Of a stretch of DNA of 64,000 bases, positions 1-64,000 are shown piece by piece. The notes beneath the pieces were generated by a model. It had not been told where the DNA came from, did no database searches, and was given only the letters and a program-made list of their open reading frames with translations. The position numbers and the translations under genes are program-made. The stretch comes from Anniella stebbinsi. Its lineage: Eukaryota; Chordata; Lepidosauria; Squamata; Anniellidae. The DNA is taken from contig JARDYH010000001.1 of the NCBI GenBank assembly GCA_029215795.1, positions 295,932,654 to 295,996,653 of the forward strand, written 5' to 3'. Within the stretch, counting starts at the first letter, position 1, and each line of letters begins with the position of its first letter.

Positions 1-1127
1 TATATGTGTGTTATTTTGTTCAAGCACAGAGAACAGGCCTTAGAAAGAACTAGCCGATTGCTCACTAACAGCACAATCCTAGGAACAGTTACCTGGGAGT
101 AAGCCCTATTGAACACAGACTTATTTCTGAGAAATCATGCACAGGTCTGCACAGATAGTGAACAATTGGGGAGGTAGTACATTTCCTCACCTGTTTCATC
201 TTGGTCAATCCCCTAAAGGCTGCCACATCCTCAGAAGAGAAAGACTATTATATTTAAATATATACTGGACTGTATTTTTAAAAGCGTTGTATACTACTTT
301 GAGGGCTCTATTTTTGTGAAATTTGGTGTCACCATTGACTGACTGAATTGAACGACATCAATACACGTATAGAGCACATGGTGTTATGCTTGTAGTCAAA
401 CCAACAACCAACCCTAGTGCCATTAACTACCACCTTTAAAAAAAAATCAGAACAAAAACACTTCCAAACTTCAAGAAATGCTGCCCTGACTTTTTTTGTA
501 ATAACCAAAATAGCTAATTGGCAGAATGGATCATAGACGGGAAAACATAAAAGGCAGCATATGCTACCTACGATCAAAGCGCAAGGGTCACTTTTGTCTG
601 TGTCAAACATCAGTGCAAGGTCTTATACAAGGGAGACATTTTCATATATATTTTAATAGTCTGGGTTGGGTTACTCCTAAGTGTAGAGTCTTTGATATAA
701 TTAAATCTTTACCTTAAAAGCTACCGCCTGGAAAAAGACACTCCACACTTGGCATTGTGTATATTTAATTTGGTAGCACTGAGAACAATAGGTGTAGACA
801 TAAAAGAGTTTATGGATCTTAAATTTCAGAAAACCTTGCAAATTGAGATTAATCTAATCTCTTTTGTGTAAATCAAATCCCATATAAAGGAATCGACACC
901 TTTTCTATGCAAGTGTATAATATTTGGGTGCAGGTGGATTTGTAGCTAATTTATCTTCATTCCTCCAAAAGTAGGCACCATCCAGCTGGACTGAAATGAA
1001 TGCAGCAATTTATTTATTTTTACATAAACAAGCATTGGTTCTTAACAATGTAAGCTAACTTTAGAAGCAGAGGTTTGGTGATCTCGCGTAATTTGACTAG
1101 AAAATAGGGACACAGAAAGTTGGCTTA
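1..1127. other. AT-rich intergenic or LTO1-downstream DNA
   Basis: No exon recognised. The frame at 137-319 has no family features. This part may hold the missing last exon of LTO1, but a search by eye for its SLLN/GLSF ending failed. Confidence 0.4.
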
Positions 1128-1312
1128 TATTAATTCAGACCATTGGTCTGTTTAGCCCCATGTTGTCAACACTGACTGGCAGCAGCTCTCCAGGTTTTCA
1201 GGCAGGGATTTTTCCAGCCCTGCTTGGAGATGCTGGGGATTGAAGCTGGAACCCTCTGCATATGAAGTAGGTGTTCTGCCACTGACCTATATATACTCTT
1301 CAAAGGCATCCA
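1128..1312 (-). mobile_element. tRNA-derived SINE, minus strand
   Basis: The reverse complement carries a decayed tRNA-like head (GGTCAGTGGCAGAACACC, GGTTCCAGCTTCAATCCC) and the shared tail (CCTGGAGAGCTGCTGCCAGT, CAGACCAATGGTCTG), matching 44232-44432. Confidence 0.75.
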
Positions 1313-2211
1313 AGCTGCAAATGATTGTGTTCCATCCAACATTATGAACCAACATCTATCTACACAGTAAGAGCTCCCCTCTCTTTCGGATCAGATCTGG
1401 AGCGGTGCACAGGGGGATGGGGGAATCCAATTCACCGGCAGTTAGACTCAGTTGCATAAAACACGATCTGCGCATTGATTAATTCTACAACTTCAACCAC
1501 AATATTGATTTTAAACTGATATCCTCCCTCCTCCTCTTATAATAGTCTTCACAGAATAAGGCGTGCCTCTAGGGAACGGGTGGATTGCCAGGAAAAAGGA
1601 TACAATCCCTTCCAGGCTTTCCCACTGTTGAGTTCCAACCTACTGTCTTTCTTCCCCTATTCAATGCAATACAAGTTGACAAGGAGGCAGAGAAGTCCTG
1701 GTATCACCCAATTCTTAAAAAACACACAAAGGAACTATACTACTATTAAGGAACAGTTCAGTGTTAAGATTACTTTATTATACCAAATAGGCATTGGTTT
1801 GTGTGCGTATTTCGGATTATAAGAACTGAAGTTATTTAAGCAAGGCACATTTTATTTTTTATTCTTTGACCTTTCAAAAGTGCCTAAAATATTCCTAAGG
1901 GCTGTATGTATATTAAAAGATAAGACAGTCCCATCCCATAGGCTTAGAATCTAAAAGACATGATACAAATGGGAAAGGGAATGGAGAGGGGAAGAGAAAA
2001 GCTAGCTCTTGAGTGGCAGCTCCTTCTCTGGCTGATGGCTGGGGTCAGGTTGGTCTCCCCCTTGCCTTGATGTACTTCTTGGGAACAGGGGGCTCAGATT
2101 CTCAGTGGCCCTTGGTTTCCTGGCCGATGGATGAAGCCAGAGTGTGCTGCCCTTCAGCTCTCCGGTGCCAAGGCAACTGCCAGTCATATTTTAGAATAGG
2201 GGTGGGCCAAA

Positions 2212-2326
2212 AGTAGATCTCCAGATGTTTTAGACATCACAAATCCCAGCATTCCTGACCATTGGCCATCAGGGCAAGGGCTTCTGGGAGCTGAAGTCCT
2301 AAACATCTGGAGATCTACCTTCTGCT
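2212..2326. repeat. Palindromic element, AGTAGATCTCCAGATGTTT family
   Basis: GTAGATCTCCAGATGTTTTA against TAAACATCTGGAGATCTAC: near-perfect arms around a GACCATTGGCCATC centre. Confidence 0.85.
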
Positions 2327-3282
2327 CTTCTGCCCCTGCATCACCCAAAAACCCTCTCTGTAGAGTCCAGTAGGACCTCTGCAATGGCATGGATGGTGCA
2401 AATCTGGATCCAAGCTTTCGATTGTGGATTGGCAATACCATTTCTAAACTGATTTTGTAATTTTCACTAAACTGGGGGCATAGCTAAGGATTCTTCCTGC
2501 CCTTACTCCAGATTTTTTTTTGTCATTGCGTTCTTGCATTTGTTTATTTTAGCAACTTTTTTCTTTTCCAACAGTAAAAAATGAATAAAGAAATAGATTA
2601 AAATAATTTTCATGTATTTTCAGTTTTCAGATTGCCATAGGAGTCAATTAGAAGAAAACATTATTTTTAGTACGAAAGAACAAGATATTCAGAAACGATG
2701 GCTACAATATCAGACATGGGGCATGATACAAAGCATGCTGCAGATGGGATCATCTCATGTAGTAGCATGTTCAAGTTTCATGATCAGCTTAACAGATATT
2801 ATTAACAAATAAAGTTATAGATGAAGCTTTAGTAATGCTTACAACTGAACATCCACAATGGAATTTAGGAAACCCGAATGAAGACTACTGAACACCAAAA
2901 CAAGCATATGGGAGAAGAGAATGTTATATCAGCAATAAACTGCATCTCACTAAAATTCAAGACAAACTGGATGTCCCTGTATTGTCCCTAATTTCACAAT
3001 ACAATCAAGCTATCAAAACATGAAAGTTAACATGAAATAAAATAGGTCACTATAAGGAAAGCTGATTTCAGTTTTCTGTGTTCCATAAGCGGTTTCACTA
3101 AGCAATATCTCATTCAATTTTAAGACGAGCGGGCTCGGTCTTTTAAAAAATGATGACCTATTCCTTTGGAATTTCCAATGGAACACAAAAGCAGTTTTAC
3201 ATCAGTTGCTAGTTACGTTTCCCACCAGGGGGCCCTAAACCTGCTGTTTTCTCATTTGAATTTCTTCAGTAGTTTCAACTAC

Positions 3283-3405
3283 CCTTCTCCAACCTGGTGC
3301 CCTCCAGATATTTTGGACAACAAGAATTCTTGACCATGCTGGCTGGGCTGATGGCAGCTCAAATCCAGAACAACTGAAAAGCACCAGGTTGGGGAAGACT
3401 GGTCT
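3283..3405. repeat. Palindromic element, CCCTCCAGATGTTTTGGA family
   Basis: CCAACCTGGTGCCCTCCAGA at the left and GAAAAGCACCAGGTTGGGGA at the right. A family widespread in this window. Confidence 0.75.
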
Positions 3406-4328
3406 AAACACAAAGAGTACAATCCCGCCTGCGTGGGTAGAGCACCTGTACTCAGAGAGCCAATAGGGATCCTGTTTCCCCCTCTCCCAGCATGCCTGTA
3501 CACAGGCAGCACACCAGGCAGTCTGAGGAATGGGAGGTTGCTGTTGACGCACACAGCCTACAGATCCCTATGCATCCTCCACTTGGTTTGACAACGAAAG
3601 GCCCATACCCAAGCAGAATGAGCTAGTTACAACACAATGTTGTGCACAGAGCGGCAAAGCCAAAGTAAACAAGCATCTGGAACTTTACTAATGGAGGGAG
3701 TGAAGAAACTACGCTAAGTGGAGACATGCTGGGAACAAATATGGCTAGAAAGGCAGGAGTGGGACTCCACAGGACTGGGAACCTCAAGGGATGCTAGAAA
3801 ATGCTGGTTTCAAAAAAGCTTCAAAGCCGCTCCTTGGACTGCACAGGCATGCTGCCGTCATGTTGCCTTGTACTGCTGACAGCCAAGAGACAAAACGCCC
3901 CTGGATCCGATCAAACCTGGGAATTAAGCTTGCCACTTTCTTTCCCTTGACTAGGAGCCAAAGGGTGGTGGGGAGGGAGGTGGATTTCAAGCCAGATTCA
4001 TTTCCCTCACTGAAAAGATCCTTTCAACCAGATTGTGGAACCTATGGCACTCTAGATGTAGGTGAACTGCTACCTCCATCATCCCTCAGCACTGGGGCTA
4101 ATGAGAATTAGAGTTCAACAATAACAGGGGGCCAACAAGTTCCCCAGGGCTGCTTTAAACTGGGGTGGGGGGTACAGACAGGCTCTGGAAGGCATGGCTC
4201 CCAAAGCTACTTACCCCCATCACCTGGGACATTTCCGTACAGTTCCCCTCTTGTAATATTTTATTTCTAAAAATTAGATTTTAAGAAAATTTATTACAAC
4301 CATCTCAGTACTGACAATATATAGGTTG

Positions 4329-4329
4329 C

Positions 4330-4362
<33 letters not shown>

Positions 4363-4363
4363 T
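4329..4363. repeat. (ATG)n microsatellite
   Basis: About eleven ATG units in a row. Confidence 0.95.
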
Positions 4364-5139
4364 AGTATTGTTAAAAGGAAAGCTGTTGACTTGGAACTAG
4401 GAATTTAAGGAGTGCCTAGAGGTCAGATGCCTATAGGAAAAAGTTGTTCAAATATATACATGGATAACATCTGCGTTATACAGTTTACTGTGTTTGTTGC
4501 ACTAATATAGTGAAATATATCTTGTCATGGATTTCCAACAGAATGTCAAGTTGAGGAATGAAATCCATTTCAAAGCTTCTAAAATCACTCTGAAGTTGCC
4601 TATTTAACATAAATGGTGCTGGTAGATAAATATAAGCCATTCTAAGATAATTTCCAACATTTAATTGATGTAGAACATTTAACTGAACAGTACTTTCATC
4701 AACAGGAATCGGCATGGAGCCACTGCCTTCTTAAGCCAGGGGATTGTGTCCAATATTAATCCTACTTAGAGTAGACACGCTGAAATGAATAAGACTTGAG
4801 TTAGTCTTGAATTCTATTCATTCTGATGGGTCTACCCTAGGTAGGTAGGACTAACACTGCACTCAACTCAGAGTGTGCAAACTAAACTGAGACTAACATA
4901 AAATTTAACTAGCAAAACCCTAATTTATTGACTTTATCTCTGTAGGGAGGTTAGTGCTCCTCTGGTGGGGAGGGGCAGGTGCACCTCTTTCAGCCGAAGT
5001 TTATCCTCCCCAGATTCTTCAGATCCTGTTGAAACTGTCGTCTTCTTTGCTCATGTTGCTTTCAGAATGCAAGTGCAGATCCCTCCGAACCAAGTCTAGA
5101 ATCAGATGGAATATGCAGCAATGAACACACCTAAAAGAA

Positions 5140-5550
5140 AGGCAGAAATCACAAACGTTGATTTGTATGACATTTATACAACCGTTATACAACGTTCATA
5201 TGACAACCGTTACCCAGAGGTTCTTCTGCCGTTCCCAGACTGTGGAATGACCTGCCGGAGGAGACTCATCAACTTAACAGTCTTTCAGAAATTAAGAAAG
5301 CTATAAAGACTAGGCTCTTCCAGCAGGCATATCCAGTGGAATTTTAGAATATTTTAGGATGTTTTTACGATGTTTTATTGCTATTTTAATAATGTGCACC
5401 ATGTTTTTAATCATTTATGTATTTTATCATATTTTATATTTACTGCTGTTCCCCGACTCGAACCAAACAGAGAAGCGGGTAAGAAATAAAGTTATTATTA
5501 TTATTATTAGTAAGAAATTATTACTATTATTATTATATTGCAGATCAAAT
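5140..5550 (+). mobile_element. LINE 3' end with (TTA)n tail
   Basis: CCCAGACTGTGGAATGACCT, then CTATAAAGACTAGGCTCTTC resembles the LWNDLP and KTFLF end of L2-type LINEs. The AT-rich 3' part ends in a TTA microsatellite at 5491-5545. Confidence 0.65.
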
Positions 5551-5633
5551 TACATTACCATGACATCGTTATTCCATTCAAATGGTACCCAATGAATACA
5601 CTTTTTGTTACAATGTTAAAATTGGGTACAGAC

Positions 5634-5751
5634 CTGTTTAAATCGTCCTCTGATGTTCTCCAGGTCTTCCTGAAGTTTGTCGTAGACTGATTCCTCACGA
5701 GGAAATTTCTGAATCATCTCTATTAAACACTCTAATACTTTTATCTTTTTC
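5634..5751 (-). CDS. LTO1: LTO1 exon 4
   Basis: 118 bases between TTTTTCAG and GTCTGT. Encodes KVLECLIEMIQKFPREES, then YDKLQEDLENIRGRFKQ, strongly matching the C-terminal helical part of LTO1. Ends in phase 0, so the missing exon should begin with a whole codon. Confidence 0.92.
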
Positions 5752-7226
5752 CTGAAAAACGTCACATGCAAAATAATACATGGATTTAAATCAGGAATTA
5801 AGAGTCTGGCCCACCGAATATTTAGTAGGCATTTTTGAAGTTTTGAAATAAAGGCTTCGTATAATTTCAGAATCGTTCAGACATGGGAGCCAGCTCACAA
5901 AACTAAGGCTACATTCACTAATAAATCATCCTCATTATTACCACCACTTCCAGAATTTTGGCCCAATTTATTGTAGCATGGGAACCCTTAACGTTGTAGC
6001 ATCAATAAAAAATGCAATGGATAATGTCACCCATATCACTACTGCCCCTGCCCTGAGGGACTGAAACACAGGGACCGTGCCATTCATAGATGCAGCCATG
6101 ACACAGTAGAAACATATAGGGATGATCTGTCAGAAAATCTACTACCCTGAATAGCCAGTTTTCTACGGACTTTTGATTATCCCCAATTATCTGGGACTGT
6201 CACATTTGCTGATTAATCCACCCGCTTAATCAATTAAAAACTGTGCAATTAAAATATCTGGGCCAATTAATCAGGCACCCTTGCTATGTCATCCTCAGAA
6301 CCAACTTTCAAGGACTTTCAACATTTAGTGGACTCTCCACACCTAGGCCAGGTGTCTGTCAGGTCCAGAGCAGGCCGTAACCATTCTTGTGCTCCTTTTA
6401 ACCCCCATTCCTGCCCATTCACTCCTTCCTCCAAGTATCCCCGCCCCCCACCAGGAAATGGGACGCCCTTGCAATGACTTGAATCTAAACATGCAGTCCA
6501 GAGTCTTTTGGAAATGACAGCCTAGAAATATTACATGGGCGCAGTTCCCATTTCTTCTTCCAATAGAGTGACAGAGTTATGATTTGGCAGACGGTGGGGG
6601 TAGGCCTTGCTCTTGCGGGTGGGGTGAGAATGAAAATGCCAGTATCTGGACAGAGGGAGTAGATCTGGTGTTTTCAGCCTTGTGCAGCTGGGTGCATGAG
6701 AACACAGCTATCTTTTGAGTGCTGCTGTGGTCTCCTTGCCATTAGGCTGACAGCACCTTTTACGTCCCTGCTCTGCTCAAGCAGGCCCTTGCACAGTAAT
6801 AGGCAAAGAAAAGAAACGTGGATTTCTCAGAGGCATATGGCTGGTCCCTGCTGGGTGGTTATTTATTATTATTTGCAGTAGTAGTAGATTTGGATAAGTC
6901 TTGGTTCATACACATAGGGCTGCATCCATAAACAGAAGACTTTTGGCACTGTGAACTGTTCTGCAAGAACCAGTGAAGGCACTGTGTGATGTTGCCCAAG
7001 AGATGGTATAATGCCTTCCAAAAACAGAAGCCTGCATCTGGACTTCAGTTCTCTTTTTGCATGTTAAGATTCTTGTGCTAAGCCAGAAAAAGCCCTTCTA
7101 TACATGGAATAGTCGTCCACTCATGGAAGGGCACCTCTGGATCCAACCCATGCAAATGTATGCATATTTAAACAACTGATTTTAAAATCTGTATATATAT
7201 TTAAAGCCATGAAATTTTAACTCTAA

Positions 7227-7270
<44 letters not shown>

Positions 7271-10200
7271 GTCTATAACAATTTATAAGCTGGATGCGAT
7301 ACTTGTCGTCATTTGTTTCATTTTTGGAGTTCTGTGCTTGTGCGCATCGCACCAGCTTTGATGATAATCAACTAAGATTTCTCAAATCGAGTGGCAGCCC
7401 TAGAAATCTCCCATTATATATAAGGGAATAGAGAATAACAGACTATACTAAGAAAAATGTTCGAGTAATTCCATGAGCAAATGGAATATGAATGAAAATG
7501 CTCCAGACACATATCCTATACCGCAGGGTGGACAACTTGTGGCCCTCCAGACGTTTTGGCCTACAACTTCCATTCGCCCTAGCTAAAGGTGAAGGATGAC
7601 GGATATTGTAGGCCAAATCATGTGGAAAACCATAAGCTGCCCATCTCTCCTTTATCTGAATATGGGGCTACGCTGACTCAGAAAGACCAATTTCATAGAA
7701 AATTAAAAATACTCCTGAAAGCACAGATTTTCATCATCAGATCTTTATCAACAGCACTATCCTATATCTGTCTACTCAGAAGTAAGTAGGTATAGGATTG
7801 CAGCCTATGTCACTTGTCTCATGGCCACGACATCTGGCCTACTTTTTAAAAACTTTTCTGTTCTTCTCCCATCCCCTAGTATTTAATCACCTAACCTGAG
7901 AAAGAGGCCTAAAGAACTCGAAAGCTTGCAGAATCTTTTGTGGTATTTGGTTAATTCTAATAAAGGCATTGTCCAACGCAGGATCTTGGATTTATTTTTC
8001 TCTCATGGACTAGCACATCTTTGGTGGGGTTGTTGTTTTTTTAATGTAGTTTAGATCATGTATGCTTGCATTGGGCAAGATAAATGTCCATTACTGTACC
8101 TGAAGTCAAAGGATTGCAATGTATTTTTATTGGGGGAGGGTTTCCTCCCCAGAGCACAAGCTAGCAAGAGGAGGTTATGCAATTGCAACTTACAGTAAAT
8201 ACCCCTATTTAGCAATTTTCCACTTGGGAGAACGGAGAGGTATCCATATGCCAGGCAATGAGCCCAGAAATGTTCTTCTATGAAAAAGCACTGATCTTAT
8301 TCTACACATGACCTCATCTCTCAGTGTCTAGCAGTGGATTCCTGCCAATTTAGAATCGCCTCTCTATCTGAAGGAGAAATGGAAACTGCATCCACATGAT
8401 ATTCACTGGCAAGCCATTTCCAAAGCATTCATTACATGCTGTAGTGGTTCAGCCAGAAGAGCAACAAAGCCGTGTGGGGAAGAGAGAGAGGGAGAGAGAT
8501 TAACTTGGACCTGCTTGTTTAAGAAGGTAAAGCCATCTATAGAAGTTTCAGAAAACTTCTGAGTGGCCGAATACCATGCTTGAGCATTCCTAAATATTCA
8601 GGAAGCTCAGCGATTCTGCATCATGTTTCTGAATGCGATGATATGTATAATGTAGCTGGAACATCACCAAAATGACATCATTGACGATACTGAGCTAGCA
8701 CATCTGCTGGTATGATCACCTCTCAGCTTGATATGATAATGCAGTAATGTTGGCAAGCAATGCTGTCGCTGCCCGCCCCCCCCCCCCCCGATACTTTACT
8801 GTATATCTCAGAATGACATTGTCTACCTCTTTACCTTTTCTGCCTCACTGCACAAGTTTTACCTTTTTGCTCCAAGGAGAAACATCCAGTTCTAAGAAAC
8901 AAACTGGAACAATCCCATGAAAAGCCAGGCAATGGGTCTCTTCCAGTGTTTCCTTCTTCCACAAGAAACATTCTGAGTTGAGTTCTGCTCAGAACGCTCC
9001 CCAAGTGGAAAGGGGCAGAGAGGAAGCAAGTTTGCCGATTTCTCCCTCCCTCTGGTCCAGAGTGTCGTCCAACCCTCTGGAGCAAGTTTTCACAGGCATA
9101 GGAGGTTGTAAAGGGGGCGGGGAGATGGCGGATGACAAAAATAAACTCCTCTCAAATTCCACTGCTGGGATTCCTCCAATAGATCACAAGATGTCTGTCC
9201 ATGGAGGGAAAGTCTGGATCCACCCATTTGGTAAACACTGGCTTTCTTTTCAAAGCCTACCTGTGTTTTTCATCTGAGCCATTATGAAGCAGCCTCTGCC
9301 ATGTCACTGCAAAACCAAGGTATGATCCAATCTATAAATTGGAAAATAGATCATTTATTGCTTTGTTATTTTTATGCCAATGGGATTATTTCTCCTTAGG
9401 GAATTTAAATGATGAATTTAAAAAATGCAAAAGGAAGTAGTCACAGAAGATTACTTAAAAGCACAGTCTCAGAAACTCAACTCAATTTAAATGAACCGGT
9501 TTAAACAATTAGACTGTTTTGGCAATATAATATCAACACAGAACTTGGATATGTCCAGTTACAGTATTGTTCAAGCAGTGAAATTCAATTTATGGATTAA
9601 TATTCACTTAGGTCTCAAAAATAAATTGTCATGTCACTTCTTTGGATGAGAATGCCAATTTCAGTTTTAACACCTACTTCTAAGCCAATGCTGGCACCCT
9701 GCTGCAATCCGTATTGCCTCCCTTCAATGACACCAGCATGAATTCCTTCAGCATAACCTTCTTGATAGCCTTCACCATGAAATCTGTAGAAAGGTACATT
9801 TGGAAAGATGTTAGTCTAATGCAGCAAAAAAGTGCTCCTGCACACACCCGAGAGGCGAACAGCCCAATCCTACATGGGTTAACTTTAAAGGAAGTCCCAC
9901 TGAGTACCAACCAGCTTCATAGGAGGTTAAGCAACTTAACTGTGTGCAGAATTTCATTCAATTTCAAACCCACAGTGAAGCAGGAACACTTTTAACAATT
10001 ACCTATACTCTGAAAGGACTTGCCCCTGTGGCATAGAGATGGTTGAACTTCTGCCACACTTATATTCTGAACACCGTTGTGGCAAAAATACTTGAGGAGG
10101 AAGCTGCCAGATCCTTCTTTAAAAAAAAAAGGAATTCTTAAAATTCAAGACTTGATGAGATAAGATGTACATCCTATCTTATCAAATCTTGATTTTTAAA

Positions 10201-13028
10201 AATATGAGATACACAACACTTCAGGTCACAAAAATAGCTGTAGAAGCTGCCACAGCTAGAAAAGGGTTTACAGGTCTAAATTTGGTAGGTTGCAATAGTG
10301 ATGAATTGGTATGGTCACTGTGGACCAGAATACTTGCATTACCATGTTCTTGATATGCACACTTGGGTTGTGTTTGTTTAATTTGTATGAATATATAATA
10401 TTGTGATGGCTTTGGTCATATAGTAAACTTGACTGACTAGCATACCACTCATGTTAGCAAAGCTAGATTCACAGAACACGCTAACCCACCCAGTATGAGT
10501 TGTTGAACTATGGGTTATCGTGTTGTCTGAATGCAGCTTTAGGAGCAAGGTGCTCATGCATGTGGTTGCTGATCAACTCAAGGCACTCTTTAATAAAATG
10601 GATCTTCTAGATCCATTTCAATCCAAGTTTAGGCTTTGTTTTGACAAAGAAACTGCCGTGGTTGCCCTGGGGAATGATGTCTCCAAGGAGAGAGACAGGG
10701 GGAGTTGGACACTGGTGATTCCCCTGGAACTCTTAGTACCTTTCAATTCCTCCTCTGCTATCCTCCTGGAAAGGCTGTCCGAACTGGATGTGGACAGCAC
10801 TGTTCTCCAGTGGACCCCCTGAGTCAGGTGAAAAGAATTTTGTAGAGCAGTCTTCCCCAAACTTGTGCCCTCCAGATTGTTGGACTACATCTCCCATCAT
10901 CCCCAGCCAGCATGGCCATTGATGGCATGATGGCAGTTGCAGTGCAACACATCTGGAGGGCACCAGGTTGTTGATGGCTGCTTAGAGAAAAAGCTCTGAT
11001 GGGCTGGACATCACCAGTGGACATTTAAATCCTTACTACAGATTTATAATAATTGAGTGAACTTGTCCTTTCTATGCCTGCCTCTTAAGTCAAAACATTG
11101 CAACCATTATACCAGTTAAGAATACTTAACGCCTGTCATCTATGAAACACAGCAACTTAGTAAAACTGTTTGTAAGAAAAGAATTAAAACGAATAGTTAG
11201 AAAGGGATGTTGGAGTAACAGACCTCGATATTTCCAGCTTTATTTACTTATTGTATTAAGTCTAATTGCATCAATACTTAAGTGCCCAGGAGAGTCATAT
11301 CAAGAGCAATGAGATTATAATGTTACAAATCATAATATTTGGCTGGTATTACAAAAGCAGTGCATTCAGAAGAAATGTGATTACAATATTCTGCTTTCAC
11401 AGTTTATTTTCGCTTGTTATAAAATACAGATTAACATTTAAATAGCCACATAGCAGCTTTACAAGAATAAACAACTGGTTTATAAACCTTCACCTTTTTA
11501 TTTCAGAGCCCTTATCTTTTTTATTACATGATAAAGCCCTTAAACTGGTTTGACTAAGAGCATTTAAATGCTTACTTTTTAAACCCAGTGGCACAAATGA
11601 AGGCACACATGAAATATGAAAATTCAGCTTGAGGAAGTCATATAACAGATAAATACAAATGTAACAAAGACCAGTACTTTAAAAAATACTACTAAGACTG
11701 CTTACTTTTTTTCTTCTTTTGTCCTTGATCTATGAACCTATCTATCTGTCTCATCAACTTTTTCTAATTGTTTTTTAACCATTGATTGTGAAACTCATAA
11801 AAGATTTTCAGCATCAACGAGGGGTGTGTGGACATATGACACTTGAGGTCACTTTCAACTATGATGCTTCTGTCAGTTAAAGCTGCACAAAATGTTTAGG
11901 AAATATTGCTGACACATGAAAGATCCAACTTTCTCTAAATAACAAATCAATCTGGAAATACATTTTATAAAGCTGGTATTATGATGGACACTGGGAAGTA
12001 AACAGAACAATGAACAGGAAAGAAACAAGATATCATCAATTACACAACGTTGTGCTATCTTTGTGAGATAGGTCACTTTTGCTCCCATTTTACAGACTGG
12101 AGAACAGAGGATGAGAAAAAAATTCTAAGGCCACCCACATGTTCATGGCTTAGCTTGAGTCTGAAGTTGGGTTGTCACTCTTTTTCCCCCTCACCCAAGC
12201 ATCTTTCCCCTATATTATCAACAACAGAACAAAAGGCAGAAATTCAGCATGTGAAACTTCCCCGTCATTAGATCTCCATGCCGTGAGGGGGGAAGCAAGT
12301 TAAATTTTGTACATGCAGGCATTAAACTCAAAGTCAGAGAACCTTGGTGAAGGGCGGGGGGGGGGGGGGAGATGAACAGAAACCAAAGCTTGAACCCAGA
12401 GCTCTAAGGCTAAAATAGAACACTCTGTCTTCACAGCAGCGGATTAGCTGTGTTAATATCTGCAGCAAAAATAAAAAGCCATGTTATACTTTAAAGGCTA
12501 ACAAATGCGTTATGGGCGTAAGCTTTTATCTGGGATAAGGTTTATCATCATCACCATTATAATTTCACATAGCCGTAATGATTGTAATGGTGATGGTGAT
12601 AATAAACTTTATCCCAGTACCAAATTCCTCCCACTTCCTGGCGTGAATACGCTAAAGTAAATGTAATCTGTAATGAGACAAGTTAAATGACACACAGGAG
12701 GGCTGGACTTTCCTCTATCGCAACCTGATGCCCTCCAGATGTTTTGGACTATAAACCCCGTCAGTTCCAGCCAGCATGGCCAATGGTCACGGGTGGCTAG
12801 TCTATCGTTCAGTGCCCTCCGCAGACAGAGGCACGCCTTCCCACTTCTTCCTTCCCATCTCCTCCCAGTACAGACTGGGAGTTGGGGAGGGGGGTCAGGG
12901 AGAGAGAAGAGTTCTTCGCCGGGGACGCGAAGGGCCAAGGCAGCACCTGAGGCCACGATCGGACCGTACCTCGTCTCCGCCATGACTATGGCATCAAAGG
13001 TGTCCGACTCGCACGCACTTGTTTCCAT
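5634..13028 (-). CDS. LTO1: LTO1 (ORAOV1), coding exons 1-4 of a spliced gene; last exon not found
   Basis: Exons at 13028-12970, 9783-9678, 9331-9261 and 5751-5634 join in frame to 118 codons. The protein carries the FDAIVMA start and the deca-GX3 glycine repeat (FHGEGYQEGYAEG, then HAGVIEGRQYG), followed by GFAVTWQRLLH, KVLECLIEMIQKFP and YDKLQEDLENIRGRFKQ, which match vertebrate LTO1. In yeast and human, Lto1 pairs with Yae1 as an adaptor that brings the cytosolic iron-sulfur machinery to the ABCE1/Rli1 protein needed for ribosome recycling; that role is established for the family and inferred here. The last exon, about 20 residues including the C-terminal tryptophan or phenylalanine tail, was not recognised below 5634. 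It may lie in 1-5630 or left of the window. Gene order and strand relative to FGF19 match other vertebrates. Confidence 0.92.
7232..7268. repeat. (TA)n microsatellite
   Basis: About seventeen TA units in LTO1 intron 3. Confidence 0.95.
7526..7645. repeat. Palindromic element, decayed copy in LTO1 intron 3
   Basis: GTGGACAACTTGTGGCCCTC, CAGACGTTTTGGCCTACAAC, and reversed ATTGTAGGCCAAATCATGTG with AAAACCATAAGCTGCCCATC at the right. Confidence 0.65.
9261..9331 (-). CDS. LTO1: LTO1 exon 3
   Basis: 71 bases from an acceptor TATAG at 9332-9336 to a donor CACAG followed by GTAGGC. Translates to IGSYLGFAVTWQRLLHNGSD and EKH, aligning with the family's IG-Y-GFA--W--LLH block. It keeps the reading frame between exons 2 and 4. 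Confidence 0.88.
9678..9783 (-). CDS. LTO1: LTO1 exon 2, deca-GX3 motif
   Basis: 106 bases, beginning with one base that completes the Arg codon. It encodes the repeated glycine motif (GEGYQEGYAEG, AGVIEGRQYG, GASIGLE) that binds the Yae1 partner in the known complex. The acceptor is CTACAG at 9789-9784. The donor used here is GAA followed by GTAGGT at 9677. A GT four bases further on would break the frame with exon 3. Confidence 0.9.
10535..10815 (+). pseudogene. L2-type LINE reverse transcriptase fragment, LTO1 intron 1 region
   Basis: Matches 51480-51735 of the LINE: LDPFQSKFRLCFDKETAVVA, then KERDRGSWTLVIPLELLVPF and LERLSELDVDSTVLQW. The lines up to the stop at 10820 are derived from it. 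It is in LTO1 intron 1 and is not a gene. Confidence 0.8.
10852..10980. repeat. Palindromic element, CCCTCCAGATGTTTTGGA family
   Basis: TGTGCCCTCCAGATTGTTGG, CCCATCATCCCCAGCCAGCA, ACACATCTGGAGGGCACCAG. It folds back on itself. Confidence 0.8.
12531..12616. repeat. Inverted repeat in LTO1 intron 1
   Basis: TGGGATAAGGTTTATCATCA at the left opposite TGATAATAAACTTTATCCCA at the right, with CATCACCATTATAAT opposite GTAATGGTGATGGTG. Arms of about 35 bases. Confidence 0.75.
12718..12800. repeat. Half palindromic element, CCCTCCAGATGTTTTGGA family
   Basis: TGATGCCCTCCAGATGTTTT, GGACTATAAACCCCGTCAG, CCAGCATGGCCAATGG. One arm only, in LTO1 intron 1 close to exon 1. Confidence 0.7.
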
Positions 13029-13330
13029 AGCTCCTGCCTCACCGAGTCCGGAGCGACTATTGCTGCTGATCACATAGTCATCCCAGGCACTGTGTGACGG
13101 CGGACGGCAAGCCGGAGGGGCCAACTCGAGCGGCCTCGTCGCGCATGCTCCGAAGGGGAGTCGGCATCCCTTCGTGACGTCAGAGCCGGAATCCGCGCTG
13201 GCTGAGCCGCATCCCAAGCGCGGCTGCTGTGTTTCTTTTCTTCCCCGGGTAAGCCACTAGAGGGGGCAAGTCTTCTTTGCAAAAGAAAACCCGAGTGCCG
13301 CGGAGGTTCTCAAAACTTCGCTGGGCGCCT
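12880..13330 (-). promoter_or_regulatory. CpG-rich 5' region of LTO1
   Basis: CpG density rises sharply across LTO1 exon 1 and its upstream side (for example GGACGGCAAG, GCGCGGTGTGG) compared with the AT-rich flanks. No TATA box was seen within 150 bases upstream of the ATG. This fits a housekeeping CpG-island promoter for LTO1; that reading is inference. Confidence 0.5.
12970..13028 (-). CDS. LTO1: LTO1 exon 1 (coding part)
   Basis: Starts at an ATG at 13028-13026 and encodes 19 residues plus two bases of an Arg codon, ending ETR. The donor is AG followed by GTACGG at 12969. The SDTFDAIVMAE stretch is the family's conserved start. This ATG is the first one before the conserved block in this frame with a short N-terminus of the usual length; a second in-frame Met lies within the conserved block. 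Confidence 0.9.
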
Positions 13331-14499
13331 CGCGCGCGGTGTGGAGAGAGAACGTATAGATGCGGTTCCTGATGAGTTTTTGCACTTCACTGTCAACCTC
13401 GGGCGTTTTCACACGTGACGCTTATTGCAGGAGCCTTCCTGAGACTCAGGAGGTGCAATCCTATGCCTGTTTAGACAGAAAACGCGCTATAACTCCCAGC
13501 ATTCCCCAGCCAACTGTGTGTGTGTGGAGGGGGGGGGGGGGCTTCATTTGTAAGTAGCAGCCAAGTGACTAGCAGATTGCAGGGTACAGCCAGGTGAATA
13601 AATTACCCTGCAGTCCAAGGAGTGTGGTGGTATGAGTGGTCTATGTAATGCATGAGATTGCCAAATAGAACTGTTACAGGTGTAGATTGGCTGGAAGCCA
13701 TTTTCCCAGCCTCCATATCACTCCTGAAACACCTGAACCTGTCTCCAGGTTTCCTGGTGCAGTCCCCTGGATTATCTCCCTCTTGTCCAAAGTTCATTCT
13801 CCCCAATCAACATTCCATGTGCGGGAGCCATCACTTTGGAGCTCTCAGATTTGCTTCAGAAAGTAACAAAGGATCTTAGACTTCATATTGAGAAGAGACC
13901 ATGCATGACATCCAAGAAGGAGTCAGTCAAACCCTGCATTTTGAAATGCAGGCTTGAATCTTACTCCCCATCTTCTACTATTCCAGCATAGACAGGGGAG
14001 GAGTTTTTAATACCTTACCAGGCTGGTAAAGTGTTCCAATTCCACATAATAGTTCGGAGATCTTTGAGTGTGTGGGGTTAAAATATTTTGAGGTCAAATG
14101 GGTGAACTCTTTTTTCTGGCATCTTAAATTTTTGCAAAGAGTCTGCTTTGGTATTTCAACTTTTTCAAGAACTGCATGATCCAGACATGACCAAGTGCAG
14201 GGTTCAGACATACTTCTAATCTCACCTGCTGAAACAACAGAACAATCAGCCCAAAGTTATCTTTCAGATTTTCCTTCTGTAAACAGCTACTTAATGGCAT
14301 TGTTTATGGTGAAATTGAACTAATTTGTGACTTTTGCAGGGTGGCACTGAGCAAAGAGTAAGGTGTGGGTTGGTGGAATTCTCTTGCATTTTGTTACTTG
14401 AATAGCAACACATGTATCAAGAAGTGCAAAATGTTGGCATTGGCTCGTTGATATTTGAATGGGGAAATCATTCAAAAGCTTTGGGGAGGAGATTTAATG
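13331..14499. other. Intergenic stretch between LTO1 and the LINE/Harbinger block
   Basis: One half palindromic element at 13448 and no recognised gene. Frames at 13652-13879 and 13978-14211 have no family features. Confidence 0.5.
13448..13525. repeat. Partial palindromic element, GTGCAATCCTATGCATG family
   Basis: AGGTGCAATCCTATGCCTGT and TTTAGACAGAAAACGC, then AACTCCCAGCATTCCCCAGC. Only the left arm remains, followed by a GT/G run. Confidence 0.6.
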
Positions 14500-14696
14500 G
14501 CCCATCCAAAATTAAATAAAAACCAACCTAACCTCCCTAAAGAGGAAATTTCACACCTGTGGTGCTGCTACAGAAAAGGTCCTGTCCCAAGTTTTCATCA
14601 ATCTAGTCTCTTTTGGTGGTGGGACATACAGTAGGGCCTCCAAAACAGATCTTCAACTGTAGGCAGGTTCATATGGGAGGAAGCAGTCTTTAAGAT
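14500..14696 (-). mobile_element. LINE fragment, minus strand
   Basis: Reads as a decayed L2/CR1-type 3' coding fragment on the minus strand. It shares CAGAAAAGGTCCTGTCCCA and a GGGAGGAAGC-like part with the fragment at 55530-55680. It abuts the plus-strand fragment at 14697. Confidence 0.5.
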
Positions 14697-14856
14697 ATCC
14701 TTGCTACAAACCATTTAAGGCTTGCTGTCCTAAGCCTTACATGGCTTGGGACCATAATACCTGATGGAACACCTCTCCCAACCTGAACATACCTGGACAC
14801 TATAATCAACATCTCTTTCCCCCCCCCCCCCGAGTGCCACCTCCAAAGGAGGCTCA
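14697..14856 (+). mobile_element. L2-type LINE 3' fragment, left half, split by the Harbinger insertion
   Basis: GCCTTACATGGCTTGGGACC, CCTGATGGAACACCTCTCCC and onward match the 3' coding part of the LINE at about 52485-52615. The fragment is cut at TCA where the Harbinger element begins. Confidence 0.8.
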
Positions 14857-14872
14857 GGCCTCCTCCACACGG
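14857..14872 (+). repeat. Left terminal inverted repeat of the Harbinger element
   Basis: GGCCTCCTCCACACGG, preceded by the target duplication TCA. The same start is seen in the short derivative at 31480 (GGATGCCTCTACAAG). About 130 bases of the subterminal region (GGAGCGCAAAACGGGCGTAG and onward) are also shared with that derivative. Confidence 0.85.
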
Positions 14873-15184
14873 GGCGTTTAATGAGCCTTGAAGGCTCATT
14901 ATAAATTTTACCTACACACGAGCGGAGCGCAAAACGGGCGTAGGGGCGCGTTATCTCCCGGATTATGCGCATTATCGAATGCGCGTTAAATAGCGACTTT
15001 TATTTTGCGGCGGGATGTAAAGCGCGTTATGACCATGTGTACAGTTTTTCAGTGAAGCGCATTTTCGGAGAGGTGTGAGCAGGTAGAGGGCGGGTTTTGA
15101 CGAGATGGGCGGGGAGAGGGAAGGTATTTCCGGCGGGAGATTTGAAAAAAAAGCCCTCAGGTTATGCGCAGCCGCGCGGGTGTG

Positions 15185-15275
15185 CTCACCCAACGGTTTG
15201 GCTGGAGGCGCAGGTGTGGTCGCGCGCCTATGCATATAAGCGCGTGCGCGCGATCCGACCGTTGACCTCATTTAA
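15185..15275 (+). promoter_or_regulatory. Promoter-like block of the plus-strand Myb-like gene
   Basis: GCATATAAG at 15232-15240 is a good TATA box about 100 bases before the ATG at 15339. Two CAACGG Myb-type words flank it in opposite orientation (15191-15196 and, reversed, 15259-15264). The surrounding GCGCGCCTATGCATATAAGC resembles the block in front of the transposase. Confidence 0.5.
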
Positions 15276-15338
15276 CTTCGCGACGCCAGAGAGACTGCAT
15301 CCTGATTTATTTCCTCTACACCTTTTCCACCTACCGAA

Positions 15339-15828
15339 ATGGCTGCTCCAGGAAGGGGAGTTTCTTGGAAAAAGGCAGAGATTCTCGACCTTCTGGACAT
15401 TTTTGGGGAGCAGAAAGTTCAAGCTCAACTGAATGCCAGCCATAGGAACCTCGATGCCTATGAATCCATTGCTCAGGAAATGCAAAGAAGGGGCCATATC
15501 CGTACAGCGAAGGAGTGCAGGACGAAGGCAAAGGCAATGAGGCAGGAATATCGCAGGGTCGTGAATCATAATTCACGATCAGGAAATGATGCTGCCACCT
15601 GCCCCTTTTTTGAGGAGCTTCATAGCATTTTTCGGGGGGATGCTACTATTCAACCAAATCGCGTGGGCAGGAGTCTGAACATCCATCGTGTCCAAGCACC
15701 TGCTGCTGCTCCCCCAGTAAGTTCCCCCCTGGCTTTCCCGCTCTCAGAAGGCTCAGAAGAACTGTTCAGCAGTGAACTTCAAACAATAGATGTGGAGGAC
15801 TACCTTGGAACGCCCTACTCTCCCGGAG
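15339..15828 (+). CDS. Plus-strand Myb-like gene, exon 1 (DNA-binding domain)
   Basis: ATG at 15339 is the first in frame after the TATA-like box at 15234. Encodes 163 residues plus one base; the donor is GGAG followed by GTACAT. The trihelix-type domain is complete, with Trp10 and the CPFFEEL block. Confidence 0.85.
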
Positions 15829-18800
15829 GTACATTGATTGTAATTGCCATTTTTTAAAAAATCTCGTTCTTCCTTCTATTTCATGCCTATAGCTCACATC
15901 TGATGTTTTCCCCTTTTAGAATTGGAGACACCAGAAGATATTGGAAACGAAGAACCTGAAGGTATAGACTGTTTCTTTTGTTGGGTTGGGAAGACTCTTA
16001 ACTTTACAACTTAATATTGTGTTCCATGGAATAAAAAATTGTATTCTAAAATGGGGCAGGCAGATGCGGGTGAGCGGGTGGGGCAGGAGAGGGCAGGAGA
16101 GATCTCCTGTAGCTACCCAGCGTTTCTCTGGTCTCTCCAGGGCGGGGGGGAAAAAGGATAAGGGGCAGGCAGCCATTTTGAACAACCACCCCCATTTCAA
16201 AAGGAGGGAGGTTTGTGATTGTGCCTATTGATGAAACCTCCTAAAAGCTCTTCTTTTTCTGCCACGGCAGGAGCCTACAGAAGCAGCAGTACCACCAGTG
16301 CATCGGAATCCATTGAGCAAGCAGATTTGAGGGCCAGAAATCTCCAGCAGCATCCTGCAGCAGCAGCACCGAGTAAGTACAGGCCTAGCTAATTTCTGAG
16401 GTCAGACATCATGGAAGGAAGGGAGTTCCCAATGATCTAGGCTGGGTTTATGGGGGGGGGGGGGAGGGGGAAAGGGGGGCATTGGACACAACATTGTGGT
16501 GCATGGGACCAGAAATTGTGGTCTATGGGAGGGATTCCCGCCTTTTTCTCTACAGCAGTTAAAGTTACATGAGCCCTGACCTCCTTTTCATGTGGTCAGC
16601 CTAGGCAGGCAGCCATTTTGAACACACAAACAACCCCCCCCCTATTTAAAATGGAGGTTTGTGATTGTGCCTATTGGAAGACTCTTAACTTTACAACTTA
16701 ATATTGTGTTCCATGGAATAAAAAATTGTATTCTAAAATGGGGCAGGCAGATGCGGGTGAGCGGGTGGGGCAGGAGAGGGCAGGAGAGATCTCCTCTAGC
16801 TACCCAGCGTTTCTCTGGTCTCTCCAGGGCGGGGGGGAAAAAGGATAAGGGGCAGGCAGCCTCCTAATAGCTCTTCTTTTTCTTCCACGGCAGCCTACAG
16901 AAGCAGCAGTACCACCAGTGTGTCAGAAACCAGTGAGCACGCAGATTTGAGGGCCAGAAATCTCCAGCAGCATCCTGCAGCAGCACCGAGTAAGTATAGG
17001 GCTATGTCAATGAAACCTCCTAAAAGCTCATCTTTTTCTGCCATGGCAGGAGCCTCCAGAAGCAGCGGTACCACCAGTGCGTCAGAAACCAGTGAGCATG
17101 CAGATTTGAGGGCCAGAAATCTCCAGCAGCATCCTGCACCAGCACCACCGAGTAAGTATAGGGCTAATTTCTGGGGTGCATGGGACCAGAAATTGTGGTC
17201 TATGGGAGGGATTTCAGCCTTTTTCTCTACAGCACTTAAAGTTACATGAGCCCTGACCTCCTTTTCATGTGGTCACTGTAGTATACTGCCTGCAACTTTA
17301 ACTGTGGTGATGAAGAGGGAATTTCACCAGGTGCTGCATGCATACAAACGGCACCGGCTGAAATTCCTTTTTCTCTACAGCACTTAAAGTTACATGAGCC
17401 CTGACCTCCTTTTCATGTGGTCACTGTAGTATACTGCCTGCAACTTTAACTGTGGTGATGAAGAGGGAATTTCACCAGGTGCTGCATGCATACAAACGGC
17501 ACCGGCTGAAATTCCTTTTTCTCTACAGCACTTAAAGTTACATGAGCCCTGACCTCCTTTTCATGTGGTCACTGTAGTATACTGCCTGCAACTTTAACTG
17601 TGGTGATGAAGAGGGAATTTCACCAGGTGCTGCATGCATACAAACGGCACCGGCTGAAATTCCTTTTTCTCTACAGCACTTAAAGTTACATGAGCCCTGA
17701 CCTCCTTTTCATGTGGTCAGCCCTGACCTCCTTTTCATGTGGTCAGCCTAGGCAGGCAGCCATTTTGAACACACAAACAACCCCCCCCCCTATTTAAAAT
17801 GGAGGTTTGTGATTGTGCCTATTGGAATGAAACCTCCTAATAGCTCTTCTTTTTCTTCCACGGCAGCCTACAGAAGCAGCGGTTCCACCAGTGCGTCGGA
17901 AACCAGTGACCACGCAGATTTGAGGGCCAGAAATCTCCAGCAGCATCCTGCACCAGCACCACCGTGTAAGTACTGGGCTAATTTCTGGGGTGCATGGGAC
18001 CAGAAATTGTGGTCTATGGGAGGGATTTCAGCCTTTTTCTCTACAGCACTTAAAGTTACATGAGCCCTGACCTCCTTTTCATGTGGTCACTGTAGTATAC
18101 TGCCTGCAACTTTAACTGTGGTGATGAAGAGGGAATTTCACCAGGTGCTGCATGCATACAAACGGCACCGGCTGAAATTCCTTTTTCTCTACAGCACTTA
18201 AAGTTACATGAGCCCTGACCTCCTTTTCATGTGGTCACTGTAGTATACTGCCTGCAACTTTAACTGTGGTGATGAAGAGGGAATTTCACCAGGTGCTGCA
18301 TGCATACAAACGGCACCGGCTGAAATTCCTTTTTCTCTACAGCACTTAAAGTTACATGAGCCCTGACCTCCTTTTCATGTGGTCAGCCCTGACCTCCTTT
18401 TCATGTGGTCAGCCTAGGCAGGCAGCCATTTTGAACACACAAACAACCCCCCCCCCCTATTTAAAATGGAGGTTTGTGATTGTGCCTATTGGAAGACTCT
18501 TAACTTTACAACTTAATATTGTGTTCCATGGAATAAAAAATTGTATTCTAAAATGGGGCAGGCAGATGCGGGTGAGCGGGTGGGGCAGGAGAGGGCAGGA
18601 GAGATCTCCTCTAGCTACCCAGCGTTTCTCTGGTCTCTCCAGGGCGGGGGGGAAAAAGGATAAGGGGCTGGCAGCCATTTTGAACAACCACCCCCATTTC
18701 AAAAGGAGGGAGGTTTGTGATTGTGCCTATTGATGAAACCTCCTAATAGCTCTTCTTTTTCTTCCACGGCAGCCTACAGAAGCAGCGGTTACACCAGTGC

Positions 18801-19715
18801 GTCGGAAACCAGTGACCACGCAGATTTGAGGGCCAGAAATCTCCACCATCCTGCAGCAGGAGCGAGTAAGTACAGCCGATGTTATTTGCTTGATAAAGTT
18901 TCAGTCCTGCAATTCTTATAAATGTGTGAAAGGACATTCTCATCTTCAGGATGAGGGTGCGAGAGAACCCATGGTACAGGCTGGACATGTAATAAATGAT
19001 TTTTAAACACACTAAACTTTGCCCTTTCCCTTCAGGTACAGATGAAGGAAGGAGACATCCCATCCAAAAGTCAGCACTCTCGCCTGCAACGCGCCTGGAA
19101 ATGGCCAGAAACAGAAGACCCCCACGCAGCAGGGACACAGACCGCATTCTGGAGCATGCCTCTGCACACAACGCAAACCTCTTGCAGATGCATGAGCAGA
19201 TGTTGCAGAAAAATGACCAGATGTTGGACTATTTGAAAACAGAAGATGCAAGGGACCAAAGAAATCAAGATGCCCTTCTCAGAATTCTAGAAAGACAATG
19301 TGTCACGATGGAGAAGCTGGTGACGGTGGTGCAACAGGAAGAACCGGGAAGATCAACCGATACAGCCAACCCATCATCTACTAGCCATGGAAAACGCCAG
19401 CCAATAAAAAGACGGTTGGCTATTGACAGTATGGAGGGGACCAGCTCTAAGCCAAATGACTTAGGTGGGAACTCAGGAGAGGGTGAGGGGAGAAAATGCC
19501 TGGCTAAGAAGAAACGTAAAGTCAGGGTGCAACACCCCCAGTCTGCCCAGTTGCAAAATCCCCAGAATGACATTTTAACCAAAGACTTGGACGAATCACT
19601 GCTCCCGTGCTCCCATACAGTACCCCCACAGCGCTCATCATCACCACTTCAAGGTGAGCCAAGCATAAAGCGCACGGCACGGGAGGTAAAAAAACCCTTA
19701 AAGTTCTCCCCTTAG
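15339..19715 (+). CDS. Myb/SANT-like DNA-binding protein of the Harbinger element, with five tandem duplicated exons
   Basis: Eight exons join to 1704 bases (567 residues): 15339-15828, 15920-15961, 16271-16372, 16894-16989, 17050-17151, 17867-17965, 18773-18865, 19036-19715. Residues about 8-100 form a Myb/SANT-like (trihelix-type) domain, with WKKAEILDLLDIF, ECRTKAKAMRQEYRRV and PFFEELHSIF. Five repeat exons of 31-34 codons follow, each phase 1 to phase 1. The last exon gives a helical, coiled-coil-like stretch (ANLLQMHEQMLQKNDQMLDY) and a KKKRKV basic nuclear-localisation motif. In known Harbinger elements a Myb-like partner carries the transposase to the nucleus and helps it bind the ends; this is the likely role here, by inference. 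Confidence 0.82.
15920..15961 (+). CDS. Plus-strand Myb-like gene, exon 2
   Basis: 42 bases between CTTTTAG and GTATAG. Encodes the acidic stretch ELETPEDIGNEEPE in the frame set by exon 1. Short, but both splice sites and the frame agree. Confidence 0.7.
16271..16372 (+). CDS. Repeat exon copy 1 (exon 3)
   Basis: Acceptor CCACGGCAG, donor CCGA followed by GTAAGTAC; 102 bases. Encodes GAYRSSSTTSASESIEQADL, RARNLQQHP and an Ala-rich tail. It is the most divergent copy (SIEQ where the others have TSEH or TSDH). Confidence 0.75.
16894..16989 (+). CDS. Repeat exon copy 2 (exon 4)
   Basis: 96 bases, acceptor CCACGGCAG, donor CCGA followed by GTAAGTAT. Encodes TYRSSSTTSVSETSEHADL and RARNLQQHPAAAP. 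It keeps frame if included or skipped. Confidence 0.75.
17050..17151 (+). CDS. Repeat exon copy 3 (exon 5)
   Basis: 102 bases, only 60 bases after copy 2. Acceptor CCATGGCAG, donor CCGA followed by GTAAGTAT. Encodes SRSSGTTSASETSEHADL and RARNLQQHPAPAPP. The 60-base intron between copies 2 and 3 is short for a vertebrate and may instead be read through; in that case the frame also stays open. Confidence 0.7.
17220..17730 (+). repeat. Tandem repeat, about 147-bp unit, intron of plus-strand Myb-like gene
   Basis: Three units starting with CTGTAGTATACTGCCTGC at about 17276, 17424 and 17571. Each contains GATGAAGAGGGAATTTCACC and CTGAAATTCCTTTTTCTC. The unit is derived from the hAT-like foldback family seen at 34752, 49242 and 53482. 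Confidence 0.8.
17867..17965 (+). CDS. Repeat exon copy 4 (exon 6)
   Basis: 99 bases, acceptor CCACGGCAG, donor CCGT followed by GTAAGTAC. Encodes YRSSGSTSASETSDHADL and RARNLQQHPAPAPP. The flanking intron carries the 147-bp tandem units. Confidence 0.75.
18040..18420 (+). repeat. Second block of the 147-bp tandem repeat
   Basis: Two further units at about 18091 and 18239, with the same sequence as the 17220-17730 block, in the intron before repeat exon copy 5. Confidence 0.8.
18773..18865 (+). CDS. Repeat exon copy 5 (exon 7)
   Basis: 93 bases, acceptor CCACGGCAG, donor GCGA followed by GTAAGTAC. Encodes YRSSGYTSASETSDHADL, RARNLHHPAAGA. It is slightly shorter: the LQQHP of the other copies is LHHP here. 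Confidence 0.75.
19036..19715 (+). CDS. Plus-strand Myb-like gene, terminal exon
   Basis: Acceptor CCCTTCAG, then 226 codons to a TAG at 19713. Contains an Arg-rich start, a helical heptad-like region at about 19155-19320, and KKKRKV at about 19507-19525. It ends 543 bases from the stop of the convergent minus-strand gene. Confidence 0.8.
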
Positions 19716-19739
19716 AATACATGTTTTATGTTATTGTTA

Positions 19740-20045
19740 ATAATTTGCTGTTAATTATGGTTTTTTTTGCTGTTATTTATGTAATTGTTATGTTATTTGC
19801 TGTTAATTATGGTTTTTTTTGCTGTTATTTATGTAATTGTTATGTTATTTGCTGTTAATTATGGTTTTTTTTTGCTGTTATTTATGTAATTGTTATGTTA
19901 TTTGCTGTTAATTATGGTATTTTTTGCTGTTATTTATGTAATTGTTATGTTATTTGCTGTTAATTATGGTATTTTTTGCTGTTATTTATGTAATTGTTAT
20001 GTTATTTGCTGTTAATTATGGTATTTTTTGCTGTTATTTATGTTG
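19740..20045. repeat. AT-rich minisatellite between convergent genes
   Basis: About six units of 52 bases with TTGCTGTTAATTATGG, a T run and GCTGTTATTTATGTAATTG. It lies between the stops of the plus- and minus-strand Myb-like genes, where the 3' ends of both transcripts must lie. Confidence 0.85.
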
Positions 20046-20258
20046 TATTTAACCATTGAAATATAGTTTTCATATCTCACTGTGTGGTTGGGACTGTGCT
20101 TCCTATCTATTATTAAAACAGTTAGGCATCCCTCCTTAATACTGCACCAACCTGAAAATGCTAAGGAAAACCAAAACAATGTTTTAGTAACAAAAATAAA
20201 GATTTAGTTTTTTAAACAAATATTATTTTCAACTATTTACAATATTATTTTCAACTAT

Positions 20259-20368
20259 TTACAATTTATTGAGGATGCGGTCTAGCTTGTCCTCAATGGA
20301 GGACATGCGTTGCTGCATGCCTCCCACGGCGTTTTCTAGGCTCTCCAGCCGCTCCTCCTGAGTGGGAA
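20259..20368 (-). CDS. Minus-strand Myb-like gene, terminal exon
   Basis: 110 bases from CATGCAG to TAA at 20261-20259. Encodes the coiled coil with Leu/Ile/Met at heptad positions. Confidence 0.75.
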
Positions 20369-21876
20369 CTGCATGGGATGGTAAGAAAAAAAAAGTGTTT
20401 AAAATCATATAATATAACCAACAGAAAAACAGTTCAAGATGTACCACTCAATGACATTGGCTATTCAATGCGATTCAATTTACAGGAATGTAAATATAGT
20501 TTTTCATTTTTTAATTAAAAATTTAAACCATTAGTCCTGTACTGTACAATAGGGTGACCACATAAAATCCAGGTCGGTTAAACTGTTGTGATGAAGAGGG
20601 GATTTCACCAGGAACTAATTGCATACAAATGACACTGGCTGAAATTCCCTTTTCTCTACAACTGTTACAGATACAGGAGCCCTGACCTGGATTTTATATG
20701 CTCAATGTACTCTACATTATACAAAGCAATGGAACTTCTATTACCTGCTGGAGACACAGCAGCAGGTGAGACAGGTGGGGGTGCATTCTCCTCTTCCTCC
20801 TCTTCCTGCACCTCCTCCTCCACCTCCTCCGCAGACGGCGATGGCGATGGACTGAGTATCCCTTCAAAATTGGAAAAAAAATGTTATTTTAAGTTTCTAT
20901 CATGGTGTTCCCCGCCTCGATCCGTTGGGAGAGTCTGTTAATTAATAAATAAATACATATATCATTACAATTATTAATATTAATAATATTATTAAAGTAC
21001 GCTGGGCAAAAATAGTATTCCTAATTAATCTGGCTTGCATTTAACTTACGTGCCCTTCTGCGGAGGGTCATCCGAGGAGGAGAAGGAGGAGGAGGAGGAG
21101 AAGTCCCCCCAACCTCCTCCACTTCGGGAGACGGAGCCGCCTCTTCCGCCCTCCTGTTTTGGGCTAAGAAAAAGAGGGAAGGGAAAAAGGGAAATAACAT
21201 TAAAATGTGGAAGGGTCCCTGAAGGGCATCTAGTCCCACCCCAAGATGAATGCTGGAATCCACCTTAAAGCCTCATTGTGTCAGGGGTCATAGTTTTTGG
21301 GGCTTCCCCCCCCCAACCTGCACATCCACCAGAGAATACACAATGAGCAGTGGGCAGAATCACCAGCACACAGGGCTCCTGAAGGGCATCTAGTCCCACC
21401 CCACCCAAGATGTATGCTGGAATCCACCTTAAAGCCTCATTGTGTCAGGGGTCATAGTTTTTGGGGCTTCCCCCCCCCAACCTGCACATCCACCAGAGAA
21501 TATACAATGAGCAGTGGGCAGAATGCTAATGCACTCACTCACCTGCGGTCAGCCTCTCCTCAGGGCTTGGTCTCCCCGCCTTCCGCCACAGCTCCCTGAA
21601 TTCATTGAAGTAGGGGGGCCGCTGGCGAAAGGGGGGATGCTCTCCGTGGGCACTAATGGCCCGGAAAAAATGGGCCTTCATATACTTAAACTTCGTCCTG
21701 CACTGCAGGGCAGTGCGGACGAAGTTTTGCTGGCACAGAGCAGCAGCCGCCCTCCTAAACAGCCTCATAGTCGGGAGGCTGCTGCTCCTGACAATCCTTC
21801 CAACGAGGGAGGATTGGAGGAGGAAGGCCAATAATATGCGGACCTCCGCATCCCCCCAATACCTCCCTCTAGGCAT
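20259..21876 (-). CDS. Second Myb/SANT-like protein of the Harbinger element (224 residues)
   Basis: Four exons, 21876-21543, 21163-21050, 20861-20745 and 20368-20259, join to 675 bases with consensus GT/AG sites and no stop. Residues about 5-100 form a second trihelix-type Myb/SANT domain (YWGDAEVRILLAFL, ALQCRTKFKYMKAHF, PPYFNEFRELW), different from that of the plus-strand gene. A Pro-rich and very acidic middle follows (EEVEEEVQEEEEE). The C-terminus is a short coiled coil (ERLESLENAVGGMQQRMSSI, EDKLDRILNKL) that probably dimerises. Role inferred: DNA-binding partner of the transposase or regulator of the element. Confidence 0.8.
20550..20706. mobile_element. Half-copy of the hAT-like foldback family inside the Harbinger element
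   Basis: TAGGGTGACCACATAAAATCC at the left and GACCTGGATTTTATATG at the right, with the family's core (GATGAAGAGGGGATTTCACC). It sits in the last intron of the minus-strand Myb-like gene. Confidence 0.7.
20745..20861 (-). CDS. Minus-strand Myb-like gene, exon 3
   Basis: 117 bases from TTTTGAAG to GTAATAG. Encodes ILSPSPSPSAEEVEEEVQ, an acidic run and a Pro/Ala tail, in the frame set by exons 1 and 2. Confidence 0.72.
21050..21163 (-). CDS. Minus-strand Myb-like gene, exon 2
   Basis: 114 bases from TTTCTTAG to GTAAGT. Encodes AQNRRAEEAAPSPEVEEVGG, a Pro run and an Arg-rich end (MTLRRRA). Confidence 0.75.
21215..21540. repeat. Two-unit tandem repeat, about 168 bp
   Basis: CTGAAGGGCATCTAGTCCCA at about 21221 and 21379 starts two near-identical units ending in GAATATACAATGAGCAG. 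It lies in intron 1 of the minus-strand Myb-like gene. Confidence 0.8.
21543..21876 (-). CDS. Minus-strand Myb-like gene, exon 1
   Basis: 111 codons plus one base from the ATG at 21876; the donor is GCAG followed by GTGAGT. Holds the whole DNA-binding domain. Confidence 0.82.
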
Positions 21877-21894
21877 CTTGAAGGATTGTGAGGA

Positions 21895-22010
21895 AGTCTA
21901 GGCCTCACTTCCGGTTTGCGATGTTTCCGCGGACCGGTTTAGCGGTTGCGCGCATGCGCGCGGAACCGTCAAACCACCATTCCCGAACCGCGCGTAAGTG
22001 ATTAAACACT
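21895..22010 (-). promoter_or_regulatory. CpG-rich palindromic upstream region of the second Myb-like gene
   Basis: A CpG-dense stretch just upstream of the ATG at 21876. It contains GCGCGCATGCGCGC, a perfect palindrome, and four AACCG or CGGTT words, two on each side. No TATA box. The AACNG core is the type bound by Myb domains, so self-regulation is conceivable; inference only. Confidence 0.4.
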
Positions 22011-22049
22011 GTCGCGTTTGTTCGGAGCAGTGGGAAAGTTACCAGATGT

Positions 22050-22910
22050 GTTTTGGGTGTCCTGAATGTACCTTTGGGTGTCCTGAACTGAAAACCTGAG
22101 AATGTTATTGACTAGATGGTACTATGTTATTCTCAAAAAAACAACCCTGTGAGGTAGGCATGGGTTGTGGTCCTGTTACTTGCCCTTCTGCAATGTTCAC
22201 TGTACTGCATATGTGTGTTGGGTTACCTGAAGTCTTATTGTCTAGGAATACTACTATCAACATTGTCAAGTTGTAGGAACATATTTTATTTAGGATAAGC
22301 ATTTTTAAAATAAGCACTTTTTAATATGGCAACAACAATTTTGGGTGTCCTGAATGTACCTTTGGGTGTCCTGAACTGAAAACCTGAGAATGTTATTGAC
22401 TAGATGGTACTATGTTATTCTCAAAAAAACAACCCTGTGAGGTAGGCATGGGTTGTGGTCCTGTTACTTGCCCTTCTGCAATGTTCACTGTACTGCATAT
22501 GTGTGTTGGGTTACCTGAAGTCTTATTGTCTAGGAATACTACTATCAACATTGTCAAGTTGTAGGAACATATTTTATTTAGGATAAGCATTTTTAAAATA
22601 AGCACTTTTTAATATGGCAACAACAATTTTGGGTGTCCTGAATGTACCTTTGGGTGTCCTGAACTGAAAACCTGAGAATGTTATTGACTAGATGGTACTA
22701 TGTTATTCTCAAAAAAACAACCCTGTGAGGTAGACATGGATGGGCTGTGGTCCTGTTACTTGCCCTTCTGCAATGTTCACTGTACTGCATATGTGTGTTG
22801 GGTTACCTGAAGTCTTATTGTCTAGGAATTGTAGGAACATATTTTATTTAGGATAAGCATTTTTAAAATAAGCACTTTTTAATATGGCAACAACAATATG
22901 GCAATATGGC
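22050..22910. repeat. Three-unit tandem repeat, 288-bp period
   Basis: Units begin with TTTTGGGTGTCCTGAATGTA at about 22052, 22340 and 22628. The first two are nearly identical; the third has lost an internal segment near 22830. The spacer lies between the minus-strand Myb-like gene and the transposase. No gene is seen here; the 70-residue frame in each unit is a repeat product. Confidence 0.85.
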
Positions 22911-23700
22911 AACAACAATTTCAGCATAGAAAATAAAATTAACAGCATTTACAACAGCATTTAATTTGACATTGAAAGAAACATAGTTGAAAGTCACATT
23001 ATTATGAACATACATCTCATAACAATATCTAATTACTAACAGCAATGTAAAAGAAAAATCAGCAAAGAAAATAAAATTAACAGCATTTGCAACAGCATTG
23101 CATTACACATTGAAAGAAACATACGTTACTTTGAAGTCACTGAACATCTCAAAACAGCAATGTAAAAGCGAAATCAACATAGAAAATAAAATTCACATAT
23201 TCTAAAGGGATTGTCTATAAGTAGTCTCATTTCCTAATGCAGCTTCTTCTTGATGAAAAAAGAATAAACACAGTCAGTGCTGCCTGGAGCGGGACTTGGC
23301 TTTTGCTTGAAGAATGGAATGAATGATCCAGAAAAAGGAAGCGGTTGCCTTCTGGTCTGGTCACATCACAGAGGTTCCACACGACACCGTCTTTGATCCC
23401 CTGCAGTTCTCTCTATGCTATGTTCTAAGGGAAATTTAGAGATGGATTGTTTTAGCATAGGATGTAATAACAATATCCCACCCTCTACACATTCATTCAT
23501 TCATTCATTCTCAGGCCATGAAGCCTTTATGCGGATACTTTCCTGATTTGTTTATGCACTTTCCTTATTGGTTTATGCTTCGAGCAGGTCTTGACACATG
23601 ATTCCTTCCTGTGACTTGCTGAAATAGAGTAAATAGAGTAAAGTTAGGGAAAACATGGCTTACACAAGTTTGGCACAGGGGTTTGGCACTGAACACTCAC
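22910..23700. other. Spacer downstream of the transposase
   Basis: AT-rich DNA with two to three decayed copies of a roughly 130-bp unit (AAAATAAAATTAACAGCATTT at about 22930 and 23068) and an ATTC microsatellite at 23490-23511. It is likely the 3' untranslated part of the transposase transcript; no gene seen. Confidence 0.5.
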
Positions 23701-23704
23701 CTCC

Positions 23705-24424
23705 CTAGGGGTTCTGCCCACGCAGAGACCAAAGCATGCCTCTTAAGGCATCTCTGACCTTTTCCCCAGCAGCCTTTTCTTGAATTTCCTCATGCCCCGT
23801 TGGCAGCGGGGCACCCAGGGTTGCCAGTTCAATTTGCCTTGCTTCGTGGAGATCCAATGCAACATCATGTCCTTGACTTTCACAAATGTTGTGTAGAATG
23901 ACACAGGCAGATATCACAGAAATGACGTTTTCTTCAGCGAGTTCTATCCTGGACGACAGGCATCTCCACCGTGCTTTTAACCTTCCAAAGGCACATTCAA
24001 CAACATTCCTCGCCCGTGACAGACAGTGGTTGAAATGTTGCTTTTGCTGGTCCAGGGCTCCGCCGTAAGGTTTCATCAGCCACTTCCGAATGGGGTAAGC
24101 GGAATCAGCCACCACCAGTGGAGGAATCTGCACGTCATTAACAGTAATGGTAGGGTTCCCTGGGATGAAGACACCAGCTTCCATGGCCTCAAAGAACGCA
24201 GAGTTCCTGAAGACATGGGCATCGTGATTTCTCCCACTCCAACCTATTTCCACATCCATGAATCGCCCACGGTGGTCCACTGTGCCTTGAAGGAGCATGG
24301 AAAAAAAGCGTTTCCGGTTTATGTAGTCAGGGCCTTGCCTAGGAGGACAGGCAATTTCAATGTGACATCCATCTGTGGCTGCAACACAATGAAAGAAGCC
24401 CAGTTTGGAAAATCCACTCATGAT
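23705..24424 (-). CDS. Transposase exon 2 with DDE triad
   Basis: Acceptor TCTCTCAG at 24425; the first codon is Ile, followed by MSGFSKLGFFHCVAATDG. Contains all three catalytic acids and the C-terminal helices. Stop TAG at 23707-23705. Confidence 0.92.
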   Translation of the reverse strand: MMSGFSKLGFFHCVAATDGCHIEIACPPRQGPDYINRKRFFSMLLQGTVDHRGRFMDVEIGWSGRNHDAHVFRNSAFFEAMEAGVFIPGNPTITVNDVQIPPLVVADSAYPIRKWLMKPYGGALDQQKQHFNHCLSRARNVVECAFGRLKARWRCLSSRIELAEENVISVISACVILHNICESQGHDVALDLHEARQIELATLGAPLPTGHEEIQEKAAGEKVRDALRGMLWSLRGQNP

Positions 24425-25186
24425 CTGAGAGAGAAAACATAAATAATGGAAAATAAATCATTACTGCTTCATCGGCTGGCATGCTTGAGATACAATGATC
24501 AAGTTCCATTTGGCCACCTATATAACAGCCTAGCCCATCTTTTCCTATCCCAAATAATAAAAAACAAGACTCACCTCTGGAACATTGCCAAGGCAAACTG
24601 TTTTTCTCAGAAGCGCATGCTCCATGGCTAGGCAGACCTCCACAACGATCATGGCTGCCGTTGTTCTACCGATCCCAAATTGCTGAGCCACCACCCGGTA
24701 ACCACCAGGATTTGCTAGCCTCCATATACAGATGGCCACGCGCTTCACCATTGGAATGGCTTCCCTCATGTTCGTATTGCGACGTTCTAGAAATGGCCGA
24801 AGATGGTCTGCAATCTGGAAAAGGGTTGCTCTGGTCATCCTAAAGTTCTCTAGCCACTGCTCATCACCCCAGAGGGCTAGAACATCGTTTTCCCACCAGT
24901 CACGACTCCTGGGGAAGCACCACCATCTTCTTGGTCTCTGTTGTTTCATCAAAGGAACATATAATAAATTCTCTTGGAGCCTATCTTGTTGGAGCCTTAA
25001 AAGATATGAGTTGTTCTCTTGGAGCATTCTCCTGATGATTCTTCTTCTTCTTCTTCTCCGTTGAATCGTTCTCCTTAGGCAAGTCAATGTAAAATGCATA
25101 TTTGCGATCATAAGTTGAATTGCATACACGAGGGAACGAGAAATCGAGGTAGGAGCCATCTCGCCTTCTCTTCCCGTCCAGCTCAA
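23705..25186 (-). CDS. HARBI1-like DDE transposase (443 residues, two exons)
   Basis: Exon 1 is 25186-24575 (204 codons) and exon 2 is 24424-23705 (239 codons plus stop). The intron is 150 bases with GTGAGT and CTCTCAG ends. The N-terminal half is basic (RRRRRRRIIRRM) and then a helix-turn-helix-like region (FRMTRATLFQIADHLRPFLE, VAQQFGIGRTTAAMIVVEV) as in the PIF/Harbinger DDE_Tnp_4 family. The catalytic triad is visible: Asp222 in AATDGCHIEI, Asp311 in VVADSAYPI and Glu347 in RNVVECAFGRLKARWR, with 35 residues between the last two. No stop or frameshift interrupts it. It should cut and paste the element in the nucleus. HARBI1 is the domesticated relative of this family, but the flanking repeats and duplication show this copy is a transposon gene. 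Confidence 0.92.
24575..25186 (-). CDS. Transposase exon 1
   Basis: From ATG at 25186, with a second Met nine codons later, to the donor CCAGAG followed by GTGAGT. It ends in phase 0. Confidence 0.88.
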
Positions 25187-25270
25187 AATGGCGTTTCAGA
25201 AAGAGAAAAGGGGAACCAAACTTGCTTCTCTGGTGTCGCCTAGGTAAATGAACTCAAGGGTCGACGAAAC

Positions 25271-25660
25271 TCAGATCACGTGCTTGTATGCATATGCGCG
25301 CGCGCGAAGGTGCGCGTAACCTGAAGGCATTTTTTTCCCCCCGCTCAGCTCTGCCCTCTCCCCCCCTCCCATCTGGTTGCCAGGTAACCCGAAATTACGT
25401 AGGCAGGCAGGTACATTCCTGTGGGTGGAGCACAGGAAGGGAGGGCTGGGAAAGGGGTTGGCTCTGATCACGTGCTTGTATGCATATGCACGCGCGCGAA
25501 GGTGCGCGTAACCTGAAGGCATTTTTTTCCCCCCGCTCAGCTCTGCCCTCTCCCCCCCTCCCATCTGGTTGCCAGGTAACCCGAAATTACGTAGGCAGGC
25601 AGGTACATTCCTGTGGGTGGAGTACAGGAAGGGAGGGCTGGGAAAGGGGTTGGCTTTAGG
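25271..25660 (-). promoter_or_regulatory. Tandemly duplicated promoter-like block upstream of the transposase
   Basis: Two copies of about 192 bases (from about 25274 and 25466) with only a few differences. Each holds CACGTG, TGTATGCATATG and alternating CG runs. Read toward the transposase it gives GCATATGCATACAAGCACG, related to the TATA block at the left end. The ATG of the transposase is about 90 bases downstream of the nearer copy. Confidence 0.55.
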
Positions 25661-25845
25661 CAAAAAGCGAATTAAAATGTCTGTTTCCTCCTCCCGAAGC
25701 CCCGCATGTGAACAATTAAAACGCGCGTCGGAGAAAAGCGATAATGCGCTTCAACGCCTCTCGCTGCCTCCCGTGCAGAGGGATGAGGCGTAAATGCGCC
25801 TCCGCGATAGTGCGCATAATACCACAAACGGGCGCAAAAGCGCAT

Positions 25846-25861
25846 CCTTGTGGAGGGGGCC
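25846..25861 (-). repeat. Right terminal inverted repeat of the Harbinger element
   Basis: Read inward on the minus strand: GGCCCCCTCCACAAGG, followed outside by TCA. The subterminal stretch 25740-25845 (GTGCAGAGGGATGAGGCG, GCGCATAAT) closely matches the right end of the 31480-31834 derivative. Confidence 0.85.
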
Positions 25862-26190
25862 TCAGAAAGTGGAAGCAAGGGACAGGGCCTTCTCAGTGGA
25901 ATGAGCTCCCCACCAAGGCCTGCCTGGTGCTGACATTGTCATCTTTTCATCACCAGGTAAAGACCACCCTCTATTCCCAGGAATTTAATGGTATATTATG
26001 AGGCATCTATATCTACTATTTTAGAATGGGTCTATTGGAAAAACATAGTTTATTTGTTTTTATTGTTTACATTGTTTTAAATTTTCTATGTTAACATTTT
26101 TAGAGTATTTTTATTATATTGTATTTCATATTTTTATCAACCATTGTAAACTGCCCAGAGAGCTTCGGCTATAGGGCAGTATATAAATGA

Positions 26191-26235
<45 letters not shown>
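25862..26235 (+). mobile_element. L2-type LINE 3' fragment, right half, with (ATA)n tail
   Basis: Continues the left half after the insertion: GGGCCTTCTCAGTGGAATGA, TCATCTTTTCATCACCAGGT, then the tail TAAACTGCCCAGAGAGCTTC and an ATA microsatellite at 26190-26235. Same order and strand as 52630-52970. Confidence 0.82.
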
Positions 26236-26236
<1 letters not shown>

Positions 26237-26486
26237 GGCTTTTTTAATGCAGAGATGCATGGCCTATGGGCTGCATGTGTTTCTTGGCCACTCTTGGTGC
26301 AGCCAGAGGAGCCATGGACAACGATTTCACTTCTCCCAACCTCAGCAACTCTGTCTCTGAGATTGCTGTTTTTCTGCCACTAGTAGCAGCTACAATCAGC
26401 TGGATGGTGGAGAAAAGTAGACAGGCACCCTACACTTTTATAACCTGTTGATGGTCCATATATGATCCAGGGCAGGAATAGACAGA

Positions 26487-26598
26487 AAGTAGATCTCCAG
26501 ATGTTTGGGACTTCAATTCCCAGTATTCCTGATCATTGGTTATGCTGTCAGGGACTTCTGAGAGTTGAAGTCCAAAACATGCAGAAATCTACTTCCTG
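26487..26598. repeat. Palindromic element, AGTAGATCTCCAGATGTTT family
   Basis: AAGTAGATCTCCAGATGTTT at the left and AAACATGCAGAAATCTACTT at the right; same family as 2212-2326, more decayed. Confidence 0.75.
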
Positions 26599-26999
26599 CA
26601 CACTCTTGATCTAGGGAAATGGAATCCAGTGATAGCATTTTTTAACTGTGGTCTTACCACAGCGTCTTTTTAAAAGAATTGGCACATCCCTCCCATGAAT
26701 AAGTATTTACAATCTTCATCCCACCAGTCTCCTTTTGGCAGCCTTTAGTAACCAGGTTGGACAAGGCTCCAACAAACAAACAATGTTCCTACCCCTCCAT
26801 GCAACTGACATCCATCCTCTGGCTGAAAAAGACTACATGCATCCATCAAAACTGGGTACACGCAGCCCCAGCCACCATCTCAGATCCTGTTTTCAACTCA
26901 GAGTACAAGTCAGAGCAGATGCAAGAGGTTTTATTTGCGAAGTATTTTGCAAACTCATCAGAGCAGTTTGTATATATTTTGCAGTTTGTATATATTTAA

Positions 27000-27116
27000 A
27001 CACTTAGGACACAATCCCATGCTTGCTTAGATAGAAAAATGGCCTGCATGCCCCAGCCAGCCATGCTGCGAGTTGTAGGCATTTTATCTGTCTAAATATG
27101 CATAGAATTGCACCTT
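27000..27116. repeat. Palindromic element, GTGCAATCCTATGCATG family
   Basis: ACAATCCCATGCTTGCTTAG at the left and CTAAATATGCATAGAATTGC at the right; an older copy of the 27883 element. Confidence 0.7.
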
Positions 27117-27882
27117 TAATCACTCTCACTAAGGATGAACTCAGGTGCTAGGTCCCAATAGGATTGTAGCCAAAACGGGACTATTGAGAAACAAAGAAGG
27201 TGCTATCAATATGCTTGAGAAAACCCTAGGTTTGTAGAAGTACAATAAAAACAAAACTAAAACCTGTTCCCAAACAAGATACACATTTTGTTGCAGGTCC
27301 TACCTTGGTACTTCATAATATGATCTTTCAAAGAAAAATTAATAGAGATAGATCCAGACAAGAGCGAAACATATTCTTATATTTTATTTTTATTACAAAT
27401 GTTACATGCTAAATCTACAGATTTCACACACATTTTTTTAAAAAAAGTTTCAACTTTTTTCCTCACCATTATCAAGATTACACAAAACATTACTATTTTT
27501 GCCAGTCTGTTAAAAAAAGAAAAGGGAAAAATACAACCTTTGAGTACATAAATAGAAATTTAAGTATAAATACAGTAACAAAATAAACAGAGGTGTGTGT
27601 TTAATAAATTAATTATAAATATTGTGTTGACAATGAAGTGCTAGGTCAAGAAAATAATGTTTTCCCTTTGTTTTCTGTACAGACCCATACCACTATATAC
27701 AAGAACCTTTGGGAAAGAATGACATCCCAAAGCCTTTTTTCTTTTCTTTCAGATTTCCACAAACTAGTAGAAAAGTAGTTATTCACTAATTGAAATTCTA
27801 ACATTAAAAACTTATATACAGAATTTCCATGACACATTACTCACAATAATGTATAATCCCATTGCAGTAAAGTCAGTAAAGG

Positions 27883-28008
27883 CACAATCCTATGCATGTT
27901 TAGACAGAAAAATGTCCTACAACTCCCAGCATCCCCCAGCTAACATGACAGGCTTGGGAATACTGGCACTGGTAGGACTTTTTCTGTCTAAACATGCATA
28001 GGATTGCA
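27883..28008. repeat. Palindromic element, GTGCAATCCTATGCATG family
   Basis: Arms CAATCCTATGCATGTTTAGA and TCTAAACATGCATAGGATTG flank a centre with CAACTCCCAGCATCCCCCAG. A complete copy; others at 27000-27116, 34672-35085 and, one arm, 13448-13520. Confidence 0.85.
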
Positions 28009-28384
28009 CACAAAGAATTTTAAACAACTGGGCTCTTTCCAAAGCATCTCTTACAGTTAAAAGATAGGATTCTTACATTTAAAAGACAGGATTAGGCTAT
28101 ATTAGTCCACTTCTAATTTTCACCGAACTGACAAAAATAGTTTCCCTTGGCTCCAAAGTCCAACCAAATTATCAGCACTCATCTTTAACAATGATTTTCT
28201 AAGGAATAAAATCTCCCGGCCTATAGATATATGATATAAAATAAGTACAATAATAGGTTTTCTTTGACCAATTAGTTTTGCTGAAGGAGTATGTGAGCTT
28301 GTGGTTGTGCAGAATTCTTCATCAGGCAACGTCAACATCTAGTTATTGTTCCTCTACAGAGAAAGCAGAATTGGCTACCTATTC

Positions 28385-28965
28385 AACTACTTTTAGAGCT
28401 CCATCTCACCAGCAATTTAGTGCACTCTCGCCATGCCTGGTGTGCGGATTTGCAGCACAGTACTCACATGACGCTGTGTCTGTCCTGCTGACACCCCACC
28501 ACTTCCCCAGCCTTTCCTAGAACACTAAAAGTCTGAATTATTTTCCTTAAGCGCATTTAATACGCCCTAGGCCTCCATGTAGGTTTATAGGACCTGGGGG
28601 CTTGAATGGATTGCATCAGGTCCTAGCAGGGAAAAGCAATCTCTCCCAGCAGCCTACTCCAAGCCTCAATATAAAACTCAAACCTTGCATCCCAGGCTCC
28701 AAGGCGTGTTTTAAAATCATACAATGCCTGAATCTCTGCAGAGACAGGATTGTACTCCCTTGATGCCCCCAAAGAGCCAGAATAAAGGGTGGTTCCATTT
28801 TTGCCCTGCAGAAAGGCGGTCTGGTTGAAGTACTCAGAGGGAGAAAGAGAAGAGCAGCTATTCAAGTGAAAAGGATCATAAGCTTGACGCGCTTCTGCCT
28901 CAGAGGTAAAATACACTGAGGCAAACCAGGGGGAAATTAGGAAAGTACTCCAGGTATAGGGCAAC
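28385..28965. repeat. Foldback-type repeat, TGCACTCTCGCCATGCCTGG family
   Basis: TTAGTGCACTCTCGCCATGC, GCAGCACAGTACTCACATGA match 42680-42735. The right part (TACACTGAGGCAAACCAGGG) matches 43262-43290. Both repeats have the same left and right ends in the same order, so they are copies of one element; no gene is present. Confidence 0.65.
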
Positions 28966-29404
28966 CTAACTGTTTTTGTTTTTCAAACATTTTAGCACTT
29001 CAAAAACCTGCAGTTGTTTTGCCTGAAGAACTGTGTAACTCCTTTAACAACAGACATTGGGTTGCATCCAATGTTAGTCTAAGGCAGGATCTACACTACT
29101 GTTTTATAATGGTATTGATAACTGTTGGGGCCCAGGACACACTCCATATACCATTTCCAAACCATTTTCAGTGTTATATCCTGCTTGGTGTAGATCTGAC
29201 CTAACTTGTTCCATTCATTCCAATGGGCCTGCTCTAAGTAGGACTAACATTGGATATAACCACATTTCCCCAAAGTGTCATCTGAACAGGGTCTAAAGCT
29301 TGCTAACAATAACAGCTCAGGTGTATAGATTCTCCCATTTACTGGGACTGATATTACCTCCTATCTGTATTGGGCAACCTTGGGATAGAAAATGTTTTTT
29401 CAAT

Positions 29405-29620
29405 AGCTGACAGTGCAATCCTATACATATCTACTCAGAACCAAGTTTCAGATAAGTGGGTGTAGCACTGCAGCTCAATCCTCCTAAAACCAGCTGCAAA
29501 GGTTTGAGGAAAAAAGAGTAAAATCTATAATATGTAGAGGCTTCAATCCTATATGCACTCAACTGAGAGTAAGCCCCATTGAACTCAATAGGCTTACTTC
29601 TGAGTACACATGCATAGGGT
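29405..29620. repeat. Two palindromic elements of the AGTAAGCCCCATTGA family
   Basis: GTGCAATCCTATACATATCT at 29412 is a one-arm copy. At 29540-29620 the arms are CAATCCTATATGCACTCAAC and TGAGTACACATGCATAGGGT around CATTGAACTCAATAGG. Confidence 0.7.
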
Positions 29621-30052
29621 TGCACTATGACACTATACATTACATGTTACATTGTAAGCTGTATAAAATCCCAAGAGACAAATACTTAACAAAATGTCTA
29701 GTAACGGTAACTAACCTCGATGATATGGACAAAATCATACATTTACTGTCAAGCACATCCAAGTTCATTATGTTAAACACAGCCAGATTGGCAGTAAAAG
29801 CAGCCCAACTTAGAACAGCCCTAGAGGACAACTGCCTCGTATGAGAAATGGTGATTCTGAAATGACAAATCCTTGTAAAGTATGTGAATACACTGAATTT
29901 TAACTTTGTGAAATAATTTTTATTGTTATTATATTGCATTGTATGGAACAGGCTATAACCTGCGATTGGATGCCTAAAGAATAAAGTGAAATACTATGAT
30001 TTTATAATAGGGTTGTGTGTGTATGTGTGTATGTTTGTTTAATTGCTCCTGT

Positions 30053-30058
30053 TTTATT
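30053..30058 (-). terminator. Candidate FGF19 polyadenylation signal
   Basis: AATAAA on the minus strand about 390 bases past the FGF19 stop. Another lies at 29919-29924. Which one is used cannot be told from sequence. Confidence 0.35.
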
Positions 30059-30443
30059 GCTAACCTTAAAGAGAAGTTATTCCTTTGGTGTATTTGTCAT
30101 TAGGTCTCAGAAGTGACAAAGATGTAATGAAATAGTAAAATCAAATATTCGTGATCTTATTCCCTCCAAACATTCTCCAAAGCAGAAAAGATTCTTTTAC
30201 ACTTTACATTTTTGTCATTCCTAAATTTAAAAGTACCTTTTGCAATGTTTTTTCCCCTTCTTCTAAATACTGTGAGTGTAACTGTGTCTATGTTTCTTAG
30301 AATTGGTATTGGCATTTGCTTAACAAGGGTGGTGCAACATCTAAGCAAGTCTTCATGTCTTAAATATCACTGCTAGAATACTATCCTAGCCTACTGGCAA
30401 TGCTTTTCCCTTTTTCTTTTTGGTGGAGTATAGGGAGCACTAG

Positions 30444-30776
30444 TTATTTCCCAAAGCTAGGACTTTGCACTGATACTTCTGAAGTGATGCCAAAGGGATC
30501 CATGCTGTCAGTTTCCGGAGGTGAACTGAAAATATCAGATGATGCAATTGGGTGTGTGGTGTCACCATATTGCTCAAAACATGTAGGCTCCATTTGCACA
30601 GTGTTGATCATAGGCAAGAAATGAGACAACGGAAGGAAGTCTTTCCCTTTGAATTGTTGTCTTTGCCTGGCACTGCTTAAGGACACCAAGATGCCGTATT
30701 TCTTTGACTTGTAGATGTTGTAGCCATCGGGACGCATCTCTTCTTCAAAGGAACAATCATCTGTAGAATATCTGAG
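30444..30776 (-). CDS. FGF19: FGF19 exon 3 and stop
   Basis: Acceptor CTGTTCAG, then 110 codons and TAA at 30446-30444. Encodes DDCSFEEEMRPDGYNIYKSK and the endocrine tail with PLSHFLPMINTV, SSPPETDSMDPFG and SPSFGK. Matches the last exon of FGF19 in position, phase and sequence. Confidence 0.96.
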   Translation of the reverse strand, partial: LRYSTDDCSFEEEMRPDGYNIYKSKKYGILVSLSSARQRQQFKGKDFLPLSHFLPMINTVQMEPTCFEQYGDTTHPIASSDIFSSPPETDSMDPFGITSEVSVQSPSFGK

Positions 30777-33700
30777 CTGAACAGAAAGAAGTCAAAATTA
30801 TGGCATATGTGTTTTGTATACGTTTGTCTCTTCAACTGGCATATGTGATGCAACACTGTTCATCCAAAAAGATGAACCCTCAAACCTGGAACTCAAATCC
30901 GGTCCTCCCAATCTGGCCCTCTGGAGTTCCTCAGAAGGCCATGCTCCCTTTTCCCCAGTCTCTAATCATTTCATGGTTTCTTGGCTTTTGTACAGATCTA
31001 AAAGGTTGAAATGCCTCTCCTAAAGTTTAGTTCCTAGTAGGGTTTATTCCCATGCACAGATGCCTAGGATCGCAGTCTCAGCACCTCTCGTTGGGACCAT
31101 ATAGCCTTTTCTCATGCTACATGAGCTTTAACTCCAAATTAATTATTTAGTGTTGAAGGTAGGCATGGTTGGGCACCTGCCAAAGGCCAACACCCCAGCA
31201 GGGACAGGGCGACCCTATGAAAAGGAGGAGAGGGCTCCTGTATCTTTAACGGTTGTATAGAAGAGGGAATTTCAGCAGGTGTCATTGGTAGGCATGCAGC
31301 ACCTGTGAAATTCCCTCTTCATTACTACAGTTAAAGTTGCAGGAGACTTGCCCTCTTTTGTAACTGGTTACTCTAGTATAGCTCCTGCAGCTTTAACTGT
31401 TGTGATGAAGAGGGAATCTCACCAGGTGCTGCTTGCATACAAATGGCACCTTCTCAAATTCCCTTTTCAATACAACTGTGGATGCCTCTACAAGAGGCAT
31501 TTAAAGCTCTTTCAAGGCGCATTAAAAAAATTACCTCTACAAGAACGGAGCGCAAATCGGGCGTAGAGGCGCGTTATCTCCCCGATTATGCGCATTATCG
31601 AATGCGCGTTAAATCCCGAGTTTTATTTTGCTCCGTCCGTTAAAGCGCATTTTGACTGTGCGAATAAGCGCTTATGCGCATTAACTACTTGTAAAGCGCA
31701 TTTTGGACATCTGTTAATGTGCTTCGCCGCCTCTTGCCGCCTCTCGTGCAGAGGGATTAGGCGTAAATGCACTTCTGCGATTATGCGCATAATCGCCTAA
31801 CCAGGTGCAAAAGCGAATCCTTGTAGAGGGGACCTGTTAAAGAAACAGGAGCCTGCCCTCCTTTCCATATGGTCACCCTAGCTGTTGGCCACATGCTGTT
31901 TGCTTTTGGCCCCACCCACCACTGGAATGCAGCCTATGAGAGCTTCTGTGAAATGGAATTTGGCCCTTGGTTGGAAAGAAGTTCTGCACCTCTTCTATAT
32001 AGAGCCATCTATTCAGTTGTGAGATAAATCTTGTATTCAGGGGTGATATAAATTGGAATCCTTTGTCCATGGAGTTGAATGAACACAGAACAGCACAGGG
32101 GGACACTAACAGAAGGCATCCTTAACTGCGGTACAGATAGTAGGAAAGTTTGCAGGTAAGTTGTTAATGGTTAAAACTGCACTTGTCTTTCAAGCATTTG
32201 GTAGCATATAATGCATCTTTTTGATCAGGTCCTGCATTGTCTCTGGCTGATGTTTTTAAACTGTTTTATATATATGTTGTTGTGTGTGCTGTCTGTTTTA
32301 TGTCCTTACGTGAATAGTTTTATAGTTTCTCTAATGTGTTTTTCCTCTCTATAATATGTTTTAATGGTTTTTAATTTTTGTGAACTGCCCAGAGAGCTTT
32401 GGCTATGGGGCATTATAGAAATGTAATAGATGAATGGATGGATGGATTCTACTTTGGCATATTTATGCAGTAAGATTCAATGTAATTTTTCTGATTCTAA
32501 TTGGTCGGAAAGCAAGATCTATTTTTAAATCCTGATTGCCCATCATAGCAACCCACAGTTTCTGGCTGGGAACCCTGGTTTTCCCTGTGTACAAAAAAAT
32601 ATAGTGGCACAATCAAAGCTCAACATGGGCCTGGGCCAAAGGTTACTCCAGTTCATGAGGATACCGAAGACTGCCATCTGCTTAGGACAAACAACAGAGA
32701 AAGGTTCATGGTAAAAGGGGGTGGTGCCTGGTAAAACAGCTATCATGCAGGAGTGGATCCTGGATGAAGGTGCTGAGTGGGCTTCTATTTTCAAGACCCA
32801 ATTGGACAAGATAGATAGTCTAATCCAGGTTCTTGGTTCAGCATCAGCATGACACCATAGCTTGTATCAGGTCTCTGTGTTCTAGGGCAATGAAGCAGCA
32901 GAGAAAAAAGGCTAGAATACAAATGGAGAAAAATTCAAGACCAGTTCTGCTGGATATGGGCTAAAGCCCATTTTAAGGCCTACTCTATGGGATGGTAATG
33001 ATGATAAAGCAAACTTTATTCACCATGTACAATGCCTTGTCAGTGTACATTAAGGGGGGGGGAGCTGCTTTCTTATCAGGCTTTTTTTTCCTTGGATCTT
33101 TCCACATTCACTACGGGATCTTTTAGACAACGTCCAATGGCGACCACATGATTTGTGATTGAAACTTACCCTCTGGGCAATGCTCCATAAAGTTAAATGA
33201 AACTGTGCCATCTAGTGGCAGAATTAATCCTGCAATTATTTTAAATACTGCATTATCTCCATTTTTTTTTAAAGTGAGATCACCGAAGGAAGGTATGGGA
33301 GATGTCCTTGACAGCTTCATGTAAAGGACCCACAAACTTCCATGAGTGTGCAATAAATCACTCATGTAGAGAAGCTCCATGGCTTTGCATCTCCACAGTG
33401 CCATCCAGCAAACTTTTTCCAAGTCATAAATGACTTGCTTCACAGTACCCCCTAAAGGATAATCTAAGACAGCCTTCCCCAATCTGGTGCCTACCACATG
33501 TGTTCCAACATTCTCCAGCTAAGCACCCATGCTTATTGTGGATGATGGTCATTGTAGTCCAACACATCCAGAGGGTACCAAGTTGGAGAAGGCTGATCTA
33601 AGAGAACTTTCAATATTTAACATTGTAAATCATAAGTATTTTAAAATGAGGTCAACTTAGTTCCTGTAATTTTGTCAGTATTTTCTTGATTTCTCAGTAC

Positions 33701-36700
33701 ACAAGAACCATAAATTTGATATGCTCACTCCATCAAGAAATTACCATTGATTTTGACAAAATAAGGACAGTGTTTTACACATTATTTGTTCTATAACTTA
33801 ATGGTAGAAGTATTTGACCTATAATGTTGTATAGCGTAACACATTTTATATATTTGTGGTGGGAGATTCAAGTCAGATAAAAGGAAGTATTTCTTCACAC
33901 AGTGCATGGTTAAACTATGACATTCCCTACCATAAGATGTAGTGACGGCCACCAATTTGGATGGCTTTAAAGGGCAGCTGGATAAATTCCTAGAGGAGAA
34001 GGCTGTCAATGGCTACTATTCCTGATGGTTATATACTACCTCCAGTAGCAGAGGCAGTAAGCCTATGTACACCAGTTGCTGGGGAACATGGGCCAGAGGA
34101 TGCTATTGCACCTATGACTTGCTTATGGGTTCCTGGTTGACAGCTGGTTAGCCACTTTGTGAACAGAGTGCTGGACTAGATGAACCCTTGGTCTGATCCA
34201 GCATGGCTCTTCTTATGCTCCTATATATCTGAGTACAGAAGCCAAATGTATGCTTGCTAATTCAGAAAAGACTTGCACGCCAAGAATTTGATAATGTTCT
34301 GGGCCCCTTATGTCAGTGTTGTTTTTCTTGAAAACTCTTGAGGTTATTCTGGTTTAGTTATTAAAGGTGACTGAACTCTTGGTCAGTAAAGTATTGCTGA
34401 TTGCGTATAGGGCTTCGATGATAAGAAAAATTGTGCTCTTTTGTGAACCTTTAACCTATCAAGCACCTAAGCCATACTTTCCCCTATACGTGTAAGATGT
34501 CGTTGACAATGTTCTAGAACAGAATTCCCTCAGTTGAGACCAAAAAGGCTTAAACGGCATAGTATTTTAGATGTGGATAGGGCTGTCAGGCATGTGGAAA
34601 CATGTTTTGCTTTTGTTTTAGATTAGCAAAATGTCTTGAAATGGGAAGGTGCTGTCATGTAAGTTACTGAAAGTGCAATCCTATGCATGTTGAGACTGAA
34701 AAAACATCCTACAACTCCCAGGATTCCCCAGCCAGCCATGTAGACTTTTTTTAGGCTGACCAGATAAAATCCAGGTCAGGGCTCATGTAACTTTAGAGAA
34801 GGGAATTTCAGCCAGTGGCATTTGTATGCAATTAGTTCCTGCTGAAATTCCCTCTTCATCACAACAGTTAAAGTTGCAGGGGCCCTGCCTTCTTTTGTAT
34901 ATGGTCACTGTAGTATAGTGCCTGCACCTTTAACTGTTGTGATGAAGAGGGAATATCACCAGGAACTAATTCCATACAAATGGCTGAAATTCTCTTTTCT
35001 CGACAACTGTTAAAGTTACATGAGCCCTGACCTGGATTTTATCTGGTCACCCTACTTTTTTCCTGTCTAAACATGCACAGAATTGTGCCCTTAACTGTCT
35101 TTTGTAATTAGTTAATTGATTAAAATCAATATTACAGGTTTACAATGTAGAACTTAATTGACTAAATTTACTGGCAACAATTTTTTTGTCTCAACTCGCA
35201 TTGCAAACCCCATGTGTGTTTACACAGAAGTAAGTCCCATTGCATTCAATGGGGCTTACTCTCAAGTGCATAGGACTGAAGTCTAAATGACACAATGCAA
35301 TGACACATATGCAGCAATAGTGATACGTTGGGAAATGAAGTTAACTGTACTTTTAAGCCAGAGGCAGTTTACAGCTGCACCATCACCATTTACAGACAGC
35401 AGCTTGAATTAGATCTGTTTTAAAACCTACTGCTGACATCTGCAGTTACTGTTGAGAAAGGACTTTGGTGCATATAAGAGAGTTACAAATGGAAGTGGGC
35501 ATTCCTGTATAAGGTATCCCCAATCTAGTGTTCTCCAAATGTATTGGACTACAACTCCCATCAGCTCTACCCAACAATCCAAAATGGTGGGAGTTGTAGT
35601 CTGAAATGTCTGCAGGGCACCAGATTGGGGAAGGCTGATATAAGGTAGGTGTATTAGAGAATCAGGAATCAAAGTGGTGGTAGTTTGTAACTAAAGGTGC
35701 CTCTTAAAATTTCTACAGTCTTCTGTTTGAGATAGCATTTTCAAAAGTTCTAGTCTGATTTACCAGATTGAAAAATGCAATTAAGGTGAAATGTGTAGAC
35801 TACAATGCTGATCACACATTCTCACATATTCAAGCATCCTATTTATACATCAGTGTAAAGAGTGAAAAAGAATACTTTGTCCTCCATAGAGCTTCTCTGG
35901 GTTTTTAAAGCTGAAAAGGAGATGAGAATTCTGTGGAGTTTAGTGGTTAGCTTCATTGAAGTGATTAAGGATGCAATCCTATGCCACTTACCTGTAAGAC
36001 CCACTGAACTAAGTGAGACTTTCTTTTGAGTAGACATATATAGGATTGTAATGTTAGGTTTTTGATGATTCAGTCCATACTCCATTGAAGTCAATGTCAA
36101 ATCTGCCATTGATTTCCAGGACGGTGTACTCTGTTCTTAGTCCAGACCTTCACAACCTGGCACCCCTCCCCCAGATATGTTCGACCACAATCTCCAGCAT
36201 CCCCAGCCATAGGTTGTACTGACTAGGGATGATGGGAGTTTCTGTCCAACACATCTGGGGGGGACAAGATGTGGGTTGGAAAAGGCTGCTCTAGTCTATG
36301 TACTAAAAGGGTGTCCCCACTGTTAATACAAACCCTGACTGAATGAAAGCAGACTGTGCAGAAAAGCTTGGAAAAATCTCCTTTTAGCAGAGTGTCTATA
36401 GAATCTACAGTGTAGGCACTATCGACTGAACTCTAAAGTCACCACAGGTGCGTTTAGTTAAGACAGAAATGGAAGGGCATAATTTACTTTGGATTTTACC
36501 CCCCACCACTCTAGCTCTGTTTTAACAAACAGCAGCCCCACATTTAGATCCATACATAAAGGCATCTTCCTGGATGTATTTCCTGTTCAAAGGAGAAATC
36601 TTCTGCAGAATACCTGACCGGAAGGGTAAGAAGCTAATGTGCTAATATTAGTTACAGCCACCACTAAGCAAAGTGAGGCAGTTGCTTCAGGTGGCAAATG

Positions 36701-39700
36701 ATAGGAGGCAGCAGCAAGGCATTGGAGGAGAGAATTGTATGCCATGTGGCTTTCCCTATGCCCCCTAAACTAGCCTGTTGCCCTCAGGTGTGGCGGATGA
36801 TGCTGTCCCATCCTTGATGTTGGAAGAAAGATGCTCAGTCTTGAAGAAAGGCTTTTGTACATGGAATGGGAGGGGGTGCCATTTTGTTCTTTGTTTCAGG
36901 CAGCAAAATGTCTAGGGCCAGTCCTGGTTAGAGGTCCATGCAATACACAGTGGACATATTCCAGCCCAGTTGATGTCAATCGGAGAAATGTAGGCCCATG
37001 CTTAAAACTGTCCCATTGAAAACACCAGAAATAAAGAGTGCTGAACTTTGACTGAATCGTGCTCATTCATTTTACATATATTCTACTCAAACACAGAATG
37101 CTCCTTTTTCTGGTGTTGGACAAGGTCAATCATACTTCAGTGGGAAAGGCTGTACATTCAAGCTTTTGGTGGTAATGAAAAATAGTCTTTAAAGTCTTAG
37201 AAACTTGGGCCAAAGTGAACAAACATGATGTAATAAAGTTCCCGGTGTACAGACACCTTCTTTAATGTCATTGCACGATGCACTGGCTATGGACATGGAG
37301 AACCCAGTCTTAAATCCCTGTTTAGCTAGCAAGCTTTACTGGGCGACCTTGGGTATGTCATTATCTCTCAGCCTCACCTACCTCAAGGGTTGCTGTGAGG
37401 ACAATGAGATAAGGATCAACTCCCCAGCCTGAAGCCCCTTAGGTCGGAAAAGAAATCTAAACTAATAGTAAATCTTGGTAGTCAAAATTCTAGAATGTTG
37501 CTGGTTCTGTCCCTATTCACTATGTTAGAACAAAAACACCACACCTATGAATACTGACAAAGATCAAACTCTCCCATTATTCCCTCTGTTGTTCAACTTA
37601 ACGTTCCTTTATTACATCACTGATTTATTCTTGCAAATAATTAATGACTGAGTGTGGACTATTCCCTTTTTTCCAGAAGTTGCTACCAGTGTGTCTAGCA
37701 TTTCCAAAATTAGCTAATTGTTGGAGTATTTTTTTAAAGAAAAAAAATCTGTTGCTGAATGGAACCAGCTCACTGCACATGAATGATTATTAGCATTAGA
37801 GAACGGTAGACGGTGTGGGTGTGGGTGTAATATATTGAAAAGTAGTCTACTTTTTGTTATGTTTTGGAATAATAAGGTACAAGACAAGGTGTAACCCTAT
37901 AATCTATTGGGAGCATAATTTGGATGGCTTTAAAATTGGACAAATCCATGGGGAATGAGGCTACCAATGGCTACTAGTCCTGATAGCTATATCCTCCAGT
38001 ATCAGAGGCACTGAGGCTATGAACATCAGTTGCTGGGGAACATGGGCGGGAGGGTGCTGTTGCATTCATGTCCTGCTTGTGGGTTTCCCATAGGCAGCTG
38101 TTAGGTTACTATGTGAATAGAATGCTGTACTAGATGGGCCCTTGGTCTGATCCAACATGGCTCTTCTTATGTTTTTAACATTGTAAAAAGGAAAAGGCTG
38201 TGTAAAGTCATCAGGCAATATAGTTGCATATAAAGTTGTTTTTAATTGTTTTTAGAGGTATGTTTCTCTGTGTGTTGTATATTTTTGTGATTTTAAATTT
38301 TGTATATTTGTAATTGTTTTAATCTTATGTAAACTGCTCAGAGAGCTTTGGCTATGAGGCGGTACAGGATTGTTAATAATAATAATAATAATAATAATAA
38401 TTGGTAGGAATAATATGTCTGTACAATGGAAATATTATTAAAAACTGGGAGGGAAAGAAATCATCATCATCCAGCTCATAGCATGCGCACCCTAAGGATC
38501 TCAATCCTAAATCTTAAAGGATGTCCTTTCAAACACATTTAGGATCGTGGTGCAACCTGTTTAGACTGTGCTGGTGTGTGCTAATAAAACAAATGAGATA
38601 GGCTACTATTGTTTTGTCTGTTCTGGGAGCACCAGAAAAAAATCGCCACACACGATTAGGGGGCACTCATGCACAACATTTCCCAGGAGGGCGGCGGGGG
38701 TGGGGAGGCAGCTCTGAGCTGTGCAGGTCAATTTCCCAGGGCCGAGGCCCCAGCTGTAACTTACAAGCCCATGCAGCCTTCCTTCCTCTTCCATGCAGAG
38801 GTACCGAGAGCTGTGCACGCCCTTGATCGCCACCGTGCGAAGGGACACAGCTCTGATCTCCAGCAAACCTGCACAGCGACACAAAACGTAGCATTAATTG
38901 ATTTTCCATGTTGCGGGGCAGGGGGAGGCGGCGGAAAGAAATGGCCCTTTGGGAAGTCATCTCTCCCACCCTCCTCTCACTGGCCCCTTGCTTTACCAGG
39001 ATGTCAACGTGAGATCCCCCCTTGGTACATACACAGCCATAGAAATGTGTCAGCAACAAAAACGCACCCTGAAATATAAGATCTAGGTAATTTTGGACCC
39101 GGACTTAATGCTCTTAGAGGATTCCTCTTTAGATGGCCACATGTATTACTTCAGGTGTGCAGCACACAACCAACATTTCTCTGCCCCCACCCGCCCCACT
39201 CCAACTGCTATTCCGTGCTTTCAGACCTTTCTACATTCCTGGTATCTACGAATAACAAAACTGTTTGCAAACCTGATTTAAAAATATATTCTCTGAGCAG
39301 GTGCAGTTTTGCATTTTAAACTCACTTAAATCATAGCACCATCAAGGGCTACAGGAATAAAATGGACTTTGCTTCTGCTGCCCTCATCATCTGCCACTCT
39401 CTGGGTGGTCACCCCCCTCCCCCAGGTCCAGCCATAGCTGCATCACTGTATAAGCTTCAGAATCGGAAACTAAACCAGGGTGCTGCAACAAAGGCTGGTT
39501 CCTCCAATTTCAGTGGGGCTGTGAATCCACTCTGGATTTCAGTCAGAACCAGCCAGAACTCTAAAGGAGCTATTCAAGGTGCTAAACCTAGTTTGGGGAC
39601 AGGGCTCAGCACCTTGGATAGCGCCTTTTGTGTTCTGGCTTGTTCTGACAAACTCATGGATTCACGGCCCACCGAATACGGAGCCACCAGCCTCTACTGC

Positions 39701-40003
39701 TTCTCTGGGATACCCGCAGCCGCCGGGGCCAGATCAGGCGCGCGTGGCTCCTCCGCCTCGGTACTTACTGTGCAGGTTCTGGGCGCTGGTGCCATCTACT
39801 CGTCCGTCGCTGTGGATCCTCAGGAAATAACTGAACAGCCCGTGCCGGCTGGTGGTGTAGAGGTGCCTCAGCCGGATCGGCTCCCCCCAGCCGTAGTTGA
39901 CGTGTGGCCCCGCATCGGTGAGGGGCAGGGCTCTGGCGGCCAGGGCGAAGCAAAGGCTCATCAGGGCCAGGGGCCCGCGGGCTTGGCACGGCTTTGGCCA
40001 CAT
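30444..40003 (-). CDS. FGF19: FGF19, complete three-exon gene (223 residues)
   Basis: Exons 40003-39769, 38868-38765 and 30776-30444 join in frame (phases 1 and 0). The product has a signal peptide (about residues 1-26, with hydrophobic LALMSLCFALAA), then the FGF core: HVNYGWGEPIRLRHLYT, LLEIRAVSLRTVAIKGVHS and RPDGYNIYKSKKYGILVSLS. The C-terminal tail (ETDSMDPFG and a final SPSFGK) is the beta-Klotho-binding end of the endocrine FGF19 class. In other vertebrates this secreted hormone acts through FGFR4 with beta-Klotho to repress bile-acid synthesis, and has roles in ear and eye development. Cys103 and Cys121 match one family disulfide; the partners of the other are Tyr59 and Gly71. Introns are about 0.9 and 8.0 kb. 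Human FGF19 has 216 residues, so the length fits. Confidence 0.96.
31206..31880. mobile_element. hAT-like foldback element in FGF19 intron 2, interrupted by the small Harbinger derivative
   Basis: Starts AGGGCGACCCTATGAAAAGG and ends CCTTTCCATATGGTCACCCT. Contains two head-to-head half units with GATGAAGAGGGAATCTCACC. The insert 31480-31834 splits it between AACTGT and TGTTAAAG. No clear flanking duplication was seen. Confidence 0.7.
31480..31834. mobile_element. 355-bp non-autonomous derivative of the Harbinger element
   Basis: Flanked by TGT on both sides (31477-31479 and 31835-31837). The ends GGATGCCTCTACAAGAGG and, reversed, GGTCCCCTCTACAAGG resemble those of the 11-kb element. The left about 150 bases and right about 120 bases match its subterminal DNA, including GCGCATTATCGAATGCGCG. 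It contains no gene. It is a deletion derivative that the 11-kb element's transposase could in principle move. Confidence 0.85.
32225..32440 (+). mobile_element. L2-type LINE 3' tail, FGF19 intron 2
   Basis: TTGTGAACTGCCCAGAGAGC, TTTGGCTATGGGGCATTATA and (GATG)n match the tail at 52900. Confidence 0.75.
33468..33598. repeat. Palindromic element, CCCTCCAGATGTTTTGGA family, FGF19 intron 2
   Basis: AGCCTTCCCCAATCTGGTGC at the left and TACCAAGTTGGAGAAGGCTG at the right. Confidence 0.75.
33850..34225 (+). mobile_element. CR1-like repeat 3' part, FGF19 intron 2
   Basis: TTTGGATGGCTTTAAAGGGC, CAGTTGCTGGGGAACATGGG, TGGACTAGATGAACCCTTGG and GATCCAGCATGGCTCTTCTT. The same order is seen at 37915-38180. 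The ending resembles reptile CR1-type LINE ends. Confidence 0.65.
34672..35085. mobile_element. Palindromic element (GTGCAATCCTATGCATG family), interrupted
   Basis: Begins AGTGCAATCCTATGCATG and ends TCTAAACATGCACAGAATTG. Compare the uninterrupted copy at 27883-28008. A hAT-like element sits in its middle at 34752. Confidence 0.7.
34752..35053. mobile_element. hAT-like foldback element with 8-bp duplication, FGF19 intron 2
   Basis: Flanked by ACTTTTTT at 34744-34751 and 35054-35061. The ends TAGGCTGACCAGATAAAATC and, at the right, GATTTTATCTGGTCACCCT are inverted repeats of more than 25 bases. The body holds two inverted half units around a CACTGTAGTATAGTGCC centre. 8-bp duplications are typical of hAT elements. 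Confidence 0.82.
35190..35287. repeat. Palindromic element with CATTGCATTCAATG centre, FGF19 intron 2
   Basis: CACAGAAGTAAGTCCCATTG opposite ATGGGGCTTACTCTCAAGTG. Confidence 0.75.
35508..35642. repeat. Palindromic element, CCCTCCAGATGTTTTGGA family, FGF19 intron 2
   Basis: CTACAACTCCCATCAGCTCT opposite GTGGGAGTTGTAGTCTGAAA, and CACCAGATTGGGGAAGGCTG at the right end. Confidence 0.8.
36150..36290. repeat. Palindromic element, CCCTCCAGATGTTTTGGA family, FGF19 intron 2
   Basis: CACAACCTGGCACCCCTCCC at the left and GATGTGGGTTGGAAAAGGCT at the right, with AGCATCCCCAGCCATAGG between. Confidence 0.75.
37915..38180 (+). mobile_element. CR1-like repeat 3' part, second copy
   Basis: ATTTGGATGGCTTTAAAATT, CAGTTGCTGGGGAACATGGG, CTAGATGGGCCCTTGGTCTG, CATGGCTCTTCTTATG. 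Second copy of the 33850 repeat. Confidence 0.65.
38190..38402 (+). mobile_element. L2-type LINE 3' tail with (AAT)n, FGF19 intron 2
   Basis: GTAAACTGCTCAGAGAGCTT and GGCTATGAGGCGGTACAGG, ending in AAT repeats at 38373-38402. Confidence 0.75.
38765..38868 (-). CDS. FGF19: FGF19 exon 2
   Basis: 104 bases between acceptor GTGCAG and donor GTAAGTTA. Encodes S, then LLEIRAVSLRTVAIKGVHS, SRYLCMEEEGRLHGL. This is the standard middle exon of FGF genes (104 bases is the conserved size) and holds Cys103. Confidence 0.96.
39480..39705. mobile_element. Foldback element, CAGTGGAGGCTGGTGG family, next to FGF19 exon 1
   Basis: AAGGCTGGTTCCTCCAATTT, GAATCCACTCTGGATTTCAG, CAGAACCAGCCAGAACTCTA, and at the right GGAGCCACCAGCCTCTACTG. 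It lies in intron 1, ending about 65 bases from the exon 1 donor. Confidence 0.7.
39769..40003 (-). CDS. FGF19: FGF19 exon 1
   Basis: 78 codons plus one base. The ATG at 40003-40001 is chosen because it places a normal signal peptide directly before PLTDAGPHVNYGWG. An in-frame ATG at 40138 would add 45 residues without hydrophobic character. The donor is CACA followed by GTAAGTACC at 39768. Confidence 0.93.
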
Positions 40004-40183
40004 CTTCGCCAAGAACGGAGGCGATCGGCCACAGAGGTCTTTCCCCCCAAAGGGGCGCGCAAACGCAGGGGCGCGAATGTCCCCACGGGGAGGGGTGGAG
40101 AGAAAGAGAGGCGATGGGCTGGGATCTTGGGGAGCCAATTGCTTGAGGAGGGCTTGTAGGAAACGCCAAGGCGATCCCCCGCC

Positions 40184-40292
40184 TTTTATAGGTCTCGCTT
40201 ATCAGCCCAATCGATAAGGCGAATTCCAATTCCAATATAGACCCGGCTCCGTAGCAAGCCAGTGGAGCCAATACGCGCCCCGCGGTATTGGT
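40184..40292 (-). promoter_or_regulatory. FGF19 core promoter: TATA box and CCAAT-type elements
   Basis: On the minus strand a TATAAAA box lies at 40190-40184, about 180 bases upstream of the chosen ATG. Upstream of it are ATTGG/CCAAT motifs at about 40207-40211, 40225-40240 and 40273-40292. The last is a palindrome, CCAATAC and GGTATTGG around a GC-rich spacer. GATAAG motifs at about 40200 and 40214 could be GATA-type sites. Transcription would start near 40155-40160. Confidence 0.65.
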
Positions 40293-40600
40293 CAGGATTA
40301 CATCATTACCCGCGGGACGCCCCGCCGGGCTCGGTTCTCGCCACGCTTGATCGCGAGGGGGGGAGCTTTCTTTGGAGAAGGGGCAAAGAGCAGCCCTGAT
40401 CTCCAGCGGCAGCAGGAGCGAGGAGCGCGGGGGACCGAGCGGAGCCGCGTGTTCCTCGAACTGCCTCGGATCCTCGAGTGGCGAAGAAGGCGCTACGAAA
40501 AGCGGGCTTCGCTCGGCCGGCCTCACGCGCGCCCTCCCTTCCCCCACCCCGTTGACGTCCCGAGGTGTAACGAAGAAGAGCAGCCTTAGGCGCTGTGCGT

Positions 40601-42654
40601 AAATCAATCGATAAAGACAAGTGAGGCAACCCGGCGAAGAGAGCAGAGCAAGCACACTGACTCGTCGGACAGGGAATCCGGGGGTGGGGGTGTCTGACTC
40701 CCTCTCGTTCTTTGCCTTTCCAAAAAGGACCCCGCCCTACATACACACACGCATCCCAAAATTAGAGTAACTCCATATCTGTTGTGGCCCCACACACAGT
40801 AAGGAGACCCCTTTCAGCGCAGACATCTTTCGAAATTGCCTGAGCAAATCCGATTATTCGTTATATTCCATACAACTTTAAGAAGAAGAAAAGAAAAGAA
40901 GGGGGGGGGGGGGAGACTGACCGAAGAAAGTCTAAATCTGAGTGAATTTATGAGTAATGGCCCAGACACATACACACAGCCTTTGTTCCACAAGGTATCC
41001 AAGCACATCTGCTGATGCAACACCTCCCAAAACACCTCCCACAGGAAGGAAACCAAGGGGTAACATCTAGAGCCCCGCCAGACAAAAAGGTTTACGTTCC
41101 GTCTGATGCCGAGCAGAAATGAAGTAAATAGCAAACAGTAATAATTTTTATAGATGTCTAACTTTATATTATTCTGCTCCATATATCTCTGCTCCATATA
41201 TCTATATTAGTTATATTATTGTGTATGTGTACACGGACGCACACACTTCTATAGTACAAGCATGTGCAAGTCCTAAAACTGGTCGTTAAAAGTTACATTC
41301 TGAACCTCTGGGTGGCAGTCCAAGGCAAATAGCCATCTTCTTACTTAGCCATCAACTGTTAATTTAGTGCTTCGACTCATTTCCCCTAGCCCAAGGCAGG
41401 CTGTCAAAAAGGAGGAGGAAGCACTGGCTAGCTTTCTTCATTAGTTATAGTCTAGGATTGTACTGCAAGGATTTCACAAATTTCCTGTCATTCAGTGTAC
41501 AGTCTGTTTAATCACTTGCCTTCTATTGGTTTCAGTGAAACCTGCTACCAGGTAAATATGCTGCAAAGGCTGGAGCCAAAGGCAGCCTGTTTCCCTGCCC
41601 AACTGTTCTTATATAAAGCTATATTCCAGTCATTTCAGTACATAGCTTCACATCCTCACTTCACCAAATCTTTTGAACAATTGTCCCTTCTGGCACATTA
41701 AAAAAAAAAGAGATTGAAATCGTCAATCCATTCCTAAAACTGCAATCCTATCCATGCTTCCTAGGAAGTAAATCCCATTGAATTCAATGAGACTTATTTC
41801 GGAGTAATCGTGCATAGGATTGTACTCTATAGTGTTTCCCTTTAAATGAAAGCTATCCAGTTTGTATATTAACTGAGGGCTGATTCAAACATTTCCCCAT
41901 CGAACTCTGCATCTGAAACAGTGCATGTGCCTTGCATGGTGTTACATGCAAAGTACAGTCTGAGTGTGGGTTTCATTATGAATACCAAGTGGTAAAATTA
42001 AAATACTTGTAGCAAGATAAAATGCTGGTCTTCCTAGATGCTGTTCCTTTGGAGAATATTAACCTTTATAGTAGGAAAATCGATATGCAAAGTGTTCCCT
42101 AGATGGAATAAAATGCTTGCATAGAGGTTTGTTAAAACAATATGGAGGTCCTTTGGATTTTTTTTCACAAGGCTCTGAAATTAGAACCATCTATAGAAAA
42201 GTAGGGAAGAATTTATTTTGTATCAACACAGAGAATTATATTAGGAATCCATCCATTGAGTAGAGGCATGCACAACGATTTTAGTTAATCCTAATTCTTG
42301 CTAGTTCCTTGTTTGGCCACTAGATAGAGCTTTAAACCTTAAATCTTCTCTCACACACTCACTGTCACTAATTGCACAGAAAGCAATGTTAGTTCAAAAA
42401 TCCTAAATTAGTTTATTAGCGTTACTTTTAACATTTGAGTAGCAAAGCTTAGAATGAACCTGGTCCCTTGGAGGTTGTGGGTGCTAACTTTGTTTTTGCA
42501 TGGTTTTAAGCAAGAGAAATGCCTAATAGAGCTGGTTTCCTCACATAGAATCTGCTAGGCACTTGTTTCATTCACAAAGGTTTCCATTAATATAAAAGCA
42601 ATGAATTCCCAAATAGGTAATACAATATGAGACAAAGGGAAGAAACAAACATAA
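40601..42654. other. FGF19 upstream DNA
   Basis: AT-rich beyond 40800, with a poly-G run at 40902-40913 and a palindromic element at 41735. A long-range regulatory element could lie here but nothing is marked by sequence alone. Confidence 0.45.
41735..41828. repeat. Palindromic element with GAAGTAAATCCCATTGAATTC centre
   Basis: TGCAATCCTATCCATGCTTC, AGTAAATCCCATTGAATTCA, ATGAGACTTATTTCGGAGTA, GTGCATAGGATTGTAC. It folds around CATTGAATTCAATG. Related copies at 29405-29470, 29540-29620, 35190-35285, 35965-36085, 43870-43958 and 60160-60240. Confidence 0.8.
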
Positions 42655-43322
42655 CGGGTTCCATCACACCAGTGTTTTATCGCACTCTCGTCATACCTGG
42701 TTTGCTGTTTTGCAGCATGGTACTCACACAACATTGTGCCTGTTCTGCAGCCACCCCGCCTCTTCCCCCCTCCTTTCTGTTCTTTCCTAGAGCAGGGAAA
42801 GTCCAGTTTATTTCCTCCATGTGGGATTAAAGCACCCTTCCACCCCCATGTATTGCCGTCCTCATGCTATGTCCTTTGTCGGGGGCATGTGCTTTTAAGG
42901 GAGTTCTTGCTGACGAAAGGGGAGGGTGGGGCGTTGCTCCTCCAGCATGCCGTGTGGAATGAACAGACTTGTGCTGACTTAGTTGAATGGACTTTTGCTG
43001 CTCCAACCCCATTCTCATTGCCCGCAGAAACGGCACCCAGCCGATGAAACATTAAAACAGTAAAACGCTAGACAACAAAGCCAGAGCAAGGGGGGAAGGC
43101 TTCCACATCAATCACAATGTCACAACCAATGAACTGGAGGGGGAAGGGGTGGGGTGGAGTGAGAGAGTGAACAAGCAAAAGGAACTTTCACCGATACTGT
43201 AGCGATACCACAAACCCACGTGAAAGGGACCATTAGCTTGATGCACTAATGAAATGGAGGTGGAAATCGTGGAGGCAAACCAGGGAGAAAAGTAGGTGTG
43301 ATGTAGCCCAATGAGTCCACAG
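42655..43322. repeat. Foldback-type repeat, second copy, next to hAT-like element
   Basis: TTATCGCACTCTCGTCATAC, TTGCAGCATGGTACTCACAC at the left; TCACCGATACTGTAGCGATA and GGAGGCAAACCAGGGAGAAA at the right. Copy of 28385-28965. The hAT-like element at 43323 inserted in or beside its right end. Confidence 0.65.
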
Positions 43323-43793
43323 TAGGGATGTGCATGGATCTGGATCCTGAATCCGGAGCAGGTCAGGCTGATCTGGGCCTCCAAGATCCGGATCCGAACC
43401 GGATTGGATCGGGCCCAGATCAGGCCCAATCGGATCTGTGATCCAGATCCACTCCGGGTCCATGCAGAGCCCTCCCTCCTGCTCTCCCCACTTCCTCCCT
43501 CCCTCCAATCGCCCTGCTTACCTGCAGCCTCCTCCATGACATCCTCCATCACATCCTGCCTCCGTGATGTCAACTGGCTGCTTCCCTGCTCACACCAGGT
43601 GATGACGACACCCGCCACAACCAGCAAATGTGGGGAGAGCAGGAGGGAGGGCTCTGCACGGACCCAGAGCGGATCTGGATCCAGATCCAAGGTGGATCGG
43701 ATCGGGCCCGATCCAACATGAGGTGGATTGGGCCTGATCCAGACCACCCAGATCAGGATCCAGATCAGATGGGGGGGTCCGTGCACAGCCCTA
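43323..43793. mobile_element. hAT-like foldback element rich in GATCC words, copy 1
   Basis: Flanked by GTCCACAG at 43315-43322 and 43794-43801. Ends TAGGGATGTGCATGG and GTGCACAGCCCTA are inverted. The arms consist of GGATCCAGATC-like words and fold back on each other. Long open frames here come from the low-complexity arms and are not genes. Confidence 0.88.
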
Positions 43794-43867
43794 GTCCACA
43801 GAAGCAATAATAAAAAAATGTGTTGTTGTCCTACAACCTGAAGGAATAAGGGCAGAATCCCAGCCAA

Positions 43868-43960
43868 GTTACAGTGCAATCCTATATATATACTTAGAAG
43901 TAAGCACCATTGAGTTTAATGACATTTACTCTCAGGTAAGTGTGTATAGGATTTATCCTT
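43868..43960. repeat. Palindromic element, AGTAAGCCCCATTGA family
   Basis: ACAGTGCAATCCTATATATA, AGTAAGCACCATTGAGTTTA, ATTTACTCTCAGGTAAGTGT and TATAGGATTTA. Confidence 0.75.
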
Positions 43961-44231
43961 AAGTACTTATGAGCCCCATTGGGTTCAATTGGAGAATTAA
44001 GCATGTTCAAATATCTTCCTTTGAAATCAATGGGACAAGAAATTAAGTGAGATCATGCCATTTGCTTATGACATTATCTTTAGATAATAGTCTATTTTTC
44101 ATATGAGAGTATTGTTTCCCATATTCTCATGAACTCTGGTAGCTGTTTCCAGCCCAATGTCAGTCCAGGAGCACAGAAAGTTGCAAATAGTTTATGTGTG
44201 CAAGTGAGAACGTTTCTTACCCTGCTCATGC

Positions 44232-44432
44232 CAAGGAAGGGTCATAGCTCAGGGATAAAGCACAGGCTTTGCGTCCAGAAAGTCAGAGGTCCAAGCATTA
44301 TCATCAGCAGGTAGGGCTAGGAAATACTCCAGCTTGAAACCCTGGAGAGAGGCTGCCAGTCAGTTTAGACAATAATTAGCTAGATGGACCACTGGTCTGA
44401 TTTGGAATAAGACAGCTTCCTATGTTAAGTAC
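44232..44432 (+). mobile_element. tRNA-derived SINE
   Basis: An A-box-like TAGCTCAGGGATAAAGC and a B-box-like GGTCCAAGC lie 40 bases apart, followed by CCTGGAGAGAGGCTGCCAGT and AGATGGACCACTGGTCTGAT. This is the layout of a tRNA-derived SINE, decayed in the B box. Confidence 0.75.
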
Positions 44433-44849
44433 ACATCACTGTACATCAATTTATCTGGATAAAATCTCATCTGCCTTGTGCTTCAGCAGCTAACTGAATA
44501 AGGGCAACACAGTTGCCTAAGTACAGCATGTAGATAAAGTGCTCTCTCCTCACATATCAGGCCTATACCCTTTCTTCTAAACCCCTGCCACTGATATACC
44601 TCTTCCAGTGCTTGCCTATCTTTTGATCATATTGGAGGATGGCTAAGAATTGCTTGGGCTTTCCTATTTACTATAAGAAGAGATGCATCTTTTAAGGACT
44701 GTCCACTAAGTTAGCATCCAAAATTTGCCTGGAGAAAAGTTCTGTGCCACTACAAAGCTTTCATGGCACACAAGGCAGGAGATAACAAATAACTTGCACC
44801 AAACAGACAAGCAGCAGCTATGATGAAGGCTGTTATCATAAGAGTTGTT

Positions 44850-45095
44850 TTGAGCACACTCACCATGACTTTGATCCACTTCTTCAGCGAGGGACTTGCA
44901 TGACCCCCTCGTTTTTAGTTTCTGTTTCGATTTAACCCTGAACAGACAAAGTCTGTTTCAGGCAAGTTCAGCAGGCTGAGCTGAGCTGAGTTATCAGAGC
45001 AAAACCGACCATGTGTGATTCAAAAGGCTACACTCACATAGGAAATGGAGGGGGAACCCACAGAAGTAAACTGGGTAGGTGTGATAAAGGCCCAA
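44850..45095. repeat. DNA-transposon-like repeat, GTTTCTGTTTCGAT family, copy 1
   Basis: TTTGATCCACTTCTTCAGCG, TTTAGTTTCTGTTTCGATTT, CGACCATGTGTGATTCAAAA, GTGTGATAAAGGCCC. Same order as 56015-56305. Confidence 0.65.
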
Positions 45096-45430
45096 GATAC
45101 AGTCATGATGGAGAGTCTCAAATGGAGGTCTGTCTGAGTCACAGTGCAAATAAACAGTCTGTACCATATTCTCAGTTCTCTTTGGCATTAAGGGCTGCAT
45201 ATGTGTCAATATCCTTATTTATATCTATATCTGTATGAAAAGCACAATGTTTTTTATGCATACAGTGCAGGACCACTTGTTCAAAACCCTGAAGTCTTTT
45301 TCAACATTGAACTGATAGAACTCAACAACTGGACTTGCTCCAGGAAGATAGGAACAAAAAATGCACTAACATTCACAAGAGGGACTTCATGGAATATTAC
45401 TCTAGGGATCACAAACATTACTGTAAACGT

Positions 45431-45906
45431 TAGGGCTGTGCACCCCCCCCGATCTGATCTGGATCCAGATCTGTCAGGTACGGATTGGATTGGGCCCAAT
45501 CCGATTTGGATCCAGATCCGATCCAGATCCATGCACAGCACTCCCTCCCACTCTCCCCCTCCCTCCCCCACTCTCCCTGTTTACCTGCTGCCTCTTCCAC
45601 ATCATCCTGCCATCGTCCTCTCTCCTCGCTGTGTGCCGCCGCATTTCCCGCTCGCGTCGGGTGATGATGTCACCTGACATGAGTGGGAAATGTGGCTGCA
45701 CACAGCGAGGAGATAGGACGACAAGGGACGACGCGGAGAACGCATCAGGTAAGCAGGGAGAGTGGGGGAGGGAGAGAGGGGGAGAGCGGGAGGGAGTGCT
45801 GTGACCAGATCTGGGCCCGATCCGATCCGAGTCAGATCGGGCCCAATCCGATCCATACCTGACAGATCCAGATCGGATCAGATGGGGGGGTCTGTGCACA
45901 GCCCTA
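45431..45906. mobile_element. hAT-like foldback element rich in GATCC words, copy 2
   Basis: Flanked by GTAAACGT at 45423-45430 and 45907-45914. Ends TAGGGCTGTGCACC and GTGCACAGCCCTA. Same family as 43323-43793, with arms of GGATCCAGATC words and a CT/GA-rich centre. Confidence 0.9.
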
Positions 45907-45914
45907 GTAAACGT

Positions 45915-47891
45915 ATGCCTAGCAGCTATGTCTCCTTTTTATAACTTTCTCTAGACTAGATGCAGGGGTTCTGACCTGAATCTGAAAAGCCCCCTTACCC
46001 ACACCCAGCTAGAGTCCCAACTTGGATCAGGGGCCTTTGCATACTCTAGAGTAAAAATGGAACAAAAGACAAAACATAATTGCTAGACAAACATTTAAAA
46101 TAATGTCTGTTTCAGCCAAAATGGTTAGAATGGAGATCTTTCACACAAATTTGGTTGATCTTTTGGCTGGCCTGATAAAGGAATTACAACAGCATGGGTT
46201 TGCGAATTCTTTATTTAGTCTTCCTTCATTTCTCAGCTCAATCAAAAACAGTTCAGTATTTACATTTCTTTTTCTGACACTTCTCTTTTGGTCATGTTGG
46301 CTTATGCGCCATGATAGTGCTGTGCAGCACACATGCACCTTAGCATATTGCCCCCTGAGAATTGTAGTATTCAGCCACTTCTCCAAACAACACCCCTGGA
46401 AACAAAAGGATGTTAAATCTTGATGGGGGGGGGGGCCAAGAAAGAAATAAAAGAATTAACCCAGATAGAAAAGGCACACACCAAACAAAGGGTTGTTTGG
46501 TTGAGTAGTCTTCTCATACATTTTCACAGAGATTTATGAGAGTTTCAATTAGAGTTTCACTGAGAGTTAGGGACATTAGAGAAAGAATTTCTGCATGTGC
46601 TCCATCAAAGCACCTGGCTTTGACGTTCACATGATTTCACAACAATCCACAAAAATTTCGACAAGATTTTTATCAGAAATATGAGGCTAACATTAAAGAA
46701 CACTTCTGCATGTGCCAAAAAGCCCTGGTCATCCTTAATGCTGACTGTAAATGTGCATAATTTTATATTTCAAACTGGTGAAGAACTTCTCAGGGAAATG
46801 ATACTCAACTTATAATACTTCCAGGCATTATGAGTTGGGCAAATGCATATTCCAAACCAGGTAATTATGAACTTTTGCAACATAATTTGGTGATATCCTT
46901 ACCATATTTTGGTATCTCCCTTATCAACGTCTGGAAGAAGAGAGTGAGTATTTAATGTTTGCTTTTGTACTTTTGTCTCAGGCTAAACTGGCAATCTTGT
47001 GCCACTGACCAACCAACCTCCACAAATCCCAAAGTGGATTTATTAAATGAAGAAACTTGTTTAAATTCTAAGAATGCTAAAAGTAATAGTCTGCCCTGAC
47101 CACACATTAGAAAAATCTATTTAGAAATCAATACAATTAGAAAACTAATTTAAAGCACAGATAATGAAAAGGCACTGATATATATTTTACATAATTTCTA
47201 CAAGGCTGGTAGCGAATAAATTCCTAAGAGACCAACTATTCTTGGAACTGATCACAGCTCCTCTGATTAAATAGAAGGGTAGCAACTTTCTTCAAGACAG
47301 GATCTACACTCCTGCTTTATAGCGGTATTGAAGTACACTGACAACTGTTGGGGCAATTGACACATGCCATATACCAGTTTCATACCGCGTTCATAGTGTT
47401 ATATCCTGCTTGGTGTAGATGGGTCACAAGTCATCAGATTTGGTAGTCATTGGGACAATTTCCTTCTACTTTCAGGTGTTTTTAAAGAGAGGCTTCACCG
47501 ATGCAAATTTCACACAGCCATGTATGATTTTCTTGAACACAGATTGTTCATTCCTGAAATAGATATAATGATTTTCAAAGCAACGTATCCTGGGAGAAAG
47601 AATGTACAGATGAAATGTAAATTTATTTTTCAGGTCCTTTGCAAATTTTTTTTGCATAAAACTCTAAAATAGCATTTTTTAAAAAAAATCAGCTAAACTT
47701 CAGCAGACTTTCCACTTGTTTTATCCCTTTTTATTGTACATTAATTTTTCATGAACTGAATGTGAAATCCTCATAACAATAGAAGAAATCACTTTTAACT
47801 GTGAGAGGCTTCTGGGAAACCCAGTTCTTACTTTGGATCTCTTGTGCTTATAGAGAACTTAATTCAGAGAATAGTTATCCTTCTGAATCAC

Positions 47892-47935
<44 letters not shown>

Positions 47936-49241
47936 CAACAACCACAACCTTGTGGCCATTTTGCAGAATCACTTCCAACAATATAAAGACACTGGCCAAG
48001 ATTCAAACTAGTTCCATGAGACTAAAGGGCTTTTTTTTAAAAGCCATTTCCACCTTTGCTACATCCCCTGGCAAACTGCTCTTTACACTAAGGGTATTTA
48101 AAACACACACACACACACCAGCAACTTTGTCATATATTATGGGAGCAGCTGTTCAGTGAAAAAAAAAAGTCCCCTGGGTGAGTGCAATCCCTTGCATGAA
48201 TCCCAGCCTGCTCTTGTTCCTACTGCTGTTAGGTTTGAGATAGCTGGATTACCTGTTTGTGTATTGAATATTTTGTGTAAAAGTCTGTTCTTTGCCCAGC
48301 ACTGTAGCATGCTCCAGCTATGAGGGGGCCCTCCTATATCAGTGGGCTTACCTGGCGGTGGCAGGCAACAACAGCACTTCAGCGAGCAGTGATGTCATGG
48401 TAAATTTTGAAGGGCAAGCGCTCATCATGAGAGTCGCCATAGCCTTGCCCCTCTGCCCCCAAGGAGAGGCCAAAAATGCAGGCAGCTGTGTTGATCCATG
48501 TTAACAAACCAGTCCCAGCAGTTTCAAACCAGCTCCAAATTGCCTGACACTCATTCAAGCACTGTAAAGGGGACCCCTAGAGAAGGTACCAGGATAGGTG
48601 AGTCTTGCTTAGATGCTGGATGCTCCTGATGCTGCCTAGGATGCTGCCTGCTGCCACTGGCCCTGCCAGCACAGATTCTTTTTGTTTGGCTTGGAACTCC
48701 TCCACAGACTTTTACCATGCTTGAACTCCAAGCATGTACATGCCAAGGGTTCATCTTGAATATACATCCTTATAGGAATTGACACTAAATTAAAATAGAT
48801 ATAATCTATTGCTGCAATTCTGCCCACAACAATGAACAGGTCAATCTCATTATCCACCATGGGAATGATCTATGTGTCATATGGAACTTGACCTCTAGTT
48901 CTGAAGAAAACAGCCCTTCTGTCCTGTTCTGTGTTCAGTCCATTCCCAGATTGTTTGCGTTGAGTGTTTCAAAAATGATTTCTGTTTGTTTACTTGGCTA
49001 TAAACTTTGGCTTACATGTGCTCTTTTAGGTTGAACTAGGGATTAGTGACCTGGGGATGGAGTTTACCCAACTCATTTCAGGAGATAAAAAGAGCAAGAG
49101 CGAGATTTTTTAGCTTTCACAAAAAAGGTTAATTGCGGTTATTGCCTTGTAGGTCAAATACATGGCTTTATACACTTTACATTTTACAGTGTTCTCAATG
49201 TTTGATTGGTTATAAAAAGTGTGAACCAGGTGCCACTGAAT
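45915..49241. other. Intergenic stretch
   Basis: Poly-G run at 46424-46434, AAT microsatellite at 47888, AC run at 48101-48118. No gene or recognised transposon in 45920-49240; frames are short and lack family features. Confidence 0.45.
47888..47940. repeat. (AAT)n/(AAC)n microsatellite
   Basis: About fifteen AAT units changing to AAC. Confidence 0.95.
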
Positions 49242-49398
49242 TAGGGTGACCATAGGGAAAGGAGGACAGGGCTCCTGTATCTTTAAGAATTGCATAGAAA
49301 AGGGAATTTCAGCTGGTGTCATTTGTATGCATGCAGCACCTGGTGAAATTCTCTCTTCATCACAACAGTTAAAGCTGCAGGAGCCCTGCCCTCTTGAC
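49242..49398. mobile_element. Half-copy of the TAGGGTGACCA foldback family
   Basis: Starts TAGGGTGACCATAGGGAAAG, contains the GGGAATTTCAGCTGG and CATCACAACAGTTAAAGC words, and ends near CTGCCCTCTTGACCA. Confidence 0.7.
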
Positions 49399-49689
49399 CA
49401 GATACAAAAATCTGTTAGTGCTTTTCAGAACCTTGTACTGCTGTTGTCCTCTGTTGTTGGTGTTGCTTTGGTTTCATTCTGTGGCAATTTTAGGGAGCAA
49501 TCCTATGCCCCTTAGGAACTGTCTGGAGGACATAGGATTCTTTGGTTTCTGGGACTGAGGTTGGAACCAGGGCTCCAACCTCATAGCTCAGAAACCACAG
49601 TCACTGCTCCTCCCCCTCCCCCTGGTAGCCAGCATGGTTCTCTCCATACTGGCTGTCTCCACACTCAGTAACGAAGCTCAGAGATGAAG

Positions 49690-49995
49690 AAAATTTTTAT
49701 TTATTTATTTATTTATTTATTTATTGCATTTTTATACCGCCCTATAGCCGAAGCTCTCTGGGCAGTTCACAAAAATTAAAACCATGAAATCATTTTGAGA
49801 AATATAAAACTAACCACAATCTAAAAACACAAAATAACATACAATATAAAAACACAACCAGAATAAAACCAAACAGCAGAGATTAATTCAGATTAGAATA
49901 CAAATTTTAAACAGCAAGGGTTAAAATTGAGTTAATTTAGCTGTTAAAATGCTGGGAGAATAAAGGTCTTCACCTGGCGACGAAAGGAGTGCAAA
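49690..49995 (-). mobile_element. L2-type LINE 3' tail, minus strand
   Basis: (TTTA)n at 49697-49725, then TACCGCCCTATAGCCGAAGC, TTCACAAAAATTAAAACC, reading on the minus strand as the LINE tail. It ends near GTCTTCACCTGGCGACG, directly before the plus-strand LINE. Confidence 0.8.
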
Positions 49996-52970
49996 TTTAA
50001 TTGTGGATGAGGCAGCTGATCTGGCATGTATAACCGAGCCCTGGGTGGGTGAGCAGGGAGGAGTTAGCCTCTCCCAGTTATGCCCACCAGGATACTTGGC
50101 TCAGCATCAGGGTAGACTGAAGGCCGGGGAGGGGGGTTGCTGTGGTCTATAGGAACTCCATCTCCCTCTGCAGGCTCCCTGTCCATGTGACTACTGGTCT
50201 GGAGTGTTTGCACCTTGTGTTAGGTCAGCGGGACAGATTAGGGATTCTGTTGGTGTACCGCCCACCCCGCTGCTCAACGGACTCCCTAGGTGAGCTGACG
50301 GAGGTGGTCTCGGGTGTACTGCTGAGATCCCCTAGACTGTTGGTTCTGGGGGATGTCAACATTCATGCTGAGGGCACCTTATTCGGGGCAGCTCAGGATT
50401 TCATGGTCTCCATGACAACCATGGGACTGTCCCAACATGCCATCGGCCCAACGCATGTAGCAGGGCATACTCTAGACCTGGTTTTCGCAACTGGACATGG
50501 AGATGGTGATCTGAAAGTAGAGGACTTTACATCAGTCCCTTTGTCATGGTCAGATCACTGCTTGCTGAGGTTTAGACTTACAGCGGCTTTTCCCCTCTGC
50601 AAGGGTGGGGGACCTATTAAGATGGTCCGCCCCCGGAGGCTAATGGATCCGGATGGTTTCCAGAGGGCTCTGGGGAGTTTTCCAGATGATAGGGCTGGCT
50701 CTCATGTCGAAACCCTGGTTGATCTGTGGAATGCAAAAATGACCCGGGCAGTTGACACGATTGCTCCTGAGCACCCTCTCCTGTGTAGAGCTCATACAGC
50801 TCCATGGTATACCCCAGAGCTGAGAGCAATGAAACAAAATAGGAGACGGCTTGAGGGCAGATGGAGACGAACTCCTGATGGATGCAATCAAACACTGGTA
50901 AGTGCCTATAGTAAGGTATATTCAGGGGCAGTGAGGGCGGCAAAAAAGCAGTACTTTGCTGTCACCATCAAATCATCTATCTGCCGCCCAGCGGAGCTTT
51001 TCAGAGTTGTCCGGGGGCTATTACATGCTGGCCCCAAGGATGTGCTACAACCATCTGAGGCCCGCTGTACTGAATTTGCTAGACACTTCCAGAATAAAAT
51101 CTTTGGCATCCGCCAGGACTTAGACTCCAGTGTTATAGCAGGTAAATCTAGTGAGGTGTCCAGAGCACAGGCTTGTCCTGTTTTCTTGGATGAGTTTCAG
51201 TTGATACAGCTTGAGGATGTTGACAAGGTGCTTGGACAGGTTCGTGCAACCACCTCTGTATTGGATCCTTGCCCCTCTTGGCTAATAAAAGCTAGCAGGG
51301 ATGGAACAGCCGGCTGGGCCAGGGAAGTGATTAATGCCTCTCTACGAGAGGGAGTGGTCCCAGGCCGCTTGAAGGAGGCGGTACTGAGACCACTCTTGAA
51401 GAAATCTTCCCTAGACCCCGAAAATCTTAATAACTATAGACCTGTGGCAAATATTCCATTCCTGGGCAAGGTCCTTGAGCGAGTGGTTGTGAGCCAGCTC
51501 CAGACACTCTTGGATGAGACTGATTATCTGGATCCATTTCAGTCCGGCTTCAGGCCTGGTTTTGGCACGGAAACAGCCTTGGTCACCCTGTATGATGACC
51601 TATGTCGGGAGAAAGACAGGGGGAGTGTGACTCTGTTGATTCTCCTTGATCTTTCAGTGGCTTTCGATACCATCGACCATGGTATCCTTCTGGGACAACT
51701 GGCTGAGTTGGGAGTGGGAGGCACTGCACTGTAGTGGTTCCGCTCCTACTTGGCGGGGCGGCTCCAGAAGGTGGTGCTTGGGGGACATTGCTCAGCCTCG
51801 TGGATTCTCCAGTATGGGGTTCCGCAGGGGTCAGTCTTGTCCCCCATGCTGTTCAACATTTACATGAAACCGTTGGGAGAGGTCATCCAGAGTTTTGGTG
51901 TATGTTGTCATCAGCACGGTGATGACACACAACTTTATTTCTCCTTTTCATCTTCATCAGGTGAGGCTGTGGATGTGCTGAACCAGTGCCTGGCTGCGAC
52001 AATGGACTGGATGAGGGCTAACAAACTGAAACTCAATCCAGACAAGACTGAGATGCTGTTAGTGGGTGGTTCTGCTGACTGGATGGAGGGTGTTCAACCT
52101 GTTCTGGATGGGGTTGCACTCCCCTTGAAGGAGCGGGTTCGTAGCTTGGGGGTTCTCCTAGAACAATCTCTGTCACTTGAGGCTCAGGTGGCCTCGGTGG
52201 CATGGAGTGCCTTCTACCAACTTCGGTTGGTGGCCCAGCTACGTCCCTATCTGGACAGGGATAACCTGGCTTCAGTTGTCTATGCTCTGGTAATCTCTAA
52301 ATTGGATTACTGCAATGCACTCTGTGGGGCTGCCTTTGAAGACGGTTCAGAAGCTGCAGCTTGTGCAAAATGCAGCGGCCAGAGTGATAACAGGAACCAG
52401 AAGGTTTGAGCATATAAGACCTACTCTGGCCCGCTTGCACTGGCTGCCTATACATTTCCGAGCTCAATTCAAGGTGCTGGTTTTAACCTGTAAAGCCTTA
52501 CACGGCTTGGGACCACAATACCTGATGGAACGCCTCTCCCGACATGAACCTACCCGTACACTACGATCCATATCGAAGGTCCTCCTCCGGTTGCCTACTC
52601 CAAGGGAGGCACGGAGGGTGAAAACAAGGGAAAGGGCCTTTTCAGTGGTGGCCCCCCAATTATGGAATGATCTCCCTGATGAGGCTCGCCTGGCGCCAAC
52701 ATTGTTATCTTTTCGGCACCAGGTCAAGACTTTCCTCTTCTCCCAGGCATTTAACAGCATATGATGAAGGTGTTTTTGTGTTTTTGTGTTGTTGTTGTGC
52801 TTTGACCCAGAAGGATATTGTAATTTTAACTTGTTTTTGTGCTTTATGTTTTTAAATTTTGTATATTGGTGCTTCAATGTTCAATGTTTTTAATTTTTGT
52901 AAACCGCCCAGAGAGCTTCGGCTATGGGGCGGTATATAAATGGAATAAAATAAATAAATAAATAAATAAA
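49996..52970 (+). pseudogene. L2-type LINE with endonuclease and reverse transcriptase, decayed
   Basis: Reads through an apurinic-type endonuclease part (ACITEPWV, GGVAVVYR, ILLVYRPP, LVLGDVNIHAEG, SDHCLL) and a reverse transcriptase (LRPLLKKSSLDPENLNNYRP, FQSGFRPGFGTETAL, LLILLDLSVAFDTIDH, YGVPQGSVLSPMLFNIY, NKLKLNPDKTEMLL). Then comes the C-terminal part (LDYCNALCGAAF, ALHGLGPQYL) and a tail GCCCAGAGAGCTTCGGCTAT with (AATA)n. The main frame 50142-51734 has a TAG at 51732-51734; the frame resumes after it, and a shift near 52340-52400 breaks it again. The catalytic YADD is HGDD (about 51915-51926). The 5' end and the first part of the endonuclease are missing. Not functional. Confidence 0.9.
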
Positions 52971-53480
52971 AGTAGGCGCCAGGCGAACTTCTCTGGGGAG
53001 CTCATTCCACAGCCGGGGTGCCACAGCGGAGAAAGCCCTCCTCCTAGTGGCCACCTGCCTCACTTCCTTTGGCAGGGGCTCACGGAGAAGGACCTCTGTA
53101 GATGATCTTAGGGTCCGAGCAGGTACATATGGGAGGAGGCGTTCCTTTAGATAACCCGGCCCCAAGCCATTTAGGGCTTTAAGTGTTAGTACCAACACTT
53201 TGAATTGGGCCCGGACTTGGACCGGCAGCCAGTGAAGCTGGACAAGACTGGCGTAATGTGATCTCGTTGGTCAGTCCCTGTTAGCAAACATGCTGCCCTG
53301 TTTTGTACCAGCTGAAGTTTCCGGACTGTTTTCAAAGGCAGCCCTACGTATAATGCATTGCAGTAATCCAAACGAGAGGTTATGAGAGCATGGATAACTG
53401 TAGCTAGGCTATCTCTGTCCAGATAAGGGGCAGTATCGAGAAGGGAGAAGGCCAGGGAAGCTGTTTAGCGTGAGTATATA
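52971..53480 (-). pseudogene. L2-type LINE fragment, opposite strand, abutting the LINE tail
   Basis: On the minus strand: MDYCNALYVGLPLKTVRKLQ, LVLTLKALNGLGPGYL, RRRAFSAVAPRLWNELPREV. It lacks the true 3' tail and ends at the shared (TTTA)n run of the neighbouring copy. Confidence 0.85.
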
Positions 53481-53481
53481 T

Positions 53482-53637
53482 AAAAGAGGGCAGGGCTCCT
53501 GCACCTTTAACTGTTGTGATGAAGAGGGAATTTCACCAGGTGCTGCATGCATACAAATGACACCTGCTGAAATTTCCTATTCTATACAACCGTTAAAGAT
53601 ACAGAAGTTCTGTCCTCCTTTCCATATGTCACCCTAC
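53482..53637. mobile_element. Half-copy of the TAGGGTGACCA foldback family, reverse half
   Basis: AAAGAGGGCAGGGCTCCTGC, GATGAAGAGGGAATTTCACC and the end TTTCCATATGTCACCCTA. Confidence 0.7.
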
Positions 53638-53639
53638 TT

Positions 53640-54496
53640 TAAATATAAAGGTTAAATTACAACTGACATTAGTATAGGTGGACTACTGTTGTGTTACTTC
53701 TTCTTTTTCCTCTTCATCACCAGGCCTTTCTTTACCCATTACATTCCAAGCATCCCGGATTTGGCAACAGGCTAGCATTCGATACATACCTTTCCCTGGG
53801 AAGTGAGCCCCACCAATCACAGTGGGACTTACTTCTCAATAAACCAATAAGTTGAAAATAACTATTATAGAAGCAGTAGTTATGTTGCTTATATAGCAGC
53901 CCTTTTGGAAATGGGTGGGAAAAACATTTGTAAATTCTGTTTTTTTCCCAGTGAACAGAATCATTGGACCTTGCATGTAACCATTATCAACACTCATAGT
54001 GCTTAGATTTTTTTTGACTGAAGGACATGTCACTGAAGGTTCTTTAACTGGCTGTTCACTACAGAAGCTTTGGAAATCATGTTAAGCTAAAAGGGAAGAA
54101 CCTAACTTCATTGGTGATTAATTTTAACGTTTCAAGAGTAGGTTTTATAAAGAATTAGCTGTGACGTACCCCACACTCCCCATTACAGGTTCTTAACTAA
54201 TTATGCAGTGGAGTTTGTCAGTATGAATCATGGTTCAGGAACAGTTGAGGTCAAGAACTGAAGGCCAAAGGTCACTTGAAGCATCCTGCCAATGGCAGCT
54301 AGAATTGACCTTTATTTGACAAAGCAGAAATAACTTGGGATCTGAAAGAATGGTAGTCAAATAACCATCTGAACATTGCAGCTGAACTTTGCATTTGGAT
54401 TGATCTCAATCAGGCTTAATTCCATAGCCTAAATGGTCAATTAAAAGGCCATTTGAAAGTAAGAGGAGCAGAACAGATAACAAAAATAATAGGGCT
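53640..54496. other. Intergenic stretch
   Basis: AT-rich, no gene or repeat recognised. Confidence 0.45.
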
Positions 54497-54815
54497 GGTT
54501 TGCATAATCAAATAACCCACAGTGGGCTGCAACACATGTCGGGATGTGTGGGCAGCCATTATGAATGTTCAAACTGCAGCTTGTCATGTCATATGAACCC
54601 AGATAGCAGGGGTTGTGTGAGGGTAATACAACCCTTGCATAACCCATGGCCTGTTCTAGTTTTATGTGAAGGTTGTTTAATTCTCGCACAACCCCTGCTG
54701 CCTGGGTTTGGATGACATGACAAGGGGGGCTTGAATATTTAAAATCCATGAGCTGTAGCCCACTGTGGCTTAAACAAGTCACAGTGGACTGCGGTGATCA
54801 TGCAAAACAGATCAT
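54497..54815. repeat. Foldback repeat with CAACCCCTGCT arms
   Basis: GCATAATCAAATAACCCACA at the left; GACATGACAAGGGGGGCTTG, CACAGTGGACTGCGGTGATC and CATGCAAAACAGATCAT at the right. Internal arms AGCAGGGGTTGTGTGAGGG and TCGCACAACCCCTGCTGCC pair. Confidence 0.7.
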
Positions 54816-55034
54816 AGAAATGACCTAATAAAATGCTTCAAATGTTAATTTGAGTTTGCTGAGATTGCAAACGAAGACGATAGGTCAGTAGTAAATGTGC
54901 AGATTCAGAGTGGTCATGATTTTCTTCAATGATCTTACTTTAACTTGTAATAAAATAAGTCATAGAGTTCAAAAGCCTGGATTAAATAGACAAAACTATA
55001 TTTGGAGCCAATTCTGAATATTAATATACCTTCA

Positions 55035-55190
55035 GACAATGAACCTGTTCAGATGACACGCTAAGCCATGGTGGTTAAACATTTTGAGCTAAACACTGTG
55101 GCTTAGCATGTCGTGTGAACCATGGCTTAGCATGTTTTGTGAACCATTCCGAACCATAATGGCTACATAACCATGGTTGTTTGGTATCAC
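55035..55190. repeat. Repeat with alternating CTAAGCCATGG and CCATGGCTTAG words
   Basis: GACACGCTAAGCCATGGTGG, TTAGCATGTCGTGTGAACCA, CCATGGCTTAGCATGTTTTG. It folds back; function unknown. Confidence 0.6.
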
Positions 55191-55209
55191 TAAGACCAGG
55201 CTGTATGCT

Positions 55210-55930
55210 TAGTTTATTTATATTTATATATTTGTTTTATTTATTTATTTATTTATTTATTCATACATTTATGAGTTGCCTTTCAGCCAAGGTAGGACTC
55301 CCCAGGGTGACTTTCACATAAAACTTAAAACAATTCAAAGTTTTAATTTTTTTTAAAAATGAATATTTTGAAAACAATTTGATTACTTTTATACATCATC
55401 AACAGCAGAATTAAGAGCAGGACAACATCTTGAAAACAGAGTATGGAGTTAATGTCTTTGAAATGCTTAAAGATAACAAAGAACAACAATGTTTTAACAG
55501 CCTGCCTAAATCTGAACAATGAAGAGAGTTCGATGCAGAGAGTTTCACAGGAAGGGTGCTGCCACAAAGAAGGCCCTGTCCCATCTTCCGACCAACCTAG
55601 CTTCGCTTGGTGGTGGAACATGCAGAAGGGCATCCAAAGAAGATCTTAAATTAAATGCATATGGGAAGTGGTGATCTTTCAAATATCCTGGCCCCAAGCT
55701 GTATAGAGAGCATTATAGTTTAGCCGCAATGCCTTGAATTGTGCGCAGAAACAGATTTGGCAGCTGGTCCAATGGATACAAGGCTGGTGCAATATGGTCA
55801 ACAAAGCCTGTGCCAGAAAGCAATCTGGCTGGTGCATTTTGCACTAACTGCAGTTTCTGAACACTCTTTAAGGGCAGCCCCACACAGAGCATGGTGCAGC
55901 ATTCTAAATGGGAGGTGATGCTGCCTTCTA
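55210..55930 (-). mobile_element. LINE 3' fragment, minus strand
   Basis: (TTTA)n at 55232-55262, then a decayed coding part on the minus strand: FRFRQAVKTLLFF near 55500, GCTGCCACAAAGAAGGCCCT, GCAGCCCCACACAGAGCATG. It resembles L2/CR1-type ends. Confidence 0.65.
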
Positions 55931-56014
55931 AATTCTAAGGCCTTTTCTGCCTTTGTTGCCTTTCCAATGATATCATAGGATTGAATCTAGACACTTTGAT
56001 TCATTTTGTTTAAA

Positions 56015-56305
56015 TAGGGTCGTTATCACGTGGGCGGTTTTAAGCACACCCACCTCGGCTTTGCTCCATTTCTTCAGTGCTGGGTTTGCATGACGTCAGC
56101 CCCCTCCTGCTGCTCTTAGTTTCTGTTTCGATGTATCCCTCAATGGGCAACATACAAAACAGGCAAAGTTCAATAGGCCAAGCTGAGGTATCACAGCTAT
56201 ACCGACCACGTGTGATTCAAAATGCTAGACTCAAATACGAAACAGAGGGGGAAGCTGCAGAAGCAGTCCCAGGGGGAAATAGTAGGTGTGATAAAGCCCT
56301 GCATC
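56015..56305. repeat. DNA-transposon-like repeat, GTTTCTGTTTCGAT family, copy 2
   Basis: GGTCGTTATCACGTGGGCGG at the left and TAGGTGTGATAAAGCCC at the right are short inverted ends. The middle has TTTCTTCAGTGCTGGGTTTG and ACCACGTGTGATTCAAAATG, matching 44850-45095. Confidence 0.7.
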
Positions 56306-58288
56306 TATGAAAACATAGATTTTCCTAGGCAGCATTTACCAAATTATAATTCCATATTGCTTCTGGGGTGCGGATGAGGGTGGGGATGTCCCAAAAATGT
56401 TTCAGGGGACACTGTTCCTCTTAACCTCTTATGTTCAAGGGTCTACTCCAACCAAAGGATTAGAGCCAGTATTTCCTCACCTCTGCACACCTCTGCACAC
56501 CCTGAGCAGATTTCTGCGGAAGACACTCTGGACAGCTGGGATGTGTATGCAAGCCATCTTCACGGAGCCTCCTCCCCTGCAGCCCCCAGTGCCATCTCCT
56601 GCACTGTTCCAGAGTGTTCCCCAGCCATTCATAGCATGTTTTCAAGAGTGACAGGGGAAGAGGGGGTTCAGGAAAGATCACCTCCTCCCCCATTCCCCCA
56701 GCGGAAATGCTCAGTTGGATCAGAAACTTTCTGTCCACAGAAGGCAGATCCTGGATCCAACTCATTGTAAGTGACAGAAGGACTGCAGGTAATTTCACAC
56801 CTCTTTCAGGTTATATAATCCCTTCTGGCCCAGCTCTTTTAAGATGTTCAATAATCTAGATTCCCCTCCCCCGTAATGTGTCACCTGTGTGAAGGCAGTG
56901 CATCTTTGTTTTCGGTATTGACCTTTCATCAATCATAGCATGTCACTGCCAATAGTGCTGGGCTGGTGAGATCTTTTGCATTTATCCCACTCCATCGTTC
57001 TGCTCTTCTTTCACCCCATTGTCATTCACCATGGGACCAAAGGGAAAAAGGATCCCCACATAAACTCTTGAAGCCATCCCCCAGGTCTCCAGCTGTCATC
57101 AGCTTTCAGCTCTCTTGGCTGATCTTATCTGTTGCAGAATGATGGAGCATCATTTGTTTTGGTTGAAAGTAATTTGTTTTGGAGAGTAATTAGATTATCT
57201 CTTTGGTGGCTTCCTACCTGGTGACCCAGAGCTTCTCTGTGACTTGTTGCTCATTAACATCAATTACCATAGAGGCCTTAATCAAAGAAAGGCTTTCACT
57301 GCCCAAAGGAAGGAGAGACCCATTAAGGATGATCCTTCTTCTTATTCCTGTTAGAAATAATAAACCCATCTGATGTTAAGCAATCGTTTTAGGATCAGAT
57401 ATATATAATCACACTGGGACTATGCTTTCCCTTTTCTCTCTGAAGGAAACCCCCTTAGTAATGAAGAAGCAAGCTGGGAGGGGGAGAGTGTTGATTGGTT
57501 TCAAATAATGTGTAAGTATGTGTTGACATGAATATAACAGGCCAGATTTGGAAGCCCAATTCTTGTGTGGTTAAGGGGGTTCATTAACACTCCAGAAGTA
57601 GCAATGTAGTTGCGCTTTACCACCCAGCCAACTTCAGAGTATTATTAGATCCAGAGATATCATGGATGCCATTAAGATAAGCCACACAGCACAAGAGGGC
57701 CAAAGCACTCAGGTCAATAGTTTCTGCTCCAATAAATTGACATGACAAAGGGTTTATAAGTGCCAAACGCATGCGTGTGTGTGTGTGTGTGTGTGTGTTT
57801 TAAAAAAACCTGTCCCTCTTCCATTCTCAATCTTGTGACTTTAAACGAGTTGTTCGTGGAAGATAATATTTACCGCTGCTGATTGCATCGTCATTACCAT
57901 GGGATTTTACAGAACTTTCCAGATCAATACAAACAACACTTGCCTACATATCTGTTTGTTGAAGTTAAGCTTATTTCTCTGATACATCTACATCAGGTCT
58001 GCACAACATGTGGCATAGAGGCTGCATGCATCCTACCAAGGCCTTAAATGCGGTCCCAAGGGTGTCCTCACCCCTCTGTCCCCAGTGAACTCTTTCCCCC
58101 AGTGATCCAATAGTGGTGGTAGAGAGATGGCACTCCAATCCTTCCTCCAGAGATACACTCTGCTTCTAGCAGCCAGGAAAGTGTGCTCTGTATCAGGATC
58201 TTGGGTGTGTGTGCACATGCATATAGCCCTTGACCCCCAAGCCAGCATGAGATATAGCTCTTGGGGCTGAAAAGGCTGTGCACCCCTG
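56306..58288. other. Intergenic stretch
   Basis: GT microsatellite at 57772. Frames at 56397-56651 and 56460-56798 lie on opposite strands of the same Pro-rich DNA and have no family features. The region 56880-57520 is unusually free of repeats; this may be an ancient conserved non-coding stretch, but sequence alone cannot show it. Confidence 0.4.
57772..57800. repeat. (GT)n microsatellite
   Basis: About thirteen GT units. Confidence 0.95.
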
Positions 58289-58296
58289 ATCTATAT

Positions 58297-58767
58297 TAGG
58301 CTGACCAGGTGGCTCGGGATTTCCCGGTCCTAACCGGGAATCCAGGGGCAAACCGGGGTGGCGGGGGGTCACGCGGCGGTGGCAGCAAGCAAGGAGCGGC
58401 GGTAGACCTGGCGGCGGAGGAGCCCGGGAAGCGGCAGCCCCAGCAGGTAAGCACGAAGGGGGGCACTTACCTGCTGGGGCGGCCACTTCCCGGGCTCCTC
58501 CGCCGCCTTCGCCGCTGTTGCCGGGCTCGTAAGGCCAGAGGCCGCGCGGAAGAGACGGGAGAGGGCCGGTTACATCACTTCCGGATCCGGCCCTCTCCCG
58601 CCTCTTCTGCGCGGGCGGCGACAGAGGACCCCGCGCGGGCGGCGGAGGAACCCCGCGGTAGGTCCAGGCTGGTTTTTTTTGGGGGGGGGTGGCTTGGTGG
58701 GGGGGTTGTTTTAGGTGGGGGGGGCGGGGGGGACCAGGATTTTGATTTTTAAAATCTGGTCACCCTA
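58297..58767. mobile_element. hAT-like element with GC-rich hairpin core
   Basis: Flanked by ATCTATAT at 58289-58296 and 58768-58775. Ends TAGGCTGACCAGGTGG and AAAATCTGGTCACCCTA. The core has inverted arms at about 58412-58455 and 58465-58508 (GGAGGAGCCCGGGAAG against CTTCCCGGGCTCCTCC), then further GC-rich DNA. No gene; the 147-codon frame is a GC artefact. Confidence 0.85.
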
Positions 58768-58775
58768 ATCTATAT

Positions 58776-60250
58776 ACCCTTTATTTTTAGGCAAATGTTG
58801 AAAACCCATCTGTTTATGCAAGCCTTCCCATCCATCGCATGTAGATACAATATGTTCTATGTATTGGTCTTCATTTTTATGCTTCTGTGAATTGTGTACA
58901 CCACTTTGAAATCTTTAGATGCAAATGGTTTATAAATACTCACAAGTAAACAAACAAACAAACAGCAGTGCCTCAGGCAGCATAGCTGGGGGGTCAGGAA
59001 GTGTCAGCAAAGTGATGGAGGGCAGAGCTATATATGCACCACACAGCCTGCCCTGCATCCCCTAAGCTAGATTTATGCACCCAGCATTGAAGTAAGCTTT
59101 AACAGACAACCAGTTAGTTTCGGTACATGAAATGGAGGGGGCGCCATTTTCTCCTTTACTTCAAACAGGAAAACAACTTGGGTCAGCCCTGTGAATCAGG
59201 GACAACTGAAAAAGTTTGCTACCTTAGCTAAAGTAGGACAAGGCTCTTCAGAGCCCTCCTACTGCCTCAGTCAACTTTGGTTTCTTAGATAAACTAGGAA
59301 TGTACCCCAGAAACCCACTACAGTGTCCTAAAGGATCCTGTGGTGCAGTTGATACTAGCCATGCTTGAATCAACATGCACAACTCAGCATGGTTAGCCCC
59401 TCTTGAATTGCACTATTGCCTAGATGGCAGCACAGTCTTGCCCTGAGGTAAATATTTTATTCAAAAGCAAACAAGTTTACTCAAGAGCAAACACATTGGT
59501 TTATGGATTTGGGCTGATTTCAGTCAGGCGAAAGAATTTTAAACACAACTTCTGTTGAAAGGAAGCACGGTTCACATAGGCTTAGCGCACATTTCGCCTT
59601 CTTTTTTCCAATGGCTCTTAGTTTATGTGTAACTGAAGTTAACTGTTTTCAATTTTCATCTTTTTTTCTTTTTAGTGGTTATGTCATTGTCTGTGAAAGT
59701 GATTCTTTTATGTGTGCCAAGACAAGAATAATGAAGGCCTTTGAGGAGTACAGTTAGCGGGCGTGTAAATGGGGTGAAGGAATGTAGAGGCAAAGTGAAT
59801 AAATGACCTTTCTGAAACAAACATTCTCCCTCAGTGACCATTTTTTCTCTGCATTAAAGCCAAATAATGTGCTTAATTTTGATTTTCCTGCTCGTGTTTT
59901 TACAGTTTGTCTCTCAACATTTGCTTTCCTGATAGAATGCACTTTGTCCAATGAACCCTTTAAAGAGAACGTATTCTGTGCTTGTTCATTAGGAAGCCAA
60001 AGACTGCTTGTATGAAATCGCTTGTAGAGGATGCCTCTGCTTTTTATGATGATTCTGAAGAAACTACTTTGACATTTTCTCAGCTGGGCTATGACTTTTC
60101 CAAGAACTCAAACCTTTATCTTGATAGAATATCTCTTATCTCTAATCTATGGTATGAATCCAGACTTAGTCATTAGCACAGACCCATTGAAATCAATGGG
60201 ACTTTAATTAGTCACAACTAACTTTATTTTAATGGGAATACGATAAGTAT
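58776..60250. other. Intergenic stretch
   Basis: A tail-like AAAC repeat near 58948-58965 and otherwise no gene or recognised transposon. Confidence 0.4.
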
Positions 60251-60756
60251 GGCTGGTTTCGGACAACACATTAAGCAATGGATGGAGGGAAGCAATCGTC
60301 AGTTGTGTTGATTATTGTGTCATGTGGAGGGTTACACACCATGCACACACAACTGACAGTATGCTATTCCGCCCAATTAAGCAACGGAGAGAAACAATGG
60401 GCTTGCACATTGTTTAACCTGAAGCCCTGTTGTTTAAAGTGTCGTCTGAAACCAAACCCCCCACCCCTCTCTGTGGACTATTCCATTTGGGAATAGAGTT
60501 CTGCCGGCCGGAGCAGCCAAAAGCCCCCGGCTGCTCTATACAGCCAGCAGAACTTGCGGTGTATGCTGGGATACAGCTGGGGGACTGAGGGAGGGGGAGG
60601 GGGAGGGAGCAGACGTAGCAACCAAGATGGCCGCTGGAACTTTCAGCTGCACAAGCACCGGTTGCAGCATGTCGTGTGTGGAGCACCGCCTACCTAATGC
60701 ACAGTCAGTACACTATTTTCCCCCTCCGTTGCCTAATGTGTTGTCCGAAACCAGCC
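60251..60756. mobile_element. Foldback element with perfect 23-bp terminal inverted repeats
   Basis: GGCTGGTTTCGGACAACACA at the left end and TGTGTTGTCCGAAACCAGCC at the right, perfect over 23 bases. Internal Myb/gene signals are absent. No identical flanking duplication was found. Confidence 0.75.
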
Positions 60757-60929
60757 CATGACTACGTCTGAATCCAACCCATTATCTATAGCTTGCAAAA
60801 TGGCTTCCCATGTGATAGACTTGCCCAAATTGACATAGATCCTGATCCCAAAAGCCACTTCATGCTGAGCCTATAAAAATTTAATCTAGCCAATTCTCAT
60901 TCATTTAAAAAAATGCCTATGATGGTGAT

Positions 60930-61135
60930 GATAATGTTATTATTGTTATTTTATTATTGTTATTTACATTTCTATACCGACCAACAGCAAAGCTCTCTAG
61001 GCAGTTTACAAAAGATTAAAACCTTAAAAATACAAAATAAAACATGATATTAAAAAGAATGTACACAAAAAAATTATAAAAAATTCCCAATGAAACATGT
61101 TGAGTTTAGAATGAAGGTGCCTGAAACTCACTGGA
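60930..61135 (-). mobile_element. LINE 3' tail, minus strand
   Basis: TACCGACCAACAGCAAAGCT, CTCTAGGCAGTTTACAAAAG is the L2-type tail in reverse, after a TTATTG microsatellite. Confidence 0.7.
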
Positions 61136-61387
61136 AAAATCTGTACAGAGGGGGAAAATATGGATAGAAGCAGGCTCAGTGTTGGTCTCTATTTTGATCT
61201 CCTGTCCCACTTTCTTAATTACAAGACTTGTCAGGATGGTCCATTGTTTAGCAATTCTCTGCTCCCCTTCCTGAGCCACGTTCAGGGTGGTCCTCAGGAT
61301 TCTGGTGAAAAAGGTGCCCTAAGTGCCATTTTTTGGTAGAAAGGCAAGGTATACAATTCAAATAAAAAAATAAGGACGTCTGCCCAC

Positions 61388-61580
61388 CAGTGGAGGCTGG
61401 TGGGTCCGACATCAGTGGGGTGGTGAATTCACTCTGGTTTTCAGTCAGAACCAGACAGAACTCTAAAGGAACTCTCCAAGGTGCTTTACTCCCTTTGGAG
61501 TTCTAACTAGTTCTGACTGAAACCTACAGCGGATTTACCACCCCACTGGAAAGGGAGCCACCAGCTTCCACTGCTGCTGA
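61388..61580. mobile_element. Foldback element, CAGTGGAGGCTGGTGG ends
   Basis: CAGTGGAGGCTGGTGGGTCC at the left and GGGAGCCACCAGCTTCCACT at the right; TTCAGTCAGAACCAGACAGA opposite TAGTTCTGACTGAAACC. A complete copy. Confidence 0.82.
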
Positions 61581-62109
61581 CTCCTGATCTAAATCCACAT
61601 CTGTCTGGTTTTCTGGGGTCTGAACAAAAACTGTCTTGGTTACCTGGGAGACAGACAATCTGTACTTCATGAATGCAGATTTTCCAGCCAAGGGGGCAAA
61701 TCCTGACCTCTGAGGTTCCCTATTTGACCCTGAGCCTTCCCCTTCACCTGTGTCCAGCCCCAACCACTGATAATTGGGGGGGATTCCTGGCTTTCATGCA
61801 CTCTCCCCCTCCATTCTAAAGGGTTGCATGGGGCTTAACACACCTGTTGTACGAAAGAGAAAGTGATCATGACAATTGATTTTCCTGGATCTCTTCCTGG
61901 ATCTTGATCCCATGATATCCTTCTCATCCTCTTGAATAGTTTAGGAGTTGGGGCATTGCTTTGGAGAGGGCGTGCTCTTACTGCGCTCATTACTAATGCT
62001 CTTCCCCATGGGAATTGTCCTTTGTGATTCTACAGGGTCCTCTCTGGTCTCCCCTGCTTGAAAATACCCACATGACAACACTGGATAAGATTGTTTGGCA
62101 ATTTGATGC

Positions 62110-62220
62110 ATGTTGTAGCCAGCATGATGGTGCTTTGGATGTCAGTAGGGTGTTGAATCCACTCCGGGTTTCAATCAGAACCAGTCAGAGCTCTAAAGGA
62201 GCTATCCAAGGTAACCCGAA
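62110..62220. mobile_element. Partial foldback element, CAGTGGAGGCTGGTGG family
   Basis: TCAGTAGGGTGTTGAATCCA, TTTCAATCAGAACCAGTCAG, CTCTAAAGGAGCTATCCAAG. Left half only; it joins a decayed LINE fragment. Confidence 0.7.
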
Positions 62221-62221
62221 A

Positions 62222-62660
62222 AAAGGGGAGATTCTGGTAGTGGGCTGTTCTTGATATGGAAGATATAGCTGTTCAAAATGAGGTTATGTTCGCCCTTAAG
62301 GAGCCAGCTTGCACCTTGGGAGTGTTCCTAGATCTAGCATTGTAGATGATCCAGGTGATGCAAAGGAAATGTTCTGGCCCTTGCTGATTCTACAGCTACA
62401 ACACTTGGCCACTGACTTGCATGCTCTTTTATCTTTATGGCTTGATAACTGTAAAGCTCTGTGTGTGAGGCTGCCCTTGCAGACAGCTTGTAAAGTATTG
62501 CTGGTCCGGAATGCCACCACCAATTAAATGCAGTGAATTGTAGGGCACATACTTGCAGGATCTACATTGGTTGCCAATTTGTTTTGAAAATAAATTCAAA
62601 TTTTGGATTGCTTTTAAATGTTAAGACTCTGTGTGGCCTGGGATATTTGAGGGCAGGGGT
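62222..62660 (+). pseudogene. Decayed L2-type LINE fragment
   Basis: LGVFLDL, LDNCKALCVRLPLQTACKVL, LVRNATTN and ACATTGGTTGCCAATTTG align with 52120-52470 of the LINE, with many changes and shifts. Confidence 0.65.
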
Positions 62661-62734
62661 AGGGGAAGGTAGAAGGATCTACTGATATTTCGCTGAGTGA
62701 TTTGCACTAGATCAGCAAAGATTCAGACCTCCAA

Positions 62735-62912
62735 TGCTGATCAGTGGAGACTGGTGGCTCTGATGTCAGTGGGACATTGAATCCAGATTTCAGTCAGAAC
62801 CAGTCAGATCTCCACTCATTGGATAGCTCCTTTAAAGTTCTGACCATTTCTGACCGAAACTTAGAGAGGATTCAACACCTCACTTAATCAGAGCCACCAG
62901 CCTCTGCTGCTT
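62735..62912. mobile_element. Foldback element, CAGTGGAGGCTGGTGG family
   Basis: CAGTGGAGACTGGTGGCTCT at the left and CAGAGCCACCAGCCTCTGCT at the right, with TTCAGTCAGAACCAGTCAG between. Confidence 0.8.
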
Positions 62913-63339
62913 CCAGGCGGAGGTTTCCTAGTGCTAGCAATCTGAAGGCATGGTGCAACTGCTCCCTCTTTTTCTCCTTCACAGATTTTCTGCATAAAGC
63001 GGGGTGGGGGTGGAACAACAGAAGAAGCTGTAAAGAAACACAGGAGCATCACAAGCAGAGGATGATGACACCTGAAGTCCCCTATAATTTTCTGTGAATG
63101 AGGCAGGTAACATAGGGGATCATCAGATGGGGAGGGAACCATGCTTCCTTACCGTCACTCTTGCTTCCTGCTGCTCTTCTACTATAGCGACAAGAAGAAT
63201 CCGGAAAGCCCTGGACATGTCTGGAAAATAGGGGGCAAAACTGGGTCCAGGGGGAAATCCCGTAATTTGCCCCCAAATCTGGAAATTTTGCCACAGCAGA
63301 GGCTGGAAAGGGCCCATTTCAGCACTTCTGGAAACGGCC

Positions 63340-63670
63340 ATTCCAAGACCCGCCCATGGCACATCCGGGCTACTGGTGGGTCGTCGCCATGTTGATGACT
63401 CACCAGTATCCCAGATCTGCCGTGCGCGGGGATTAAAAGGCCCATTTCCTAAATGGGCCTTTTGCAGCCTCTCCCACAGCCCGTCTGGGCTCCTGGTGGG
63501 TCGTCGACATGGCGGCGACCCAGCAGGAGTCCAGACGGGCTGTGGGAGAGGCTGCAAAAGGCCCATTTTGGCACCTCCGGAAACTGGCCTTTCTAGCCTC
63601 GCCCATGGACATCCAGGACTTTTGCTGGGCCAACGTCACAACAATGACCCAGCAGAATCCCTGGATGAAT
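63340..63670. repeat. Series of three palindromic units, about 125 bp each
   Basis: The best palindrome runs 63451-63568: GCCTCTCCCACAGCCCGTCT opposite AGACGGGCTGTGGGAGAGGC, centred near 63510. Others are centred near 63389 (TACTGGTGGGTCGTCG opposite GATGACTCACCAGTA) and 63636 (TTTTGCTGGGCCAACG opposite AATGACCCAGCAGAA). No gene; the open frames across it change strand at each centre. Confidence 0.8.
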
Positions 63671-63902
63671 GCTTGGAAATGGTTGGAGAGTGAGTTTCTG
63701 CATTTCCGGAAGCCCCTTCCAGCTGGAACTCACCTTTCCCATCCTCATGGCAGCTGCCAGTGCTTTCCCCTTCACCGCGCTGCTGCCACTGCCTGCCAGA
63801 CGCCCGCTCCCACAGCAGCAGCCAGATGCCCCTGCAGCAGCCCCCCCCCATTACCTCCCCCAGCCCAGGTGCACTGCAACAGAAACGGCAGCCTGAAAGG
63901 AT

Positions 63903-64000
63903 GATGAGGAAAAACAAACTGAAGCTGAATCCAGACAAGACGGAGGTGCTTGCTGCCAAAGGCCACAACCTGGGTTTGGAGGTGTGTCACCCAGTTCTGG
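63903..64000 (+). pseudogene. L2-type LINE reverse transcriptase fragment running off the window
   Basis: KNKLKLNPDKTEVLAAK matches NKLKLNPDKTEMLLVG of the LINE at 52020-52070. It continues beyond the right end. Confidence 0.75.

Follow-up and report, generated by a model that had tools for sequence, protein, structure and literature searches.

An 11-kb NuwaII-like PHIS transposon from Anniella stebbinsi with a transposase gene and two predicted Myb/SANT genes

The window analysed here, a 64,000-nt stretch of Anniella stebbinsi DNA, contains a transposon unit of 11,005 bp flanked on both sides by exact copies of TCA. A first-pass annotation had described this unit as an 11-kb element with matched ends, an exact TCA duplication and three spliced frames free of stops and shifts, one encoding a transposase with a full DDE triad and two encoding distinct Myb/SANT proteins. 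Each of these observations was borne out, and the exact ends, a related empty site and a non-autonomous relative (MITE) establish the unit as one transposon. The features are collected in Table 1. The three genes were predicted with splice sites placed by eye; all have GT/AG introns of consistent phase and translate without internal stop. The proteins encoded by A and B share only 24% identity over 96 aa, with conserved domain positions in common. No second copy of A, B or C was detected in the window outside the element (best E 1.3).

Table 1. Features of the transposon unit and its non-autonomous relative, in window positions.
Feature	Position	Strand	Remarks
TSD TCA, left	14854..14856	.	exact copy of the right TSD
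Left TIR, GGCCTCCTCCACACGG	14857..14872	+	14/16 positions match the right TIR
Left subterminal region	14857..15338	+	CpG-rich, CpG o/e 1.34; inverted similarity to the right end
Gene A, Myb/SANT protein (PF13837), 8 exons, 567 aa	15339..19715	+	predicted spliced frame
Gene A exons	15339-15828, 15920-15961, 16271-16372, 16894-16989, 17050-17151, 17867-17965, 18773-18865, 19036-19715	+	splice sites by eye
Repeated exon of gene A, five copies of 93-102 nt	16271..18865	+	all entered in phase 1
Gene B, second Myb/SANT protein, 4 exons, 224 aa	20259..21876	-	predicted spliced frame
Gene B exons	21876-21543, 21163-21050, 20861-20745, 20368-20259	-	splice sites by eye
CpG-rich stretch upstream of gene B	21877..22050	-	CpG o/e 1.45
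Tandem array of 288-bp units	22051..22897	.	lies between genes B and C
Gene C, DDE transposase, 2 exons (25159-24575, 24424-23705), 434 aa	23705..25159	-	triad D213 D302 E338
Right subterminal region	25160..25861	-	192-bp tandem duplication inside; CpG o/e 0.85
Right TIR, GGCCCCCTCCACAAGG	25846..25861	-	14/16 versus the left TIR
TSD TCA, right	25862..25864	.	exact copy of the left TSD
MITE, 355 bp, with both ends of the big element	31480..31834	+	TSD TGT

The TIRs are short (16 bp), and 19 of the first 30 bases are alike. The inverse likeness of the end regions extends inside the TIRs, with a local alignment score of 57, whereas 200 dinucleotide shuffles gave no score above 31. A strict end pattern matches the two element ends and one other place, position 19434, within the last exon of gene A. 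The hexamer ATGCGC is found four times at each end (within 274 and 202 bp), and the 9.8-kb interior contains three copies; of the 16 copies in the remaining window, 10 fall in the MITE. As an end motif it is a lead only. CpG o/e in the stretches upstream of A, B and C (Table 1) compares with 0.00-0.30 in three spacer or intron stretches. The left subterminal region is presumed to be the promoter of gene A and a protein-binding region, the right subterminal region the presumed promoter of gene C, and the CpG-rich stretch upstream of gene B its presumed promoter.

The host site of the element is an interspersed repeat. Its flanks, joined with one TCA, align with the repeat copy at 52493-52953 in an alignment of 485 columns that shows 69% identity and includes 47 gap positions; the junction itself is gap-free, and the copy has there a single 3-base slot with the letters ACG instead of TCA. 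This copy represents a related, non-orthologous empty site, and it supports an insertion event that added precisely the unit and 3 bp. It follows a LINE-like reverse transcriptase at 50121-52409, which is split across two neighbouring open stretches (RVT_1, 9.2e-12 and 5.8e-15).

Further along the window, the MITE resembles the big element at both ends: identity is 81% between its left 172 bp and the left end and 82% between its right 120 bp and the right end, with order and orientation preserved. Its joined flanks match several copies of its own host repeat across the junction. Because this short element carries both ends co-linearly, the two ends lying 11 kb apart belong to one transposon family, for which the MITE is the strongest evidence. 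The same observation weighs against the idea that two nested or adjacent Harbinger elements lie here, either with A in one and B and C in the other or with B nested. The presence of two Myb genes in one unit and the common orientation of B and C could be read that way, but there is a single TIR pair, a single TSD and a related empty site, and the MITE combines one end from the side of A with the other from the side of C. An internal pair of ends was also sought around gene B, with arms in 19716-20258 and 21877-23704 and without a shuffle control. None of the 58 bracketing 9-bp perfect inverted pairs had matching 3-bp outer flanks, and the perfect 10-bp pairs found there, 26 in number and mostly stemming from the tandem repeat, lacked such flanks as well. 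Two nested or adjacent elements are already disfavoured as regards A versus C, and we regard the whole proposal as very improbable.

The size of the element had been singled out as unusual in the first-pass annotation. Autonomous elements average 4,124 bp in PIF/Harbinger, 4,462 bp in NuwaI and 4,685 bp in NuwaII according to the consulted part of PMC4482050. The 11 kb found here overstate the content of the element. At least 3,073 of the 11,005 bases are internally duplicated, the additional copies of the small repeated exon of gene A among them, counting bases in any 20-mer that a same-strand copy precedes within the element, and coding sequence amounts to 3,684 bp, or 33.5%. Duplications, introns and spacers account for much of the 11 kb. 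Among the tandem arrays, several are 97-100% alike, and a 192-bp duplication lies upstream of gene C. The window contains no N; an unmarked misassembly in the tandem arrays could nevertheless be present. An interspersed repeat is found in the introns of both A and B and also elsewhere in the window, and its presence in both genes suggests a long residence in the host lineage. Recent activity, which had been proposed from the intactness of the element, found no support in our analysis. This interspersed repeat is imperfectly palindromic, with copies at 17218-17719, 18032-18385, 20550-20709, 31211-31474, 34752-35054, 49246-49393 and 53471-53632; besides introns of the two Myb/SANT genes, these places include the surroundings of the MITE.

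The earlier label of PIF/Harbinger holds for the superfamily, whereas PIF/Harbinger proper appears to fit less well. A DDE_Tnp_4 transposase with a complete triad, TIRs and a 3-bp TSD place the element in the PHIS (PIF/Harbinger-ISL2EU-Spy) superfamily, and the Myb/SANT accessory gene known from most of its groups is present as two genes instead of one. In the sections of PMC4482050 at hand, the targets are given as TWA for PIF/Harbinger, CWG for NuwaI and C(TNA)G for NuwaII, the duplicated bases being bracketed. The big element lies in C(TCA)G, on account of which we prefer the NuwaII group to PIF/Harbinger proper, whereas the MITE lies in C(TGT)T and misfits, so that any target preference rests on two insertions only. 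As in NuwaII, where TIRs measure 13-46 bp and mostly begin with GG, the TIR is of 16 bp beginning with GG, and a DDE transposase, a Myb/SANT gene and a 3-bp TSD are found together (PMC4482050, in part). The element differs from NuwaII in having three open genes in 11,005 bp, instead of mostly two ORFs in about 4,685 bp; two ORFs are usual, without being a rule, for autonomous PIF/Harbinger, NuwaI and NuwaII elements in the same excerpts. With PIF/Harbinger proper it shares a DDE_Tnp_4 transposase, a Myb-like partner, short TIRs and a 3-bp TSD, but TWA and about 4,124 bp contrast there with TCA (TGT in the MITE), two Myb genes and 11 kb here (PMC4482050, PMC9179366 and PMC8437027, as far as their consulted parts go). 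A NuwaII-like PHIS element is therefore the assignment that appears to fit better.

In the titles and abstracts of the literature covered, a range outside which Repbase and most subscription papers fall, no Harbinger element with a third gene or with two Myb genes was found. The phrase "two SANT" in PMC11161486 was considered as a precedent for two Myb genes and rejected, since in the available portion of that paper it means SANT1 peaks.

Gene C encodes a DDE transposase, matching DDE_Tnp_4 (PF13359) at 2.6e-35 in Pfam. Our search found 422 homologues, of which the 120 listed were taken for comparison. The full DDE triad is kept in 91 of these 120. Among the 120, conservation is 90% or higher in 72 columns, and C agrees at 69 of these. 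The organism names shown for the listed homologues are those of reptiles, lizards first. Among them are two transposase-like proteins from Elgaria multicarinata, P0001, which shares 54% identity with C across 91% of the length of C, and P0002, which represents 38 member sequences and shares 52% identity across 97%; both keep the DDE residues. A comparison of C with solved structures gave nothing useful. Several reptile relatives of C (P0003, P0010, P0019, P0025 and others) carry a KRAB box, P0010 having a SCAN domain as well, and 29 of the 120 listed relatives are without the full triad in the alignment. Such KRAB boxes and missing triads hint at repeated host co-option.

The product of gene A matches Myb_DNA-bind_4 at 6e-19, above the Pfam cut-off for PF13837, and plant GT-1 among solved structures (0.0046). 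At least six reptile proteins are related to it, a lower bound given that the search scored the 7,990 candidates with the most shared words. These proteins, P0121-P0125 and P0126 from Rhineura, are annotated as ZSCAN29-like, MSANTD7 or MSANTD7-like, or uncharacterised, and going by the species names we take their hosts to be five geckos and one amphisbaenian, the source of P0126, which contains a KRAB box. Identity to A is 53-55% for P0121-P0125 and 46% for P0126, over 26-32% of A, in the Myb region. The string SPATRL from the last exon of A is common to all six, and the C-terminal part of A is weakly similar to them (best E 0.005), whereas nothing in these proteins corresponds to the repeated exon of A (best E 1.5). 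All of them seem to be products of host genes. Because these reptile proteins resemble A, it is gene A that looks like the usual type of Myb partner, and gene B would be the extra one.

All copies of the repeated exon of A have lengths that are multiples of three, and with their common phase 1 entry any copy number keeps the frame. The copies are 89-95% alike, while identity rises to 99-100% in parts of the introns that separate them. Exons 5 and 6 differ at 6 of 102 bases, as compared with 2 of 420 in the downstream intron (Fisher p 0.001), and pN/pS is 1.28 when summed over ten pairs of copies, which share exons and are non-independent. Positive selection on the repeated exon is nonetheless not supported, because the intron directly upstream (5 versus 6), with 4 of 41 bases changed, has diverged to the same degree. 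The pattern is better explained by duplication and homogenisation acting as a mosaic.

The product of gene B, with a middle rich in acidic residues and proline and a C-terminal stretch that looks coiled-coil-like by eye, passes the PF13837 cut-off: its match to Myb_DNA-bind_4 has a value of 8.1e-10 when the open stretch containing exon 1 is used and of 3.2e-9 when the spliced protein is used. An open frame as long as its spliced 675 nt was reached in 2 of 5000 composition shuffles, a figure that flatters gene B inasmuch as its splice sites were picked to keep the frame open. Judged by the codon usage of A and C, its frame is the best of six (0.273 versus at most 0.139); exon 1 alone leads narrowly (0.184 versus 0.153). 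The domain score, the open frame, the codon usage and the upstream CpG all argue for a real gene. Against this stand the lack of any relative found, an upstream stretch unlike the element ends (in the four comparisons, scores at least as high arose in 33, 25, 63 and 46 of 200 shuffles), an exon 3 acceptor ending in AAG and a GC3 of 0.649, which differs from 0.484 in A and 0.487 in C. The search for relatives at E<=1e-3 was made among 7,410 candidates and is a weak negative, as the proline- and acid-rich query probably crowded the candidates. Exon 1 had no match in viral_contigs or genome_contigs, and among solved structures B as a protein hit only a designed protein (0.0056). The predicted model of B is helical, with a mean pLDDT of 76.2. 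Foldseek returned no match to it at E<=0.001; the top four rows, three Sap1 and one GT-1 DNA-binding domain, are weak (E 0.38-0.74).

Gene B might be non-functional, a decaying domain left open by chance, or the arrays surrounding it might be an assembly artefact. The near-identity of several tandem arrays, together with the weak negative of the relative search, would suit this view, but a PF13837 match at this level, a four-exon open frame scoring best of six and a window devoid of N make it, in our judgement, distinctly unlikely.

The main rival is another one: gene B could be a passenger, a Myb/SANT gene of the host or of another transposon that was picked up by this one copy or by a few related copies and has no role in transposition. 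Its low identity to A, its deviating GC3 and an upstream sequence without likeness to either end of the element would all be expected of such a gene, and the published PHIS groups that possess a Myb/SANT gene have one each, judging from what was consulted of PMC4482050. The failure of the inverted pairs to bracket B speaks against a passenger, yet a capture without ends would leave none. In addition, introns of A and B alike contain the interspersed repeat, so that nothing obvious marks B as having arrived very late. We hold a passenger to be rather unlikely, though deserving of serious weight.

We favour, with somewhat better than even confidence, a single structurally intact NuwaII-like PHIS transposon moving by cut-and-paste, in which B is a resident third gene with an accessory or regulatory role. 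In the zebrafish and rice work cited in PMC9710019 (seen in part), the Myb-like partner binds to subterminal DNA and interacts with the transposase, whose nuclear placement depends on it, and neither protein is dispensable; a plant SANT1 protein binds TIR sequence (PMC11161486, likewise in part). From these relatives, we infer that transposase C would cut at the 16-bp ends and insert at a 3-bp target, and that the Myb/SANT partner A would bind the subterminal regions and carry C to the nucleus and to the ends. Gene B would be a second, diverged Myb/SANT DNA-binding protein gene, resident in the family under its own CpG-rich promoter. Its product would most likely serve as a second accessory subunit or a regulator and may derive from an old duplication or from an exchange of the Myb partner. 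More tentatively, and with considerably less confidence, we envisage a Harbinger-type lineage that relies on two different Myb/SANT proteins for transposition or its control, where A would act at the ends while B would be either a second subunit that is obligate or a built-in repressor.

Such a lineage, if real, would be a three-component version of a system so far described with two. A natural element with two different Myb proteins would allow end-finding, transposase delivery and regulation to be assigned to individual proteins, and with its frames open it would be directly testable in a cell assay. The element is also a possible source of reptile Myb/SANT host genes.
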